A stretch of 64,000 nucleotides of DNA from Lutibacter sp. HS1-25 (lineage in GTDB: Bacteria > Bacteroidota > Bacteroidia > Flavobacteriales > Flavobacteriaceae). Shown here in pieces: positions 1-64,000 of this stretch (position 1 is its first letter; every line of letters starts with the position of its first letter). A program made the translations under genes and the position numbers. The DNA is taken from the NCBI RefSeq assembly GCF_004121075.1, contig NZ_RHLN01000004.1:1-64000 (forward strand), read 5' to 3'. The notes beneath the pieces were generated by a model that did no database searches, was not told the origin of the DNA, and was given only the letters and a program-made list of their open reading frames with translations.

Positions 1-1
1 T

Positions 2-547
2 CCTTGTTTTATGGCATTGCGCCCTGCAGATTCAGCAGAAACCAATGTAGCTTGGAAAATGGCAATGGAAAATGATAAAACACCAACAGGACTTATTTTA
101 TCTCGTCAAGGAATAAAAGACCTTCCAGCAGCAACTTCAAGATACAAAGAAGCATTAGCAGCAGAAAAGGGTGGTTATACTGTTATAGAAGCAGAAAATC
201 CAGCTGTAGTTTTAATCGCAAACGGATCAGAAGTAGCAACTTTAATTGAAGGAGCACAATTACTTCAAGAAAGAGCAAACATAAAAGCAAAAGTCGTATC
301 AGTTCCTTCAGAAGGAATTTTCAGATTGCAATCAAAAGCATACCAAGAAAGTATCATTCCATCAAACAAACCAGCATTTGGTTTAACAGCAGGTTTACCT
401 GTAAACTTAGAAGGCTTGGTTGGAAACAACGGAAAAGTATTTGGTTTAGATCATTTTGGATACTCAGCACCAGCCACCGTATTGGATGAGAAATTCGGAT
501 TTACAGGCGAAAACGTGTTTAACCAAGTTACAGAATTATTAAAATAA
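2..547 (+). CDS. tkt: Transketolase, C-terminal part (5' end outside window)
   Basis: This is the last ~181 residues of a transketolase; the reading frame is open to the left edge, so the first internal ATG at position 11 is not the start. The visible part has the family's RPADSAETNVAW stretch followed by the C-terminal domain (ALIANGSEV-like segment near the middle and a DHFGYSAPA motif near the end). Transketolase moves two-carbon units between pentose and hexose phosphates in the cytoplasm, using thiamine diphosphate. The transaldolase gene starts 12 bp downstream, and the arabinose genes follow directly, so it most likely works here in handling D-xylulose-5-phosphate made from L-arabinose. 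The active-site N-terminal half is not visible. Confidence 0.93.
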   Translation, partial: PCFMALRPADSAETNVAWKMAMENDKTPTGLILSRQGIKDLPAATSRYKEALAAEKGGYTVIEAENPAVVLIANGSEVATLIEGAQLLQERANIKAKVVSVPSEGIFRLQSKAYQESIIPSNKPAFGLTAGLPVNLEGLVGNNGKVFGLDHFGYSAPATVLDEKFGFTGENVFNQVTELLK

Positions 548-559
548 CAAAATAGGAAG

Positions 560-1216
560 ATGAAATTTTTTATAGATACAGCAAATTTAGAGCAAATTAA
601 AGAAGCACAAGCCTTAGGTGTTTTAGATGGCGTTACCACAAACCCATCATTAATGGCAAAAGAAGGAATTACAGGAGCCGAAAATATTTTACAACATTAC
701 TTAGATATCTGTAATGCTGTAGATGGAGATGTTTCAGCAGAAGTTATTGCAACAGATTTTGAAGGTATGGTTCAGCAAGGTGAAGAATTGGCCGCTTTAC
801 ATCCTCAAATTGTGGTAAAATTACCAATGATTGCAGACGGCGTAAAAGCGTGTAAATACTTTTCAGACAAAGGAATTAGAACCAATGTAACTTTGGTATT
901 TTCAGCCGGACAAGCATTGTTAGCTGCAAAAGCAGGAGCGACTTATGTTTCTCCATTCTTAGGACGTTTGGATGATATTTCAACAGATGGATTGCATTTA
1001 ATTTCAGAAATCAGACAGATTTACGACAACTACGGATTTGAAACGCAAATATTATCGGCTTCAGTTCGTAACACTATGCACGTAATTAATTGTGCAAAAA
1101 TTGGAAGTGATGTAATGACAGGACCATTAAGTTCAATTACAGGATTGTTAAAACACCCATTAACAGATAGTGGTTTAGCACAATTTTTAGCTGATTATAG
1201 TAAAGGAAACCAATAA
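560..1216 (+). CDS. tal: Transaldolase (small FSA/TalC-type family)
   Basis: A 218-residue cytoplasmic TIM-barrel aldolase of the small transaldolase / fructose-6-phosphate aldolase family. The N-terminus MKFFIDTAN, the TTNPSL motif (residues 26-31) and the Schiff-base lysine in VVKLPM (K87) are all present. Members that act as fructose-6-phosphate aldolase carry Gln at the position equivalent to E61 here (SAEV), while true transaldolases carry Glu; by that established distinction this is more likely a transaldolase. It lies 12 bp after the transketolase stop and 10 bp before araB. This fits a role in feeding pentose phosphates from arabinose into glycolysis. Confidence 0.93.
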
Positions 1217-1226
1217 AAAGTCAACT

Positions 1227-2906
1227 ATGAGTACTAATAAATATACTATTGGATTAGATTTTGGATCGGACTCTGTGCGTGCATTACTTGTAAATGTTGG
1301 TACAGGTGAAGAGCTAGCAACTTCAGTCCATTATTATGCACGTTGGAAGCAGGGAAAATATTGTGAACCTTCAAAAAATAAATTTAGACAACATCCATTA
1401 GACTACATAGAAGGTGTTGAGAATACCATAAAATCAGTGTTATCACAAGTAGATGAAAGTGTTAAAAATAACATTGTTGGAATTGGTATAGACACAACAG
1501 GTTCAACACCAGTTGCAGTTGATAAGGCAGGAACTCCATTAGCATTATTACCGGGTTTTGAAGAAAACCCAAATGCCATGTTTGTTTTATGGAAAGACCA
1601 TACTGGAATTAAAGAAGCCGATGAAATAAATGATTTATGTAGTAAATGGGCTATTGATTATTCAAAATATGAAGGTGGTATTTATTCTTCGGAATGGTTT
1701 TGGTCAAAAATTTTACATGTTTCAAGGGCTGATAAACAAGTGCTGGATGCTGCTTATTCTTGGGTTGAGCACTGCGATTGGATTCCGTTTTTATTAACAG
1801 GAGGAACCAATGTTGAAGATATGAAACGTAGTCGTTGTGCTGCAGGTCATAAAGCATTATGGCATGAGTCTTTTGGTGGATTGCCTCCAAATGAATTTTT
1901 TGTAGCCTTAGATCCAATGCTAGATGGTTTAACAGATAGATTATTTTCAGAAACATATACTTCTGATATATCGGCAGGAACTCTAACTCAAGAATGGGCA
2001 AATCGCTTAGGTTTATCAACTTCTGTACAAGTTGCAGTTGGTGCTTTTGATTGCCATATGGGAGCAGTTGGAGTAAACATTGAGCCTTATTATTTAACCA
2101 AAGTTATGGGAACTTCAACCTGTGATATTTTGGTAGCTCCAAAGCAAGAAACCGAGCATTTAGTAAAAGGAATTTGTGGACAAGTAGATGGTTCAGTAGT
2201 GCCAGGAATGTTAGGGTTAGAAGCTGGGCAATCGGCTTTTGGAGATATTTATGCCTGGTATGAGCGTTTGTTGTCTTGGCCAATAAAAGAAATTATAGGG
2301 CAAAGCGATTTGTTAGATGAGGCAACAAAAGCAAAATTAATTGATGAAGCCATTGGAAATATACTACCAAAGTTAAATGAAGCAGCCGCAAAAGAACCAA
2401 TTGGAGCTTCAGGAGAATTAGCGTTGGATTGGATGAATGGAAGAAGAACTCCTGATGCCAATCAAAACTTGAAAGGAGTTATTTCAGGAATCAATTTAGG
2501 GAGTACAGCACCAAAAGTTTTTAGAGCATTGGTTGAAGCTTCTTGTTTTGGAGCAAAAACAATTGCTGATAGATTTATAAGTGAAGGCATTCCAATTAAA
2601 GGAGTTATAGCCATTGGAGGGATCGCTCAAAAATCACCATTTATTATGCAAATGATGTCCGACGTATTAAATATGCCTATTAAAGTGGTAAAATCAGAAC
2701 AAGCGTGTGCCTTAGGAGCAGCCATTTTTGGTGCTGTAGCAGCAACTATTTATGAAAATACTGAGGCAGCTATGGATGCTATGGGAAGTCCTTTTGAAAA
2801 GGTTTATGAGCCAAAACCAGAGAACGTTTCAGCTTACCAAGAAGTATATAAACGTTACATCAGTTTAGGTGTTACTATTGAAAAACATATTATGAAAAAC
2901 TTATAA
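1227..2906 (+). CDS. araB: L-ribulokinase
   Basis: A 559-residue FGGY-family carbohydrate kinase of about the size of classical AraB proteins. The N-terminal nucleotide-binding start is GLDFGSDSVRA (residues 9-19), followed by GIDTTGSTP (residues ~86-94) and a second actin-like domain with GVIAIGGIAQKSP near residues 458-470. It phosphorylates L-ribulose to L-ribulose-5-phosphate with ATP in the cytoplasm. It is 1 bp from araD, and araA lies two genes further on, so the pathway is complete and very likely cotranscribed. Genes of this family are often annotated only as FGGY kinases, but the araD/araA neighbours make ribulokinase secure. Confidence 0.96.
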   Translation: MSTNKYTIGLDFGSDSVRALLVNVGTGEELATSVHYYARWKQGKYCEPSKNKFRQHPLDYIEGVENTIKSVLSQVDESVKNNIVGIGIDTTGSTPVAVDKAGTPLALLPGFEENPNAMFVLWKDHTGIKEADEINDLCSKWAIDYSKYEGGIYSSEWFWSKILHVSRADKQVLDAAYSWVEHCDWIPFLLTGGTNVEDMKRSRCAAGHKALWHESFGGLPPNEFFVALDPMLDGLTDRLFSETYTSDISAGTLTQEWANRLGLSTSVQVAVGAFDCHMGAVGVNIEPYYLTKVMGTSTCDILVAPKQETEHLVKGICGQVDGSVVPGMLGLEAGQSAFGDIYAWYERLLSWPIKEIIGQSDLLDEATKAKLIDEAIGNILPKLNEAAAKEPIGASGELALDWMNGRRTPDANQNLKGVISGINLGSTAPKVFRALVEASCFGAKTIADRFISEGIPIKGVIAIGGIAQKSPFIMQMMSDVLNMPIKVVKSEQACALGAAIFGAVAATIYENTEAAMDAMGSPFEKVYEPKPENVSAYQEVYKRYISLGVTIEKHIMKNL

Positions 2907-2907
2907 G

Positions 2908-3609
2908 ATGAGTAAATATAAAGCATTAAAACAGGAATGTTATGAAGCCAATATGGAGTTAAATGCACTAGGATTGGTGATTTATACTTTTGGAAACGTA
3001 AGTGCAGTAGATAGAGAAAATGGTGTTTTCGCTATAAAACCAAGTGGTGTAGCTTATGAAGAATTAAAGCCTGAAGATATTGTTATTGTAGATTTTGATA
3101 ACAATATTATTGAAGGGACTATGAGACCATCTTCCGACACAAAAACACACGCTTATTTGTATAAAAACTGGGATGATATTGGTGGAATTGCACATACACA
3201 CGCTATGTATTCTGTGTCTTGGGCGCAGTCTCAATTGGATATTCCAATTTTCGGAACCACACATGCCGATCATTTAACGGCTGATATTCCTTGTGCGCCG
3301 CCAATGAGCGATGAACTCATAAAAGGAAATTATGAGCACAATACGGGTATTCAAATATTAGACTGTTTTAAAGATAAAAATATTTCGCACAAAGAGGTTG
3401 AAATGATTTTAATAGGAAATCACGGGCCTTTTACTTGGGGTAAAGATGCTGCAAAAGCTGTTTATAACAGCAAAGTTTTAGAAACTGTCGCTCAAATGGC
3501 GTATTTAACACTGCAAATCAATCCAAATGCACCGCGATTGAAAGACTCATTGATAAAAAAACACTATGAACGTAAGCATGGTAAGGATTCTTACTATGGT
3601 CAAAACTAA
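2908..3609 (+). CDS. araD: L-ribulose-5-phosphate 4-epimerase
   Basis: A 233-residue class II aldolase/adducin-family protein, nearly the length of the E. coli enzyme (231). The zinc site is intact: H96 and H98 in AHTHAM and H172 in GNHGPFTW, with D77 in the PSSDTKTH motif where the E. coli enzyme has D76. It converts L-ribulose-5-phosphate to D-xylulose-5-phosphate, the entry compound for the pentose phosphate pathway. The gene starts one base after the araB stop, so translation of the two is probably coupled. The related sugar fuculose-phosphate aldolase is excluded by the motif match and by the neighbours. Confidence 0.96.
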   Translation: MSKYKALKQECYEANMELNALGLVIYTFGNVSAVDRENGVFAIKPSGVAYEELKPEDIVIVDFDNNIIEGTMRPSSDTKTHAYLYKNWDDIGGIAHTHAMYSVSWAQSQLDIPIFGTTHADHLTADIPCAPPMSDELIKGNYEHNTGIQILDCFKDKNISHKEVEMILIGNHGPFTWGKDAAKAVYNSKVLETVAQMAYLTLQINPNAPRLKDSLIKKHYERKHGKDSYYGQN

Positions 3610-3633
3610 TAATAAATAATAAACAATAATTTT

Positions 3634-5256
3634 ATGAAGAGTTTAGATTATATTGATTGGATTGTAATTGGTATTTACTTTCTGGTTTTAGGAGGTGTTG
3701 CCTTGTGGGTTATTCTTCAAAAAACAAAAAACACGGAAGACTATTTTTTAGCAGGTAGAAATATTGGGTGGTTTGTTGTTGGAGCATCTATTTTTGCGTC
3801 AAACATTGGGTCGGAGCACGTAGTTGGTTTAGCAGGAGCAGGAGCAGATAATAAAATGCCTTTGCTTATTTATGAAGTTCAAGCTTGGATAGTACTAATG
3901 CTCGGTTGGATTTTTCTACCCTTTTATGCTCGAAGTGGTGTTTTTACAATGCCCGAATTTTTAGAAAAACGTTTTGATTCAAAGTCTAGATGGTTTTTAT
4001 CTGTGTTTTCTTTAGCAGCATATGTATTAACAAAAATTTCAGTAACTATTTATGCAGGTGGTATTGTTGTTGCCGCATTATTAGGAATTGATTTTTGGAC
4101 AGGTGCTTTAGCAACGGTAATTTTAACAGGAGTTTATACCATTTTTGGTGGGATGAAAGCAGTGGTTTATACTGAAACGTTACAGTCTGTTATATTAATT
4201 ATTGGAGCAGGAACTTTAACCTATTTAGGGTTGGATGCTGTAGGTGGCTGGAATGGTTTAACAGAAACTGTTGGTCCAGATTATTTTAATATGTGGCGAC
4301 CAGCAACTGATCCAGATTTTCCTTGGCCAAGTTTATTTATAACCAGTTCAATTGTTGGTATTTGGTATTGGTGTACAGATCAGTATATTGTTCAACGTAC
4401 GTTAACTGCTAAAAATGTAAAAGAAGGTAGAAGAGGTGCTATTTTTGGTGGTTTACTAAAGCTAATGCCGGTTTTCTTATTCTTAATTCCAGGTGTAGTG
4501 GCTTTAGCTTTAAAAATGAAAGGCGAACTTCACTGGGATACTCCAGATCAAGCGTTTCCAGTATTAATGACCAACTTATTACCTTCAGGATTAAGAGGTT
4601 TAGTAGCTGCAGGTTTATTGGCTGCATTAATGAGTTCTTTAGCTTCGGTATTTAATTCTTGTTCAACATTGTTTACAGTTGATATTTATAAGAAATTGAA
4701 ACCTGATGCTCCAGAAAAAAAACTATTAAGAGTAGGAAGAATTGCAACAATAATTGTAGTGATTGCTGGTATTTTATGGATTCCTATTATGCAAAATATT
4801 TCAGGAGTTTTATATGAATATTTGCAAAGTGTACAAGCATATATTGCCCCTCCAATTACTGCGGTTTTCTTGTTAGGAATCTTCTTTAAAAGAATCAATT
4901 CAAAAGGAGCTATTTCAACATTGGTATTTGGTTTAGTCGTTGCAACTATTCGAATTATATTAGAATTATCGAAAGATAGTTTGGTTCCAGGAACATTTAT
5001 TCACACATTTGGTAGTATTAACTTCCTAACATTCGGAGTATACTTTTTCTTAATGTGCTGTTGTGTGGCTGTATTGGTTAGTTTATTAACTGAAAAACCT
5101 TCAGAAGAACAATTGGCAGGATTAACATTTGGAACCATTACAGAAGAACAAAAAGCAGCAAATAAAAATAGTTACGACTGGAAAGATATTGCAGCTTCAG
5201 TATTGGTAGTAGTATTAGTAATAATAATCATGGTTTCATTTACGGGTGAAGCTTAA
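3634..5256 (+). CDS. Sodium:sugar symporter, SSS family (probable L-arabinose importer)
   Basis: A 540-residue polytopic inner-membrane protein with about 13-14 hydrophobic segments and SGLT-like motifs: TEDYFLAGRNIGW (residues ~33-45), SNIGSEHVVGLAG (~56-68) and GLRGLVAAGLLAALMSS near residue 320. SSS family members import sugars with sodium. Its position between araD and araA implies import of L-arabinose or short arabinosides from the periplasm, which is an inference from context. The C-terminal part has a charged insert (residues ~487-513) before the last membrane helix, as is common in flavobacterial SSS transporters. Confidence 0.92.
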   Translation: MKSLDYIDWIVIGIYFLVLGGVALWVILQKTKNTEDYFLAGRNIGWFVVGASIFASNIGSEHVVGLAGAGADNKMPLLIYEVQAWIVLMLGWIFLPFYARSGVFTMPEFLEKRFDSKSRWFLSVFSLAAYVLTKISVTIYAGGIVVAALLGIDFWTGALATVILTGVYTIFGGMKAVVYTETLQSVILIIGAGTLTYLGLDAVGGWNGLTETVGPDYFNMWRPATDPDFPWPSLFITSSIVGIWYWCTDQYIVQRTLTAKNVKEGRRGAIFGGLLKLMPVFLFLIPGVVALALKMKGELHWDTPDQAFPVLMTNLLPSGLRGLVAAGLLAALMSSLASVFNSCSTLFTVDIYKKLKPDAPEKKLLRVGRIATIIVVIAGILWIPIMQNISGVLYEYLQSVQAYIAPPITAVFLLGIFFKRINSKGAISTLVFGLVVATIRIILELSKDSLVPGTFIHTFGSINFLTFGVYFFLMCCCVAVLVSLLTEKPSEEQLAGLTFGTITEEQKAANKNSYDWKDIAASVLVVVLVIIIMVSFTGEA

Positions 5257-5268
5257 AACAAATATAAA

Positions 5269-6774
5269 ATGATAGATTTAAAAAAATATGAAGTTTGGTT
5301 TGTAACTGGAAGTCAACATTTATACGGTCCAGAAACCTTAAGACAAGTTGCTGAACATTCTCAGCAAATAGCTAAAGAATACAATAATAATGCAGCAATA
5401 TCTGTGAGTGTTGTATTTAAACCAGTAGTGAAAACTGCTGATGAAATTCACCAAGTTTGTAAGGAAGCAAATAACAATGATGCTTGTATTGGTTTAATTA
5501 CTTGGATGCATACTTTTTCTCCAGCAAAAATGTGGATTGCAGGTTTACAGGCTTTGGCTAAACCATTTTTACACTTGCATACGCAGTTTAATAGAGATAT
5601 TCCTTGGGGAACTATTGATATGGATTTTATGAACTTAAATCAGTCGGCTCATGGTGGACGTGAATTTGGGTTTATTGCTTCAAGAATGCGTATAAATCGT
5701 AAAGTTGTGGTTGGTCATTGGGAAAATACCGATGTAATAAAACAAGTTGACAGTTGGTGCAGAGTAGCTGTTGCAGTAGCAGATTCTAAAAAAATGAAAG
5801 TTGCGCGTTTAGGTGATAATATGCGTCAAGTTGCTGTGACTGAAGGGAATAAAGTTTCTGCGCAAATCAAATTTGGATATGAAGTAAATGGATTTGGATT
5901 GGGTGATTTAACTAAATTCATAGACCAAGTTACAGATAAAGAAGTAGATGCTTTAATTAAGGAATATGCAGATACTTATACCTTAGCAAAAGACATTGTT
6001 GTTGGTGCTGAAAAGCACTTTTCGTTAAGAGATTCAGCTCAAATTGAAATAGGGCTAAGAGCATTTTTAACCGATGGTGGTTTTACGGCCTTTACCAATA
6101 CATTTGAGAATTTACATGGAATGAAACAATTGCCAGGTATTGCAACTCAAAGATTAATGGATAGTGGCTTTGGTTATGGTGGTGAAGGTGATTGGAAAAC
6201 TGCAGCTTTAGTTCGTACAATGAAAGTTATGGGTGCTGGACTAGAAGGTGGGAATAGTTTTATGGAAGATTATACCTATCATTTTGATCCAAAAAACACG
6301 GCTGTATTAGGGTCGCATATGCTTGAGGTTTGCCCATCAATAGCTAAAGGTGAAGTAAAAGTTGAGGTACATCCATTAGGAATTGGAGGAAAAGAAGATC
6401 CTGCACGCTTGGTATTTAACGCAGGTGCCGGTAGCGCTTTAAATGCTTCAGTAGTTGATATGGGTAATCGTTTTAGGTTGTTGGTAAACAAAGTTGAGGC
6501 ATTAGAAATTGAAAACGACATGCCTAAACTTCCTGTTGCTCGTGTACTTTGGGATGCAAAACCAGATTTGAAAACAGCAGCATCAGCTTGGATTTTAGCG
6601 GGTGGTGCACACCATACAGGTTATAGCCAAAATATATCAGCTGAGCAAATGCAAGATTTTGCTGAAATGATGGATATTGAATATTTATTGATTGATGAAA
6701 AAACTGATTTATATCGTTTCAAACAAGAATTACTTTGGAATGATGCAGCTTATGCAATAAATAAAGGGTTTTAA
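5269..6774 (+). CDS. araA: L-arabinose isomerase
   Basis: A 501-residue protein, the same length as the classical AraA family (E. coli 500). The manganese-binding and catalytic residues sit at the expected positions: E306 in [10 protein letters not shown]333 in FMEDYTYH, H350 in LGSHMLEV and H449 in GGAHHTGYS. It converts L-arabinose to L-ribulose in the cytoplasm. It is 12 bp after the symporter gene and is the last gene of the catabolic block: a long stem followed by T residues lies directly downstream (6795-6856). A full araB-araD-transporter-araA set next to the glycosidases is the strongest clue to the substrate of the locus. Confidence 0.97.
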
Positions 6775-6794
6775 ATATCAAGTGTAGTTTGTTA

Positions 6795-6863
6795 AATAAC
6801 TATTCGATTAAAATGAAATGCGTAGTTGTGTCTTAAGTTTTAATTGGATAGTTATTGTTTTTT
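6795..6863 (+). terminator. Hairpin with T-run between araA and the enzyme block
   Basis: Bases 6795-6813 pair with 6838-6856 in a continuous 19-bp RNA stem that includes two G-U pairs and has a 24-nt loop. Seven T residues follow at 6858-6864. This looks like an intrinsic terminator or attenuator that separates the arabinose catabolic genes from the GH27 gene, which starts 25 bp further on. The unusually long loop also allows a reading as a DNA inverted-repeat operator. Which of these applies cannot be settled from sequence. Confidence 0.6.
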
Positions 6864-6888
6864 TATAAAGTATATAAAATAAGTAATT

Positions 6889-8349
6889 ATGAAACAGTTT
6901 TGTAAAATTGTAATTGTCGTTTTTTTAATTGGCTTAGTTTCTTGTAAAAAAGAAGCGAATAAAGTTGTTAATGTTGAAGATATATCAAACTTCAAATCGT
7001 GGGCAACAACGCCACCTATGGGCTGGAATAGTTATGATGCTTATCACGGCGCAGTTACCGAAAAACAATTTTTACAAGCTGTAGATACTTTAGAAAAAAA
7101 ATTATTGCCAGTTGGCTATGATTTGGCTACAATCGATTTTTGTTGGTTCAATCCTGGGCCAGAAGGTTGGAATCCTGACAATTGGACAACCTTTCCTGTA
7201 AAGCAATCTAAAGATTCTGAAGGCAATTTAACACCAACACTTACAATGGATGAATTTGGACGATTGTTACCTTCAGAAAACAGATTTCCTTCTGCTGCCA
7301 ATGGAGTTGGATTTAAAGCTATTGGAGATTATGTTCATAGTAAAAAAATGAAATTCGGAATTCATATTATGCGTGGTATTGCGCGCCAAGCAGTCATTCA
7401 AAATACACCTATTAAAAACACAAAATATTTTGCTAAAGACATTGCAAAATTACAAGATACTTGCAAGTGGAATAATAATATGTATGGCGTTGACCCATTT
7501 AAACCCGGAGCTCAAGAATATTACAATTCTTTATTTGAATTGTATGCTGAATGGGGAGTAGATTTTGTTAAGGTTGATGATATTTCGGCACCAACGTACC
7601 ATTCAAAAGAAATTGAATTGATTCGCAAAGCTATTGATAACTCGGGTCGCCCAATGGTGTTGAGTTTATCTTGTGGTGAAACTTTTGTTAGTTATTCAAA
7701 TCATCTTGAGGCTAATGCTAATATGTATCGTATTTCCATAGATTTTTGGGATAAATGGGAAAAAGTAGCACATATGTTCGATTTGGCCTATGCTTGGCAA
7801 CCTTTAATTAATAGAGGTACTTATCCAGATTTAGATATGATTCCTATCGGAAATTTATGTTTAACCGATTATCCTTTACAAGAAGAAAGTGGTGATAAAA
7901 CACAACATTTTTCAAGATTAAATAAAGAAGAACAAAAAACATTGATAACACTTTGGTGTTTTGCTAAATCACCTTTGATTTGGGGTGGTGATCCACTTTC
8001 AAGCAATTCAGAAGATTTTGAAATGATTTCTAATAAAAATTTAATCCATATCAACCAGACAAGTACAGGGAATAGACAAGCTGCCAATTTTGTATACGAA
8101 GGAATGGGGAGAGAAGATAGAATTTGGTTGGCAGAGTCTAAAGATGGAAACGAGAAGTATATAGCTTTTTTTAATTTAGGTGAACAGCCCAGAGATTTAC
8201 AATTTTACTTTCATTGGGAATATTGGGATGGAACTTATGAAATTGTTGATTTGTGGTCAAAAGAGAATATGGGTGTTTTTTCTGAAGAATTCACAGCTAC
8301 GCAAATTCCTGCACACGGAGTAAAAACATTTAAAATGATTAAAAAGTAA
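6889..8349 (+). CDS. GH27-like glycosidase lipoprotein (alpha-galactosidase or beta-L-arabinopyranosidase)
   Basis: A 486-residue lipoprotein (lipobox LVSC, Cys19) of the alpha-galactosidase-like GH27 type. The fingerprint TPPMGWNSYDAY is at residues 41-52. The expected nucleophile is D230 in FVKVDD, and D285 in RISIDFWDKW is the likely acid/base. A C-terminal beta-sandwich follows. GH27 contains retaining alpha-galactosidases and beta-L-arabinopyranosidases; next to an L-arabinose pathway the second activity is attractive but unproven. Basic residues follow the lipid Cys (CKKEANK), so it probably stays in the periplasm. It opens the long enzyme block, 10 bp before the first beta-helix gene. 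Confidence 0.85.
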   Translation: MKQFCKIVIVVFLIGLVSCKKEANKVVNVEDISNFKSWATTPPMGWNSYDAYHGAVTEKQFLQAVDTLEKKLLPVGYDLATIDFCWFNPGPEGWNPDNWTTFPVKQSKDSEGNLTPTLTMDEFGRLLPSENRFPSAANGVGFKAIGDYVHSKKMKFGIHIMRGIARQAVIQNTPIKNTKYFAKDIAKLQDTCKWNNNMYGVDPFKPGAQEYYNSLFELYAEWGVDFVKVDDISAPTYHSKEIELIRKAIDNSGRPMVLSLSCGETFVSYSNHLEANANMYRISIDFWDKWEKVAHMFDLAYAWQPLINRGTYPDLDMIPIGNLCLTDYPLQEESGDKTQHFSRLNKEEQKTLITLWCFAKSPLIWGGDPLSSNSEDFEMISNKNLIHINQTSTGNRQAANFVYEGMGREDRIWLAESKDGNEKYIAFFNLGEQPRDLQFYFHWEYWDGTYEIVDLWSKENMGVFSEEFTATQIPAHGVKTFKMIKK

Positions 8350-8358
8350 TTAGATATT

Positions 8359-9375
8359 ATGAAAAAAATAAGTTGTATTGTTTTATTCCTTTTAGGAATT
8401 TCATACGGTTGGTCGCAAACAGTTGCTGAACTGAAATCGAGTTATTCGGGTAAATTAAAATGGAACAATAAAACAAAGACTGTTCGTTTTGAATCTACTG
8501 GAACCATTTTTTTTAAAAATAAAACAGGTATTGGTCAAGATTTAGCTAACGATCAAAAAAATCATTTTTGGGTGGTGCCAAAAGATGTTAAAAAAATTAT
8601 AATTGGTAAAAATGTAACAGTTACAGGAGCTTTTCATACAAGTTCAGATATTTTTATAGCAGGTGAAGATAGAAAAACATCAGTGGTGTTTGGTACAGAT
8701 TTACAAACGTGGACAGATAAAAACAATCCAGGAAAACAAGATTTAAAAGAGTGGTATTATTCGCAATTTGACAATAGCAGCGGTGTATTAACCATTCAAA
8801 ATTTAACAATTCTAAATCCGTTTTCTTATTTTGTAAGAGGTTTTGGTCCAGTTGTTCACGTAAAAAGTGTCGATTTTATTGACAATCGTGGAGGTCACCA
8901 CAATCATAGTGATGGTTTTTGTGGAGGAAACGGTTCAACTGTTGACGATTGCTATTTTGAAAGTGGAGACGATGTTTTTAAAGCTTATTTTAACTATACG
9001 GTTACCAACTGCACTATAAATATGGTTGATAATTCCGTCCCTATTCAATTGGGTTGGGGAAATTATTCCAACGGAGCTGTGTGTACATTTAAAAATTTAA
9101 AAGTAATTGGGAATTCAGGAAGGTGGAGTTCAGACAATGCAGTTATTTCAGGAAGAACGGGTAAATATGACGTAACTATCAATATTGATGGACTAGAAAT
9201 TGAAAACCCCAATGCGGTGATGGTTAGTTTGTGGGAAGATACCATGACATTAAATGGAAACATTACCAATGCAAAAATAAACGTTAAAAAATATACAGAT
9301 AGACGTAATTCTGGCACAAATAATTTAACTATTTGTAATTCATTAGAACATACAAATCATTACGATTGTAAATAA
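8359..9375 (+). CDS. Secreted right-handed beta-helix protein, clan GH-N-like (paralogue 1)
   Basis: A 338-residue protein with a Sec signal peptide (cleavage near GWSQ, residue 20). Repeating short beta-strands with Asn ladders indicate a parallel beta-helix. An HNHSDG motif (D185) and an ESGDDVFKAY motif (D204, D205, K208) resemble the catalytic Asp arrangement of clan GH-N (GH28 polygalacturonases, GH49 dextranases). It is much shorter than typical GH49 and has no other recognisable domain. Two paralogues lie at 16536 and 17557; this one is the most divergent, with extra insertions around residues 55-68 and 118-135. A polysaccharide hydrolase or lyase on the sulfated substrate is likely; the exact family is not recognised. 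Confidence 0.72.
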   Translation: MKKISCIVLFLLGISYGWSQTVAELKSSYSGKLKWNNKTKTVRFESTGTIFFKNKTGIGQDLANDQKNHFWVVPKDVKKIIIGKNVTVTGAFHTSSDIFIAGEDRKTSVVFGTDLQTWTDKNNPGKQDLKEWYYSQFDNSSGVLTIQNLTILNPFSYFVRGFGPVVHVKSVDFIDNRGGHHNHSDGFCGGNGSTVDDCYFESGDDVFKAYFNYTVTNCTINMVDNSVPIQLGWGNYSNGAVCTFKNLKVIGNSGRWSSDNAVISGRTGKYDVTINIDGLEIENPNAVMVSLWEDTMTLNGNITNAKINVKKYTDRRNSGTNNLTICNSLEHTNHYDCK

Positions 9376-9384
9376 TATAGTATT

Positions 9385-10998
9385 ATGAAAAAAGTAATTG
9401 GCATTTTAGTTCTTGGTTTAATAGGCTTTTCAAGTTTTGGACAAGTTCAAAAATCAAATCAAAAACAGCCTAACATTTTAATTATTATGTTAGATGATGC
9501 TGGTTTAGATATGAGTGCTTATGGAAGTTCGTATGTAAATACACCAGCATTTGATAAATTAGCAAGTGAAGGTATTTTATTTAATAGAGCTTATACGCCT
9601 AATGCAAAATGTGCACCTTCAAGAGCTAGTATTTTAACAGGTAGAAACTCATGGCAATTAGATGCTGTTGCAAATCATTTTATATATTTTCCTTCAAAAT
9701 TTAAAACATTTCCTGAAGTTTTAGGTGAGAACGGTTATTTTACAGGCTGTACAGGTAAAGGTTGGTCGCCAGGTATTGCACTTACAGCTACTGGTGAAGA
9801 AAGAAATTTAACCGGAAAATCGTTTGATACTAAAAAGTTGAAATCGCCTACAACTGAAATCTCAGTGAACGATTATAGCGGTAATTTTAAAACGTTTTTA
9901 TCTGAAGTGCCTACAAAAACACCTTGGAGTTTTTGGGTTGGTTTTAACGAGCCACATCGTGCTTATGAATACCAATCGGGTGTTAAAAAAGGTGGTAAAA
10001 AGCTGGAAATGATTAAAGAAGTTCCAAAATATTATCCAGATTCTTCAACTGTACGTAATGACTTATTAGATTATGCTATGGAATTGGAATATGCCGATTC
10101 GCATGTAACAAAGATTCTCGAAGAATTAATTCAAAAAAAACAATTAGAAAATACCATTATAATTTATACTTCCGACCACGGAATGCCATTTCCACGAGTA
10201 AAAGGAAACCAATATGAAACATCAAACCATGTGCCAATGGCTATAATGTGGAAAGGAAAAATTTTAAATCCAAATAGAAGTGTTGATGACTATGTTAGTT
10301 TTATTGATATTGCGCCAACTTTATTAGAAATTGCGGGTATTAACTGGCAACAATCGGGTATGTATCCAAGTCCGGGAAAAAGTTTAGTAAACATCTTTAA
10401 TTCAACCCAATCAGGGCAAATAGATAAAGATCGCAATTTTGTGTTGGTTGGAAAAGAACGTCACGACCACGGGCGACCTAATGATGAAGGTTATCCAATT
10501 CGCGGAATTTATAAAGATAATTTGTTGTTTCTACGCAATTATGAAACGGATAGATGGCCAGCGGGAAATCCTGAAACAGGTTATTTAAACGTTGATAAAA
10601 GTCCAACAAAATCGTTGTTAATAAATTTAAGAAGGAGTGGCATTGACACAAAGTATTGGATGTTAAGTTTTGGAAAACGTCCTACTACAGAATTGTATGA
10701 TATAGTAAAAGATCCATATTGCTTGAATAATTTGGCTTCAGATAAAAACTATAGCAAACAACTTATAGAATTGGAGTATTTAATGGTTCAAAAACTAATT
10801 TCACAAGATGATTTAAGAATGCAAGGTTACGGACATTTATACGAGAAATTTCCTTTTACTCAATATAGAAATTACTACGAAAACTATATGAATGGAGAGG
10901 TTGATAATTTAAAATGGGCAGATCCTAACGATTATGAACCTACTTTTATTAGCAATGATGGTGAAAATTTAGAACCTGTTGTAAGGAAGATTGATTAA
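9385..10998 (+). CDS. S1 sulfatase (sulfamidase-like subgroup)
   Basis: A 537-residue S1 sulfatase with an N-terminal signal peptide (cleavage near SSFGQ). The formylglycine motif is CAPSR at residues 76-80 within [14 protein letters not shown]; metal-binding Asp residues are in IMLDDAG (residues 34-40) and TSDHGMPF further on. The NAKCAPSR context and the NSW stretch after it resemble the S1_8 / heparan N-sulfatase-like group, although the substrate cannot be read from sequence. It should remove sulfate esters from oligosaccharides in the periplasm. Activity needs Cys-to-formylglycine maturation by an enzyme that is not encoded here. Confidence 0.9.
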
Positions 10999-11260
10999 CT
11001 TCGATAACTGCTAAAAGTCAGTGATTTAGTTTTTTTGTTTTCTGATATCTAATTTGTTGTTAAAATAAAAAAAATCTTCTTAGTTCATAAATTCTCTTTT
11101 TTAGGATAAATGAGCAATTTTCATGTTCAAAACAGAATAAACCTTCATTGTACAATAACTATTTTTGATTGTGATTTTATTGGCAAGCGTTGTTGAAAAA
11201 AAATGAGCAATAAGCTTAGATGATTTAATCAAAATAAAAACTTAAATTATTTAATAATAA
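10999..11260 (+). promoter_or_regulatory. Longest gene-free gap; possible internal promoter
   Basis: This 262-bp gap is the largest in the window. A weak stem (ctaaa/tttag, about 11012-11030) followed by a T-run may end transcription from upstream. TATTTTTG at 11160-11167 fits the Bacteroidota -7 consensus TAnnTTTG, but no good TTG/TTTG element lies at the expected distance upstream. A 10-bp direct repeat aaatgagcaa occurs at 11108-11117 and 11201-11210. The gap may hold a secondary promoter for the GH43/sulfatase genes that follow. Confidence 0.3.
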
Positions 11261-12364
11261 ATGAGAAGACTTATCCTTATTCAGGCGTTGCTTATAGGAA
11301 CTTTTTTTGGTTGTAAAAGTCAAAATGGTAATAATACGGTATTAAAAACAAATTCTATAATTTCAAACGTTGAAGCAATTAAAGCGCATCATAAAACAGT
11401 TTATTTAATGGAAGATGTTTGGATGCGTGATCCATTTATCGAATTGGCTCCTGACGGCTATTATTACTTGTCGTGTACGCGACAAAATAGCAATTTAGGA
11501 TTGCAAAAGCCAAAAGGCGGAATAGAAGTATTTAGAAGTATTGATTTAGTTACTTGGGAATCGTTAGGGGTAATTTGGAATACTAGTCAATCAGAATGGG
11601 GGAAAAAAATGGAAGCAAGAGCTGTTTCTCCAGAAAATAAACACGACGTGAAAGAAGCGATGATTTGGGCACCTGAAAGTCATTTTATAAATGGTAAATG
11701 GGTGGTTTTATACACATCTAATCAAGGTGCTGCAAACTTAATGTTAACTGAAGGAGCAGATTTGAAAGGACCATTTTTAGAGCCATTTGGAACGGATTTT
11801 GGAAGTCATCATGATCCAACTATTTTTATGGATGGTGATCAACCTTGGTTAGTAGATAAAATAGCTCAAGTAACGCCTTTAAAAAAAGATTTTAGTGGCT
11901 TTGATGGAGAATCAATAAATATTGGGCCTTCAGATAGAAAAATGGGTCATGAGGGTGCGTATATTGTGAAATTCAAAAATAAGTACGTGCTGTTTGGAAC
12001 TGCGTGGAGTACAGATAAAATGCGCCATGGAACCTATAATTTATATTACGCAACTGCAGATAAAATTACAGGACCTTACAATGAAAGAAAATTTGCTGGT
12101 CGTTTTTTAGGTCATGGGACGCCATTTAAAGATAAAAATGGCAACTGGTGGTGTACAGCTTTTTACAATGCCAATAAACCTGCTTTAACAGGTGAAGAAG
12201 CTAAGAATTTAGACTTAAGTGATACCGCTTACACAATTAATAAACAAGGATTAACTTTAGTTCCTATTGAATTTAAAATGGTAAATGGTGATGTAAAAGT
12301 AATTGTGAAAGATGCTGATTATGCTTTTCCAGGGAAAGAAGAAATTCAAAATTTTAATGAATAA
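11261..12364 (+). CDS. GH43 family glycosidase lipoprotein
   Basis: A 367-residue five-bladed-propeller GH43 enzyme with a lipoprotein signal (GTFFGC, Cys18). The three family carboxylates are visible: D57 in MRDPFI (base), D185 in HHDPTIFM (pKa modulator) and E231 in HEGAYIV (acid). GH43 enzymes are inverting alpha-L-arabinofuranosidases, beta-xylosidases, arabinanases or exo-galactanases; the subfamily is not recognised. The downstream sulfatase ATG overlaps this stop by one base (TAATG), so the two are probably translated in a coupled way. This suggests paired desulfation and exo-cleavage. Confidence 0.87.
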   Translation: MRRLILIQALLIGTFFGCKSQNGNNTVLKTNSIISNVEAIKAHHKTVYLMEDVWMRDPFIELAPDGYYYLSCTRQNSNLGLQKPKGGIEVFRSIDLVTWESLGVIWNTSQSEWGKKMEARAVSPENKHDVKEAMIWAPESHFINGKWVVLYTSNQGAANLMLTEGADLKGPFLEPFGTDFGSHHDPTIFMDGDQPWLVDKIAQVTPLKKDFSGFDGESINIGPSDRKMGHEGAYIVKFKNKYVLFGTAWSTDKMRHGTYNLYYATADKITGPYNERKFAGRFLGHGTPFKDKNGNWWCTAFYNANKPALTGEEAKNLDLSDTAYTINKQGLTLVPIEFKMVNGDVKVIVKDADYAFPGKEEIQNFNE

Positions 12365-13944
12365 TGATAAAAAAACTTTTCATATTAATTTTAGCTTTTT
12401 TAAGTATTGTAAGTTGTAAAAAAGCCCCAAAAGAGACTTCTATTCCCAAAGATTTATCTAAACCAAATATCGTATTTATTTTTTCAGACGATTTAAGTTT
12501 TAGAGATATCAGTGCTTATGGTCAAAAGAATTATACAACACCTAGAATTGATGGTTTAATAGAGCAATCTATCCGTTTTACACAAGCTTACGCAGGCGCT
12601 CCAGAGTGTGCGCCTTCAAGAGGAACTTTATTAACAGGTAAACATGTTGGTCATCAGGTTATTCGTTTAAATAGTAGTGCGCGTGGTTTTGAACCACTAC
12701 CTGAAAACACCAATACATTTGCTAAAATGTTGCAACAAGCGGGTTATAAAACTGGTGTTGTTGGAAAATGGGGTTTAGGCTATAGCGATACCTCAGGAAA
12801 TCCATTAAAACAAGGGTTTGATTATCATTTTGGTTTTTTAACACATTATGAAGCGCATTCTTATTTTCCGTTGGTTTTGTATGAAAACAATAAAGAAATT
12901 TATTATCCCCAAAACGATTCATTTGATATAGAACAGATGTATTCAAAAAATGAATATGGCGACAATTCAAAATTTGAGAAGCATTATAATGAAGATGGGA
13001 AATTGATTTATATGGACATGGAAAAGGCAGCCTATGCACCAGACTTATTTGATAAAAAAGCATCAGAATTTATAACTACCAATAAAAACAATCCTTTTCT
13101 TTTGTATTTCACTACTAATTTGCCTCACGGCCCTACAATTGTTGATGATTTCAGACAGTTGAAGGATAGAAATGATGTGGATATTTATGCTCGCGAATGG
13201 GGCGCAATGGTACAACGTTTAGATATTTCAGTAGGTAAAATAATTGATAAATTAAAAGAAGAAGGTATTTATGATAATACAATGATTGTCTTTGCATCAG
13301 ATAATGGATATTCCATGCACAGTCCTAAAACAGTAAAATCAGGTGAACGTGTTTGGTTAGACGATAAAGATTTAGCAAATAAAGGACCATTTAAAGGAGG
13401 TAAATTTGGTGTGTTTGAAGGCGGAATGCGTATTCCTTTTTTTATACGGATGCCACATCAAAATGAAGCTAAAATTATAAGTGAGCCTGTTTGGCTGGTA
13501 GATTTATTTCCAACTTTTGCATCGGTTGTACAATATCCTCTTGATGAAAAATTAGATGGATTTAATTTATTGCCTTTAATGGCAGGAGATAAAAATGCAA
13601 TCCCTTCAAATCGTTTTATGTATTTCTACAAGCAAAATGAACAGGCCATTCGTCAAGGACCTTGGTTTGCCTATAGAGAGCATCCAAATAAAGAAGTTGA
13701 GTTGTATTTAATTGAAGAAGATCAAGAAATAAAATTTAATTACGCATCCGTATATCCTAAAAAAGTTGAAGAATTAAAACAATTGATGGACTCAGAGCAT
13801 ATTCCAAGTGAATGGTATTGGAATCCAGGAGATACACAAGAAATTTTTAAAAATAAAGTCAAGAAAGCAAAAGAAACAGGTCAAGAAATTAAAAAATATA
13901 GACCAAATAAAATGGAGCTTATGCCTTGGGAAAAAAGCAAGTAA
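12364..13944 (+). CDS. S1 sulfatase lipoprotein
   Basis: A 526-residue S1 sulfatase with lipobox IVSC (Cys18) followed by Lys residues. The modification motif is CAPSR (residues 82-86) in GAPECAPSRGTLLTGK; metal ligands are in FSDDLS (residues 40-45) and ASDNGYS (~315). The GKWGLG motif near residue 135 is typical of arylsulfatase-A-like members. It shares its first base with the stop of the GH43 gene upstream and precedes another GH43 gene by 18 bp. Substrate position (2-, 3-, 4- or 6-O) cannot be told. Confidence 0.91.
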   Translation: MIKKLFILILAFLSIVSCKKAPKETSIPKDLSKPNIVFIFSDDLSFRDISAYGQKNYTTPRIDGLIEQSIRFTQAYAGAPECAPSRGTLLTGKHVGHQVIRLNSSARGFEPLPENTNTFAKMLQQAGYKTGVVGKWGLGYSDTSGNPLKQGFDYHFGFLTHYEAHSYFPLVLYENNKEIYYPQNDSFDIEQMYSKNEYGDNSKFEKHYNEDGKLIYMDMEKAAYAPDLFDKKASEFITTNKNNPFLLYFTTNLPHGPTIVDDFRQLKDRNDVDIYAREWGAMVQRLDISVGKIIDKLKEEGIYDNTMIVFASDNGYSMHSPKTVKSGERVWLDDKDLANKGPFKGGKFGVFEGGMRIPFFIRMPHQNEAKIISEPVWLVDLFPTFASVVQYPLDEKLDGFNLLPLMAGDKNAIPSNRFMYFYKQNEQAIRQGPWFAYREHPNKEVELYLIEEDQEIKFNYASVYPKKVEELKQLMDSEHIPSEWYWNPGDTQEIFKNKVKKAKETGQEIKKYRPNKMELMPWEKSK

Positions 13945-13962
13945 TTATCTAATAAATAAACA

Positions 13963-15138
13963 ATGAATTTTTTAAAATATCTATTTAGTGCAATTGTGTT
14001 AGTTGGTTCAACAGTTGCGTGTACTAATACAACCCCAAAATCTGAAAAACTGACAGAAGCACAAGTTAAAGAGCAATTTTTTACGTATCAAAACCCAATT
14101 AAAAATGGAATTGATGAAAATGGGTTAAGAGATTGTCAAGTTTTAAAAGATGGAGATTGGTGGTATTTAACAGGAACATCTTATCCGCATTGGGACCGCC
14201 AAGAAGTTAATGGTAAGTTGAATAAAGGTGTTGTGTTATACAAATCTAAAGACCTTAATAATTGGGAATTTGTTGATTATATTGTTAAAGCAGGTGATAA
14301 AACTAAATGGTATCACAAACGTTTTTGGGCACCAGAAATTCAAAAAATAAAAGGTAAATATTACGCTTTATTTAATTGTCGAAATGATGATTTAGGGTAT
14401 GTGGGGCAACATCCAGGATATGCTGTTGCAGATAATATTGAAGGACCTTATACTGTAGTAACTGAAGAAAGTCCGTTAACAAATGGAAACGATCTTACTT
14501 TTTTTGAAGATAAAGATGGTAAAGTTTGGGCGTTTTGGAATCAAGGTAGAGAATTTGGGATAGGTTTTGCTCAAATTGATTTGGATAATGGAACTTTTTT
14601 AACAGCACCTAAAAGTGCCATAAAACCAAGTGAAGTAGATTATGAATATGATGATAAAGGTATTTTGTTAAATGTACCAGGATATGATGGGAGACCAATT
14701 CCAAAAGTAAAAAAATACCACGATTGGGATGCTATTGGTATTGAAGGCGCTTATGTGATTGAAAATAATGGCACCTACTATTTATTTTATTCAAGTTGGA
14801 CACGTGGATATGAAATTGGCTATGCAACCGCTAAAAATATTGAAGGGCCTTGGGTTAAAAGTGAATCTAATCCGTTTTACGGTGCTCAAAGTAAACAAGC
14901 TTGTGAAAAAAATGGATTTGAATATAATGGAGACCCTAACAATCCATTTAATCAGGTTGGACATAACGAAATTTTTGTAGGTCCTGATGGAAGATTTTGG
15001 TTGTCTTGTCATGGTATTATACCAAGTCAAAATGACGAAAAACCTTTTTTAGTTATAGATCCAATTTGGTTTGATGAGGAAGGCAATGTGAAATCTGATG
15101 GACCATCTTATACTGAGCAAAAAGTGAAATTAAACTAA
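13963..15138 (+). CDS. GH43 family glycosidase lipoprotein
   Basis: A 391-residue GH43-like propeller with lipobox TVAC (Cys20). Candidate catalytic carboxylates are D57 in LRDCQVL, D177 in GNDLTFFED and E261 in GIEGAYVIENN, in the spacing expected for the family. The base motif is RDC rather than the common DP, so it belongs to a less typical branch. Insertions around residues 222-250 (EVDYEYDDKG, YDGRPIPKVKK) enlarge one side of the propeller. It sits between two sulfatase genes, with 10 bp to the next. Confidence 0.8.
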   Translation: MNFLKYLFSAIVLVGSTVACTNTTPKSEKLTEAQVKEQFFTYQNPIKNGIDENGLRDCQVLKDGDWWYLTGTSYPHWDRQEVNGKLNKGVVLYKSKDLNNWEFVDYIVKAGDKTKWYHKRFWAPEIQKIKGKYYALFNCRNDDLGYVGQHPGYAVADNIEGPYTVVTEESPLTNGNDLTFFEDKDGKVWAFWNQGREFGIGFAQIDLDNGTFLTAPKSAIKPSEVDYEYDDKGILLNVPGYDGRPIPKVKKYHDWDAIGIEGAYVIENNGTYYLFYSSWTRGYEIGYATAKNIEGPWVKSESNPFYGAQSKQACEKNGFEYNGDPNNPFNQVGHNEIFVGPDGRFWLSCHGIIPSQNDEKPFLVIDPIWFDEEGNVKSDGPSYTEQKVKLN

Positions 15139-15147
15139 TTTATTTGT

Positions 15148-16524
15148 ATGAAAACCAAACTATTGCCTATTTTATTTTTCTTGTTTTTTATCGAATTTTA
15201 TTCATACGGACAAGAAAAGGCAGTCAACCAAAAGTACAATGTTATTTTTATAGCTGTAGACGATTTAAATGATTGGGTTGGATTTATGGATGGAAATCCT
15301 CAAACAATTACACCAAATATGGATAAATTGGCTAGCCAAGCAATGGTTTTTGATCGTGCTTATTGCGCTGCATCGGTTTGTAATCCTTCAAGGGCGGCAA
15401 TTATGTCGGGTTATAAGCCTTCTACAACAGGGGTTTATGGAAATGGAGATGAGGTATTTGAATTGCCAATTTTTCAAAATTCATTAATGCTTTCACAATA
15501 TTTTTCAAAATATGGCTATGAAACCTATTCACGAGGAAAAATTTATCATACTCCAAGTACAGGGAAACAAACTTGGGATAATTGGGATAATGTGTCTGGA
15601 AGTTATGGTGTAAAGCCAAAAGTAGCAGGTTATATGAGCAACGGCATTCCTGATGGTGAAATGTCTAATAATATGGATTGGACAGCAACCAATCAAAAAA
15701 CCGAAGAAACACCTGATTATTTAAATGCCTTATGGGCAGCAGAATTATTAGAGAAAGGTTTTGATAAACCCTTTTTTATGGCTTGTGGAATTTTTAGGCC
15801 TCATTTAGAGTGGAATGTACCGCAAGAATTTTATGATAAATTTCCTATTGAAGATATTGTATTACCTATGGTTTTAGAAAATGATTTAGATGATGTAGGT
15901 GATAATACAAAACCTACTAAAGAATATATTGCCATTAAAAAATACAATAAGCAAAAAGAAGCTGTGCAAGCCTACTTGGCTAGTGTTAATTATGCCGATT
16001 ATTGCATAGGTGTGCTTTTAGATGCTTTAAATAAAAGTAAATACAAAGACAATACCATTGTAGTTTTATGGGGAGATCACGGATGGCATTTGGGTGAAAA
16101 GTTACGTTATAAAAAATTCACACTTTGGGAAGAAGCTTGTAGAGTTCCTTTAATTATTAAAGCTCCAAATGTTACTTCTGCAGGAAGTAGAAGTGGAAGA
16201 ACAGTAAACTTATTAGATTTATACCCAACCTTAACAGATTTAACAGGCTTACCAAAAAATAATAAAAACGAAGGTATAAGCATTGTGCCGCTATTGAAAA
16301 ATCCAACTTTAGAATGGGATTATCCATCATTAACACAAATGGGTGAAGGTAGAAATACCATTAGAACTGAAAAATGGAGATATATAAGATATGACGATAA
16401 TTCAGAAGAATTATACGACCATGAAAATGATGAATTAGAATGGGTAAACCTAGCGAATAAGCCAGAGTATGCAGCTGTAAAATCCGAAATGGCTAAAAGA
16501 ATGGATGCTATTTTAAATAAGTAA
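15148..16524 (+). CDS. S1 sulfatase (iduronate-2-sulfatase-like)
   Basis: A 458-residue S1 sulfatase with a Sec signal peptide (SYGQEK, cleavage near residue 21). The modification motif is CNPSR (residues 78-82) in AASVCNPSRAAIMSG; metal-binding Asp pair D38-D39; WGDHGWHLGE near residue 309 is typical of the iduronate-2-sulfatase-like S1_7 group. It likely removes a sulfate in the periplasm. It shares the CNPSR class with the genes at 18741, 20213 and 60828. The next gene, a beta-helix protein, starts 11 bp downstream. Confidence 0.91.
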   Translation: MKTKLLPILFFLFFIEFYSYGQEKAVNQKYNVIFIAVDDLNDWVGFMDGNPQTITPNMDKLASQAMVFDRAYCAASVCNPSRAAIMSGYKPSTTGVYGNGDEVFELPIFQNSLMLSQYFSKYGYETYSRGKIYHTPSTGKQTWDNWDNVSGSYGVKPKVAGYMSNGIPDGEMSNNMDWTATNQKTEETPDYLNALWAAELLEKGFDKPFFMACGIFRPHLEWNVPQEFYDKFPIEDIVLPMVLENDLDDVGDNTKPTKEYIAIKKYNKQKEAVQAYLASVNYADYCIGVLLDALNKSKYKDNTIVVLWGDHGWHLGEKLRYKKFTLWEEACRVPLIIKAPNVTSAGSRSGRTVNLLDLYPTLTDLTGLPKNNKNEGISIVPLLKNPTLEWDYPSLTQMGEGRNTIRTEKWRYIRYDDNSEELYDHENDELEWVNLANKPEYAAVKSEMAKRMDAILNK

Positions 16525-16535
16525 GTTAATTGAAA

Positions 16536-17537
16536 ATGAGATTCTTAAACTTTTTTTTAATAGCTTTTGGTTTGTTTTTTACGAATGTTTTTTATGGGCA
16601 GTCTGTTCAAGATCTTCAAAAAAAATACAGTGGAAAATTTAACTGGGAGGCTTCAAAAGGGATATTGAAATTTGATACTTCAGGAGAAATTAATTTTGAA
16701 GAAAAAGGGACTAAATATTTTATTTGGGATGTTCCTTCAGAAGTGAAAGAAATTATAATTGCTAAAAATACAACCGTAAACGGAGGTTTTCACACCCAAG
16801 ATGATTGCATAATTTCGGGTGAAAACAGAAAAACATCTGTGGTTTATGGAACTGAAATACAAAGTTGGCCGCAAAAAAATAACATTAAGGCAGCAACTAT
16901 TAGTTCATTTGAAGCGCACAATGGCACTTTAATTATTCAAAATATAACAAGTTTAAATCCACGGTCATTTCATGTTCGTGGCTTGAGTGCTGTGGTTCAT
17001 TTAAAAGATGCTGACTTTATTGATACCCGTGGCGGTAGTGGAAATCATAGTGATGGTATTGCTGCAGGTGATGGATCAACAGTTGATAACTGTTATTTTG
17101 AAACGGGAGATGATGTAATTAAAGTGTATAATGATATTACAGTGACCAATACCACAATTAACATGGTTCAAAATGCGGTGCCAATTCAATTAGGTTGGGG
17201 TGATTATCCTGATGGTGCAGTTGGTACTTTTAAAAACCTTACCATAATTGGAAATAGCGGTCGTGGAAATCCAAATGGTAGCAATGCAATTATTGTAGGA
17301 AGGAGTGGAAAGTATACAGTAACCATTAATATTGATGGGCTAACCATTGATAATCCATCAGCTTCAATAATAAATCTTTTTGATGATAAAAACGATGGCA
17401 TTTTTGAGAAAACGTTGAAAGGAACTCTTAAAAATGTTGAAGTTAAAAATATAAAAAGATACTCAGTACAACAAAATGGAATTGACGAATTAGAGCTTTT
17501 TGATACAACCGGGAGTAAAATATCAAAGGACTTTTAA
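16536..17537 (+). CDS. Secreted right-handed beta-helix protein, clan GH-N-like (paralogue 2)
   Basis: A 333-residue protein with a Sec signal peptide (NVFYGQS). ATG at 16536 is preferred to an in-frame TTG six bases upstream. The catalytic-type motifs are GNHSDGI (D173) and ETGDDVIKVY (D192, D193, K196), matching the other two paralogues. It is closest to paralogue 3: long blocks such as LNPRSFHVRG, DGSTVDNCYFETGDDVIK and IKMVQNAVPIQLGW-type segments are almost identical. The genes are adjacent (19 bp apart), so a tandem duplication is likely. Without the lipid anchor it is expected in the periplasm or secreted. Function inferred: polysaccharide cleavage. Confidence 0.72.
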   Translation: MRFLNFFLIAFGLFFTNVFYGQSVQDLQKKYSGKFNWEASKGILKFDTSGEINFEEKGTKYFIWDVPSEVKEIIIAKNTTVNGGFHTQDDCIISGENRKTSVVYGTEIQSWPQKNNIKAATISSFEAHNGTLIIQNITSLNPRSFHVRGLSAVVHLKDADFIDTRGGSGNHSDGIAAGDGSTVDNCYFETGDDVIKVYNDITVTNTTINMVQNAVPIQLGWGDYPDGAVGTFKNLTIIGNSGRGNPNGSNAIIVGRSGKYTVTINIDGLTIDNPSASIINLFDDKNDGIFEKTLKGTLKNVEVKNIKRYSVQQNGIDELELFDTTGSKISKDF

Positions 17538-17556
17538 TTCATAAAAAAGTAAAATA

Positions 17557-18624
17557 ATGAAAGTAAGTAGTAGGATTTTAAGTATTGTATGTTTTTTGTT
17601 TTTGGTAGTTTCTTGCGCTGAAAATAGTGATGGTGAAGAATTTGGGACAGATATTATTAATGATGACGAACCTATTGAAGAAATTGTTCAAAAAATTGGG
17701 CTGGAAGATTTTTATAGTGGTGAAATAAAATGGGATAAAGCTACTGGAACTGTAACCTTTATGACTTCTGGAAAAATATTTTTCCCAAGTGAGGGATTGA
17801 TTGGTTTTATTTGGAATGTACCTACCAAAGTAAAACAAATAATCATAAAAGAAAATGTTACTGTCGATGGGGCATTTCATACATTTTCAGATTGTACTAT
17901 TTCTGGGGAAAATAGAAAAACTTCAATTCTTTATGGCCTCGAAGAGCAAGCTTGGGCAAACAATAATAATTTAACAGCGTATAAAATTAGTTCCATTGAA
18001 TGTCATAATGGAACATTAACAGTATCAAATTTAACCTCGTTAAATCCACGATCATTTCACGTTCGTGGAAATGCTGGGGCTATTCATCTTAAAGATGCTG
18101 ATTTTATTGATAATCGAGGTGGACATCATAATCACAGTGATGGTATTGCTGCTGGAGATGGATCTACTGTAGATAATTGTTATTTTGAGACAGGAGACGA
18201 TGTTATAAAAGTGTATAGTGATATTACAGTTACAAATACAACCATTAAAATGGTTCAAAATGCAGTGCCAATTCAGCTTGGCTGGGGTAATTATTCTGAT
18301 GGAGCTGTTGGTACTTTTAAAAATCTAAAAATAATTGGAGATAGCGGTAGAGGTAATCCTGATCAAAGTAATCCAATAATTTGCGGGAGAACTGGTAAAT
18401 ATGCTGTTACGTTAAATATTGATGGTTTAATTATAGACAACCCAACAGCATCAATGGTCAATCTATTTGATGATAACAATGATGGGGTTTATGAAAAAAC
18501 AGTAAAAGGAACTTTAAAAAATGTTCAGATATCAAATATTAGACGCTATTCAAATCAATTAAAAGGAAATGATGAATTGAAAATTTTTGACACCGAAGGA
18601 AAAGAAATTTCAAAAGATTTTTAA
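17557..18624 (+). CDS. Surface-type beta-helix lipoprotein, clan GH-N-like (paralogue 3)
   Basis: A 355-residue lipoprotein (lipobox VVSC, Cys20). The Cys is followed by a strongly acidic stretch (AENSDGEEFG, then DDEPIEE), which resembles lipoprotein export signals that send proteins to the cell surface in Bacteroidota. The beta-helix carries HNHSDGI (D195) and ETGDDVIKVY (D214, D215, K218). It is a near-duplicate of the previous gene apart from the N-terminus. A reasonable reading is that this copy makes the first cut at the cell surface and the unanchored copies act on imported oligosaccharides. The family is not recognised beyond clan-level resemblance. Confidence 0.73.
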   Translation: MKVSSRILSIVCFLFLVVSCAENSDGEEFGTDIINDDEPIEEIVQKIGLEDFYSGEIKWDKATGTVTFMTSGKIFFPSEGLIGFIWNVPTKVKQIIIKENVTVDGAFHTFSDCTISGENRKTSILYGLEEQAWANNNNLTAYKISSIECHNGTLTVSNLTSLNPRSFHVRGNAGAIHLKDADFIDNRGGHHNHSDGIAAGDGSTVDNCYFETGDDVIKVYSDITVTNTTIKMVQNAVPIQLGWGNYSDGAVGTFKNLKIIGDSGRGNPDQSNPIICGRTGKYAVTLNIDGLIIDNPTASMVNLFDDNNDGVYEKTVKGTLKNVQISNIRRYSNQLKGNDELKIFDTEGKEISKDF

Positions 18625-18686
18625 AAATTTTTTGAAAATAAATGATACACATTTTCGGAGGTAATTAAAAAATTAAAGAAAACAAA

Positions 18687-18710
18687 AGTAATATGCCTTT
18701 CGGTATTACT
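18687..18710 (+). other. 5'-leader hairpin upstream of a sulfatase gene
   Basis: Bases agtaata...cc (18687-18697) pair with ggtattact (18702-18710) around a TTTC loop, with a two-base bulge. An in-frame ATG at 18693 lies inside this stem, which argues against that ATG as the start. No T-run follows on the + strand, so it is not a standard terminator; it could be a processing or stability element in the leader. Confidence 0.35.
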
Positions 18711-18740
18711 CAAAAAATAAATAAGTTTAAATTAAAAGAA

Positions 18741-20207
18741 ATGAATCAAATTAAGACAAAAGTAAAAATCTTTATATTCCTATTTGTACTTGCACAAATA
18801 AGTTATTGTCAATCTAAAAATCAAAAAAATGTATTGCCTGCTAAAAAAACAAATATTGTGTTTATAGCCATTGATGATATGAATACCTGGATAAGTGCTA
18901 TGGGAGGTCAGGCAAAAACACCAAATATAGATAAGTTAGCGAGCGAAGGTAAATTATTTGCAAATGCGCATTGCGTTGTACCAGCTTGTAATCCTTCAAG
19001 AGTTGCAATTTTAACCGGATTAAGACCAGAAACTACTGGTCAATTTACAAATCCTGGTAACTTTAGAGATAAACCAGGGAATGCTGATTTAGTGACATTG
19101 CCAAAATATTTGAAAGATCTAGGTTACGAGTCAATAGGTATTGGTAAAATTTTTCATAAACAAGCTGGTAAGGGAGAAATAGCTGATCCACAATCAGACC
19201 CACAATCATGGAGTTTTCAATATAAAAATGATATTGGTACAAAAGGTCATCAAGCTTTATTAGATGAAAATAACCAAGCAAAATGGTTAGAAGGTGCCAT
19301 GTATAAAGAAGGAATGGATATTGAGAAACCTGAATATTTGACTAAGTTTGGAGTTTGGGGGGTAACACCAGAAAAGAAAGAAGAAACTGCCGATTGGGAA
19401 AATGCTGCTTATTCAGCTGAATATTTAAGTCAAGCTCATGAAAAACCATTCTTTTTATCTGTTGGATTTATGAGGCCTCATTCTCCACAAATAGCACCAC
19501 AAGAGTTTTTTGACATGTATCCTTTAGAAAATGTTGTAATTCCTGAATTGCCAGAAGATGACATGGATGATATACCTCAAATAGCAAAAAGAAATTTCAC
19601 ATCTGAATTTGTTGAGCAAGTGAAAGCAAAAAATCAAATTCAAAAAGCGACACAAGGCTATTTAGCATCTATGAGTTTTGTTGATGCTTGTGTTGGTAAA
19701 GTGTTGGAAGGTATAGAAAATGGACCAAATAAAGACAATACTATCATAGTGTTATGGAGTGATCACGGTTGGCAATTGGCTCATAAAAACCGATGGGAAA
19801 AGTTTAGTTTGTGGACACAATCTACGCATGCACCTTTAGTAATTAAATATCCAAACATGAAAAATAGAGGAATTACTTCAAATCAAGCAGTTTCATTATT
19901 AGATTTATTCCCTACAGTTTTAGATTTAAGTGGTATTGAAAAGCCAGACTTTTTAGAAGGAACTTCATTAAAACCTTTATTGGAGGATACTAATTATGTT
20001 AGAGAAGAACCTATTTTAATTACCTATGAAGAAGGTAATATTAGTGCTCATAAAAACGAGTGGAATTTGATTCAGTATGTAAACGGAGAAGAAGAATTTT
20101 ATAATAATTTAAAAGATCCTCATGAGTTCAATAATATCATTAATGAAGCAGGTAACGAGGAAATTAAAAATGAATTAAGAGCTTCAATTTTAGAACTTAA
20201 AAAATAA
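18741..20207 (+). CDS. S1 sulfatase (iduronate-2-sulfatase-like, tandem copy A)
   Basis: A 488-residue S1 sulfatase. ATG at 18741 gives a normal signal peptide (KIFIFLFVLAQISYCQ); an in-frame ATG 48 bases upstream adds 16 polar residues before it and sits in a hairpin, so it is rejected. The modification motif is CNPSR (residues 83-87) in VPACNPSRVAILTG; metal ligands D45-D46, and LWSDHGWQLAHKNRW is near residue 336. It is strongly similar to the next gene across its length, for example GLRPETTGQFTN and NFRDKPGNA are shared, so the pair arose by tandem duplication. The substrate is unknown. Confidence 0.92.
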   Translation: MNQIKTKVKIFIFLFVLAQISYCQSKNQKNVLPAKKTNIVFIAIDDMNTWISAMGGQAKTPNIDKLASEGKLFANAHCVVPACNPSRVAILTGLRPETTGQFTNPGNFRDKPGNADLVTLPKYLKDLGYESIGIGKIFHKQAGKGEIADPQSDPQSWSFQYKNDIGTKGHQALLDENNQAKWLEGAMYKEGMDIEKPEYLTKFGVWGVTPEKKEETADWENAAYSAEYLSQAHEKPFFLSVGFMRPHSPQIAPQEFFDMYPLENVVIPELPEDDMDDIPQIAKRNFTSEFVEQVKAKNQIQKATQGYLASMSFVDACVGKVLEGIENGPNKDNTIIVLWSDHGWQLAHKNRWEKFSLWTQSTHAPLVIKYPNMKNRGITSNQAVSLLDLFPTVLDLSGIEKPDFLEGTSLKPLLEDTNYVREEPILITYEEGNISAHKNEWNLIQYVNGEEEFYNNLKDPHEFNNIINEAGNEEIKNELRASILELKK

Positions 20208-20212
20208 ATTAA

Positions 20213-21676
20213 ATGTTTAAAATTGTAAAGTGTTTTGTATTACCTGTACTAGTATTATTGGTTTCTTGTAATTCAAAGAAGACCAATCAAACAAAACAAA
20301 ATACTGAAAAGTTGAATGTTGTTTATATTGCTGTAGACGATTTAAATCGTTGGGTTGGTGTTATGGGCGGACAAGCAAAAACACCAAATATTGATAAATT
20401 GACTGCCCAAGGTATGCTGTTTACCAATGCGCAATGTGTGGTGCCAGCTTGTAATCCATCTAGAGTTGCAGTTTTTACAGGATTAAGACCCGAAACTACA
20501 GGACAATTTACAAACGCTGGAAATTTTAGAGATAAACCAGGAAATGCTGAACGGTTAACAATGCCTCAGTATTTGCAAAAGAACGGATATGAAACCGTTG
20601 CTGCAGGTAAATTATTCCACCATCCAAGAGGTGCTGCTGAAGAACCGGCAGAACTTTCTGATGATATTTCTTGGGATTATCAACACAAAAATGGGGTTGG
20701 TACAAAAGGGCATGATTTGTATTTAGATAAGAATAATCAAGCGGCATGGTTAGAAGGTGCAATGGCAAGTTATGGTGCTGGTGGAACAGGTGAAGCCTAT
20801 ATTAGTAAGTTTGGTGTTTGGGGAGTAACTCCTGAAAAAAAGGAAGAAACAGCCGATTGGAAAAATGCAGTATTTAGTTCAGAATATTTAGCTAAAACTC
20901 ATGAAAAACCTTTCTTTTTGGCTTGTGGTATTTTTAGACCACATTCGCCACAATTAGCTCCGCAAGAATTTTTTGATATGTATCCTTTAGAAAGTGTTAA
21001 AACGCCAGAATTACCAGAGGATGATATGTTGGATATACCAGAACATATTAGAACTAATTTTTCTTCAGAATTTGTAGGGCATGTAAAAGAAAAAAATCAA
21101 TTAAAAAAAGCTATGCAAGGCTATTTGGCTTCAGTTAGTTTTGCAGATGCTTGCATTGGTGAAATTTTAAAAGGTTTAGAAAATGGCCCAAACAAAAACA
21201 ATACAATTGTGGTACTTTGGACAGATCATGGTTGGCAATTGGGACAGAAGAATAGATGGGAGAAATTTTCACTTTGGGACATGGCAACCAATTCACCTTT
21301 AATTATTAAACATCCTAAAAAAGAGTTTGTTTCAAAAAGGGTAGATATACCAGTCTCGTTATTAGATTTATATCCTACGATGATGGATTTACTTGCAATT
21401 GAAAAACCAACAGATTTAGAAGGTGTTTCATTAACTCCATTTATGGAAAATTTAAGTTATAATAGAGTAGAGCCCGCAATTGTTACTTTTGAAGAAGGAA
21501 ACATAAGTGTTCGTAAAAATGAGTGGAATTTTATTCAATATAAAAACAATACGGAAGAATTATATAATCATACTTCTGATCCTTTTGAATATACGAATAT
21601 CATTAACAAAAATGGAACGGAGGCTATTAAAAACGAATTAAGAGCTTATGTAACAAACTTAAAAAGTAAAAAATAA
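20213..21676 (+). CDS. S1 sulfatase lipoprotein (iduronate-2-sulfatase-like, tandem copy B)
   Basis: A 487-residue S1 sulfatase with lipobox LVSC (Cys19), five bases after copy A. The modification motif is CNPSR (residues 80-84). It shares most motifs with copy A (GLRPETTGQFTN, KFGVWGVTPEKKEETADW, FFDMYPLE) but is a lipoprotein, whereas copy A has an ordinary signal peptide. One substitution in the active-site region is LWTDHGWQLGQKNRW here against LWSDHGWQLAHKNRW in copy A. The pair may differ in location or in accepted substrate size. Confidence 0.92.
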   Translation: MFKIVKCFVLPVLVLLVSCNSKKTNQTKQNTEKLNVVYIAVDDLNRWVGVMGGQAKTPNIDKLTAQGMLFTNAQCVVPACNPSRVAVFTGLRPETTGQFTNAGNFRDKPGNAERLTMPQYLQKNGYETVAAGKLFHHPRGAAEEPAELSDDISWDYQHKNGVGTKGHDLYLDKNNQAAWLEGAMASYGAGGTGEAYISKFGVWGVTPEKKEETADWKNAVFSSEYLAKTHEKPFFLACGIFRPHSPQLAPQEFFDMYPLESVKTPELPEDDMLDIPEHIRTNFSSEFVGHVKEKNQLKKAMQGYLASVSFADACIGEILKGLENGPNKNNTIVVLWTDHGWQLGQKNRWEKFSLWDMATNSPLIIKHPKKEFVSKRVDIPVSLLDLYPTMMDLLAIEKPTDLEGVSLTPFMENLSYNRVEPAIVTFEEGNISVRKNEWNFIQYKNNTEELYNHTSDPFEYTNIINKNGTEAIKNELRAYVTNLKSKK

Positions 21677-21679
21677 GAT

Positions 21680-23077
21680 ATGAAACAGCTAATTTTAGGA
21701 TTCGTTTATTTTTTAACAATTATTACCTTCAAAATTAATGCGCAACTAATAGCAAATCAAAAACCCAATGTGATCATTATTTTTACAGATGATCAAGGGT
21801 ATCAAGATTTGGGTTGTTTTGGATCTCCAAAAATTAAAACGCCAAATCTTGATAAAATGGCACAAGATGGAATTCGATTTACAGATTTTTATGTGTCAAA
21901 TTCTGTATGTAGTGCTTCAAGAGCTGCTTTATTAACAGGTAGGTATTCTTATCGAAATGGTGTAGGTGGTGTTTTCTTTCCAGATGCTAAAGGAATGGAT
22001 ACCAATGAAATTACCATTGCTGAAGTTTTAAAGCCTGCAGGATATAAAACCGCCTGTTTTGGTAAATGGCATTTGGGAGATTTTGAAGAAAATTTACCAA
22101 CCAGTCAAGGTTTTGATACCTATTTCGGAATTCCGTATAGCAATGATATGTATATTGGAGCTACTCAAAAATTTTCTAAAAATGTTGTTTTTAAAAATGG
22201 TTATACACTAGAAAAAGCGAAACAAGATCAACTTTTTGTAAAAAATAATAGCAAGGATAAAATTAAGCAAAGAGGAATTAAAGAGTTGTCACCATTATTT
22301 TTGAATAATGAAATTATAGAATATCCTTGTGACCAAACTACGTTAACTAAGCGTTATTTTAATAAAGCTATTGATTTTATAGATCAAGCAAAAGATAGCC
22401 CATTTTTTTTGTACATAACACCTGCAATGCCCCATGTGCCTTTGTATGCTTCCAAAAAATTTAAAGGAACAAGTGATCGTGGTTTATATGGTGATGTAAT
22501 TGAAGAAATTGATTTTTATGTAGGAAACTTACTTCAACATTTAAAAGAAAAAGGATTGGATAAAAACACGCTGGTTATTTTTGCTTCAGACAATGGGCCT
22601 TGGTTAGGATATAAAGAATTGGCAGGTAGTGCATTGCCTTTACGCGATGGTAAATTCACCAATTACGAAGGGGGAGTAAGAGTGCCTTGTATTATGTATT
22701 GGCCTGGGAAAATTGAATCAGGTAAAACTAGCAATGCAATTGTTTCAACTGTTGATTTTTTACCAACAATAGCTCATTACGCAACAGCCCAATTGCCAAA
22801 CATACCAATTGACGGCGTAAATATTGCCAATTTAATTGAGAGCGGTAAAGATCTAAATAGAGATTGTAAACTATATTTAAATGGAACAGAAATATTTGGG
22901 ATAAGGAAAGGTGATTGGAAATATTTACCATTTAGTGGTAATAGAAATGCTGATTCAACTAAAAAACCAGAATTATTTAATCTTAAAAGTGATATTTCTG
23001 AGGCTACAAATTTGTATGACAAATATCCTGAAATTGTAAAAGAATTAAGTGCTGAAATGGAAAAGTTTAAGAAGTAG
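21680..23077 (+). CDS. S1 arylsulfatase with CSASR motif
   Basis: A 465-residue S1 sulfatase with a Sec signal peptide (KINAQLIA). The modification motif is CSASR (residues 77-81) in NSVCSASRAALLTGRYSYR; Ala in place of Pro is allowed by the C-x-P/A-S-R consensus but is the only such case among the nine sulfatases here. FTDDQGYQDLG (residues 35-45) and KWHLGDF near residue 130 are typical of the arylsulfatase A / GalNAc-sulfatase-like branch. It begins three bases after the tandem pair. A 161-bp gap follows. Confidence 0.92.
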   Translation: MKQLILGFVYFLTIITFKINAQLIANQKPNVIIIFTDDQGYQDLGCFGSPKIKTPNLDKMAQDGIRFTDFYVSNSVCSASRAALLTGRYSYRNGVGGVFFPDAKGMDTNEITIAEVLKPAGYKTACFGKWHLGDFEENLPTSQGFDTYFGIPYSNDMYIGATQKFSKNVVFKNGYTLEKAKQDQLFVKNNSKDKIKQRGIKELSPLFLNNEIIEYPCDQTTLTKRYFNKAIDFIDQAKDSPFFLYITPAMPHVPLYASKKFKGTSDRGLYGDVIEEIDFYVGNLLQHLKEKGLDKNTLVIFASDNGPWLGYKELAGSALPLRDGKFTNYEGGVRVPCIMYWPGKIESGKTSNAIVSTVDFLPTIAHYATAQLPNIPIDGVNIANLIESGKDLNRDCKLYLNGTEIFGIRKGDWKYLPFSGNRNADSTKKPELFNLKSDISEATNLYDKYPEIVKELSAEMEKFKK

Positions 23078-23238
23078 AAATTTCCATTTTTTAACACTTT
23101 TAATTGTTTCAGCAACTTTTAAGTTCAATTTAGCAAGTCTTCGCATAATATTATAAGTAATATTGTTTAGTCAATGTAATGTTTGTTTTAAAACGGACTT
23201 TAAACACATTGATTTATATTATTAGGTTTAAGTTAAGT

Positions 23239-25419
23239 ATGTTTAAGAAGACTTTTTTAATATTGTTGGTGTTTCTAAATTTTTCGTGCTACGAAGAGTA
23301 TATAGTAGATGGTTTTGTTGAAAATGAATCCGTTTTATTTGCATCTAACAATATTAAGAAGTCTCTTAATTTATTGCCCTCAAAATCTAGTATTTCCGTT
23401 AAATTCAAGATAGATAGCTTACTCTCTAAAGAGAATTATATAATTACTTCTATTTCAAAAAAGCATATAATTATTTCGGCCGGTGACCCCATAGGTTTAA
23501 TGTATGGTGGTTTAGAATTGGCTGAAATGATTACGTTTAAAAAACAATTTCCTTATTTAAAGACACCTATTATTGGTAAGCCATATATAAAACAACGTGG
23601 TTTAAAATTCAATATACCTTTAGATATTCGTACGCCAAGTTACCAAGATGCTGGAGATTCGGCCCAACAAAATATTGCCGAAATGTGGGATATGGATTTT
23701 TGGAAAGCATATTTAGATATGATGGCACGCAATCGGTATAACGTATTAACACTTTGGAATCCACATCCGTTTCCTTCTATGATAAAATTAGAAGAATATC
23801 CTTATGTTGCACTAGATAATGTTTGCGGAACTTCTTTTCCTTTAGATACTGATAGAATTGATGAGCCTAATGCAAAGTTTATTGCTGGTTGCGGTGTTTC
23901 GCAAGAAGTACTAGATAATTTATTGGTGTTAAAAGAAATGACCATCAATGAAAAAATTACTTTTTGGCGTGAAGTAATGTCTTATGCAAAAAATAGAGGT
24001 GTTGATGTTTATTTTATTACTTGGAATATTTGGATGAATAGTTTAGCTCCTTCAGGGTGGTATAGAAGTCAAGAAAATTTAAAAGGAAACGAAGGGAAGT
24101 ATGGAATCAATAATGACCAAACCAACCCTAAAACAATCGCTTATTTGAGACAAGCTGTTAAAGAGTTTATTTTAACCTATCCAGATTTGGCAGGAATTGG
24201 TTTAACTGCTGGAGAAAATATGGAAGATAGGGATGATGAATTTGATCGTGAAAAATGGTTGTGGAATACTTACGGTCAAGGTGTAGAAGATGCTAAAAAA
24301 GAACAACCTGAAAGAGAAGTGAAGTTTATACATCGCTATTGGCAAAGTGATGTTGGTAAAATGAAGGCTGATTTTATTGATAAATACCCTGATAAAATTG
24401 ATTTAAGTTTTAAATATGCACGTGCCAGAATGTATGCTACTGCAAAACCGCAATGGGCAAATGAATATATTGAAGAACTAAAAAAATACAATTTAAAAAG
24501 TTGGTGGAACATTAGAAACGATGATATTTTCTATTTCCGTTGGGGAAATCCAACTTATACTTCAGCATTCATTAAAAACCTTCCTTCAGAAGAATTTACC
24601 GCAGGTTATTTTATGGGTTCAGATGGGTATGTTTGGGGAAGAGAATTTATCAGCAAACACCCGAAGCAACCGCGAGAATTGGAAATTGATAAGCATTGGT
24701 ATAACTTTATGTTATGGGGCAGAATGGGATACAATCCAAATTTATCCAACGATTTAATCTTAGGAATGTTAGCTGAAAAATACCCAAATGTGAATGTCGA
24801 AGAACTTCAAAAAGTCTGGGTAACTGCTTCTGAAATACCAAGTTTAGTAACAAAATTTCATTGGAATAGTTGGGATTTTATGTGGGCTGTTGAAGGCTGT
24901 TTAGATTTGCGTAAAGGTTTTCATACGGTGGAAGATTTTATAAACAATCCAACGATGGATTTTACAGGAGTGCTGAGCATTCCAGCATATTTAAAAAGAA
25001 TTCAAACGAATAATCCTGTAGCAACAAATGAAACTACACCATTGCAATTGGCAGATGTTTTAGAAGCTAAAGCTACAATGGTGTTAGATTTTACAGAAAA
25101 ACAGCAAATTGTAGATGTATCTAGCTCTTATTCAGAATTGCTATACGATTTAAAAGCTTGGGCCTATATGGGTAACTATTATGCCAATAAAATTAGAGGC
25201 GCTTTTTATCTAGAGACTTATAAACAAGGTTTAGGTCTTGAAAATAAAGAGAAATCAATTAAAAGTTTAGAAACCGCATTAAAAATGTGGAAATTATATG
25301 CTGAAGCAGCTTCTAGAAATTATAAACCACAATTTTTGGCAAAAACCAGAACTATTGATTGGAATGCTTTAACCAAAGATGTTGAAAAGGATATTGAAAT
25401 AGTTAAAAATGGACACTAA
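23239..25419 (+). CDS. GH67/GH115-like glycosidase lipoprotein (paralogue A)
   Basis: A 726-residue lipoprotein (lipobox LNFSC, Cys17) when started at 23239; an in-frame ATG 60 bases upstream would place 20 polar residues before the signal and is rejected. The Cys is followed by YEEYIVDGF, an acidic run that may signal surface export. Residues ~30-100 form an alpha/beta domain ending in GDPIGLMYGGLELAE, as found before the barrel in GH20, GH67, GH84 and GH115 enzymes. A TIM barrel follows (~118-500), with conserved blocks shared with paralogue B: IPLDIRTPSY, SAQQNIAEMW, GLTAGENM, IRNDDIFYFRWG and YVWGREF. The helical C-terminus resembles alpha-glucuronidases. The family and activity are not certain. 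Confidence 0.68.
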   Translation: MFKKTFLILLVFLNFSCYEEYIVDGFVENESVLFASNNIKKSLNLLPSKSSISVKFKIDSLLSKENYIITSISKKHIIISAGDPIGLMYGGLELAEMITFKKQFPYLKTPIIGKPYIKQRGLKFNIPLDIRTPSYQDAGDSAQQNIAEMWDMDFWKAYLDMMARNRYNVLTLWNPHPFPSMIKLEEYPYVALDNVCGTSFPLDTDRIDEPNAKFIAGCGVSQEVLDNLLVLKEMTINEKITFWREVMSYAKNRGVDVYFITWNIWMNSLAPSGWYRSQENLKGNEGKYGINNDQTNPKTIAYLRQAVKEFILTYPDLAGIGLTAGENMEDRDDEFDREKWLWNTYGQGVEDAKKEQPEREVKFIHRYWQSDVGKMKADFIDKYPDKIDLSFKYARARMYATAKPQWANEYIEELKKYNLKSWWNIRNDDIFYFRWGNPTYTSAFIKNLPSEEFTAGYFMGSDGYVWGREFISKHPKQPRELEIDKHWYNFMLWGRMGYNPNLSNDLILGMLAEKYPNVNVEELQKVWVTASEIPSLVTKFHWNSWDFMWAVEGCLDLRKGFHTVEDFINNPTMDFTGVLSIPAYLKRIQTNNPVATNETTPLQLADVLEAKATMVLDFTEKQQIVDVSSSYSELLYDLKAWAYMGNYYANKIRGAFYLETYKQGLGLENKEKSIKSLETALKMWKLYAEAASRNYKPQFLAKTRTIDWNALTKDVEKDIEIVKNGH

Positions 25420-25434
25420 TAAAATTAATAAGAA

Positions 25435-26241
25435 ATGAAAACAACTAATTTTTTTTGTTTACTTATTATAAGTATGTTTTTTGTAAACTGTTCTAATGAG
25501 CCATTAGAAACTGTTAATAAAACAAAATTATTAAAGTCTCTTTCTGGTGACACAACGACAGGTGGATTTACATATAATTACAGTTTTGAATATGAAAGAG
25601 GATTTTTAACAAAGTACAAAAAAAACGATGTTGTTGAAACTTACACCTATGATAAAACAGGGAAGATTATTGCGTCAAGTACTTATTCAGAACCTGTTTC
25701 AAAATTAAATGGATTCTATGCCAATTATGAATATCAATATGATTCACAAGGGAGGCTCATAAAGCAACTTGATATTGATAGAAAAATGTATAGAGATTTA
25801 GCTTATGAAGATAATAAAGTTACAAATATAATTTATAAATCAGATGGGCAATTGGGTAATGACGGTTGGGTACATTTCACAGATCAATTGGGAAGGGTAA
25901 TAAAAACGCAATGGTTTCATGAAGTATATTATACTTACGAATATGCCTACGATGATAGGGGGAACATTATTAAAAGAGTTATTAAAACAAAAGGAGCTGA
26001 TTTAATTGAAAGAATTTATGAAGAGGTGTTTGAATATGGAAACGGGAATAACCCCTTTTATCAATCATTTAAAAAACGTTATGAAAGTATTCTGTACCTA
26101 GAACATTTGTTTGGCTTAAATGCCATAAGTCCAAATATAAGATTATCAGAAGGACTTACTTATACGTTCGACAAAGATAATTACCCTTTAACCTTAAAGA
26201 ATGAGAATGACAATACTAATTGGACATTTGAATATTATTAA
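25435..26241 (+). CDS. Hypothetical lipoprotein with YD-like repeats
   Basis: A 268-residue lipoprotein (lipobox FVNC, Cys19) without a recognised catalytic domain. Several short repeats of the YTYDKTGKI / YQYDSQGRLIKQ / YAYDDRGNIIKR type occur from residue ~77 to ~185, like the YD repeats of RHS-related or wall-associated proteins, and probably build beta-strands. The last part (TYTFDKDNYPLTLKN) looks like another repeat. It sits 15 bp after paralogue A and 48 bp before the TolB-like gene. A carbohydrate-binding or surface role is possible, but nothing in the sequence proves it. Confidence 0.6.
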   Translation: MKTTNFFCLLIISMFFVNCSNEPLETVNKTKLLKSLSGDTTTGGFTYNYSFEYERGFLTKYKKNDVVETYTYDKTGKIIASSTYSEPVSKLNGFYANYEYQYDSQGRLIKQLDIDRKMYRDLAYEDNKVTNIIYKSDGQLGNDGWVHFTDQLGRVIKTQWFHEVYYTYEYAYDDRGNIIKRVIKTKGADLIERIYEEVFEYGNGNNPFYQSFKKRYESILYLEHLFGLNAISPNIRLSEGLTYTFDKDNYPLTLKNENDNTNWTFEYY

Positions 26242-26289
26242 TATAACGTATGCTTATGCTATCAATAAATTAATAATAAAATTTTAAAA

Positions 26290-27339
26290 ATGAATATATA
26301 TATTAAAAACCTAGTAGTTATTACTATAGTTTTAAGTTCAATTCTAACCAATGCTCAAATGAAAACGAACTTAGCACTTCCTGATGATATGAAAGCACCC
26401 TATTTAACGCAAATAACTACGTTTGGGCAACGTTGCGACTGGTCTTTAGATGGTAAAAAACTTATTTTTTTAGAAAAAACATTTGGAGACGTGTATGAAG
26501 TTGAAGTAGCCACGGGAGAATTAACACCCTTAACACATCATTATTTTCATGAAGGTTATACACGAGCGCTTTATCTTTCAAATGGCGATATTTTACTGTC
26601 AGGTTCCAAAACCTTTGACGCTAAAGATCCTTGGAAAAGTAGACATCCTGATAATGCGGAATTGTGGGTGTTAAAACGCGATTTGTCAGGACCTCCAACT
26701 CCGTTGGGCGTTTTTTGTAAAGAAGGGCCAACGGCATCAAGAAAACAGTTGAAAATAGCTTGGACAGTAGATGATATTTATATATCGGACATTGTTTATG
26801 AAAATGGGGTTCCTAGACTCAAACAAATTGATACGATAGTTCGTTCACAAGATTTACCAAAAGAAGTGAAAAATTGGCGTTTGGAAACGCAAAATTTTAG
26901 ACCTCCATTTGATGAAGAATTGATTTTTAATGCACATTATCCTTCCATTGAATATGAAGCAGAGGTTATGGGGATAAACTTGAAAACCAAAAACATAGTA
27001 AATTATTCACAACGTCCAGATTGTTACGACGAACCTGAAGGAATTTTTCCAGATGGTAAGCATATTTTGGTCGAAAGTACAAGGCATCATCCAAAAAGAG
27101 CAGAAGGTCATACTACTTGGGATTATATTGATCTTTATAAATTGGCTTTAGATGGAAGTGGTAAGATGGAACGAATTACCTATTTTAATAAAGATTTAAA
27201 ATACAAAGCCACCAATCCTGTTGTAAGCGATGATGGCAAATTTATGGCTTTTCAATATTCAGTAGTTGGAGAAACTACAGGAATTGGTCATGGTATTATA
27301 ATTTGGGATTTTGAAAAAGAAAAAGAAGTAAAACAATAA
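26290..27339 (+). CDS. Secreted TolB-like beta-propeller protein
   Basis: A 349-residue protein with a Sec signal peptide (SSILTNAQ, cleavage near residue 23). Repeated PD40/TolB-type blades are visible, for example CDWSLDGKKLIF, EPEGIFPDGKHILVE and NPVVSDDGKFMAFQ. Oligogalacturonate lyases (PL22) and several secreted polysaccharide-lyase relatives have the same fold, but so do binding proteins with no enzyme activity; no PL22 assignment can be made here. It lies between the two GH67/GH115-like paralogues, 12 bp before the second, and may act with them on the same oligosaccharide. Confidence 0.65.
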   Translation: MNIYIKNLVVITIVLSSILTNAQMKTNLALPDDMKAPYLTQITTFGQRCDWSLDGKKLIFLEKTFGDVYEVEVATGELTPLTHHYFHEGYTRALYLSNGDILLSGSKTFDAKDPWKSRHPDNAELWVLKRDLSGPPTPLGVFCKEGPTASRKQLKIAWTVDDIYISDIVYENGVPRLKQIDTIVRSQDLPKEVKNWRLETQNFRPPFDEELIFNAHYPSIEYEAEVMGINLKTKNIVNYSQRPDCYDEPEGIFPDGKHILVESTRHHPKRAEGHTTWDYIDLYKLALDGSGKMERITYFNKDLKYKATNPVVSDDGKFMAFQYSVVGETTGIGHGIIIWDFEKEKEVKQ

Positions 27340-27351
27340 CATAAATTAACA

Positions 27352-29970
27352 ATGAAGAAAGTACTTTTTATAGCTATTTTAGTTGGTTTTTTCGATACTT
27401 GTTTAGCAAATGAAATTAAAATATACTACAATAAAAACCTATCTCAGGTTGAATTTGCTGTGAATGAAATTGAGATAGCATTAACCAAGCAAGGGCATGT
27501 TTTAAAACGTTTTTCATACAATCAAATACCTTCAAAATTAAGAGGAAACTCGATTTTTTTATTTCTGAAAGAAGATACTTTTTTACTTCAACAACTAAAA
27601 TTAGACAATAATTCAGCATTGGAGAATTTAAAAGATGAAGGATTTAGTTTACAAGTAATGTCAAATGCAAGTTGCGTTGTAGCAAACGATGCCGCAGGTT
27701 TGTTATATGGAGGTTTAGAATTGGCTGAGCAAATTTCAATAGTTGGAATTAACAATGTAAAACCTGTAACTCAAAATCCTTATATGGAAATGAGGGGAAC
27801 AAAATTCAATATTCCGTTGGATGTTCGAACGCCAAGCTATACCGATATGTCTGATACTGCACAGCAAAATATTGCTGAAATGTGGAATATGGATTTTTGG
27901 AAAGAATACATTGATAATTTGGCGCGTTACCGATATAATTATATTTCATTATGGAATTTACATCCGTTTCCATCTATGGTAAAAGTACCTAAATATTCAG
28001 AAGTTGCTTTGAATGATGTGCAACAATCAACAACCCAATTTAAAGAAATGTACCCGCTTACAGGAAATGGGTATGACGCTCCTGAGATTCTTGATAATGT
28101 GAAAATACTAAAATCAATTACGATTGATGAGAAAATTGATTTTTGGAGAAAAGTAATGGCGTATGGTAAAAGCAGAAATGTAGATTTTTATATTGTTACT
28201 TGGAATATTTTCACAAACGGGACTTTCGGAAAATACGGGATTACTGATCATTTTGACAATGAAATCACTACTGATTATTTCAGAAAAAGTGTTGAACAAC
28301 TTGTGTTAACATACCCAGATTTAGCAGGTGTAGGCTTAACTACAGGAGAAAATTTTAACGAGGCTAATTTTGTTCAAAGAGAAGATTGGGCTTATAATAC
28401 GTATGCTAAAGGAGTTTTGGATGCTTTAGAAAAACAGCCAGATAGAAAAATTACGTTTATACACCGTCAGCACCAAACAGGAGCTTTAGACATTGCTGAT
28501 AAATTTAAGCCATTAATTGATAATGAGAATATCAATTTTATTTATAGTTTTAAATATGCAAAAGCACATGTTTATAGTTCAACCAAACAGAATTATCACG
28601 AGAATTTTGTAAGTGACATAAAGGATAGAGGTGATTTAAAAACAATATGGACTTTAAGAAATGATGATATTTTTTACTTTAAATGGGGCTCACCAAATTT
28701 TGTTAGAGAATTTATAAAAAATATACCTTATGATGTATCGTTGGGTTATTATTATGGCTCTGATCAATATGTTTGGGGACGAGAATTTTTAAGTTTAGTT
28801 CCCGAAACACCTCGCCAAATTGAAATTGTAAAACATTGGTATCAATGGATGCTTTGGGGAAGGTTAGGCTACAATCCTAATTTGGATAATACACGTTTTA
28901 CAGAAATAATTTCAATAAAATATCCAAATGTAAACGCAAAACAATTGTTTGATGCTTGGCAAGATGTCTCTTTGATTTATCCACTTACAACTGGTTTTCA
29001 TTGGGGGGCGTTAGATTTTCAATGGTATATTGAAGCTTGTCAAAGTATTTCAGGTGCAGCCAATACACCATCGGGATTTCATGATATAAACCGTTTTATT
29101 TCGCTGCCTCCGCACCCTGAAAGTAACAATATTTCTATACCAAATTATGTAAAATCATTGCTTTCAAATAAAGAAATGAACGGTATAACACCTGTTGAGG
29201 TGTACAATAAAATTTTAGCCTATTCAAACAGTGCTATAAAAGCTGTAGAAACCATGCCGACAAATGGTGATAAAGAGTTAGCACTAACAATTAATGACAT
29301 TCTTACCATTGGTTATTTAGGTAATTATTACGGTTTAAAAATACAAGCCGCAATTGATTGGCAGTTATTTTTAGAAACAGGAAATCTTGAAAATAAAAAA
29401 AAAGTTGAAAAGATTTTAAACGAAGCTGTATATTATTGGAGACTATACGCGTCAACAGCAAGTGCCGTAAATAGCAATCCATTATGGACAAACAGGGTTG
29501 GTTACGTTGATTGGAAAGATCAATTTTCAAAAGGTGTTTTATACGATTTAACAGTTACAGGTAGTGCTATAAATCCGTTTAACTTTCCGATAACAAAAGG
29601 CGGAACTATATTAGAAGCAGAACAAGGAATTGTAGAAGAAGGTACAATAAACACTGAAATCAAAAACTTCACGGGCAGCGGTTATGTTGAAAAACCTCAA
29701 GTAACTTTAAATTATGAAGCACCAAATGATGGTTATTATATTGTAGAAATTAGATATGGTATGAAAGCTTGGGTAAAACAGCAGGATATTCCTATTTTAA
29801 TAAATAATAAAGAGCAAAATTCTTTACAATGTTATGCAACTGGAGGTGAAAACAACTGGGTTTGGGATAGGTTAGTTGTAAAGTTAATAAAAGGAAATAA
29901 TACTATTCATTTAAAGGCAGGAAGTGTTTTTAGGTTAGATCATATCAATGTCATTCCATTTTATGAATAA
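27352..29970 (+). CDS. GH67/GH115-like glycosidase with C-terminal CBM-like domain (paralogue B)
   Basis: An 872-residue secreted protein (signal peptide ending near CLAN, residue 22). It shares with paralogue A the N-terminal alpha/beta domain (DAAGLLYGGLELAE), the barrel blocks IPLDVRTPSY, TAQQNIAEMW, GLTTGENF, LRNDDIFYFKWG and YVWGREF, and the helical C-terminal part. It adds a beta-sandwich domain from about residue 749 to the end (ILEAEQG start, HLKAGSVFRLDHINV end), like the CBM6/CBM35 type. It lacks a lipobox, so it probably acts in the periplasm or outside the cell, unlike paralogue A. An alpha-uronidase or related exo-activity is the best guess. Confidence 0.68.
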   Translation: MKKVLFIAILVGFFDTCLANEIKIYYNKNLSQVEFAVNEIEIALTKQGHVLKRFSYNQIPSKLRGNSIFLFLKEDTFLLQQLKLDNNSALENLKDEGFSLQVMSNASCVVANDAAGLLYGGLELAEQISIVGINNVKPVTQNPYMEMRGTKFNIPLDVRTPSYTDMSDTAQQNIAEMWNMDFWKEYIDNLARYRYNYISLWNLHPFPSMVKVPKYSEVALNDVQQSTTQFKEMYPLTGNGYDAPEILDNVKILKSITIDEKIDFWRKVMAYGKSRNVDFYIVTWNIFTNGTFGKYGITDHFDNEITTDYFRKSVEQLVLTYPDLAGVGLTTGENFNEANFVQREDWAYNTYAKGVLDALEKQPDRKITFIHRQHQTGALDIADKFKPLIDNENINFIYSFKYAKAHVYSSTKQNYHENFVSDIKDRGDLKTIWTLRNDDIFYFKWGSPNFVREFIKNIPYDVSLGYYYGSDQYVWGREFLSLVPETPRQIEIVKHWYQWMLWGRLGYNPNLDNTRFTEIISIKYPNVNAKQLFDAWQDVSLIYPLTTGFHWGALDFQWYIEACQSISGAANTPSGFHDINRFISLPPHPESNNISIPNYVKSLLSNKEMNGITPVEVYNKILAYSNSAIKAVETMPTNGDKELALTINDILTIGYLGNYYGLKIQAAIDWQLFLETGNLENKKKVEKILNEAVYYWRLYASTASAVNSNPLWTNRVGYVDWKDQFSKGVLYDLTVTGSAINPFNFPITKGGTILEAEQGIVEEGTINTEIKNFTGSGYVEKPQVTLNYEAPNDGYYIVEIRYGMKAWVKQQDIPILINNKEQNSLQCYATGGENNWVWDRLVVKLIKGNNTIHLKAGSVFRLDHINVIPFYE

Positions 29971-29981
29971 AAGTTATAATT

Positions 29982-31673
29982 ATGAATTTTAAATTAAGAA
30001 AAACAGCAAGTATTTGTATGATTTTATTTTTTGTAGGATTTAGTTTGAATTCACAAAATTTAGAATCTTTTAGATGGACAACGTTAGAAACTAAAGGTGA
30101 AATTACGGCGCGCCATGAAAGTTCAATGGTTGCATACAAAGACAAATTTTATTTGATTGGAGGTCGAGGATTGAATCCTGTAAATGTATTCGACCCAAAA
30201 ACAAATACATGGGAAGTTAAAGGAAAAACACCTTTTGAAATGCACCATTTTCAGGCAGTTTCCTATCAAGATGCCATATACGTTGTTGGCGCAATGACTT
30301 CTCACTACCCAAAAGAAATTCCTGTTGAAAATATTTGGATTTATTATCCCGAAAAAGATGCTTGGGAAAAAGGACCCGAAATTCCAGCCAATATTCGAAG
30401 AGGTGGAGCAGGAGCCTCAGTTTATAAAGATAAACTGTATTTAACTTGTGGTATTGACTTTGGGCATACAAGCGGCACCAATAATAATTTTAATAGTTAT
30501 AATTTTATTACTGGTGAATGGAAAACACTCACCAAAGCACCACATATTCGTGATCATTTTTCAACCATAATTGTTGGTGATAATTTGTATTGCATTGGTG
30601 GTAGAAATACCAGTTTTCATTATCCTGATCGTTTTGGAGCATTTTTTGAAGAAACAATGCCTTATGTAGATGTGTATAATTTTGAAAATGGAGAATGGCA
30701 TACAATGAAAGAAAAATTACCATTTCCAACGGCAGCCGGTGGATTGGTTTATTTCAATAATAAAATTATATATGCTGGGGGTGAAGGCGAGTGGAAGCAA
30801 GCTTATAATACAACCCAATGTTTAGATTTAGAAACCAATAAATGGTCACAGTTAGCACCTTTAAATACGGGTCGTCATGGTGGTGGAACCGTTGTTTTTG
30901 AAGGTAAAATTTATACAGTTGCAGGAAGTCCAAATAAAGGTGGTGGAAATTTAAATTCTATGGAAGTTTTTTCATTGAATAACCATTGGATTTCATTATT
31001 TAATGGTGAGAATTTAGAAGGTTGGGATATTAAAGGTTCAGAAAGAGACATTGCAAAAAACTTTTGGAAAGTGGACAATGGTGCAATACTTTCAAATTCT
31101 ATAAACAGTGAACAACACGGTCATGTTTGGCTTCAAAGTACCCAAGAATTTGAAAATTTTGAATTGCGACTAAAATTTAAAGCTTCCAACGAAAATAAAG
31201 GAAATAGTGGTGTTCAGGTGAGAAGCAGATTTGATGAAACTGCAAAAATTGAAATCAATGGAAATAGTATTGAAGGTTGGATGGAAGGTCCACAGGTAGA
31301 TATCAACCCTAATGATCCTTGGAGAAACGGACTGATTTATGATGAAACCCGTGAATACAAACGATGGATTAATCCAAGTTTAAAGGATTGGAAAATTGAA
31401 AAGGAAATTTATGCACCAAAAAAAGTAATTTATTATAATGAAAATGAAGGAACTGGCTGGAATGATATGACCATTATTTGTAAAGGAAACACCATTAAAA
31501 CCATTGTAAATAATGTAGAAGTTTCAAATTATGATGGCCAAGGTATTATAAATGACAAGGCTCATAAAAAGCACAAAGTTGGAACTAAAGGGTTTGTAGC
31601 ATTACAATGTCATATGAATTCGCAAAATAAAATATGGTTTAAAGATATAGAAATTAGAGAGTTAAAGAATTAA
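29982..31673 (+). CDS. Kelch-propeller / DUF1080 fusion protein
   Basis: A 563-residue secreted protein (signal peptide ending near NSQ, residue 25). Residues ~40-330 contain about six kelch repeats (FYLIGGRGLNPVNVFDP, IYVVGA, NLYCIGGRN, IIYAGGEGEW, IYTVAGSPN). From about residue 335 a DUF1080 domain follows (SLFNGENLEGWD, GNSGVQVRSRF, WNDMTIICKGN), a concanavalin-like fold named for 3-keto-disaccharide hydrolases. Fusion of the two folds in one chain is unusual. The propeller could bind glycan and the DUF1080 part could bind or cleave it. It is 11 bp from the next GH43 gene. Confidence 0.78.
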   Translation: MNFKLRKTASICMILFFVGFSLNSQNLESFRWTTLETKGEITARHESSMVAYKDKFYLIGGRGLNPVNVFDPKTNTWEVKGKTPFEMHHFQAVSYQDAIYVVGAMTSHYPKEIPVENIWIYYPEKDAWEKGPEIPANIRRGGAGASVYKDKLYLTCGIDFGHTSGTNNNFNSYNFITGEWKTLTKAPHIRDHFSTIIVGDNLYCIGGRNTSFHYPDRFGAFFEETMPYVDVYNFENGEWHTMKEKLPFPTAAGGLVYFNNKIIYAGGEGEWKQAYNTTQCLDLETNKWSQLAPLNTGRHGGGTVVFEGKIYTVAGSPNKGGGNLNSMEVFSLNNHWISLFNGENLEGWDIKGSERDIAKNFWKVDNGAILSNSINSEQHGHVWLQSTQEFENFELRLKFKASNENKGNSGVQVRSRFDETAKIEINGNSIEGWMEGPQVDINPNDPWRNGLIYDETREYKRWINPSLKDWKIEKEIYAPKKVIYYNENEGTGWNDMTIICKGNTIKTIVNNVEVSNYDGQGIINDKAHKKHKVGTKGFVALQCHMNSQNKIWFKDIEIRELKN

Positions 31674-31683
31674 AATAGATATA

Positions 31684-33291
31684 ATGAAAAAAATATTAAA
31701 AGTCATGTTGTTGCTGGTAGCAACACAAATAATTGCACAAACAGCACCAGAAACATTTGAAAATCCAATCCTTTCAGGATTTTATCCCGATCCTTCAATT
31801 TGTAGGGTTGGAGACGATTATTATATGGTAAACTCAAGTTTTGAGTGGTTTCCTGGAATGCCAATTCACCATAGTAAAGATTTAGTGAACTGGGAATTAA
31901 TCGGATATGGAATTACACGTCCAAATCAAGTAGAATTGCCAAAAGGATTGAAAGATTCAAGAGGAATTTATGCGGTGACCATTAGACACCATGATGGCGT
32001 ATTTTATTTAATTACGACCTGTGTTAATTGCGATGGAAATTTTTATGTAACTGCTAAAAATCCGGCAGGACCTTGGTCTGATCCCGTTTGGTTAGGTTCT
32101 CGTGGAATTGACCCATCACTTTTTTGGGATGATGATGGTAAATGCTATTATGTTGGTCACGCCAATATTTCAGGTTTAAATGATTGGCCAGATAAAAATG
32201 GTGCTTGGATTCAAGAATTAGATACCAAACAAGGAAAATTAATTGGTCAAGCAAAACAAATTACGCACGGACATGCAGCAAATGCGCGTTGGACAGAAGG
32301 ACCTCATATTTATAAAAAAGATGGAAAATATTTGTTATTGGTTGCTGAAGGAGGTACTGGTTTTCAACATTCTGTAACAATGCACCATAGTGATAGTGTT
32401 TGGGGACCTTATGTTCCTTTTCATTCAAATCCTGTAATGTCTCATAGACAATTAGGAAAAGATTTCCCTGTACACTCAGTAGGTCATGCCGATTTAATTG
32501 AAACTCAAAATAACGAATGGTGGGCAGTAATGTTGGGGAAAAGAAAAAAGGAAGACTTTTCGCTATTAGCTCGTGAAACATTTTTAACACCTGTAAAGTT
32601 TGAAAGTGAAGAAGGTTATCCTTTACCAGTTTTTAATCCGGGAATAGGGCATTTGTCTTTTGAACAAAAACGTCCAAATTTACCTTGGTCACCTGTGAAA
32701 AAAGTTGAAGAAAAAGATGAGTTTGTAAATAGCGAATTAGGGTTGGAATGGAATTTTTTAAGAACACCTTATTCAAAATGGTACACTTTAGAAAAAGGAA
32801 GCTTAACTATTGATGTGCGACCTGAAGTATTGGATAGTTTGGTAAATCCATCACTAATTGTTCGTAGAATTCAACATCACAAATTTGAAGCTTCAACAAA
32901 AATGGTATTCAATTCAAAAAAATCAAATGAGCAAGCTGGTTTGGTTGTGTATAGAAATAGCACCAATCATATTCAATTGGTCAAAGAGAAAAACGAATTG
33001 GTATTGATAGCTACAAAAAAAGGCAATCGAAAAGAAATGGCACGCGTTCCTTTTAAAGGAAAAGAGGTTTATTTCAAAATAGAAGGTGATAATATTAGGG
33101 CTACATTTAGCTATGGGACTTCTGAAAACGATTATAAAACGATTGGTGATACACAAGATTTAAGTATTGTTTCTGATGAGGTTGCTGGAGGTTTTAGTGG
33201 CCCTTTTGTTGGAATGTACGCAACTAGTAATGGTGTGAAATCAAAATCTAAGGCTAATTTTGATTGGTTTATATATAAAGAAAATAAATAA
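31684..33291 (+). CDS. GH43 beta-xylosidase / arabinofuranosidase with C-terminal beta-sandwich
   Basis: A 535-residue secreted enzyme (signal peptide ending near IIAQ, residue 19). The family start NPILSGFYPDPSICRVGDDYYMV is clear in segments: D36 (base) in YPDPSI, D143 in GIDPSLF and E205 in RWTEGPHIY (acid). A C-terminal beta-sandwich domain (residues ~330-535) is the GH43_C2 / DUF1349-like module common in GH43_11/12-type beta-xylosidases. This gene is the most typical GH43 of the five, so beta-xylosidase or alpha-L-arabinofuranosidase activity is likely. It suggests xylose as well as arabinose in the substrate. Confidence 0.9.
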   Translation: MKKILKVMLLLVATQIIAQTAPETFENPILSGFYPDPSICRVGDDYYMVNSSFEWFPGMPIHHSKDLVNWELIGYGITRPNQVELPKGLKDSRGIYAVTIRHHDGVFYLITTCVNCDGNFYVTAKNPAGPWSDPVWLGSRGIDPSLFWDDDGKCYYVGHANISGLNDWPDKNGAWIQELDTKQGKLIGQAKQITHGHAANARWTEGPHIYKKDGKYLLLVAEGGTGFQHSVTMHHSDSVWGPYVPFHSNPVMSHRQLGKDFPVHSVGHADLIETQNNEWWAVMLGKRKKEDFSLLARETFLTPVKFESEEGYPLPVFNPGIGHLSFEQKRPNLPWSPVKKVEEKDEFVNSELGLEWNFLRTPYSKWYTLEKGSLTIDVRPEVLDSLVNPSLIVRRIQHHKFEASTKMVFNSKKSNEQAGLVVYRNSTNHIQLVKEKNELVLIATKKGNRKEMARVPFKGKEVYFKIEGDNIRATFSYGTSENDYKTIGDTQDLSIVSDEVAGGFSGPFVGMYATSNGVKSKSKANFDWFIYKENK

Positions 33292-33296
33292 TATTT

Positions 33297-34466
33297 ATGA
33301 TGAAAAAAATAGCGATAATATGCTGTATGTTAAGTTTTGTGTTGGTTTCAGCACAAAATAAAATAAATGATTCTATTCCAGTACCGGGACAATGGAGTAA
33401 AGAAAAAATAAATAAATGGTATGATAAACAACCTTGGTTAGTAGGTTGTAATTATTTACCAGCAACGGCCATTAATCAAATTGAAATGTGGCAAGCATCT
33501 ACTTGGGATCCAAAAAGAATTGATTTGGAATTATCGTGGGCTGAAGAAATTGGTATAAATACATTAAGGGTGTTTTTACACGATTTAGTTTGGGATGATG
33601 ATGAAGAGGGGTTGTACAAAAGAATGGATGAGTTTTTAAAAATTTGTAAAAAACATAAAATTAAACCTTGGTTTGTTTTTTTTGATGATTGCCATCACCC
33701 AAATCCAAAATTAGGTGTACAACCCTTACCTGTAAAAGCATATCATAATTCAGGATGGAACAATAGTCCAGCAAGAGAATTGGCTGAAAGGTATGCTGAT
33801 GGTAAAGCTACTAAAGATGAAGTAAGTAGATTAAAAGGTTATATACAAAATACCATGAAACGATTTAAAAATGACAAACGAATTTTATTATGGGAGTTGT
33901 ATAATGAACCTGGCAGAGATAATAGATTAAGAGGATCGTTTGGAGATAAGTCTAAACAATTAGTGTATGATTCTTGGATTTGGGCTAGAGAAATAAACCC
34001 GTCACAACCTATTACTTCAACAACAGAAGGAAGTGTAGGAGAAATTAATATAAAAATTAACAGAGTTAACTCCGACTTACATTCGTTGCATAGTTATAGT
34101 AATTGGGAGAAAGTCAAAAAAAATACGATAGATCCATATTTAAAAGATGGTAGGCCAATATTGTTAACAGAATGGTTGGCAAGAAACAATGGGAGCACCG
34201 TAGAAAATATGCTTCCAAGGTTAAAAGAAGCAAAAATAGGAGCAGTAAACTGGGGGTTTGTGGCTGGTAAATCGGGTACTATTTGGGCTTGGAGTAGTTT
34301 AAAAGGTAGAGATGTTGAAAAAGAGCGCGCAGAAGGAAATGTTGTAAAACCTGGTGAAGAATTTCCAGAACCAAAAGTTTGGTTTCATGATTTGTTAAGA
34401 TTTGATGGTACTCCTTATAATAAGGATGAAATTGAAATATTTAAGAAATTGACAAAAAACAAATAA
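33297..34466 (+). CDS. Clan GH-A glycosidase, GH5-like
   Basis: A 389-residue secreted protein (signal peptide ending near VSAQ, residue 20; MM start, with a second ATG three bases downstream). The TIM barrel holds GINTLRVFLHD (residues 86-96), LLWELYNEPG with the acid/base E204, and ILLTEWLAR with the nucleophile E292, which is the clan GH-A arrangement of GH5/GH2/GH10-like enzymes. Annotations of such proteins as cellulase or xylanase would be over-interpretation. It lies six bases after the beta-xylosidase-like GH43. A short exo- or endo-acting enzyme on xylan-, mannan- or galactan-type links is possible. Confidence 0.75.
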   Translation: MMKKIAIICCMLSFVLVSAQNKINDSIPVPGQWSKEKINKWYDKQPWLVGCNYLPATAINQIEMWQASTWDPKRIDLELSWAEEIGINTLRVFLHDLVWDDDEEGLYKRMDEFLKICKKHKIKPWFVFFDDCHHPNPKLGVQPLPVKAYHNSGWNNSPARELAERYADGKATKDEVSRLKGYIQNTMKRFKNDKRILLWELYNEPGRDNRLRGSFGDKSKQLVYDSWIWAREINPSQPITSTTEGSVGEINIKINRVNSDLHSLHSYSNWEKVKKNTIDPYLKDGRPILLTEWLARNNGSTVENMLPRLKEAKIGAVNWGFVAGKSGTIWAWSSLKGRDVEKERAEGNVVKPGEEFPEPKVWFHDLLRFDGTPYNKDEIEIFKKLTKNK

Positions 34467-34490
34467 TTCCTTTTTTTAACTATTAATAAA

Positions 34491-35873
34491 ATGAGAAATA
34501 TTAAAATAGGATGCGTTATTACTTTTGTATTTGTACTTATAAGTTGCCATAATTCAAAGTCAATTTCAGAAAATAAGGAGATACAGCCAAATATTATTAT
34601 AGTGTATGTTGATGATATGGGTATAGGTGATGCGTCATATACAAATGGGAATGTTCAAAAAACACCTAATATAGATAAGTTGGCAAAAGAAGGAAAAGTG
34701 TTTACTAATTACTATACAAGCGCTCCTGTTTGTTCACCTTCTCGAGTGGGATTAACCACAGGAATGTATCCTATTCGCTGGAATATAAATACGTTTTTGA
34801 GTCATAAAAAATTCAATCAAAAATGCGAACAATCCAACTTTTTAGATGTTAAAGCACCGTCAATGGCGCACATTTTAAAAAATGCAGGTTATAAAACCGC
34901 GCATTTTGGAAAATGGCATATGGGTGGTGGAAGAGATGTAAAAGATGCTCCATCAATTGCAGAGTATGGTTTTGATGTATTCAATTCAACTTATGAAAGT
35001 CCAGATCCGGATCCATTATTAACTTCTACTAATTGGATTTGGGCTGCTACTGATAGTATAAAACGATGGGAAAGAACCGCTTATTTTGTAGATAAAACAT
35101 TGCGATTTTTAAAAGAAAATAAAGAGAAACCTTGTTTTATAAACTTGTGGCCCGATGATGTTCATACACCATGGGTTCCAAATTTAGAGTCAGAACAAGC
35201 TGAAAAGAAGGAGTTTAGTCATTTAAAAAACCTTCAACCTGTTATTGATGCTTTTGATATTGAAATAGGGAGGTTGGTTGAAGGAATTAAAAGAATGGGT
35301 TTAAGTGAAAAAACTTTAATCATTTTTACTAGTGATAATGGGCCGGCTCCAGGTTTTAATAAGTTACGCACTAACGGATTACGTGGGGTTAAAAATAGTT
35401 TATATGAAGGCGGTATTAAAATGCCTTTTATTGCTTATTGGCCAGGGAAAATTAAATCGGGCCAAATAGATTCTACATCAATTATTTCAGCAATTGACAT
35501 ATTACCAACAATAAGTAAACTGGCAAAAGCAACCTTTTCAAATTCATATAAAATTGATGGAGAAGATGTAAGTGAAGCTTTTTTAACCTCAAAAATGGTG
35601 AAAAGAAAAAATGAGTTGTTTTGGGAATATGGTAGAAATGAGCACTATAATTTTCCTGAGAAATACGACAGAAGTTTACAACTAGCAACAAGACATAAAA
35701 ACTATAAATTTTATACAAATATAAATGGGACTGAAGTAGAATTGTACGATTTAAAAACAGATCCTAATGAAACAACAAATATTTACGAACAACATAAAGA
35801 GCTATCTGAATTGTTGAAAACAAAAACAATAGAATGGTTCAAAAAAAATGATAAACAGTATTTAAATAAATAA
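34491..35873 (+). CDS. S1 arylsulfatase lipoprotein
   Basis: A 460-residue S1 sulfatase lipoprotein (lipobox LISC, Cys19). The modification motif is CSPSR (residues 81-85) in SAPVCSPSRVGLTTG; metal ligands in YVDDMGIGD (residues 39-47) and FTSDNGPAPG near residue 285; KWHMGGG near residue 143. The shortened central region and the CSPSR class set it apart from the CNPSR group. It is followed by the DUF1593 gene, two bases after its stop, so the two are probably cotranslated. Substrate unknown. Confidence 0.91.
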   Translation: MRNIKIGCVITFVFVLISCHNSKSISENKEIQPNIIIVYVDDMGIGDASYTNGNVQKTPNIDKLAKEGKVFTNYYTSAPVCSPSRVGLTTGMYPIRWNINTFLSHKKFNQKCEQSNFLDVKAPSMAHILKNAGYKTAHFGKWHMGGGRDVKDAPSIAEYGFDVFNSTYESPDPDPLLTSTNWIWAATDSIKRWERTAYFVDKTLRFLKENKEKPCFINLWPDDVHTPWVPNLESEQAEKKEFSHLKNLQPVIDAFDIEIGRLVEGIKRMGLSEKTLIIFTSDNGPAPGFNKLRTNGLRGVKNSLYEGGIKMPFIAYWPGKIKSGQIDSTSIISAIDILPTISKLAKATFSNSYKIDGEDVSEAFLTSKMVKRKNELFWEYGRNEHYNFPEKYDRSLQLATRHKNYKFYTNINGTEVELYDLKTDPNETTNIYEQHKELSELLKTKTIEWFKKNDKQYLNK

Positions 35874-35875
35874 AG

Positions 35876-36883
35876 ATGAAAAAAGTACTATTATTAGTAT
35901 TGGTTTTAATGACTTCTCTAGTGCAAGCCCAAAAACCAAAAGTTTGGATTTATTCTGATATGTCTGATAAATCAATTCCAGGGAAAGATCACAACACAGC
36001 CAATGATCCAGATGATATTTCGGCAATGGCTGGTTATCTATTATTGTCAAATATGTTTGATACCAAAGGAATAGTTATTGCAAGTACGCATAGAAGCGAA
36101 CATAAAACATCTGGAAATCAAGCAGATTGGGCTAATATTTTTTTTGGAGAAGCCTATAAAAAAGATGTAGTAAATTTAAATAAAAACATAGGTGGGTTTC
36201 CAGAATCAATTGAATTTGTTCAATCTTGTATCAAAGAAACAGCAGAAAGATTTAATTCAGAAAAATCATATAAAACATTAGAAAATTACAATACAGTTCA
36301 AACGCTTGTTGATGCTGTTGAAAAAGAAGATGATATAATGAATGTTTTATGCTGGGGCTCTTTAACAGAACCTGCAATATTGGTAAATTATTGTTTGGCA
36401 AATAACAGAATGGATATTTTAAATAAAATTAGATTTATTGCACATTGGACCAATTCGTCATTGCATCAGGGTACTGTAGAACAACCTTGGAAAGTAGCAA
36501 ATTGTAACGAAGACAGATCAGCTTGTGAATATTTAAAAGAGAAAGCTTTAAATGGTTTTATTAAATTCTATGAATGTGGCGCCAATGGACAACACGGTAT
36601 TGTTAGCGGAAGTCCTAAAGGACAGGAATATTACAATCAATTCAAAACAAGTAATTTAGGAAAAATATTTGCAGAAGGTAAGTTTGTATTTAATTCTGTT
36701 GACCACTCTGATGCTGCAACTTATTGGGTGTTGTTGGGCAATTGGGGTGTTAGTTTAATGGATATAACCAGTAATGGAACAAATTTTATAGAAGTAGAAC
36801 AGCAAAATGAAGCTAAATTTAAATTGTACTCTAAAAGCATTCATGATGAATTGTTGAGACGTTCTAAAGCAGCTTCAAATTAG
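35876..36883 (+). CDS. DUF1593 / nucleoside-hydrolase-like secreted protein
   Basis: A 335-residue secreted protein (signal peptide ending near LVQAQ, residue 19). The start PKVWIYSDMSD and the ANDPDDISAMAGYLL stretch (residues 42-56) are typical of the DUF1593 group, which has the inosine-uridine nucleoside hydrolase fold with an N-terminal Asp cluster that binds a metal. DUF1593 members are often in polysaccharide loci but their substrates are poorly defined; a glycan N- or O-ribosyl/arabinosyl cleavage is one idea, not shown. It is the last gene before a terminator (36905-36936). Confidence 0.82.
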   Translation: MKKVLLLVLVLMTSLVQAQKPKVWIYSDMSDKSIPGKDHNTANDPDDISAMAGYLLLSNMFDTKGIVIASTHRSEHKTSGNQADWANIFFGEAYKKDVVNLNKNIGGFPESIEFVQSCIKETAERFNSEKSYKTLENYNTVQTLVDAVEKEDDIMNVLCWGSLTEPAILVNYCLANNRMDILNKIRFIAHWTNSSLHQGTVEQPWKVANCNEDRSACEYLKEKALNGFIKFYECGANGQHGIVSGSPKGQEYYNQFKTSNLGKIFAEGKFVFNSVDHSDAATYWVLLGNWGVSLMDITSNGTNFIEVEQQNEAKFKLYSKSIHDELLRRSKAASN

Positions 36884-36904
36884 TTTTAAGTTTATTATTG
36901 TTAT

Positions 36905-36936
36905 TAAAAAAGACTCCAAACAAGGAGTTTTTTTTT
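36905..36936 (+). terminator. Intrinsic terminator after the first enzyme block
   Basis: The stem actcc (36913-36917) pairs with ggagt (36924-36928) around an aaacaa loop. It is extended by a G-U pair and A-T pairs and followed by nine T residues at 36928-36936. It ends transcription of the long block that starts at 6889 (or at an internal promoter) before the T9SS gene. Confidence 0.75.
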
Positions 36937-37133
36937 GTTTAACTCTTTTTTTTAAATAAAAACGAGGTTGTTTTTTTAACTAATTATAAAACAGTTGTTT
37001 GTGTTTTTTTACAATTAAAATTAATCATCACTTAATTATAAATTAAAACAATTTCGCTAAAATTAGGATTAAAACAGAAAACAAATTCTTTATAATAAAT
37101 TGATATTTGATTTAATAATCTAATATCTTTTTT

Positions 37134-39974
37134 ATGAAAAAAACATTACCCTTTGTTAAAATTGTTTGTCTACTTTGTTTTTTTAGTGTTTCAGTCTATT
37201 CACAAAATGTAATTTTAAATAATGATTTTGAAGAGAGTGCAGGAAGCTTAAATAGTTGGCAGTATACAACCGCTACTTCCCTAATGGTAGACAATGGGGA
37301 TCACTTTGCAAGTTTATATGGAGATAATGGGGTTCTTTATCAAAAAATAACCAATATAATACCTGGTTTACCATATGTCTGTTCCATTAATTTTAAAAGT
37401 ATTGTTGCAAAGCAAACTACAGGATTTGGTTTTGCAATAGAGAAAGAAACACAGCTAACTATTCCAGTTTTTACCATTGGAGCAACAAATTTACGTGATT
37501 TTTGTAATAATAACAATGGTCAATGGACAACAATGTCTGGACTAACTGGTACTGCCGAGACAGATGGTTCTGAAACTTTTTCGTACAATATTACAATGCC
37601 AGCAGATGCTACCGCAATATATATATGTATTGGTACAAAGGGTGCTGTTGCAAAATTAGATGTAAATAATGTAATCTTAACAAAAGATAATAATACACAC
37701 GAAGTTACTTTTTTAGTTGAAGATTCAAATAATCAACCTGTTGAAGGTGCAGCTATTGAAATTGAAAGTTTTCCTGAACCAGTTTTTACTGATGCAACTG
37801 GGAAAGTTTCATTAACCTTATTGTTAAATAATGCGTATAAGTATAGTGTTCAAAAAGATTACTTTCAAATATATAGTACAACATTAAATGTTGAAAGTAA
37901 TACAACAACAGTAAATGTAGCACTTCAAGATTTGGTTGAAGTAAAAGACGTACAAACCAAAATTTCAACTTATGGAGACAATGCTACACCTTATCCAATT
38001 TATGCACACCTGTGGAATAGTGGTATGGATTATACTTTTGAAATAAATAAAAAAATAACATCAAACTTTGATTATGTAATTGGTGGAGGCGATGTGAGTG
38101 GTGCTACAAACAATCAGAACACTAATTTTAGTGCGAATAACTTACACGCTGAAGATTCCAATTTTCAGGTAATTAATTATCAAGGTGGTTGGTCTGAAAA
38201 AAGTGCCTTACTCAATAATAAAAAAGCAGATTTACTATATTATAGATGTGGAAATTTAATTAACTCAATTGGAGCCTCAGATATTTCTTTTGCAATTAGT
38301 AAGCCTTCGGATAATAAAGGGTTAGGTCTTGTGGCAAGTGAACCAGGTAACTTTACAACATGGATTCGTATTGATAATGAATTAATGAAGCTGGTTTCGG
38401 TAAGTAGTAAAAATAGTTATCCAATTACGGTAACTGTTGAACGAGGTTTAGATGGAAGTATTGCTACTTCTCATTCCGTAAATAGTACTGTAACAGCTCC
38501 ATTATATACGGTTATTCCAGTTCAAAACGGAAATAATAGTAATTTGTCATATTTCAACCCAGTATTTGGACCTCGAAAAGAAAATTTGAAACAAAACGCA
38601 ATTAACTACGCACGTAATTATAATCATGATGGTATTTGGATTGATATTCTGGTAGGATTGCTGGGTGGTCAAAATATGACAGGAGGTAATTATACCTTAT
38701 GGAACCATTCAAAAGAAGAAGTGTATACCAATGAAGCTATTGTATATGATACCAAAGTAGCACTAAATTATATTTATCAAGGCTTTTACGCTCAAATGGG
38801 TTACTACCCCACAATTTATGGTAACAACGTTTTGTACGATCAAAATTATACCACTTCATCACGTGGGTACATGATGGAAAAAACAATGGAGTTTCCAAGA
38901 GCATTGGATGGGTTTTGTCATGAAAATAGCTGGGGACATATGAGTGACGATACCGGGGCGATTGATAATGATGGAAATCCAGTTTCAACCAACGATATTT
39001 TTAGAGTGTCTAGTAAATATGCCAATGGTCGTTTTTTAGAATGGTATATGGGTAATACTTGGATAAATAATTGCAAAGCCATAGCCTTATTGGCTCAAAA
39101 AGAACTACCAAACCAACCGATGACTATCAATGCAGGTTTTAAAAATCAATGGTTTGCTTATGATTTAACCAATGAAATTAGATATGACTTTAATAAATAC
39201 TGTTATGCATCTTATTTATTAAGTGTTCATGTTGATGAGAATAAAAAAATTGCTAGTAGAATGGGTATTTCTCCAATGACTGATGATGGATCAGGTAATT
39301 ATGATATAGTTGTTGAACCCTTTTTTACCTATGATATAGGTGTTCCAACAGAATCATATGATTATAAAAATTTTACAAATTATAAAGTAGGTTCAAACAA
39401 TTTATATGCTCGAAAATTTGAAAAAGGATTGGTACTTGTAAATCCTTTTAACACAGATATGAGTCAAAGTGTTACTATAAACAGTATTGTAGGTAATGTT
39501 GATGGAGTTTATTTAAACCCTGAGAATAACAATGAGCAAGTTACTTCAATCCAATTGAAATCTAGAGAAAGTTTAATTCTTGTTTTTTTAGAAAATTTTA
39601 CAAATGATGACGATAAAGATGGTGTAACCAATGATATAGATGAATGTCCTAATACGCCACCAGGAACAAATGTAAACGATAAAGGTTGTGATATTACTTT
39701 GTCTACAAAAAACTTAGATGTCATACATCAAAAATTGCAATTATACCCAAATCCAGTAAACGATAAATTAACAATTAAATTACCAAAAACCAGTGAAATA
39801 AATAGTGAAAAAGAAGTAATCAAAGTGTACAACATACAAGGAGTTGTTGTGAAAAATTTCGGAGTTAAGTCATCCGATGGAACCATAGAATTAAACGTTT
39901 CAGAATTGAATGTTGGTGTGTATTTTATTAAAATTAAAGGGATATTTGAACCAGTTAGATTTGTAAAATTGTAA
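37134..39974 (+). CDS. T9SS-exported multidomain protein with putative glycosidase barrel
   Basis: A 946-residue protein with a Sec signal (SVSVYSQ, residue ~24). Residues ~25-180 are a CBM4_9-like beta-sandwich (NDFEESAGSLNSWQ); ~190-268 a carboxypeptidase-regulatory-like Ig domain; ~275-820 an unassigned region that looks like a TIM barrel of a putative glycoside hydrolase, with NYNHDGIWIDILVG near residues 497-510 and RFLEWYMGNTW further on; ~824-848 a calcium-binding TSP3-type repeat (DKDGVTNDIDECP); ~868-946 a type IX secretion sorting domain (LYPNPVNDKL). It is the only T9SS substrate visible. It is flanked by a terminator upstream and SusC downstream and is probably secreted or surface-bound to start degradation. 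Confidence 0.7.
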   Translation: MKKTLPFVKIVCLLCFFSVSVYSQNVILNNDFEESAGSLNSWQYTTATSLMVDNGDHFASLYGDNGVLYQKITNIIPGLPYVCSINFKSIVAKQTTGFGFAIEKETQLTIPVFTIGATNLRDFCNNNNGQWTTMSGLTGTAETDGSETFSYNITMPADATAIYICIGTKGAVAKLDVNNVILTKDNNTHEVTFLVEDSNNQPVEGAAIEIESFPEPVFTDATGKVSLTLLLNNAYKYSVQKDYFQIYSTTLNVESNTTTVNVALQDLVEVKDVQTKISTYGDNATPYPIYAHLWNSGMDYTFEINKKITSNFDYVIGGGDVSGATNNQNTNFSANNLHAEDSNFQVINYQGGWSEKSALLNNKKADLLYYRCGNLINSIGASDISFAISKPSDNKGLGLVASEPGNFTTWIRIDNELMKLVSVSSKNSYPITVTVERGLDGSIATSHSVNSTVTAPLYTVIPVQNGNNSNLSYFNPVFGPRKENLKQNAINYARNYNHDGIWIDILVGLLGGQNMTGGNYTLWNHSKEEVYTNEAIVYDTKVALNYIYQGFYAQMGYYPTIYGNNVLYDQNYTTSSRGYMMEKTMEFPRALDGFCHENSWGHMSDDTGAIDNDGNPVSTNDIFRVSSKYANGRFLEWYMGNTWINNCKAIALLAQKELPNQPMTINAGFKNQWFAYDLTNEIRYDFNKYCYASYLLSVHVDENKKIASRMGISPMTDDGSGNYDIVVEPFFTYDIGVPTESYDYKNFTNYKVGSNNLYARKFEKGLVLVNPFNTDMSQSVTINSIVGNVDGVYLNPENNNEQVTSIQLKSRESLILVFLENFTNDDDKDGVTNDIDECPNTPPGTNVNDKGCDITLSTKNLDVIHQKLQLYPNPVNDKLTIKLPKTSEINSEKEVIKVYNIQGVVVKNFGVKSSDGTIELNVSELNVGVYFIKIKGIFEPVRFVKL

Positions 39975-40139
39975 TCAAATAGGTAAGATTTAGCTGCTGT
40001 TAAAGAAAAGTTAAATAAATGCCTGAAAACGTTGTAATTATTGAGAATATTAAAAGAAAAACAGGTTTAAAAATGCTATTTTAGAACAATATAACCAAAC
40101 AAATGTTCAAATGAGTATAGGATTTTTTGACCTTAAGAG

Positions 40140-40147
40140 TAATTTTG
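40140..40147 (+). promoter_or_regulatory. Candidate -7 promoter element upstream of susC
   Basis: TAATTTTG fits the Bacteroidota -7 consensus TAnnTTTG and lies 32 bp before the first SusC ATG. No convincing TTTG -33 element is seen at the usual distance, and AT-rich sequence produces such matches by chance. The 204-bp gap in which it lies (39975-40178) has no other clear signal. Confidence 0.25.
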
Positions 40148-40178
40148 AGTAACCAAATTTAATTTAAATGTATTTAAA

Positions 40179-43100
40179 ATGAGTAAGCAAAAAAAATGTT
40201 TTATTTTTCTTAAAGCTAGGAGATCATTAACAACGCTCTTGTTGTTTTTGTTTGTATCCGTATTACATGCGCAAACAGCAAAAGTGAGCGGTACTGTTTA
40301 TGATGAATCCGGACAACCTTTACCCGGAGTATCAGTTTTAGTTGTAGGAACTAGTAAAGGTGTTGCAACAGACTTTGATGGTAATTTTACTATTGAAGTA
40401 AGTGTTGGTAATGAACTTAATTTTAATTTTTTGGGTTTCATTACTAAAAAAATTAAAATAACAAAATCAACCAAAATGGATGTTACTTTAACTGCCGATG
40501 TTGCCTCTTTAGATGAGGTAATTGTTGTAGGTTACGGTATTCAAAAATCAGAAAGTGTTGTAGGTGCTATTGGTCAATTAGCAGGTAAAGAGTTGAACAA
40601 AAGAGGAACTGTAACAAATTTAACAGATGCTTTAAGTGGAACTTTACCGGGGGTTACTGTATTAAGTAGTACTGGTATACCAGGAGGTGCTGTTGATGGT
40701 AATTATGAAAATTCACAAATTCTAATTCGTGGAAAATCAACATGGAATAATGCAGGACCATTGGTTTTGGTTGATGGTGTTGAAAGATCTATGAATGATG
40801 TTGATCCAAATGACGTAAAAAGTATTTCTGTTCTAAAAGATGCATCTGCAACATCAATTTTTGGTGTAAAAGGTGGTAATGGTGTAATTTTAATTACAAC
40901 TAATAGAGGTATTGTAGGTGATGCTAAATTTAAAGTTGATGCAAATGCTTCTTTTAAACAAGTATCAAGAATCCCAAAAACTTTAAATAGTTATATTGGT
41001 ACAAAAGCAAAAAACTATGCAATTGTAAATGGATTGTCTGTAAATCCAGTAGGTTGGGCAGACTATACATCTGAGGAAGAATTAGAATATTTTAGAACTG
41101 GTCAATATCCATATGCATATGCAAATACAGATTGGGCTAATGAAATGTTGGAAGACTTTGGTTTATCCTATAAGTTAAACATGAGCGTTTCAGGTGGTAC
41201 AGAATTTTTAAAATATTATGGATCTTTAGGGTATGTGAATGATGGGGATATTTTAAAAACAACTGATGTTGGACAAGGATATGATCCCGATTTTAAATAT
41301 GAGCGTTTTAATTTTAGAACTAACTTAGATTTTACCATTACAAAAACAACCAAATTAGGTGTTAATTTAGGAGGTTATTACGGTTCGCAATCTCGTTCTG
41401 GAGCACCAGTTTTTAATTTCTGGTATGGGGTATATTCAAAACCTTGGACAACACCAATTTTACGTTACGAAGATGGTACTTTTGGGCAAGGGATAGATTA
41501 CGAAAGATTTGGAGAAAACGAATTTGTAGAATTAAACTTTAACGGAGTTAATATTGATCACAGAGGAGAAATTAATACCAATATTAAGTTAGAACAAGAT
41601 TTAGATGTAATTACCAAAGGTTTAAAAATTACAGGTGAATTGGCTTATGATAATTATTTTAGAACTATTGGAGCAGGTATAGGTGATGATGGTACTTTAA
41701 TGAAATGGGTTGATCCTGCTTTTTATACGTCTGATGATCCAAATGCTAATATAGAAGATTATACTGCGTATTTTTATCCAGGTGATTATATCAACTCAAC
41801 AAATGGTTTTGAATTTATAGATGCACCTTTAGACTATCAAACTGAAAGAATTACGGATGCAGCAGCTAGTTCAGATTATTCTAGATTGATGTATAGAATT
41901 AGTTTAAATTACAATAGAAGTTTTGGTAAACATGATGTTTCAGGTCTAGCACTTTTTAGTCGTGAAAACGTAAAAAGATATTCAGGTGTTTACAATGGTT
42001 GGCCTCAAAAACGTGAAGACTGGGCAGGTAGGGTAACCTATGCTTTTGACAATCGTTATAATATTGAATTGAACGGGGCTTATAATGGTAGTGAAAAGTT
42101 TGGAGACGGATATAAATTTGAGTTTTTCCCATCTGTAGGTTTAGGTTGGGTTGTGTCTAACGAGAAATTTTTTGAAGGTGCTAAAAAAGTAATGAGTAAA
42201 TTAAAATTAAGATACTCAGACGGATATGTTGGAAACGACAATGCACAAAATATTGGACAATGGCCTTATTTTACATCATATGAAATTAATAGCAATAGAG
42301 CAGTTTTTGGAGATGGTCCTTTATACAATGGCCCAGAAATTTATAGTGAAGGTGTTATTGGAAATCCAGATTTACATTGGGAAACAGCACATCAACAAAA
42401 CTTTGGTATTGAATTAGGATTTTTTGATGATAAACTTACTTCTACACTTGATTTTTGGAAAGAAAGAAGAGAGGATATTTTGGTGACTGCCAATTTAAGA
42501 AATGTACCTGACTTTTATGGTGCACCTGCACCTGCAGCAAATATAGGTATTACTGAAAGTCACGGTTATGAATTTCAGTTAAACTATAGAAATAATATTC
42601 GAGATTTTAACTATTGGGGTTCTTTACAATTTACATTGGTTGAGGATGAAATTATTCAAAAAGAAGATCCGGAATTATTGCCTGATTATCAAAAAGATGC
42701 AGGGTTTCCAATTGATCAAACAAGAAGCTATATTTCATCAAGTATTATTCAAAGTTGGGACGAAATTTATAACGGTGCTTTAGGTGCTTCAAGTGTAGAT
42801 TTATTACCAGGTGATTATAGATTAATTGACTATAATGCTGATGGTGTTATTGATTTAAACGATGTTATTCCTTACGGATATCCTGGTAGACCTCGCAACA
42901 CTTATTTTGTGGCACTTGGAGGTGATTACAAAGGAATTAGTTTAAGTTTAAATTTTTACGGACAATTTAATGTAACTCAAAATGTAAATTTAGGTGAGTT
43001 TGGGTTTAATTCACCTGCAATTTATCAAGATCTGTTAGATGATACTTGGTCTCCTGAATATGCAAATAGCAATCCAACTTTTAGAGCTTTAAATTATGGA

Positions 43101-43352
43101 AGAGGAGTAAGTAATGGTCATTATTACGAAAAAGACGGATCAATGTTTCGTTTAAAAACTGCAGAATTGGCATATAACATACCTCAGAAAGCCATCGGTA
43201 AAATAGGCTTGACTGCACTGCGTGTGTTTGTTAATGGTAACAACCTAATTTTATGGTCAGATTTACCAGTGGATATAGAAGGGCAAGATTATAATTACAG
43301 AAATTATCCTGTTACTAAATTATTTAATGTTGGACTTTCAGCTACGTTTTAA
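40179..43352 (+). CDS. SusC-like TonB-dependent outer-membrane transporter 1
   Basis: A 1057-residue outer-membrane transporter. A signal peptide (LFVSVLHAQ) is followed by a carboxypeptidase-regulatory-like domain (VSGTVYDESGQPLPGVSV), a TonB box (SLDEVIVVGYG near residue 110), a plug with LVDGVERSMNDVDPNDV and a ~22-strand barrel ending in an aromatic C-terminus (GLSATF). It takes up large oligosaccharides together with the SusD lipoprotein encoded eight bases downstream. No STN domain is seen before the regulatory domain, so it is not a typical sigma/anti-sigma-signalling receptor. It is one of two SusC copies. Confidence 0.96.
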   Translation: MSKQKKCFIFLKARRSLTTLLLFLFVSVLHAQTAKVSGTVYDESGQPLPGVSVLVVGTSKGVATDFDGNFTIEVSVGNELNFNFLGFITKKIKITKSTKMDVTLTADVASLDEVIVVGYGIQKSESVVGAIGQLAGKELNKRGTVTNLTDALSGTLPGVTVLSSTGIPGGAVDGNYENSQILIRGKSTWNNAGPLVLVDGVERSMNDVDPNDVKSISVLKDASATSIFGVKGGNGVILITTNRGIVGDAKFKVDANASFKQVSRIPKTLNSYIGTKAKNYAIVNGLSVNPVGWADYTSEEELEYFRTGQYPYAYANTDWANEMLEDFGLSYKLNMSVSGGTEFLKYYGSLGYVNDGDILKTTDVGQGYDPDFKYERFNFRTNLDFTITKTTKLGVNLGGYYGSQSRSGAPVFNFWYGVYSKPWTTPILRYEDGTFGQGIDYERFGENEFVELNFNGVNIDHRGEINTNIKLEQDLDVITKGLKITGELAYDNYFRTIGAGIGDDGTLMKWVDPAFYTSDDPNANIEDYTAYFYPGDYINSTNGFEFIDAPLDYQTERITDAAASSDYSRLMYRISLNYNRSFGKHDVSGLALFSRENVKRYSGVYNGWPQKREDWAGRVTYAFDNRYNIELNGAYNGSEKFGDGYKFEFFPSVGLGWVVSNEKFFEGAKKVMSKLKLRYSDGYVGNDNAQNIGQWPYFTSYEINSNRAVFGDGPLYNGPEIYSEGVIGNPDLHWETAHQQNFGIELGFFDDKLTSTLDFWKERREDILVTANLRNVPDFYGAPAPAANIGITESHGYEFQLNYRNNIRDFNYWGSLQFTLVEDEIIQKEDPELLPDYQKDAGFPIDQTRSYISSSIIQSWDEIYNGALGASSVDLLPGDYRLIDYNADGVIDLNDVIPYGYPGRPRNTYFVALGGDYKGISLSLNFYGQFNVTQNVNLGEFGFNSPAIYQDLLDDTWSPEYANSNPTFRALNYGRGVSNGHYYEKDGSMFRLKTAELAYNIPQKAIGKIGLTALRVFVNGNNLILWSDLPVDIEGQDYNYRNYPVTKLFNVGLSATF

Positions 43353-43359
43353 TTAAAAA

Positions 43360-45126
43360 ATGAAAAAAATGAAAAATATTTTTAGAATATTCGTAACAAT
43401 TTTTATAATCTCTATTACAACAGTTAGTTGTGAAGATTATTTAGATGTACCGCCAGAAGCAGACATAACAGAAAATGATGTTTTTGGTAGTTATTATAGC
43501 TTTACAGGGTTTTTAGATCAAATGTACCGTTATATTATAGATTATAACAGTGCTAAAATTTGTGTGGCTCAAAATTTTACTGGTGAAACAATTGCAGTTC
43601 AAGGGTGGAATACAGCCCAAGCTGCTTCAACAGGAAATTACTGGAATTTAGTTAATGGACGTTCAAATTTCAACGATTATGGTAATGGAGATGGGAAATT
43701 TGGAATTTGGAATGAAGGCTGGGCTGGTATTAGAAGAGCAAACATTGCTTTAGAAAAGTTAGATCTATTAATTGATGCAACTCCCGAAGAGAAAAACCTT
43801 ATTGAAGGTCAAGCTTATTTTTTTAGAGCATTTTTTCACTGGGAAATTTTAAGAGCATATGGCTCAATACCATATATTAATTCTGTGCTAGCAGCTGATG
43901 GTGATTTGCAATTACCTAGATTTTATGAGTATAAAGGTAAATTTGATTACCAAGCTTGTACTGAGTATTTAGTTGAGGATTTAGAAAAGGCTGCAGCTTT
44001 ATTACCAGAAAAATGGGATAGTACAGATGAAGGTAGAGCAACAAAAGGAGCCGCTTTTTCTTTAATGGCAAAAGCATTGTTATATGCAGGTAGCCCATTA
44101 ATGAATGAGTTTTCAAGAAATTCTGCAACTTTTGATACTGGTTATATGAGTCGTGCCGCTAACGCTGCAGCCGAAGTGTTAAAATTAGCAGATAAAGGGG
44201 TATATGCCTTAGTACCTTTTGACAATTACCTTGATATGTTTGCCAGAACTGATGGTTTAACTCCAACAACTACGGAAACAATTTTCCAAAAAATTAAAAG
44301 AGATGTTGGTTCTGGAGAAGTAAATACATTTTTAGGAAGATTGTATATGCCACATCAAAGTTTGTTTGGGGGTAATGCGATTACTGAAGCTGTAACCCAA
44401 AATTTTGTAGATATTTTTGAAATGGCCGATGGTACTAAATACATTCCTGGAGGTCCAGATGTAGGTGGTTACGATTTTGATAATAACAAAAGATGGAATA
44501 ACAGAGATCCTAGATTTAGAAAAGCTATTTATGTTGATCGTGATATGGCTGGAATACACCCTTCTACAATAATGAATTTATATGACGGAGGTAGTACGCT
44601 AAATGGTGGTAACACTTTAAGTCCTTATATAGTGCATAAAATGTGGCCATTAGGTGTTAATAAAAAGGATGCCGGTTGGAATAACTTTAGATATGTTACA
44701 CCACATTTACGTTTGGCTGAAATTTATTTAATATATGCTGAAGCAGCTTATCAGGCTACAAAAAATGCAACAGGAACTTCATCTAATTACAGTATGACAG
44801 CTTTAGCAGCTGTTAACAAAGTTAGAGCAAGAGCTGGTCAAGCACAGGTTACAAGTTTAGCCGTTTATAACAATGATTTCCAATCGTTGGTAAGATATGA
44901 ACGTGATGTTGAACTTTGCTTTGAAGGGCATAGATGGTATGATATGAGACGTTGGAAAATTAAACCAGATGATACTTTATGGAAAATGTCATTTGATAAA
45001 AATTACACGTATTTCAACAGAGAAATAATTCAGCCATTTATTTTTGATGATAGAAATTATTGGATGCCACTTCCAAGAAACTTAACATCATCTTATGACG
45101 GGTTCCCTCAAAATGCAGGATGGTAG
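43360..45126 (+). CDS. SusD-like glycan-binding lipoprotein 1
   Basis: A 588-residue surface lipoprotein (signal ends TTVSC, Cys24) with the acidic CEDYLD start that is typical of SusD proteins and surface lipoprotein signals. TPR-like helices (EGQAYFFRAFFHWEILRAYG) and the C-terminal RYERDVELCFEGHRWYDMRRW motif mark the family. It forms the lid over SusC 1 and captures substrate at the outer surface. The gene starts eight bases after susC 1. Confidence 0.96.
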   Translation: MKKMKNIFRIFVTIFIISITTVSCEDYLDVPPEADITENDVFGSYYSFTGFLDQMYRYIIDYNSAKICVAQNFTGETIAVQGWNTAQAASTGNYWNLVNGRSNFNDYGNGDGKFGIWNEGWAGIRRANIALEKLDLLIDATPEEKNLIEGQAYFFRAFFHWEILRAYGSIPYINSVLAADGDLQLPRFYEYKGKFDYQACTEYLVEDLEKAAALLPEKWDSTDEGRATKGAAFSLMAKALLYAGSPLMNEFSRNSATFDTGYMSRAANAAAEVLKLADKGVYALVPFDNYLDMFARTDGLTPTTTETIFQKIKRDVGSGEVNTFLGRLYMPHQSLFGGNAITEAVTQNFVDIFEMADGTKYIPGGPDVGGYDFDNNKRWNNRDPRFRKAIYVDRDMAGIHPSTIMNLYDGGSTLNGGNTLSPYIVHKMWPLGVNKKDAGWNNFRYVTPHLRLAEIYLIYAEAAYQATKNATGTSSNYSMTALAAVNKVRARAGQAQVTSLAVYNNDFQSLVRYERDVELCFEGHRWYDMRRWKIKPDDTLWKMSFDKNYTYFNREIIQPFIFDDRNYWMPLPRNLTSSYDGFPQNAGW

Positions 45127-45158
45127 TAATATTAATAATAACCGAATAAACTAACGTA

Positions 45159-48100
45159 ATGATAAAAAAATTATATAACAAACTAATTTTATTCTTTGCA
45201 TTTTTTGTGATGGTATCACTAAATGCACAAGATAAAGATGGTTATGTTTTAAAAGGAAAAATTACAGATCAATTTAATGCACCATTAGTTGGAGCTATAA
45301 TAAAGGCTGGTAATAATAGTCAGGCTTATTCTAACTTAAACGGTGAATTTGAAATTTCTGTAAATAAGGCTGCAAAATTAACGGTAGCACTTGATAGTTA
45401 TAAAACTCAGGATATTGTTGTTTCAAATACAATACAAAATCTTGAGATAACCTTACAAAAGGAAAATGTTTATTTTGAAGAGCAAGATAAAATAAATATT
45501 CCTTTTGGAAAATTAGAAAAAGGTAGAATTGTAGGTAGTGTATCTGCTGTAGATGTTAAAGAAGAATTAGCCAAAGATCAACGTCTTGGTATTGGAAGTG
45601 CAACTTATGGTAAAGTTGGTGGTGTTTTTGGAGGAACTAACATTTTGGGGTATGGAAATGCGGTATACGTTGTTGATGGAATTGTTAGATCTCCAGATTA
45701 TATTAATTTAACAGAAGTTGAAGAAGTTACCGTATTAAAAGACGCCGTTTCTAGAGTTTTATATGGTGCTGAAGCTGATCAAGGTGTAATTTTAATTACA
45801 ACTAGAAGAGGTGATGCCAAAAATAGAATTTTTTCTGTTAGAGCAGATTATGGTATTCAATCGGCCAGAGAATTGCCAAAATACTTAAATTCTGCCGATT
45901 ATATGGGTGTTTACAATCAAGCAAACATCAACGATGGTAAATTGCCAAAATATTCTGAGAGTGATATTGAAGCTGCTGCAAATGGTACAGATCCATTATT
46001 TCACCCTAATACAGATTATTATGGAAATACTTTTTTAAATGACAATGTAAGTTTTTATGATGTAAATATGGAAGCATCTGGAGGTAATGAAAAAACATTG
46101 TACTTTTTAAATATGGGTTACGCTAATAATGAAGGTTGGTTGAAAGATTTAGGAACAAAAGAAGTTTCTAATCGTTTAAATATAAGAGCCAATACAAATT
46201 ATACCATAACACCTAGTTTAACTATGAATTTGGATGTTGTTGCGTTATTTGATTTCTACAACACTCCAGATGTATATGATGTTGATAATAATGGAGTTGT
46301 AACTTCAGACTTTTGGACGCAAGCACAAACTAATTTGCCAAATTCATACCCATTATTAATACCTATTTCAAGTATTGAAGATGAATTGAGTTATGATGGT
46401 GCAAATTTAGTTGATGGTAAATATTTGTTGGGTGGTACTTCTGAGTTTCCAAGAAATACATATGGAGATATGATTAGAAGAGGTGAGAAAAAAATAAGCA
46501 ATAGCTATTTTCAAGTAAACACAGGTTTAAAATGGGATTTAAATTTTATTACCGAAGGCTTGTCTATAAGCGAAAATGTAACATTTGATTTCTTAAATAC
46601 TTCAGTAGAAAATCAAAATAAATCATATGCAGTTTATCAGCCATTTATCAACGATTTAAACCAAGTTGCCGTTATGCAAATAGGTTTAGACGTACCATCT
46701 AATCAAAATTCGGTAAGTAGTACTGAAGCTGGATTTAGTAGAAGATTTGGTTCAATTACTACTGTAGATTACGAAAAGGATTTTGGCGATAATTCAATTA
46801 ACGCAACAGGTTTAATTTATTTAACAGAATTGTCGTTGCCAAATACCTTACAAGATCCTAAACGTTTAAATTATGGGATTAGAGCTAACTATATGTATAA
46901 AGAAAAATATGTAGCTGAATTTAGTGGAGCTTTATTAGGTTCTAGAAAATTAAACAAAGGTGATAGATATGCTTTTGCACCAACTGTAGGTTTGGGCTGG
47001 TTATTAAGCAATGAAGATTTCTTTAAAAATACCATAAAAGCAGATTATTTTAAATTAAGAGGTTCTATTGGTTGGTTGAAAAATGACAATTGGAACGATT
47101 ATTATCTAAACCAAACTTCTTTTAGTACGGGTGGTTGGTTTAACTATTCAAATACAACAGGAAATAATGCTGTTAGAAATGCAGAGTTAAATTATAACAA
47201 CGTAGCATCTAATGTAGGATGGCAAAAACGTTTTGAATATAATATTGGTTTTGAAGGATTGTTTTTGAAAAAATCTATATATGCTGAGGCTAGTTTATTT
47301 CATTCAAAAGCTTATGATTTAATAACAGAAATGAATAATTCAACACCAGATTTATTAGGTTATACCATTACTGATAATAACAATTCATTTATTGATACTG
47401 GGTTTGAGTATAGTGTAAAATATAATAAAAGCTTTGGTGACGATTGGAAAATATCAGCAGGTTATTATTCTATTGTTGGTATTGGTAAAGTTGATAAAAT
47501 GGATGAGCCAATTTATGCTGATAATGCACAACAAAGAATTAGAACAGGTAATAGCAATGCTGCAATGTTTGGATTAACAGCTGATGGTTTGTACGGAGTA
47601 GCTGATTTTAATACAGACGGATCTTTAGTGGCTGGTTTACCAACACCTACCTTTGGAGCTGTTCAACCTGGTGATATTAAGTACGTAGATTATAACAATG
47701 ATGGTGTTATTAATGATGATGATCAATCAATTATTGGTAATAGTCAAGCTACTACACAATACAGTTTTGATGTAAACCTTTCGTATAAAAATTTAGAATT
47801 TTATATGTTAGGCTTAGGTCAATCAGGACAAGATAGATATAGAAATAATGCTTATTTCTGGACTTATGGAGAAATGAAGTATTCTGAAACTGCTTTGGAT
47901 GCTTATGGACCAAATAATTTAGATGTAAATGCTTCAATGCCTCGTTTATCTTCTTCAAAAAATAATAATAACTACAGAAATTCAACTTTCTGGATTTATA
48001 AAAACAATTATTTTACAATTCCAACAATGCAATTGTCTTACAACTTTGATGGGATGAATGGTAAGGTATTTAAATCAATTAAAATATTTGTAAAAGGAAA

Positions 48101-48209
48101 TGATTTAATTGTTGTTAATAAGAATAAAGATATAAGTGACTTACGTTTAGGTCTTGGATCAAGACCAGTAAGCAGAGGTGGAACCATAGGTGTAGTTACA
48201 TCTTTTTAA
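45159..48209 (+). CDS. SusC-like transporter 2 (unusual TonB-box region)
   Basis: A 1016-residue SusC-like protein with signal peptide (VSLNAQ) and a regulatory-like domain (LKGKITDQFNAPLVGAIIKA). Where SusC proteins usually have a DEVIVVGYG-type TonB box, this protein has EEQDKINIPFGKLEKGRIVG. The plug then contains GYGNAVYVVDGIVRSPDYINL, and the barrel ends in VVTSF. Variants of this kind are known in Bacteroidota, so it is probably functional, but energy coupling may differ. It is 33 bp after SusD 1 and is followed by its own SusD 12 bp later. Confidence 0.92.
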   Translation: MIKKLYNKLILFFAFFVMVSLNAQDKDGYVLKGKITDQFNAPLVGAIIKAGNNSQAYSNLNGEFEISVNKAAKLTVALDSYKTQDIVVSNTIQNLEITLQKENVYFEEQDKINIPFGKLEKGRIVGSVSAVDVKEELAKDQRLGIGSATYGKVGGVFGGTNILGYGNAVYVVDGIVRSPDYINLTEVEEVTVLKDAVSRVLYGAEADQGVILITTRRGDAKNRIFSVRADYGIQSARELPKYLNSADYMGVYNQANINDGKLPKYSESDIEAAANGTDPLFHPNTDYYGNTFLNDNVSFYDVNMEASGGNEKTLYFLNMGYANNEGWLKDLGTKEVSNRLNIRANTNYTITPSLTMNLDVVALFDFYNTPDVYDVDNNGVVTSDFWTQAQTNLPNSYPLLIPISSIEDELSYDGANLVDGKYLLGGTSEFPRNTYGDMIRRGEKKISNSYFQVNTGLKWDLNFITEGLSISENVTFDFLNTSVENQNKSYAVYQPFINDLNQVAVMQIGLDVPSNQNSVSSTEAGFSRRFGSITTVDYEKDFGDNSINATGLIYLTELSLPNTLQDPKRLNYGIRANYMYKEKYVAEFSGALLGSRKLNKGDRYAFAPTVGLGWLLSNEDFFKNTIKADYFKLRGSIGWLKNDNWNDYYLNQTSFSTGGWFNYSNTTGNNAVRNAELNYNNVASNVGWQKRFEYNIGFEGLFLKKSIYAEASLFHSKAYDLITEMNNSTPDLLGYTITDNNNSFIDTGFEYSVKYNKSFGDDWKISAGYYSIVGIGKVDKMDEPIYADNAQQRIRTGNSNAAMFGLTADGLYGVADFNTDGSLVAGLPTPTFGAVQPGDIKYVDYNNDGVINDDDQSIIGNSQATTQYSFDVNLSYKNLEFYMLGLGQSGQDRYRNNAYFWTYGEMKYSETALDAYGPNNLDVNASMPRLSSSKNNNNYRNSTFWIYKNNYFTIPTMQLSYNFDGMNGKVFKSIKIFVKGNDLIVVNKNKDISDLRLGLGSRPVSRGGTIGVVTSF

Positions 48210-48221
48210 AAACTTTTAATT

Positions 48222-49910
48222 ATGAGAAAAATAAATAAAATACTAATAAGTGCTACTGCAATTCTTTCTTTGTTAGTGATTTCTTGTGAGAATTTTCTAG
48301 ATCCAGATTTAGAAAATAGAATCACATATGAAGACGCTATAAACAACCCAGTGTTTGCAGAAGGATGGTTGCTTAAAGCTTATAAAAACTTACCTACAAA
48401 CTATAATTTTGATATAGATGTGGCAAGTGATGATGCAGCTACAAACGATGTAAGTTCTAATATTAAAGTTATGAATAATGGTGGTTGGGCATCTAACCAA
48501 AATCCTTTATCTCAATGGTCAAAAGCCTATGAAATGAACTTGTATTTAAATACATTGTTAGAAAATGTAGATAAAGTTACTTGGTTTCCTTCAAGTGAAT
48601 CTAAAGATGCTTTGTTTAGAAATCGTATCAAAGGTGAGGCACATGCTTTAAGGGCTTGGTGGAATTTTGTTTTATTACAAAATCACTCAGGAAAAGGTAG
48701 TAATGGAGAATATCTAGGTTTTCCAATTGTAGACCATGTAATTGTAGCAGGTGAAAATGTAGAGTTACCTAGAAACACGTTTAAAGAATGTGTAGATTTT
48801 ATTATTGCAGATTGTAATATTGCAATTTCTAACCTGCCAGCACGTTGGGAAGACCAAGGCGATACTGAAGTTGATGCCGTTTTAGGAGCAAGAAATTTAA
48901 ATAGAATTAGTGGTTTAGCTGCTATGGTATTAAAATCAAGAGTAGCATTATATGCAGCAAGTCCATCATACAGTGCTTCAGGATCTGTTACATGGCAAGA
49001 AGCAGCAACCTACGCAGCAGAAGTGATTACAGCCAATGGTGGTTTAAATTTATCATCTTCGGATGTTACTTTCTATGATAATTTTCAATCTAAAGAAATT
49101 TTTTGGTCATCTACAAGAATTTCAAATAAGAAAGATTGGGAAGAGGCAAATTTACCTCCTTCATTATTTGGAAAAGGAGAAACAAATCCATCTCAAAATT
49201 TTGTAGATGCCTTTGGTATGGCTGATGGAACACCAATCAATGAATCATTGTCGTACAATCCAAACAATCCATACAACCAAAGAGATCCAAGATTGTCAAA
49301 ATATGTTATTTATAATAATCAAATATTTAGTGGTAAAGCCATTAAAACATATGTAAATTCTGGGATTGATGGTTTGAATAATTTGGCAACTTCAACAGTA
49401 ACAGGTTATTATATTAAAAAGTTTATGGATCAAAATGTGAAATTAGACCCGTCTGGATCAATTACTGGTAGAGATCATTTTTATACTTATGCCCGTTTTA
49501 CAGAAGCTTTGTTAAATTTTGCAGAGGCTGCTAATGAAGCTGTAGGACCAGACAATATGGTTTCTGGATATTCAGCAAAACAAATTGTTAATGCAATTAG
49601 ACAAAGAGGAGGTATTAATAGTACAGTTTATGTTGATGGTATTTCAAGTAAAGAAGATATGAGAACTTTGATTAGAAATGAAAGAAGAATTGAACTAAGT
49701 TTTGAAGGCTTTAGATTTTGGGATATTAGACGTTGGGGTTTAACAGATGTAATGAATCAAAATGTTATGGGAATGAGAATTTCTGAAGATCAAACAACTT
49801 TTACACCATTTAATGTTAGTCCAAGAATTTATAGTAGCTATCAAATATATGGTCCTATTCCTTTATCGGAAACACAAAAATATCCTTTAATTCAAAATAT
49901 GGGATGGTAG
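48222..49910 (+). CDS. SusD-like glycan-binding lipoprotein 2
   Basis: A 562-residue surface lipoprotein (signal ends LVISC, Cys22) starting CENFLDPDLENR. TPR-like helices include RIKGEAHALRAWWNFVLLQNH, and the C-terminal family motif is RNERRIELSFEGFRFWDIRRW. It is the partner of SusC 2, encoded 12 bp upstream. A second pair in one locus suggests uptake of a different oligosaccharide or size class from the same polysaccharide. Confidence 0.95.
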   Translation: MRKINKILISATAILSLLVISCENFLDPDLENRITYEDAINNPVFAEGWLLKAYKNLPTNYNFDIDVASDDAATNDVSSNIKVMNNGGWASNQNPLSQWSKAYEMNLYLNTLLENVDKVTWFPSSESKDALFRNRIKGEAHALRAWWNFVLLQNHSGKGSNGEYLGFPIVDHVIVAGENVELPRNTFKECVDFIIADCNIAISNLPARWEDQGDTEVDAVLGARNLNRISGLAAMVLKSRVALYAASPSYSASGSVTWQEAATYAAEVITANGGLNLSSSDVTFYDNFQSKEIFWSSTRISNKKDWEEANLPPSLFGKGETNPSQNFVDAFGMADGTPINESLSYNPNNPYNQRDPRLSKYVIYNNQIFSGKAIKTYVNSGIDGLNNLATSTVTGYYIKKFMDQNVKLDPSGSITGRDHFYTYARFTEALLNFAEAANEAVGPDNMVSGYSAKQIVNAIRQRGGINSTVYVDGISSKEDMRTLIRNERRIELSFEGFRFWDIRRWGLTDVMNQNVMGMRISEDQTTFTPFNVSPRIYSSYQIYGPIPLSETQKYPLIQNMGW

Positions 49911-49939
49911 TTTTAAAAACAAATGAATTTAAATTTTAA

Positions 49940-50995
49940 ATGAGAATTATGAAAATAAGAATATTATACGTACTCGCACTTTTGTTTTTGAGTTACGGAT
50001 GTGAAAATTCGGAAAATGAGTTTGATGATTTTGATACGCAAAATGTGTATTTTCCAATTCAATATCCTGTAAGAACTATTTCTTTGCAAGAAGATAGTAG
50101 AGTTGATAATACCATAGATTTGGAAAGAGCATTTAGCATTGGTGTTACTGTTGGAGGTTTAAGATCTAATGATAAAAATAGAGTTGTTAGTATTGCCTTA
50201 GCTCCAGAATTGGTTACAAATGCATATTTAGACGCTAGTGGTACACAACCAGTAATGTTAATGCCAAGTAACTATTATACACTTGCCTCAACTGAAATTA
50301 CAATACCAAAAGGTAGTTTAACAGGAACGGTAAGAGTAGATTTAACAGATGATTTCTTTGCAGATCCAATGTCAATAACAACAAATTATGTTATTCCTTT
50401 AGTTATAACATCTTCTAACACTACAGGTGTTTTAACAGGTGTAGCTGCAAATGGTGTTGTAGATCCAGATCGTAGAGTTTCAGCCGATTGGGAAGCTGGA
50501 TATTTACCAAAAGATTTCACCATGTTTGGGGTTAAATTTATCAATAAATATCATGGAAAATACCTTCAAAAAGGACAGGATGATACTTTAGACGGTATGA
50601 ATGGAAATGTGGTGAGTTCTGAAATATACAATACGAAGTATATGGAAGATAATTTATTAACAGATGTTTTAACATCAAGTGTTTACCATTCTACTAGTAA
50701 TAGAATGGGAATAAATGCAGGTAGTAACAATACCTTAGTTTTAGATATAGCTTTAGATGGTTCTATCGTAATTTCTAATGCTGAAGGTTCGTTGCCAGCT
50801 GATGGTATTGGAAAATTTGTTTCAAAAGATGATTCATTAGCTGAATCTTGGGGAGGAGAACCAAGAAAAACAATGTTTTTAGATTATACGTATCAAGATG
50901 GAGGTGTATATCATCAAGTTAAAGATACTTTAGTGTTTAGAAATGATGAAATTAAATTTGAAGAGTTTAGTGTAACCGTTGTTGAGGTTCCATAA
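49940..50995 (+). CDS. Surface glycan-binding lipoprotein (DUF1735/DUF4361-like)
   Basis: A 351-residue lipoprotein (342 aa from the ATG at 49949, an equally good start) with lipobox SYGC and an acidic following stretch (ENSENEFDDFD). The N-terminal part, with ITIPKGSLTGTVRVDL near residue 114, is the DUF1735/BT_3987-type Ig-like domain; the C-terminal part is DUF4361-like. Such proteins accompany SusD as additional surface binders and have no catalytic role. It closes the transport block, and a strong terminator follows at 51022-51054. Confidence 0.82.
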   Translation: MRIMKIRILYVLALLFLSYGCENSENEFDDFDTQNVYFPIQYPVRTISLQEDSRVDNTIDLERAFSIGVTVGGLRSNDKNRVVSIALAPELVTNAYLDASGTQPVMLMPSNYYTLASTEITIPKGSLTGTVRVDLTDDFFADPMSITTNYVIPLVITSSNTTGVLTGVAANGVVDPDRRVSADWEAGYLPKDFTMFGVKFINKYHGKYLQKGQDDTLDGMNGNVVSSEIYNTKYMEDNLLTDVLTSSVYHSTSNRMGINAGSNNTLVLDIALDGSIVISNAEGSLPADGIGKFVSKDDSLAESWGGEPRKTMFLDYTYQDGGVYHQVKDTLVFRNDEIKFEEFSVTVVEVP

Positions 50996-51021
50996 ATTCA
51001 TTTTTTGAGTTTTGTTTGTAT

Positions 51022-51058
51022 AAAGAACCATATTACATTGTAATATGGTTCTTTTGGT
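51022..51058 (+). terminator. Strong hairpin terminator after the SusCD block
   Basis: Bases 51022-51036 and 51040-51054 form a perfect 15-bp stem with a three-base loop, ending in CTTTT. The arms are A/T-rich at the base, so it may also work on the opposite strand, but there is no gene there to use it. It separates the transport genes from the second enzyme block. Confidence 0.85.
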
Positions 51059-51150
51059 TAAATGAACAAAATTTAAGTACAAATAAGACTGCGTTTTGTA
51101 GTCATTAGCTTTATTTTTAATACTTAAATAATCTAATTTATATTGAATCT

Positions 51151-54114
51151 ATGAAAATTTATAATATTTTAAAAAGGGTTGTAGTAGGTATATTTTTCCT
51201 ATTAAACTATTTCAATTTACAGTCACAAAATGTAGAGGTTTTAACAGGAGGTTTTAATGAAAAAAATGGTTTAATTGTAGTTGAAGCCGAAGATTTTACC
51301 TCTCAAACTAAGTCAGAAGTTAGAAAATGGCAGATTGTGAAATCAACCTCAGTTTTAGGTGATAATATCGAAGATTCCCACGCTAAAACTGCTAGTGGTA
51401 ATGCCTATATAAAGATTTTACCAGATACGCGTAAAACACATGCAGACAAATTAATTTCAGGCGAAAATTTTACAGATAAAGCTGGGGAAGTTGGTGTTGT
51501 TAGTTATAAAGTAAATTTCCAAACAGCTGGAAGATATTATGTTTGGGCAAAAGTTTTTAGCACTGGCACAGAAGACAATGGTATTCATGTTGGTATTGAT
51601 GGTGAATGGCCTGAATCTGGTAAAAGGATGCAATGGTGTGAAGGTAAAAAATCTTGGTTTTGGGAAAGTAAACAGCGTACCAAGGAAGTGCATTGCGGAG
51701 TTCCATTTCAAATTTATTTGGATGTTGAAAAGCCAGGAATTCACGATATTCAATTTAGTATGCGTGAAGATGGTGTTGAAATGGATCAATGGTTAATGAC
51801 TACCAATAAAGATTTCAATCCAAGAAATGACCCAAAATATGCAATGACTGAAACTAAAGTTGATAATGAATCTTTTTTAGACCTTGTTAAAAAAGCGTCT
51901 CCAGAAGCAATTGTGATTTCAGCTTTGGATTTTGAGAATACAGAGAATAAATTTTACGTAAATAACAATTGGTTGGCAATCAATCCAAATAAAAATAAGG
52001 AAGCAAGTGCTTCTGCTATTTTTAATGGCAATTCGGGACTGTATGATGTGGTTTTGTTTACCGTAGGTGAAAATGATGGAAGGTCAAAATATACCATTTC
52101 TGTTAATAGTTTTATACAAGGCAATTTTAGTCCGCCATTAAGCACAAGTGCTTTTGAAGAAGGTCCTGCTTATGCCAAATCTTTTGCTGATGTGCAATTA
52201 AATAACAATGAAAAAATAACTGTTACTGCTGAAATTGGAAGTAAAGATGGAAAAGAGTTTAGTCGCGCAAGATGGATAGGTATTGCAATTGTTTCTATTG
52301 GTCAAGGTGAAAACCTTATACAAAATATTCAAACTGAAGCGGCTTTACATACTGTTGTTAAAAAAAGTGGGGAATTTAAAAAATGGCATAAAGTTACATT
52401 GACATTTGATGGTCCTGAAACTGCCGAAGATGATGAGTATAATCCGTTCTTTAATTACCGATTCAATGTAACATTTACCCACAATGAAAGTGGTAAAAAG
52501 TATGTGGTTCCAGGATATTTTGCTGCCGATGGTAATGCGGGTGAAACTTCAGCAATTAAAGGAAACAAATGGAGAGTTCATTTTGCGCCTGATGAAATTG
52601 GAGAGTGGAATTATAAGGTGGATTTTAGAAAAGGACGCTGGGTTGCTGTGAGTGATAGAAATAAACCAGGTGACACTGGCGGTTTTATGGATGGGGCAAC
52701 TGGGAGTTTTACTGTTGAAAAATCGGATAAAACAGGAAGAGATTTTAGAGGTAAAGGACGCTTACAATATGTTGGTGAACGTTATTTGAAATTTGCTGAA
52801 ACTGGTGAATACTTTTTAAAAGTGGGTTCTGACGCACCAGAAAATTTTCTTTCGTATGCCGATTTTGATGGAACATTTCACAATGATGGTCATAAAGATA
52901 ATATGGTAAAAACTTGGACTGCTCATTTACAAGATTGGAAAGATGGCGACCCAACTTGGCAAAACGGAAAGGGAAAAGCAATGATTGGTGCCTTAAATTA
53001 CTTAGCTTCAAAAGGTTTAAATGCTTTTTCATTCTTAACCAATAATATAAAAGGTGATGATCAAAATGTGTTTCCGTATGTAGATTATGATAACTGGGAT
53101 CGTTTTGATGTTTCAAAATTAGATCAATGGGAAATTGTTTTTGAACATGCCGATAAATTGGGAATGTTTCTACATTTTAAAACCTTGGAAATGGAAAATC
53201 AAGGTTTGTTAGATAATGGAGGTGTAGGTGCAAATAGTAAATTATATTACCGAGAATTAATTGCACGCTTTGGTCATCATTTAGCTTTGAACTGGAATAC
53301 TGGTGAGGAAAATGGTGATTGGGTAAAAAACCACCCAACACCTCCGCAATTTACGCAAGAACGTTTGTCTATGGCAGCTTATTTTAATGAACACGATCCA
53401 TATAAACACCATGTGGTTATTCATAATGGAAATCCGTTTACCGATTTATTAGGTCCAAATAGTAAATATACAGGCCCTTCAATTCAAACGCATCATGCCG
53501 ATTTTAGATTGATTCATAAAGAGGTTTTACATTGGATAGAGGCTTCGAAAAAAGCAGGAAAACAATGGGCCGTTGCTGTTGATGAACCTGGAGATGCACA
53601 ACATGCTCTAATGCCTGATGCCGATGATCCTGATCACGATTTGGCTAGACGAAATGGTCTTTGGTCTACATTTATGGCAGGTGGCTGGGGAACCGAATGG
53701 TATTTTGGGTATAAACATGACCATTCAGATTTAACTTGTGAAGATTACAGATCTAGAGATTTATTTTGGAATCAAGGTGTTATTGCATTGAATTTTTTCA
53801 AAGAGAATAAGATTCCTTTTTGGGAAATGGAAAACAAAAATGAATTGGTAGGTAATTCCGCAAATGAAAATACGGTGTATTGTTTCGCAAAAGAAAATGA
53901 TACGTATTTGGTGTATCTAAACTCAGTTGAAACAGCTTCTTTAGATTTAAGAGAGGCAAACGGAGATTTTCAAGTTTATTGGTTTAACCCTAAAAAAGGG
54001 GGCGCATTACTTCAAACTAAAATTAAAAAAGTAAAAGGTGGGTCTTCAGTTGAATTAGGGCAGTCACCAAATAAAAAACAACAAGATTGGTTAATAATAA
54101 TTTCAAAAAAATAA
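51151..54114 (+). CDS. DUF5060-containing putative glycosidase
   Basis: A 987-residue secreted protein (signal ending near NLQSQ, residue 26). Residues ~30-225 are a CBM-like sandwich (LIVVEAEDF, GRYYVWAKVFS); ~250-390 a second sandwich; ~405-500 a DUF5060 Ig-like domain (VTLTFDGPETA, GYFAADGNA, EIGEWNYKVDF); ~525-880 a TIM barrel of the DUF4038/GH140-like or related type, with LALNWNTGEENGDW and VAVDEPGDAQHAL holding candidate catalytic Glu residues; ~890-987 a C-terminal collagen-binding-like domain (WFNPKKGG). The exact substrate is unknown. It starts the second enzyme block and is followed two bases after its stop by a DUF1080 lipoprotein gene. Confidence 0.7.
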   Translation: MKIYNILKRVVVGIFFLLNYFNLQSQNVEVLTGGFNEKNGLIVVEAEDFTSQTKSEVRKWQIVKSTSVLGDNIEDSHAKTASGNAYIKILPDTRKTHADKLISGENFTDKAGEVGVVSYKVNFQTAGRYYVWAKVFSTGTEDNGIHVGIDGEWPESGKRMQWCEGKKSWFWESKQRTKEVHCGVPFQIYLDVEKPGIHDIQFSMREDGVEMDQWLMTTNKDFNPRNDPKYAMTETKVDNESFLDLVKKASPEAIVISALDFENTENKFYVNNNWLAINPNKNKEASASAIFNGNSGLYDVVLFTVGENDGRSKYTISVNSFIQGNFSPPLSTSAFEEGPAYAKSFADVQLNNNEKITVTAEIGSKDGKEFSRARWIGIAIVSIGQGENLIQNIQTEAALHTVVKKSGEFKKWHKVTLTFDGPETAEDDEYNPFFNYRFNVTFTHNESGKKYVVPGYFAADGNAGETSAIKGNKWRVHFAPDEIGEWNYKVDFRKGRWVAVSDRNKPGDTGGFMDGATGSFTVEKSDKTGRDFRGKGRLQYVGERYLKFAETGEYFLKVGSDAPENFLSYADFDGTFHNDGHKDNMVKTWTAHLQDWKDGDPTWQNGKGKAMIGALNYLASKGLNAFSFLTNNIKGDDQNVFPYVDYDNWDRFDVSKLDQWEIVFEHADKLGMFLHFKTLEMENQGLLDNGGVGANSKLYYRELIARFGHHLALNWNTGEENGDWVKNHPTPPQFTQERLSMAAYFNEHDPYKHHVVIHNGNPFTDLLGPNSKYTGPSIQTHHADFRLIHKEVLHWIEASKKAGKQWAVAVDEPGDAQHALMPDADDPDHDLARRNGLWSTFMAGGWGTEWYFGYKHDHSDLTCEDYRSRDLFWNQGVIALNFFKENKIPFWEMENKNELVGNSANENTVYCFAKENDTYLVYLNSVETASLDLREANGDFQVYWFNPKKGGALLQTKIKKVKGGSSVELGQSPNKKQQDWLIIISKK

Positions 54115-54116
54115 AT

Positions 54117-54971
54117 ATGAAATATTTTTCAAGTGGATTAATAGTGGTTGCAGCATTTCTAATAGGAAGTTGTGCTTCTCAAAAATCAGGTAGTAAGTTA
54201 ACCGAATTAGGAGCAATAGATAAAGAAGGTTACGTAAATCTCTACAACGGAAAAGATATGAATAATTGGAATATCATGTGTCGTGATAAGACAGATGGTT
54301 TAGCAGCTCAGGTTTTTACGGCTGGTGAAAATGGAGAAATGCATGTGTTTAAAGATTTCCCTGATGAATATGGATTTGTTGATAATAAATCAGGAACACA
54401 TTGTATGTTTTTTACAAATGAATCGTACAGTCGTTACAGCTTTAAATTTGAATACAAATGGGGCGAAAAAAAATATAATAATTTCAATCAATTTCAGTAC
54501 GATGCCGGTTTGTATTTTCATGTTTTTGATGTTGCTATTTGGCCAAAAGGTATTGAATATCAAGTACGATATGATCATACTAAAAACGAAAATCATACAG
54601 GTTGTATTTGGAATTCGGGTGCTGAATTTGACTGGAATGCTGACAATACTAATGAAGACGTAAAGCAGAGAACATACTTAGCACCAGAAGAAGGAGGTGC
54701 ACCACAAGAACATAGAGGTGGAGAGCATAAAGTACATAAAGACGCACCCTTTCATGGTCTTGACGGGCAATGGAATGAATGCGAAGTAATTGTAATGGGC
54801 AATAAATATGCAGTTTATAAATTAAACGGAAAAGTAGTAAACGTGATCACTAATTTAAGCCATTCTGAAGGCCCAATTGGTTTACAAGCCGAAACTGCTG
54901 AAGTTTTTTATAAAAACATCAAAATTAAAGAGTTTAACGAAGACATTCCAATTGAAAAGTTTTTAAAATAA
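54117..54971 (+). CDS. DUF1080 lipoprotein (3-keto-disaccharide hydrolase-like)
   Basis: A 284-residue lipoprotein (lipobox IGSC, Cys19) when started at 54117; an ATG 30 bases upstream overlaps the previous gene and puts polar residues before the signal, so it is rejected. It is a single DUF1080 domain (VNLYNGKDMNNWN, YSFKFEYKWGEKKYN, DGQWNECEVIVMGN). Members include 3-keto-glycoside hydrolases and non-catalytic lectin-like proteins. No Gfo/Idh/MocA oxidoreductase, the usual partner for keto-sugar routes, is seen in the window. It precedes a GH2 gene by one base. Confidence 0.85.
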   Translation: MKYFSSGLIVVAAFLIGSCASQKSGSKLTELGAIDKEGYVNLYNGKDMNNWNIMCRDKTDGLAAQVFTAGENGEMHVFKDFPDEYGFVDNKSGTHCMFFTNESYSRYSFKFEYKWGEKKYNNFNQFQYDAGLYFHVFDVAIWPKGIEYQVRYDHTKNENHTGCIWNSGAEFDWNADNTNEDVKQRTYLAPEEGGAPQEHRGGEHKVHKDAPFHGLDGQWNECEVIVMGNKYAVYKLNGKVVNVITNLSHSEGPIGLQAETAEVFYKNIKIKEFNEDIPIEKFLK

Positions 54972-54972
54972 A

Positions 54973-56790
54973 ATGATAAAAATGAAACATTTTTTTACAA
55001 TAATAATGGTTTTATGTTTTGTGCAATTATATGCGCAGAACAGCAAAAAGGTTGATGGTGTTCATGTAAAAGGAAAACAACCTATGGTCACACCTTGGGC
55101 TGGAAATTTTGATAAAAACAATCCGTTATCAGAATATCCTAGACCAATAATGGTGCGTGAAAAGTGGAAAAACTTAAATGGCGTTTGGGCATTTGGTGAA
55201 ACCGTTGAAGGATCATCGATTCCAAAAAGCTTAAAAAACAAAATAGTTGTGCCTTTTCCTTGGGAATCGCATTTGTCTGGTATTCAACAGCAATTAGCAA
55301 CACAAAGAGCCTGGTATAAACGCTCATTTACAGTTCCAAAAGATTGGGAAGGTAGTGATGTTTTATTGCATTTTGGAGCGGTAGATTTTGAAGCAAAAGT
55401 ATTTGTAAACGGAAAATTTGTGGGAATGCACAAAGGAGGTTATGATGCCTTTTCATTTAATATTTCTCCTTTCCTAATTGCAGGCAATAATGAATTGGCT
55501 GTTCAGGTTTTTGATCCGGGAAGTGAAGCTGGTATTGCTTATGGAAAACAATCAAATGAAAGTTTTAGCAATCCGCAGCGATATGCATATACACCTTGTT
55601 CTGGAATATGGCAAACTGTTTGGATAGAGCCTGTTCCAAAAGCACATATTACAAATTTTACAATTACACCTAATATTGATGCACAATTAATTGACGTTTT
55701 AGTAAATGCACAGAACTCTGGACCAAATCAATCTGTTGAAGTACTTGTAAAAGAGGGGAGTGATATTGTAAGTAAAGGTGAAGGAGGTTTGAATATTCCT
55801 TTTCAAGTAAAGGTTCCTAATCCTAAGTTATGGTCACCAGACAGTCCGTTTTTATACGATGTAATTATAAAATTAAAAGATAGTACACAGGTTTTAGACG
55901 AAGTAACTTCCTATACAGGTATGCGAAAAATTTCAATTCAATTGGTAGGGAATCTTCAAAAAATAATGTTGAATAACGAGTTTTTATTTCAAATGGGACC
56001 TTTAGATCAAGGTTATTGGCCCGATGGAATTTATACAGCACCAACCGATGAGGCCTTAAAATGGGATATTGAAAACATCAAGGATTGGGGCTTTAATATG
56101 ATTCGTAAACACATTAAAATTGAACCGCAAAGGTGGTATTATTGGGCTGATAAATTAGGTGTTTTAGTCTGGCAAGATATGCCAAGTACCTTTAAAAAGC
56201 GTTCAGAAGCAGAAAAAACACAGTTTGAAACAGAGTTGACAAATATGGTACGTAACAATGCAAATCATCCTTCAATTATTGTTTGGGTGGTGTTTAATGA
56301 ACATTGGGGATTGTATGATGTTAATAGATTGACAGAGTATACGATGGCATTGGATCCTTCTCGATTGGTTATTGGAAATAGCGGAATTGATGCCGGAAAA
56401 CCAGATATCGATTATGAAGTTGGGCATATAAAAGACAACCACTCTTATCGTCCGCCGTCTGTGCCTTTTGCCTCCAATAAAAGAGCTGTTGTTAATGGTG
56501 AATACGGAGCTATTGGTTACAATGTTGAAGGTCATGTGTGGGACTTAGACGGACCTTGGGTACATTATAATTATGAAGGAAAAGAGGCCGCAACAAAAGA
56601 ATATGAACGTTTTATTGAAATGATAAAAGGTTTTCAAAATGAAGGTTTGAGTGCATCAGTTTACACACAATGGACGGATGTTGAAAATGAAATGAATGGC
56701 TTGTATACCTACGATAGAAAAGTAGTAAAAATGGATAAAGAACGTGTTAAAAAGGCCAATGAATCTACTTATACAACAAATAACAAATAA
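54973..56790 (+). CDS. GH2 family glycosidase (beta-galactosidase-like)
   Basis: A 605-residue secreted GH2 enzyme (signal ending LYAQ, residue 22; an in-frame ATG nine bases downstream is equally plausible). Sugar-binding domain (residues ~60-220, with FPWESHLSGIQ and GGYDAFSFNIS), immunoglobulin-like domain (~225-320) and TIM barrel (~325-605) are in order. FNEHWG contains the acid/base E443 and VVNGEYGA the nucleophile E510. At 605 residues it is short for GH2, lacking C-terminal domains, like several PUL beta-galactosidases and alpha-L-arabinopyranosidase-type enzymes. It implies a beta-galactose or related residue in the substrate. Confidence 0.87.
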   Translation: MIKMKHFFTIIMVLCFVQLYAQNSKKVDGVHVKGKQPMVTPWAGNFDKNNPLSEYPRPIMVREKWKNLNGVWAFGETVEGSSIPKSLKNKIVVPFPWESHLSGIQQQLATQRAWYKRSFTVPKDWEGSDVLLHFGAVDFEAKVFVNGKFVGMHKGGYDAFSFNISPFLIAGNNELAVQVFDPGSEAGIAYGKQSNESFSNPQRYAYTPCSGIWQTVWIEPVPKAHITNFTITPNIDAQLIDVLVNAQNSGPNQSVEVLVKEGSDIVSKGEGGLNIPFQVKVPNPKLWSPDSPFLYDVIIKLKDSTQVLDEVTSYTGMRKISIQLVGNLQKIMLNNEFLFQMGPLDQGYWPDGIYTAPTDEALKWDIENIKDWGFNMIRKHIKIEPQRWYYWADKLGVLVWQDMPSTFKKRSEAEKTQFETELTNMVRNNANHPSIIVWVVFNEHWGLYDVNRLTEYTMALDPSRLVIGNSGIDAGKPDIDYEVGHIKDNHSYRPPSVPFASNKRAVVNGEYGAIGYNVEGHVWDLDGPWVHYNYEGKEAATKEYERFIEMIKGFQNEGLSASVYTQWTDVENEMNGLYTYDRKVVKMDKERVKKANESTYTTNNK

Positions 56791-56792
56791 CA

Positions 56793-58307
56793 ATGATAAA
56801 ACAAATAACATATATATTATTTAGCTTTTTTTTGATACAAACAACAGGGTTTTCCCAAAATATCTCTATTAAAAATAAACCCAATATTGTAATGATTTTG
56901 GTTGATGACTTAAAACCTATATTGGGTGCTTATGGTGATTCATTGGTTGTTAGTCCAAATATTGATAAACTGGCAACGATGGGAATTCGATTTGATTTAG
57001 CATATGCTAATCAAGCTGTTTGTGCGCCTTCTCGATACAACTTAATGTTAGGAACGCGTTCAACAAGCTCTGGTATTTATTCATTTGGAAGAAATTTTAG
57101 AAATTTATATCCCAATGCAATTACTTTACCTCAATATTTTATGAATGCTGGATATCACACAGAATCTATGGGTAAGGTTTATCATATTGGTCATGGAAAT
57201 ATGGGTGATGATGCATCTTGGAGTGTCCCACATCATGAGGATAAAGTTATTGAATATATCGTGCCAATTAGTACGGAAAGAGCATTAACCAGAGAAGAAG
57301 CCTTTTTTAATAATACTAGAATGTATGAAAAAAATGTTCCTGCGGTTAAGGAATTACCAAGAGGAGCAGCTTGGGAGGATCCTGATGTTTTGGATGAAGC
57401 TTATGCAGATGGAAGGACTGCAACCCACGCCATAGATAGATTAAGAAAACTGAATTCAACTCCAGACCAACCATTTTTTATGGCCGTTGGTTTTGCGCGA
57501 CCGCACCTTCCTTTTTCAGTGCCAAAAAAGTATTGGGATTTATATAATCCTGAAAAATTACCAATGCCTGAATTTGAAGGTATTCCAAAAGATGCACCTG
57601 GTTTTACAGTAAAAAGGAGAGGTGAAATAGAGAATTTTAAACCAATTCCAACCACAGGCGAAATATTTGATAAAGAACTTAAAACAAAATTAATACACGG
57701 ATATTATGCTAGCGTAAGTTATATGGATGCACAAGTAGGTAGGGTAATAGATGAATTGGAAAGGTTGAATATTTTAGATAATACCATTATTGTGCTATGG
57801 GGAGATCACGGTTGGCATTTAGGAGATCACGGTTCTTGGACCAAACATTCAAATTTTGAACAAGCTGTAAGAATTCCTTTGATTTTTGCAGGGCCAGGAA
57901 TTTCTAAAAATAGTGTTACGCAACAATTGGCAGAAACTGTTGACATTTATCCAACTTTGGCAGATTTAGCAGGTTTATCAAAACCTGAAGTTGAACAACC
58001 TTTTGATGGTTTAAGTTTAGTTCCTGCATTAAAAGATACAAAAGCTACCATTAGAAATCATGCATATCATTCCTATCCAAGGAACAGAGGAAAAGATAAA
58101 TTTATTGGACAAGCAATACGTACTGAGCGTTATCGTATGGTACAATGGACAAATATTAGAAATGACGAAAAGATTTATGAATTGTATGATTATCAAGAAG
58201 ATCCTTTAGAAACTAAAAACTATGCATCATTAAAACCAAAAGTTTTAAAGGAAATGATTGCTATTTTAAATACGCATCCAAAGCCAAATACACAATTTTT
58301 AAATTAA
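56793..58307 (+). CDS. S1 sulfatase (iduronate-2-sulfatase-like)
   Basis: A 504-residue S1 sulfatase with a Sec signal peptide (TTGFSQN). The modification motif is CAPSR (residues 77-81) in NQAVCAPSRYNLMLG; metal ligands are in LVDDLKP (residues 36-42), and WGDHGWHLGDHGSW near residue 330 is typical of the iduronate-2-sulfatase-like group. Two bases separate it from the GH2 gene, so the pair is probably cotranslated. It may remove the sulfate that blocks the neighbouring GH2 or GH43 enzyme. Confidence 0.91.
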   Translation: MIKQITYILFSFFLIQTTGFSQNISIKNKPNIVMILVDDLKPILGAYGDSLVVSPNIDKLATMGIRFDLAYANQAVCAPSRYNLMLGTRSTSSGIYSFGRNFRNLYPNAITLPQYFMNAGYHTESMGKVYHIGHGNMGDDASWSVPHHEDKVIEYIVPISTERALTREEAFFNNTRMYEKNVPAVKELPRGAAWEDPDVLDEAYADGRTATHAIDRLRKLNSTPDQPFFMAVGFARPHLPFSVPKKYWDLYNPEKLPMPEFEGIPKDAPGFTVKRRGEIENFKPIPTTGEIFDKELKTKLIHGYYASVSYMDAQVGRVIDELERLNILDNTIIVLWGDHGWHLGDHGSWTKHSNFEQAVRIPLIFAGPGISKNSVTQQLAETVDIYPTLADLAGLSKPEVEQPFDGLSLVPALKDTKATIRNHAYHSYPRNRGKDKFIGQAIRTERYRMVQWTNIRNDEKIYELYDYQEDPLETKNYASLKPKVLKEMIAILNTHPKPNTQFLN

Positions 58308-58348
58308 AGATTTAGTTTTTTGGAATTAAAATATCTAAACTAAAGAAA

Positions 58349-59890
58349 ATGAAATTAATCAAGTTTATCTTGTTGTTTTTTGTATCAATATCCCTTTTTT
58401 CTCAAAACTTTAGAAGTGAAAAAGTAAAAAATGAAGGTCAGATTTTGGCTGATAAAAATAACGGATATTATAAAAATCCAATTTTTCCGGGTAATTATGG
58501 TGATCCTTCATTGGTTAGGGTAAAGGATGATTATTATGTTGCTTTTAGCAGAACTAATGGCATCATTATTTGGCATTCAAAAGACTTGGTCAACTGGAAA
58601 CCTGTTGTTAGGCATCGTTTACCAGCAGGCTTTAATACGGTTTGGGCGATTGATTTGCAATATTTTAATAATAAGTTTTATGTGTATATGCCAATTAAGG
58701 TTTTTCCAAATAAAAAGGAAGGCGCCTTCGGAAATTTTGTAATTACAGCCGAAAAACCTGAAGGACCTTGGTCTGAACCTATAAATTTAGATATTGAAAT
58801 TCCAGATGGCGACTATTCAGGAATTGACCCAGGGTTTATTCAAACACCAACTGGAGAAAAATATTTGTACGTAAATCATGGCTGGGCAATGCAATTGAAT
58901 GATGAAGGTACCAAAGCCATTTCTAAACCAAAAATAGTTTATGATGGTTGGGACTATCCAAAAGATTGGGTGGTGGAGTGTAAATGTTTAGAAAGCCCGA
59001 AATTATTTTATAAAGATGGGTTTTATTATATGGTTTCTGCAGAGGGTGGTACAAGTGGGCCTTCAACAGCGCACATGAGTGTTGTTGCCAGAGCCAAACA
59101 TCCGCTTGGTCCTTGGGAAAATTCACCATACAATCCATTAACCCATACCAACAATCAAGAGGAAGCTTTTTGGCATCAAGGTCACGGAACTGTTTTTGAA
59201 GCTGCTGATGGTACTTGGTGGACTATTTATCATGGCCGTGTTAAAAATTTCACAGAAATGGGACGCCCTGCATTATTAATGCCAATTGAATGGACAAAAG
59301 ATGGCTGGCCAATTCAAAAAATGGGTTATAGTTCTAATGCTTTAATTCCAAAACCTAAAGGTGAAAATGTAGGTCATGGCTTGCCTTTATCAGATAATTT
59401 TGATTCAAAAGAACCTGCAATACAATGGTATTACGACAATGAGAAAGTAAATAATTTTTCATTAGGTAATAAACAATTGAAGATGAAAGCTTCTGGAGAT
59501 TCATTTAAAACGGCTTCTGAAATTTATAATTATGCACCAAATATAAGTTTTGAAGTAACTGTAAAAATTAATGGAGCATCTAAAAATGCCATATCTGGAT
59601 TACGATTAGGAAATGAAGGAATTGCTACAAATGGCGAAAATGTTTTTTTAGCTGAAGGTCCAGATTGGAGAGTTAGACAGTCAATTTATTCATTAAAAAA
59701 TAAAAAGGGAGTATGGCTAAAAATAAAAAACATGCAAAAAGATTTGAGCTTGTTTTATAGTGAAGATGGAGAAAATTGGATAAAATTCGATTGCTCATTA
59801 AGAGCTCACGATAGTTATAAATATGGGTTGTTTAGTTATGGAACCAACCAAGTGATTTTTGAAGAATTTAAGTATCAAGGTTTAGAATAA
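58349..59890 (+). CDS. GH43 family glycosidase with C-terminal beta-sandwich
   Basis: A 513-residue secreted enzyme (signal ending SLFSQ, residue 19). Catalytic carboxylates are D52 in NYGDPSLVR, D160 in SGIDPGFIQ and E215 in CLESPKLFY, with GH43 spacing. Residues ~345-513 form a beta-sandwich (NFDSKEPAIQWYYD start), probably a concanavalin-like accessory domain. The propeller contains YVAFSRTNGIIIWHSKDL. Subfamily not recognised; arabinofuranosidase, xylosidase or exo-galactanase activities are possible. It lies 15 bp before the next GH43. Confidence 0.85.
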   Translation: MKLIKFILLFFVSISLFSQNFRSEKVKNEGQILADKNNGYYKNPIFPGNYGDPSLVRVKDDYYVAFSRTNGIIIWHSKDLVNWKPVVRHRLPAGFNTVWAIDLQYFNNKFYVYMPIKVFPNKKEGAFGNFVITAEKPEGPWSEPINLDIEIPDGDYSGIDPGFIQTPTGEKYLYVNHGWAMQLNDEGTKAISKPKIVYDGWDYPKDWVVECKCLESPKLFYKDGFYYMVSAEGGTSGPSTAHMSVVARAKHPLGPWENSPYNPLTHTNNQEEAFWHQGHGTVFEAADGTWWTIYHGRVKNFTEMGRPALLMPIEWTKDGWPIQKMGYSSNALIPKPKGENVGHGLPLSDNFDSKEPAIQWYYDNEKVNNFSLGNKQLKMKASGDSFKTASEIYNYAPNISFEVTVKINGASKNAISGLRLGNEGIATNGENVFLAEGPDWRVRQSIYSLKNKKGVWLKIKNMQKDLSLFYSEDGENWIKFDCSLRAHDSYKYGLFSYGTNQVIFEEFKYQGLE

Positions 59891-59905
59891 AAATAACATA
59901 AGAAG

Positions 59906-60814
59906 ATGATAAAAATAAAATTACTAAGCACATTATTAGTTGTTTGCCTTTTTTTTAGTGCAAAAATTTATAGTCAAAATCCATTATTTTGGGGAGCTGA
60001 TCCTTCGGGAATTGTAGCCCAAGATGGACGTTTATTTGTGTTTCCTACAAATGATAAAAAGGATTGGAGTGACCAAAAAGAATGGCACTGTTTATCTACT
60101 ACAGACACAAAAACTTGGACAGATCACGGTGTTATTTTTAATACCACAATGTCTGGTTGGGGTGTAGATAATGCTTGGGCACCAGACATCACTTATAAAA
60201 ACGGTACTTATTATTTTTACTATTATTTTCACAATGGCGAGCACAGAAAGGAAGTGCCTGGTGGAGTTGGCGTTGCTACCAGTAAAAATATTGAAGGCCC
60301 TTATACCGATGCCTTAGGAAAAAGAATGATTCCGGGACACGATCCTGCAATTTTTAATGATGACGATGGAAAATCATACCTCTACATTCAGGATAAAGTT
60401 TATATTTTAAATGAGGATATGATTAGTGTTGAAAATAAAGAACCTATCAATTTAAATTTAGAATACCGTCCAAAAAAGTTTGAAGCAGCTTATGTTTTTA
60501 AACGCCACGGAATTTATTATTTCACCATCGCCAGAGATTGGAATAATTTAATTTATTATACAGGGAAATCACCTTTAGGGCCTTTTGAGTTTAAGGGTGA
60601 AATTATGAAACCTTATGGAGGAAATAATCATCATTCAATTTTAAAATACAAAGATGATTGGATTATTTTTTACCACGAATGGGCTCCAAAAGAAAGTGAA
60701 GTAAGCAATCGAAGAATTAGAGCAGAATATATTTATTTTAATGAAGATAGTACAATTCAACTAGTTGAACCAACTAAAGAAGGGATTTCTATTCCTTCAA
60801 AAAGAAAAACTTAA
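59906..60814 (+). CDS. Short GH43 family glycosidase
   Basis: A 302-residue secreted single-domain GH43 enzyme (signal ending IYSQ, residue 24). The three carboxylates are D32 in GADPSGIV, D146 in GHDPAIFND and E193 in KFEAAYVFKR. The blade NAWAPDITYKNGTYYFYY is characteristic. It has no accessory module, in contrast to the two-domain GH43 upstream, so the two may act on different ends or linkages. It is 13 bp before the last sulfatase gene. Confidence 0.87.
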   Translation: MIKIKLLSTLLVVCLFFSAKIYSQNPLFWGADPSGIVAQDGRLFVFPTNDKKDWSDQKEWHCLSTTDTKTWTDHGVIFNTTMSGWGVDNAWAPDITYKNGTYYFYYYFHNGEHRKEVPGGVGVATSKNIEGPYTDALGKRMIPGHDPAIFNDDDGKSYLYIQDKVYILNEDMISVENKEPINLNLEYRPKKFEAAYVFKRHGIYYFTIARDWNNLIYYTGKSPLGPFEFKGEIMKPYGGNNHHSILKYKDDWIIFYHEWAPKESEVSNRRIRAEYIYFNEDSTIQLVEPTKEGISIPSKRKT

Positions 60815-60827
60815 ATTTTAAATTATA

Positions 60828-62309
60828 ATGAACTATTTTTTAAAACTAGGTACAGTCTCCTTTTTAATTGTTGTATTGATATCTTGTAAAACAACAGTAA
60901 AAAGTAATAAAATAGCAGCAACTAAACCTAACATTATTTTAATTATTGCTGATGATATGAACGGATATGCAATTAAAAAGCAATATCCTTTAATACAGAC
61001 TCCAAATTTAGAAAAATTAATTTCTGAAGGAATTTTATTTGAAAACGCTGCGTGTAACTCTCCAGTTTGCAATCCATCACGTTCTTCTTTTTTTAGTGGT
61101 TTATATCCACATACAACGGGTGCCTATATGAATGGAAGTGATGGATGGAATCGATCTGAAATTTTAAAAACTATAAAAAGTATCCCTGAACATTTTAAAG
61201 AACAAGGTTATGAAACTTGGGGTGCCGGGAAATTGTATCATAATCAAATTGAACCAGAGAGAGAAAAAAATACTTGGGATAATTACCCTGTATATCAAGG
61301 TGGGTTTGGACCATTTCCTGAAAAAGATTATTGGTTTGGCGGAAATAATTTTTTTTCAATTAAACCTTGGGAAGATCCAGATACCGATTTTCCTGATGTG
61401 AAAAATGCCAATGCAGCCATAGATTTTTTAAATAAAAATCATGAAAAACCATTTTTAATGGTGTATGGGTTGTGGCGACCACATTCGCCTTATACAGCTC
61501 CCAAACGATTTTTTGAACAATATGATGGTGTTGATTTTCCTTTGCCTAAAGGGTATAAGGAAAATGATTTTGAGGATGTGCCATTTTTAGGTCAAATGTT
61601 AGTTGATTCTTTATCTAAATTTAGAGATAAGAAGGAATTATCAATTCCATTATGGAAGAAATTTTTGAAAGCCTATGCAGCCAATTATAGTTTTGCCGAT
61701 GATAATATAGGTAAGGTCATAAATGCTTTGGATAAAAGTAATTATGCAAAAAACACGATTGTTATTTTCTATTCAGACAATGGTTTTCACAATGGTGAAA
61801 AAATGCGTTGGGGAAAAGCAACCTTATGGGAACAAGCCGATTATGTGCCTTTTATTATAAGAACTCCAAATAAAAAGAGGGCTGTAAGCAAAGCAACCGT
61901 TAGTTTAATAGATATCTACCCAACATTGGTTGAATATGCTGGTGTTAAAAAACCTACGCATTTATTAGATGGTAATAGTTTGGTTCCATTACTAAAAAAT
62001 CCAAATTTACAATGGAATCATCCTTCTTTTACTTCCTATGGCGAAAAATATGCTTCAATAAGAAATGAGCGTTATCGCTATTTAAATTACCCCGATGGTA
62101 CCGAAGAATTATATGATTTATTAAATGACCCTTATGAATGGACCAATATTGCTAATGATAAAAATGTTGAAAAAATTAAGGAAGAATTAAAAAAACAAAT
62201 GCCAGAAAAATGGGCTCCTACCTTAGGGGGTAGATTAGAAGTGCCACGAGATTATAAGAAAGTGATGCGTCCAGGTATGTTAAATGCTCCTAAAGCAAAT
62301 GGATCTTAA
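60828..62309 (+). CDS. S1 sulfatase lipoprotein (iduronate-2-sulfatase-like)
   Basis: A 493-residue S1 sulfatase lipoprotein (lipobox LISC, Cys20). The modification motif is CNPSR (residues 81-85) in NSPVCNPSRSSFFSG; metal ligands in IIADDMNGY (residues 39-47) and YSDNGFHNGEKMRW near residue 316. It has a C-terminal extension of about 30 residues beyond the usual end (GGRLEVPRDYKKVMRPG). It is the last gene of the second enzyme block. Confidence 0.91.
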   Translation: MNYFLKLGTVSFLIVVLISCKTTVKSNKIAATKPNIILIIADDMNGYAIKKQYPLIQTPNLEKLISEGILFENAACNSPVCNPSRSSFFSGLYPHTTGAYMNGSDGWNRSEILKTIKSIPEHFKEQGYETWGAGKLYHNQIEPEREKNTWDNYPVYQGGFGPFPEKDYWFGGNNFFSIKPWEDPDTDFPDVKNANAAIDFLNKNHEKPFLMVYGLWRPHSPYTAPKRFFEQYDGVDFPLPKGYKENDFEDVPFLGQMLVDSLSKFRDKKELSIPLWKKFLKAYAANYSFADDNIGKVINALDKSNYAKNTIVIFYSDNGFHNGEKMRWGKATLWEQADYVPFIIRTPNKKRAVSKATVSLIDIYPTLVEYAGVKKPTHLLDGNSLVPLLKNPNLQWNHPSFTSYGEKYASIRNERYRYLNYPDGTEELYDLLNDPYEWTNIANDKNVEKIKEELKKQMPEKWAPTLGGRLEVPRDYKKVMRPGMLNAPKANGS

Positions 62310-62440
62310 TTTTATAAAACTAAAAATTAAAAATTAGTTGGATGAATTCATGTTTGAAATGAAATTCGAATTAAATTTAAGTAACAATTTAAATATCAAA
62401 ATGTTAAAGTGTAGCATTATTGTATTGATGAATTTGAATT

Positions 62441-63205
62441 ATGTATAAACAAATAATTTTAATAGGTGTTTTTGTATTTTTAAATTTGATTTTTGGACGA
62501 ATGTTTCAAAACACTATTAATTCGTTGTGCTATGCAGAACTAGGTGTATTTGCTTTTTCAAGTTTTTTATTTTGGAATTTTACTGCAAAAATTATTAAAA
62601 CTTGGAACATTAAATGGTATATTTTTCAAGATATTAAAATGGTGGGTATACATGCTGGTTTGGCAATAATGACTTCTTTAATGAATGTGCTTATTGGTCA
62701 ATGGTTCATTTTTGTATATGGATATTTTATGTACGAAGGATACGAATCCTTTAACTATTATTTTTTAAATGCTAGTCATACCAATCATATTGCGGTTAAC
62801 TTATTATGTTATTTTTCATTGGTTTTCTATTTTCTGAATAATTCTAAAAAAGAAGAACAGTTTGTAGATGAAAAAGATGACTTTAATATTTATGATAAAA
62901 TTTTGGTATCTAAATCCGGAACAAAATATTTAATTAATCTAGAAGATTTAATTTATGTAGAAAGTTCGAATAACTGTATTGTTCTTCATACAGAAAAAGG
63001 AAAGTTTGTAAAATATCAAAGTTTAAAATCATTTCAAGATATTCTTCCTGAGAGACAGTTTATTAGAACTCATCGTTCATTTATAGTAAATGTGAATTAT
63101 ATTGCATGTATTTTAAAAAATAAAAATGGTGATGGGATCCTAAAATTAATTAGTGGAGATGAACTTAAATTTAGCCGAACGTATCAACATTTAATTATCC
63201 AATAA
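62441..63205 (+). CDS. Membrane-anchored LytTR transcriptional regulator
   Basis: A 254-residue regulator with four membrane segments (residues ~4-20, ~31-47, ~68-95 and ~115-133) followed by a LytTR DNA-binding domain (~152-250: YVESSNNCIVLHTEKGK, FIRTHRSFIVNVNYI, LKFSRTYQHLI). It has no receiver domain and no kinase is encoded here, so it would act as a one-component membrane regulator. LytTR domains bind short direct repeats. It lies after the second enzyme block and before the CBM9-type gene, so it may regulate the nearby genes, but this is not shown. Confidence 0.85.
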   Translation: MYKQIILIGVFVFLNLIFGRMFQNTINSLCYAELGVFAFSSFLFWNFTAKIIKTWNIKWYIFQDIKMVGIHAGLAIMTSLMNVLIGQWFIFVYGYFMYEGYESFNYYFLNASHTNHIAVNLLCYFSLVFYFLNNSKKEEQFVDEKDDFNIYDKILVSKSGTKYLINLEDLIYVESSNNCIVLHTEKGKFVKYQSLKSFQDILPERQFIRTHRSFIVNVNYIACILKNKNGDGILKLISGDELKFSRTYQHLIIQ

Positions 63206-63256
63206 TTTAGGTTGCTACTTACCATTAAAACACCGCAACTTGCCACTGTTTTATTT

Positions 63257-63284
63257 TTTGTTTGTATAGGTTCCTTTAGTTTCG
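63257..63284 (+). promoter_or_regulatory. Candidate promoter for the CBM9/DUF5916 gene
   Basis: TTTG at 63257-63260 and TAGTTTCG at 63277-63284, 16 bp apart, resemble the Bacteroidota -33/-7 pair TTTG and TAnnTTTG with one mismatch and a slightly short spacer. The ATG is 18 bp downstream. This is a weak call in AT-rich sequence. Confidence 0.3.
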
Positions 63285-63302
63285 CTGAAAAAAATTATTT
63301 CA

Positions 63303-64000
63303 ATGAAACATTTTATTTCTATATACTTTATATACTTAATGGTGCATAATGGTTTTTCTCAAAGCTATTTAGATACTGTTGAGGACATTTATAAAACAGA
63401 TAAGTTAGTTACTCTGGATGGTAATTTGGATGATGAGGTTTGGAAAGATTTAAAGCCATTTCATTTTACTGAATATAGCCCAAGTTGGGGGCAAACAGAT
63501 GTTTTAACATCTTTATACGTTACGTTTGATGACAATTATCTTTATGTAGGTTTCGATGCAAAAGATCCAAATCCAGAAAAAATAATAAAAAGAACTCTTG
63601 TTAGGGATGGGTATTATGGAGATGATTATAGTACCATTTACATAGACCCTAACCAAACAGGAAAAAATGCTTTTATGTTTAGTGTATATCCTTCGGGAGC
63701 TCGATTGGATCATGCTATTTATAATGATAATGTTTCGTTGGGAAGGTCTTCCGATGGTCCTACATATGATATGATTTGGGAAGGTAAATCTCAAATAAAT
63801 GCAGATGGATGGCAATCGGAATTTCGTATTCCTTTGTCGGTACTTAGGTTCGAAATAAGAAATGGGCAAGTGTTGGGTGGTATTTCGGCAGTTAGGACTA
63901 TAAATTATGATAACAAACTTTTGGTATATCCAAAATTACCACAAGAAATTTCGGGTGCAATTGCCCAACCCTCCCTCAAAAAACCAGTGCGTTTTATTGG
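63303..64000 (+). CDS. Secreted CBM9-like / DUF5916 protein (3' end outside window)
   Basis: The first 232 residues of a protein that runs off the window. A Sec signal (YLMVHNGFSQ, residue ~20) is followed by a CBM9-like domain at residues ~35-215 (KLVTLDGNLDDEVWKDL, YLYVGFDAKDPNPEKI, GWQSEFRIPLSVLRF). In flavobacteria this start is typical of DUF5916 proteins, long outer-membrane-associated proteins of unknown role, so the missing part is probably a barrel-like C-terminal domain. The open frame and the conserved motif order make it a real gene. It is 97 bp after the LytTR gene and may be its target or partner. Confidence 0.82.
   Translation, partial: MKHFISIYFIYLMVHNGFSQSYLDTVEDIYKTDKLVTLDGNLDDEVWKDLKPFHFTEYSPSWGQTDVLTSLYVTFDDNYLYVGFDAKDPNPEKIIKRTLVRDGYYGDDYSTIYIDPNQTGKNAFMFSVYPSGARLDHAIYNDNVSLGRSSDGPTYDMIWEGKSQINADGWQSEFRIPLSVLRFEIRNGQVLGGISAVRTINYDNKLLVYPKLPQEISGAIAQPSLKKPVRFI

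Follow-up and report, generated by a model that had tools for sequence, protein, structure and literature searches.

Three GH49-related β-helix proteins in a sulfatase-rich Lutibacter locus, probably turned to a sulfated green-algal arabinose polymer

Which bond might be cut by three short paralogous proteins that Lutibacter sp. HS1-25 encodes among sulfatases and glycoside hydrolases? Their genes, here named BH1 (8359..9375), BH2 (16536..17537) and BH3 (17557..18624), lie on the + strand of the window, i.e. the 64,000-nucleotide stretch of contig NZ_RHLN01000004.1 that was analysed, as do all other features given below with start and end. The products are apparently secreted single-domain GH49-like proteins of 338, 333 and 355 aa; judged by eye, BH1 carries an apparent signal peptide, BH2 a signal peptide and BH3 a lipobox-like N-terminus (LVVSC). 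The BH2 frame opens with ATG, with an alternative TTG start six bases upstream. A first-pass annotation had described the three as paralogues with HSDG and GDDV-x-K motifs at equivalent positions, and this is borne out: pairwise identities are 50.0% (161/322), 50.6% (163/322) and 65.2% (217/333), and both motifs occupy the same alignment columns in all copies. Its residue numbering for the first copy was exact. The motif residues, of which the Asp are predicted to be catalytic, are D185/D204/D205/K208 in BH1, D173/D192/D193/K196 in BH2 and D195/D214/D215/K218 in BH3. Judged from the alignments, this likeness exceeds chance, given the identities of 50.0–65.2% and a triad and Gly that are invariant in 19 homologues. 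The adjacent copies BH2 and BH3, said to be nearly identical in their core, are indeed highly similar there, but at only 84.5% (98/116 positions).

The claim that these proteins belong to no recognisable family holds for curated models. The Pfam scan of BH1–BH3, like that of eight family members, returned chance-level matches only, and the NCBIfam scan of BH1–BH3 none; the Pfam GH49 model (PF03718) matched 0 of 8 family members at E up to 10 and reached no window copy in a search of the own genome, while the GH28 model (PF00295) detected neither BH1–BH3 in the own genome nor any of the eight members scanned. A sub-threshold GH49 match elsewhere in this genome (E 0.24) is meaningless, as below-cut-off matches also occur in 7 of 14 control genomes. 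The claim fails, however, in sequence and profile comparisons, where likeness to the GH49 catalytic domain is significant. Against PDB sequences, BH3 matched the dextranase 6nzs with a phmmer E of 6.4e-9 and a profile of the three copies did so with 1.5e-12, and blastp to GH49 gave 9e-14 for BH3 and 3e-7 for BH1. In hhalign, 19 family members aligned over 244 columns (99.4%, E 1.4e-21) with a profile built from eight larger GH49-like proteins and one GH49. Single sequences reached 97.5% (E 8e-12) with a Streptomyces GH49, but only 44.6% (E 2.3e-4) with a GH28 of the own genome, where the DG...DD residues nevertheless align. BH1–BH3 (333–355 aa) are far shorter than their GH49 matches in the PDB (chains of 549–587 aa), as noted before, and correspond to the catalytic domain only. 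Their alignment begins at column 171 of 792 in the GH49-like profile and at residue 307 of 793 in the Streptomyces GH49, and the GH49 N-terminal Ig-like domain (PF17433) was found in 0 of 8 members scanned. BH1–BH3 are not long enough to hold this domain, and their match to GH49 covers its later part only.

AlphaFold2 models, computed for BH1 and BH3 from shallow input alignments of nine rows, predict a right-handed parallel β-helix as in GH49 for both (pLDDT 84.0, pTM 0.84 for BH1; pLDDT 80.6, pTM 0.79 for BH3), in line with the initial proposal. Compared with known folds, both models find GH49 first: its chains take ranks 1–6 for BH1, followed by the GH28 polygalacturonases of the same clan, and seven of the first eight places for BH3, with modest TM-scores to GH49 of 0.44–0.60 at an rmsd of 6–11. 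By alignment and modelled fold, GH49 (dextranase/isopullulanase, clan GH-N) is the nearest kin, before GH28, and a GH49-related enzyme class of BH1–BH3 is well supported.

The same kinship extends to the putative active site, for which Asp motifs of the clan GH-N type had been suggested. Like AoDex (6nzs), Dex49A (1ogm) and isopullulanase (1wmr/3wwg), the BH proteins combine a homologous catalytic β-helix with the triad arrangement TDG...DD. By a hand count on the BH3 sequence alignment, the triad corresponds to chain positions 369/388/389 of AoDex, the first two of which a 51-residue offset places at D420 and D439, reported as predicted catalytic residues (PMC9852402). D, G, D and D are kept in 19/19 related single-domain proteins from three phyla (Bacteroidota, Verrucomicrobiota and Pseudomonadota) and make up 4 of only 7 invariant columns. 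Judging from these alignments, the BH triad sits at the catalytic positions of GH49 and clan GH-N, whose members (GH28, GH49) likewise unite a β-helix, here a predicted one, with conserved Asp. In the GH110 α-1,3-galactosidases, D321/D344/D345 are assigned acid and water roles in an inverting three-Asp machinery described as common to GH28/49/87, and PdGH110B is reported to act on α-galacto bonds in a sulfated glycan from algae (PMC7939477). Despite this shared fold and machinery, GH110 is absent from the sequence matches and from the best 50 of 416 and best 50 of 320 fold matches.

Three larger and more distant GH49/GH28-like proteins, two of them with T9SS sorting tails, are encoded on the same contig outside the window (near 71.8, 76.1 and 86.5 kb). 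Such proteins, found here and at loci L006, L007 and L008, share a related β-helix region, the D(G/A)...DD residues and the contig or locus with the BH type, but are 460–1348 aa long and carry additional sequence at the N-terminus; Pfam recognises GH49N in 2 of 5 scanned and GH28 (1.6e-4) in one. The three on this contig could be the true backbone enzymes. In a tree, the BH family stands apart from GH49 and the larger GH49-like proteins with 100/100 support, a split that is no proof of its monophyly because the outgroup branches are long.

What the proteins act on has to be approached from the locus, which is rich in sulfatases and, as first described, places the BH genes inside an enzyme block for a sulfated polysaccharide. 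It opens with an L-arabinose catabolism block (560..6774) that encodes a transaldolase/F6P-aldolase type protein (start 560), a ribulokinase (1227) and an L-arabinose isomerase (5269), both above the NCBIfam cut-off, an L-ribulose-5-P 4-epimerase (2908; subfamily model above cut-off) and an SSS symporter (3634). A GH27 enzyme (6889..8349) follows, ending 9 bases before BH1, whose closest solved relative is the β-L-arabinopyranosidase Abp (4nx0, E 4.5e-106); the best chain named α-galactosidase reaches 4e-23. The putative α-N-acetylgalactosaminidase 3cc1 is the runner-up and matches almost as well (3e-103). Between BH1 and BH2 lie three sulfatases (9385..10998, 12364..13944, 15148..16524) alternating with two GH43 proteins (11261..12364, 13963..15138) that have weak solved matches only, and three more sulfatases (18741..23077; starts 18741, 20213 and 21680) follow BH3. 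All six belong to PF00884. The sulfatase matches to solved structures were too broad for naming sulfate positions. Further downstream are two α-D-galacturonidase-like proteins of the GH138 type, both far below the NCBIfam AlphGalctur cut-off of 1300 bits: one (23239..25419) matches with E 4e-29 and 101 bits, the other (27352..29970) with E 4.1e-32 and 111 bits, as well as BPa0997 (6hze) with 3.7e-17. A third GH43 with a GH43_C2 domain (31684..33291) is nearest to the α-L-arabinofuranosidase BoGH43B (1.4e-106), followed by a β-xylosidase (8.5e-105). Two TonB-dependent receptor/SusD pairs (40179..49910; starts 40179/43360 and 45159/48222) complete the set, the second receptor being named from context, as it matched only CarboxypepD_reg domains below the Pfam cut-off. 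In total, the window holds nine sulfatases, five GH43 and two GH138-type proteins. A GH115_C domain occurs at 51151, and together with the GH138-type proteins it could indicate uronic acid. Promoter and terminator scans gave no excess over shuffles.

Because of the arabinose block, the type of GH27, the GH138-type pair, the five GH43 and the nine sulfatases, the locus content points to L-arabinopyranose as the target. Suitable polymers are on record: Bryopsidales and Cladophorales are described as producers of sulfated pyranosic β-L-arabinans, whose β-L-Arap shares its C1–C4 configuration with α-D-Galp (PMC7550628). Marine and freshwater Cladophora are reported to have a backbone of 4-linked β-L-Arap with sulfate on C3/C2 (PMC5694217), and two Codium species 3-linked β-L-Arap, with furanosic arabinans also recorded for Codium (PMC4178480). 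An arabinose operon adjoining arabinogalactan-induced loci has been described elsewhere (PMC11036162). Other arabinose-containing sulfated glycans fit the locus too, namely sulfated arabinogalactan and furanosic arabinans. Type II arabinogalactan, for which evidence of the GH43_24 or GH16 type would count, is a further candidate substrate.

Taken together, BH1–BH3 are probably stripped-down relatives of dextran-cutting enzymes turned to a sulfated polymer of arabinose from green algae. More specifically, we tentatively favour, at somewhat below even probability, that they are inverting GH49-related hydrolases that cleave the backbone β-L-arabinopyranosyl bonds of a sulfated arabinan from green algae, a substrate and role that we infer from sequence and gene neighbourhood. 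In the DD pair, the leading Asp would protonate the leaving oxygen; water would be activated by the Asp of HSDG, by the second one of the pair, or by both, and hydrolysis would proceed with inversion. The bond would be homomorphous with the α-D-galacto bonds in substrates of several β-helix relatives, and the backbone could have the 4-linkage of Cladophora or the 3-linkage of Codium. Cleavage would take place after, or together with, desulfation. The lipoprotein-like BH3 may work on the outside of the cell, at its surface, with BH1/BH2 handling fragments after import. The new glycosidase or lyase family first proposed would accordingly need rewording: the activity is likely novel, but the proteins are kin to GH49 and a lyase is the less likely option. 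It is quite possible, if short of an even prospect, that they form a new family, or a subfamily derived from GH49, comprising β-L-arabinopyranan hydrolases that depolymerise the sulfated pyranosic arabinans of Cladophora/Codium.

GH28 enzymes cut α-GalA bonds. Other β-helix relatives are reported to cut α-Gal and α-Glc bonds (PMC7939477), and BH1–BH3 could likewise be inverting and GH49-related, but serve another α-D-galacto- or gluco-configured bond of this or a different sulfated arabinose-containing polymer, for example in α-Gal or α-GalA side chains or in sulfated arabinogalactan, rather than the arabinopyranose backbone. We regard this as a real possibility, at roughly a third of the total probability. 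An Opitutales homologue in which a BH-type domain precedes a C-terminal part resembling the GH138-type proteins of the locus (6e-11, 1e-8) counts for the favoured reading but also for this one, as do these proteins themselves, and the GH115_C domain speaks for the latter; the backbone could then fall to the larger T9SS-tailed proteins. Moreover, loci with GH27 and GH43 are reported for the breakdown of Codium fragile sulfated arabinogalactan (PMC8406133). On the other hand, the adjoining catabolic block serves L-arabinose, and the Pfam scan of 40 window proteins found no pectin/uronate-catabolism family beyond GH138-type and GH115_C.

Uronic acid, if present, would also suit β-helix polysaccharide lyases, and the BH3 fold search does list PL6 alginate lyases as matches 7 and 9 (E 1.9e-4, 8.7e-4). 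With the better BH1 model, though, the first PL6 entry is match 26 (E 0.046), no lyase turned up when PDB sequences were searched by profile with E up to 10, the invariant residues are a glycosidase triad, and the sulfated polysaccharides of Bryopsidales/Cladophorales are described as containing little or no uronic acid (PMC7550628), all of which makes lyases improbable. True α-glucan enzymes of the dextranase or isopullulanase type are very unlikely: although sequence and fold both place GH49 nearest, its Pfam model and N-terminal domain are missing from BH proteins, these branch separately (on long branches), and the window proteins scanned show many sulfatases and no other α-glucan family. 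The confident match to a family of known specificity that would have overturned the first proposal thus exists by half, i.e. in kinship, whereas α-glucan specificity is not expected to carry over, given a locus geared to arabinose and sulfate. A non-catalytic, glycan-binding role would agree with the fact that no family member of demonstrated function was met, but is hardly credible for proteins whose D, G, D, D persist across such divergent homologues.

Literature searches gave, among the matches listed, no paper on an enzyme cutting the backbone of sulfated pyranosic arabinans, described as cell-wall polymers of Cladophora, including freshwater species, and Codium (PMC7550628, PMC5694217). 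Codium arabinans are reported to be under study as anticoagulants (PMC4178480). If the arabinopyranan reading is true, BH1–BH3 would offer a tool for making defined arabinan oligosaccharides, and the clan GH-N machinery would reach beyond galacturonan and glucan to arabinopyranan. Three families of one locus (GH27, GH138-type and GH49-type) would then have converged on β-L-arabinopyranose, since this sugar mimics the configuration of α-D-galactose.

The BH family was found in 1/395 genomes of a phylum sample (E up to 1e-10) and 1/397 of a family sample (E up to 1e-5), in each case the own genome, with at most five candidates scored per genome so that misses are possible. A scan across 84,980 species genomes located 4 loci; it under-reports, its seed patterns having been drawn from three closely related paralogues. 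No relative was found among 35 pattern matches in viral contigs, nor in phages queried with a Catenovulum protein; four plasmid records matched, two being Streptomyces proteins annotated as family 49. Among 273 Opitutales genomes, GH27 occurs in 30 (E up to 1e-40), the BH family in 4 (E up to 1e-15) and both together in 3; the hypergeometric value of 0.0045 takes no account of kinship, genome size or overall richness in CAZymes and is given no weight. One of nine genomes with the BH family (G981) lacks such a GH27 at E up to 1e-20. Of nine other homologue sites, 3 have a relative of the window GH27 nearby, 6 a GH43 and 7 sulfatases, and two Opitutales sites show none of the three. These counts weigh against the favoured reading. 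Syntenic BH copies are present in Flavobacterium flevense DSM 1076, which, together with a defined family and a mapped triad, makes the question of activity directly testable.

The three short paralogous proteins BH1 (8359-9375, + strand, 338 aa), BH2 (16536-17537, +, 333 aa) and BH3 (17557-18624, +, 355 aa) can be aligned over their full length, and the HSDG and GDDV-x-K motifs, which the first-pass annotation had placed at equivalent positions, indeed occupy identical alignment columns in all three; its numbering of D185, D204 and D205 is exact for BH1. BH2 and BH3 share 65.2% identity (217/333) and 84.5% (98/116) in the core (BH2 residues 130-245), while BH1 is 50.0-50.6% identical to them (161/322 and 163/322). 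The short gaps of 9, 11 and 19 bases between BH1, BH2 and BH3 and their respective upstream neighbours fit an operon. On visual inspection, BH1 and BH2 carry ordinary N-terminal signal peptides, and the N-terminus of BH3 shows a lipobox. The proposed lack of a recognisable family holds for the curated Pfam and NCBIfam models, none of which recognizes BH1-BH3, but not under more sensitive comparison, which uncovers similarity to GH49. Against PDB sequences, BH3 alone matched the GH49 dextranase AoDex (6nzs, 6.4e-9) and isopullulanase (0.002), a three-copy profile matched nothing besides AoDex (1.5e-12) at E-values up to 10, and an eight-member profile again retrieved AoDex (7.3e-9) and isopullulanase (0.007). 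By hhalign, 19 members aligned with a GH49-type profile, built from a single Streptomyces GH49 together with eight larger GH49-like proteins, over 244 columns (99.4%, 1.4e-21). Single-sequence pair comparisons gave 97.5% (8e-12, 158 columns) for a GH49 versus 44.6% (2.3e-4, 166 columns) for a GH28 from the same genome.

The earlier assignment as β-helix proteins is borne out by AlphaFold2, which predicts this fold for BH3 (pLDDT 80.6) and BH1 (pLDDT 84.0, pTM 0.84) from nine rows of sequences drawn solely from the window and loci L005-L008. In Foldseek searches, GH49 enzymes took ranks 1-6 and 8 for the BH3 model and ranks 1-6 for BH1; for BH1 the next of the matches listed are mostly GH28 enzymes and a pectin methylesterase. 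The TM-scores to GH49 were 0.44-0.60, which leaves the register along the helix of the models uncertain. By hand count on the BH3-AoDex alignment, the Asp triad falls on positions 369, 388 and 389 of the AoDex chain, the first two of which become D420 and D439 through a 51-residue offset; these are described as the predicted catalytic residues of AoDex (PMC9852402). For GH110, three Asp residues and an inverting mechanism are reported, with fold and machinery conserved in GH28, GH49 and GH87 (PMC7939477). No more than seven columns stay unchanged across 19 single-domain homologues, i.e. Ile75, Gly95, Ser101, Asp173, Gly174, Asp192 and Asp193 (BH2 numbering); the Lys of GDDV-x-K is retained in 16 of the 19 sequences and in all 13 of the closer set. 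In our judgement, BH1-BH3 are very probably GH49-related inverting hydrolases. PL6 lyases did appear in one fold search, at ranks 7 and 9 for BH3, yet a lyase function is less likely.

Close relatives occur in Flavobacterium flevense (two copies), Leeuwenhoekiella parthenopeia, Draconibacterium sediminis, an Opitutales MAG and other genomes of its order, as well as on a Catenovulum adriaticum megaplasmid. Their distribution is patchy: only the strain's own genome matched among 395 genomes sampled from its phylum and 397 from its family, and four of 273 Opitutales genomes did. In a tree, a split with 100/100 support and long branches places the 19 single-domain sequences on one side and seven sequences, either larger proteins or GH49, on the other. 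BH1 grouped with F. flevense, Draconibacterium and Opitutales proteins (94/92), and BH2 and BH3 with proteins from F. flevense and Leeuwenhoekiella (100/99). The simple reading is that two old lines have been maintained side by side; interspecies transfer is possible. In a second, more distant single-domain group (L005:13921-15015, -; L013:22393-23355, -; G773:C25:22841), two of the three members lack the Lys, and the Catenovulum member is annotated as GH28.

Upstream of BH1 lie genes for ribulokinase, L-ribulose-5-phosphate 4-epimerase, an SSS symporter and L-arabinose isomerase, followed by a GH27; among solved structures this GH27 best matches the β-L-arabinopyranosidase Abp (4.5e-106), closely trailed by a putative α-N-acetylgalactosaminidase (3cc1, 3e-103); the best chain named α-galactosidase is far weaker (4e-23). 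A Pfam scan of 40 window proteins, BH1-BH3 included (the first ORF was covered by NCBIfam only), found nine sulfatases, five GH43, one GH2, two 3-keto-disaccharide hydrolase domains and a GH115_C domain in the 51151 protein. Two divergent GH138-type proteins (23239-25419 and 27352-29970) gave no Pfam match at the limits used and hit the NCBIfam α-D-galacturonidase model far below its equivalog cut-off (4e-29 and 4e-32). The latter also matched BPa0997 (6hze, 3.7e-17), the founding member of GH138; the two are possibly a β-L-Arap-active branch. A PD40 β-propeller protein (26290-27339), more than 70% identical in three related loci and without an NCBIfam match, may be PL22-like. Without clear enzyme family are a BT_3987-like/DUF5627 protein (49940-50995), a 946-aa protein with a T9SS tail (37134-39974) and a weak GH2-barrel match (33297-34466).

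In F. flevense, 14 window genes recur within one 21 kb stretch. Elsewhere gene content is conserved in part: across nine other homologue sites, window-type sulfatases were present at seven, GH43 at six and GH27 at three, and at two Opitutales sites none of the three kinds was seen. A GH27 relative is encoded in eight of the nine genomes or records with the single-domain family (own, F. flevense, Leeuwenhoekiella, Draconibacterium, four Opitutales, Catenovulum), the exception being G981, with no match at E-values up to 1e-20. The Opitutales MAG homologue (L008:9394-11067) fuses the BH domain to a C-terminal 207-residue part resembling the C-terminus of both window GH138-type proteins (6e-11 and 1e-8), which suggests joint action of the β-helix and GH138-type proteins. 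The F. flevense GH43a match (L005:4726-5711) is split across two frames, possibly by a frameshift or sequencing error, and the Draconibacterium GH27 relative (G775:C1:1898440-1899816) reads with two internal stop codons.

GH28, from the same clan, acts on α-1,4-galacturonan. Since β-L-Arap has the C1-C4 configuration of α-D-Galp (PMC7550628), a 4-linked β-L-Arap chain is a configurational twin of this polymer. Such 4-linked chains, sulfated mainly at C3 and also at C2, with xylose and galactose branches, are described for one marine and one freshwater Cladophora (PMC5694217). Sulfated pyranosic β-L-arabinans are attributed to Bryopsidales and Cladophorales, with at most very small amounts of uronic acid (PMC7550628). 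A 3-linked backbone is given for two Codium species and furanosic arabinans for others (PMC4178480). The co-occurrence of Abp-type GH27, GH138-type and GH49-type proteins in one L-arabinose locus would fit a common target; we rate the full arabinopyranan reading for BH1-BH3 at slightly below even. A sulfated arabinogalactan must also be taken seriously as the substrate: one is described from Codium fragile, together with bacterial loci for it that contain GH27 and GH43 (PMC8406133), and in Maribacter an arabinose operon is reported to adjoin arabinogalactan-induced genes (PMC11036162). True α-glucanase activity, despite the kinship to AoDex, is unlikely in this locus.

Three larger GH49/GH28-like proteins encoded on this contig beyond the window (71780-73912, -, 710 aa; 76102-79527, -, 1141 aa; 86469-87851, +, 460 aa), two of which bear secretion tails, may be the real depolymerases, in which case BH1-BH3 would be left with oligosaccharides or side chains. 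The 1141-aa protein has NNDA in place of the others' DG; it also contains CBM6/CBM35-type and T9SS sorting domains. A second GH27 (89453-90892), likewise outside the window and 44% identical to that of the window, adjoins another sulfatase and GH43-like genes.
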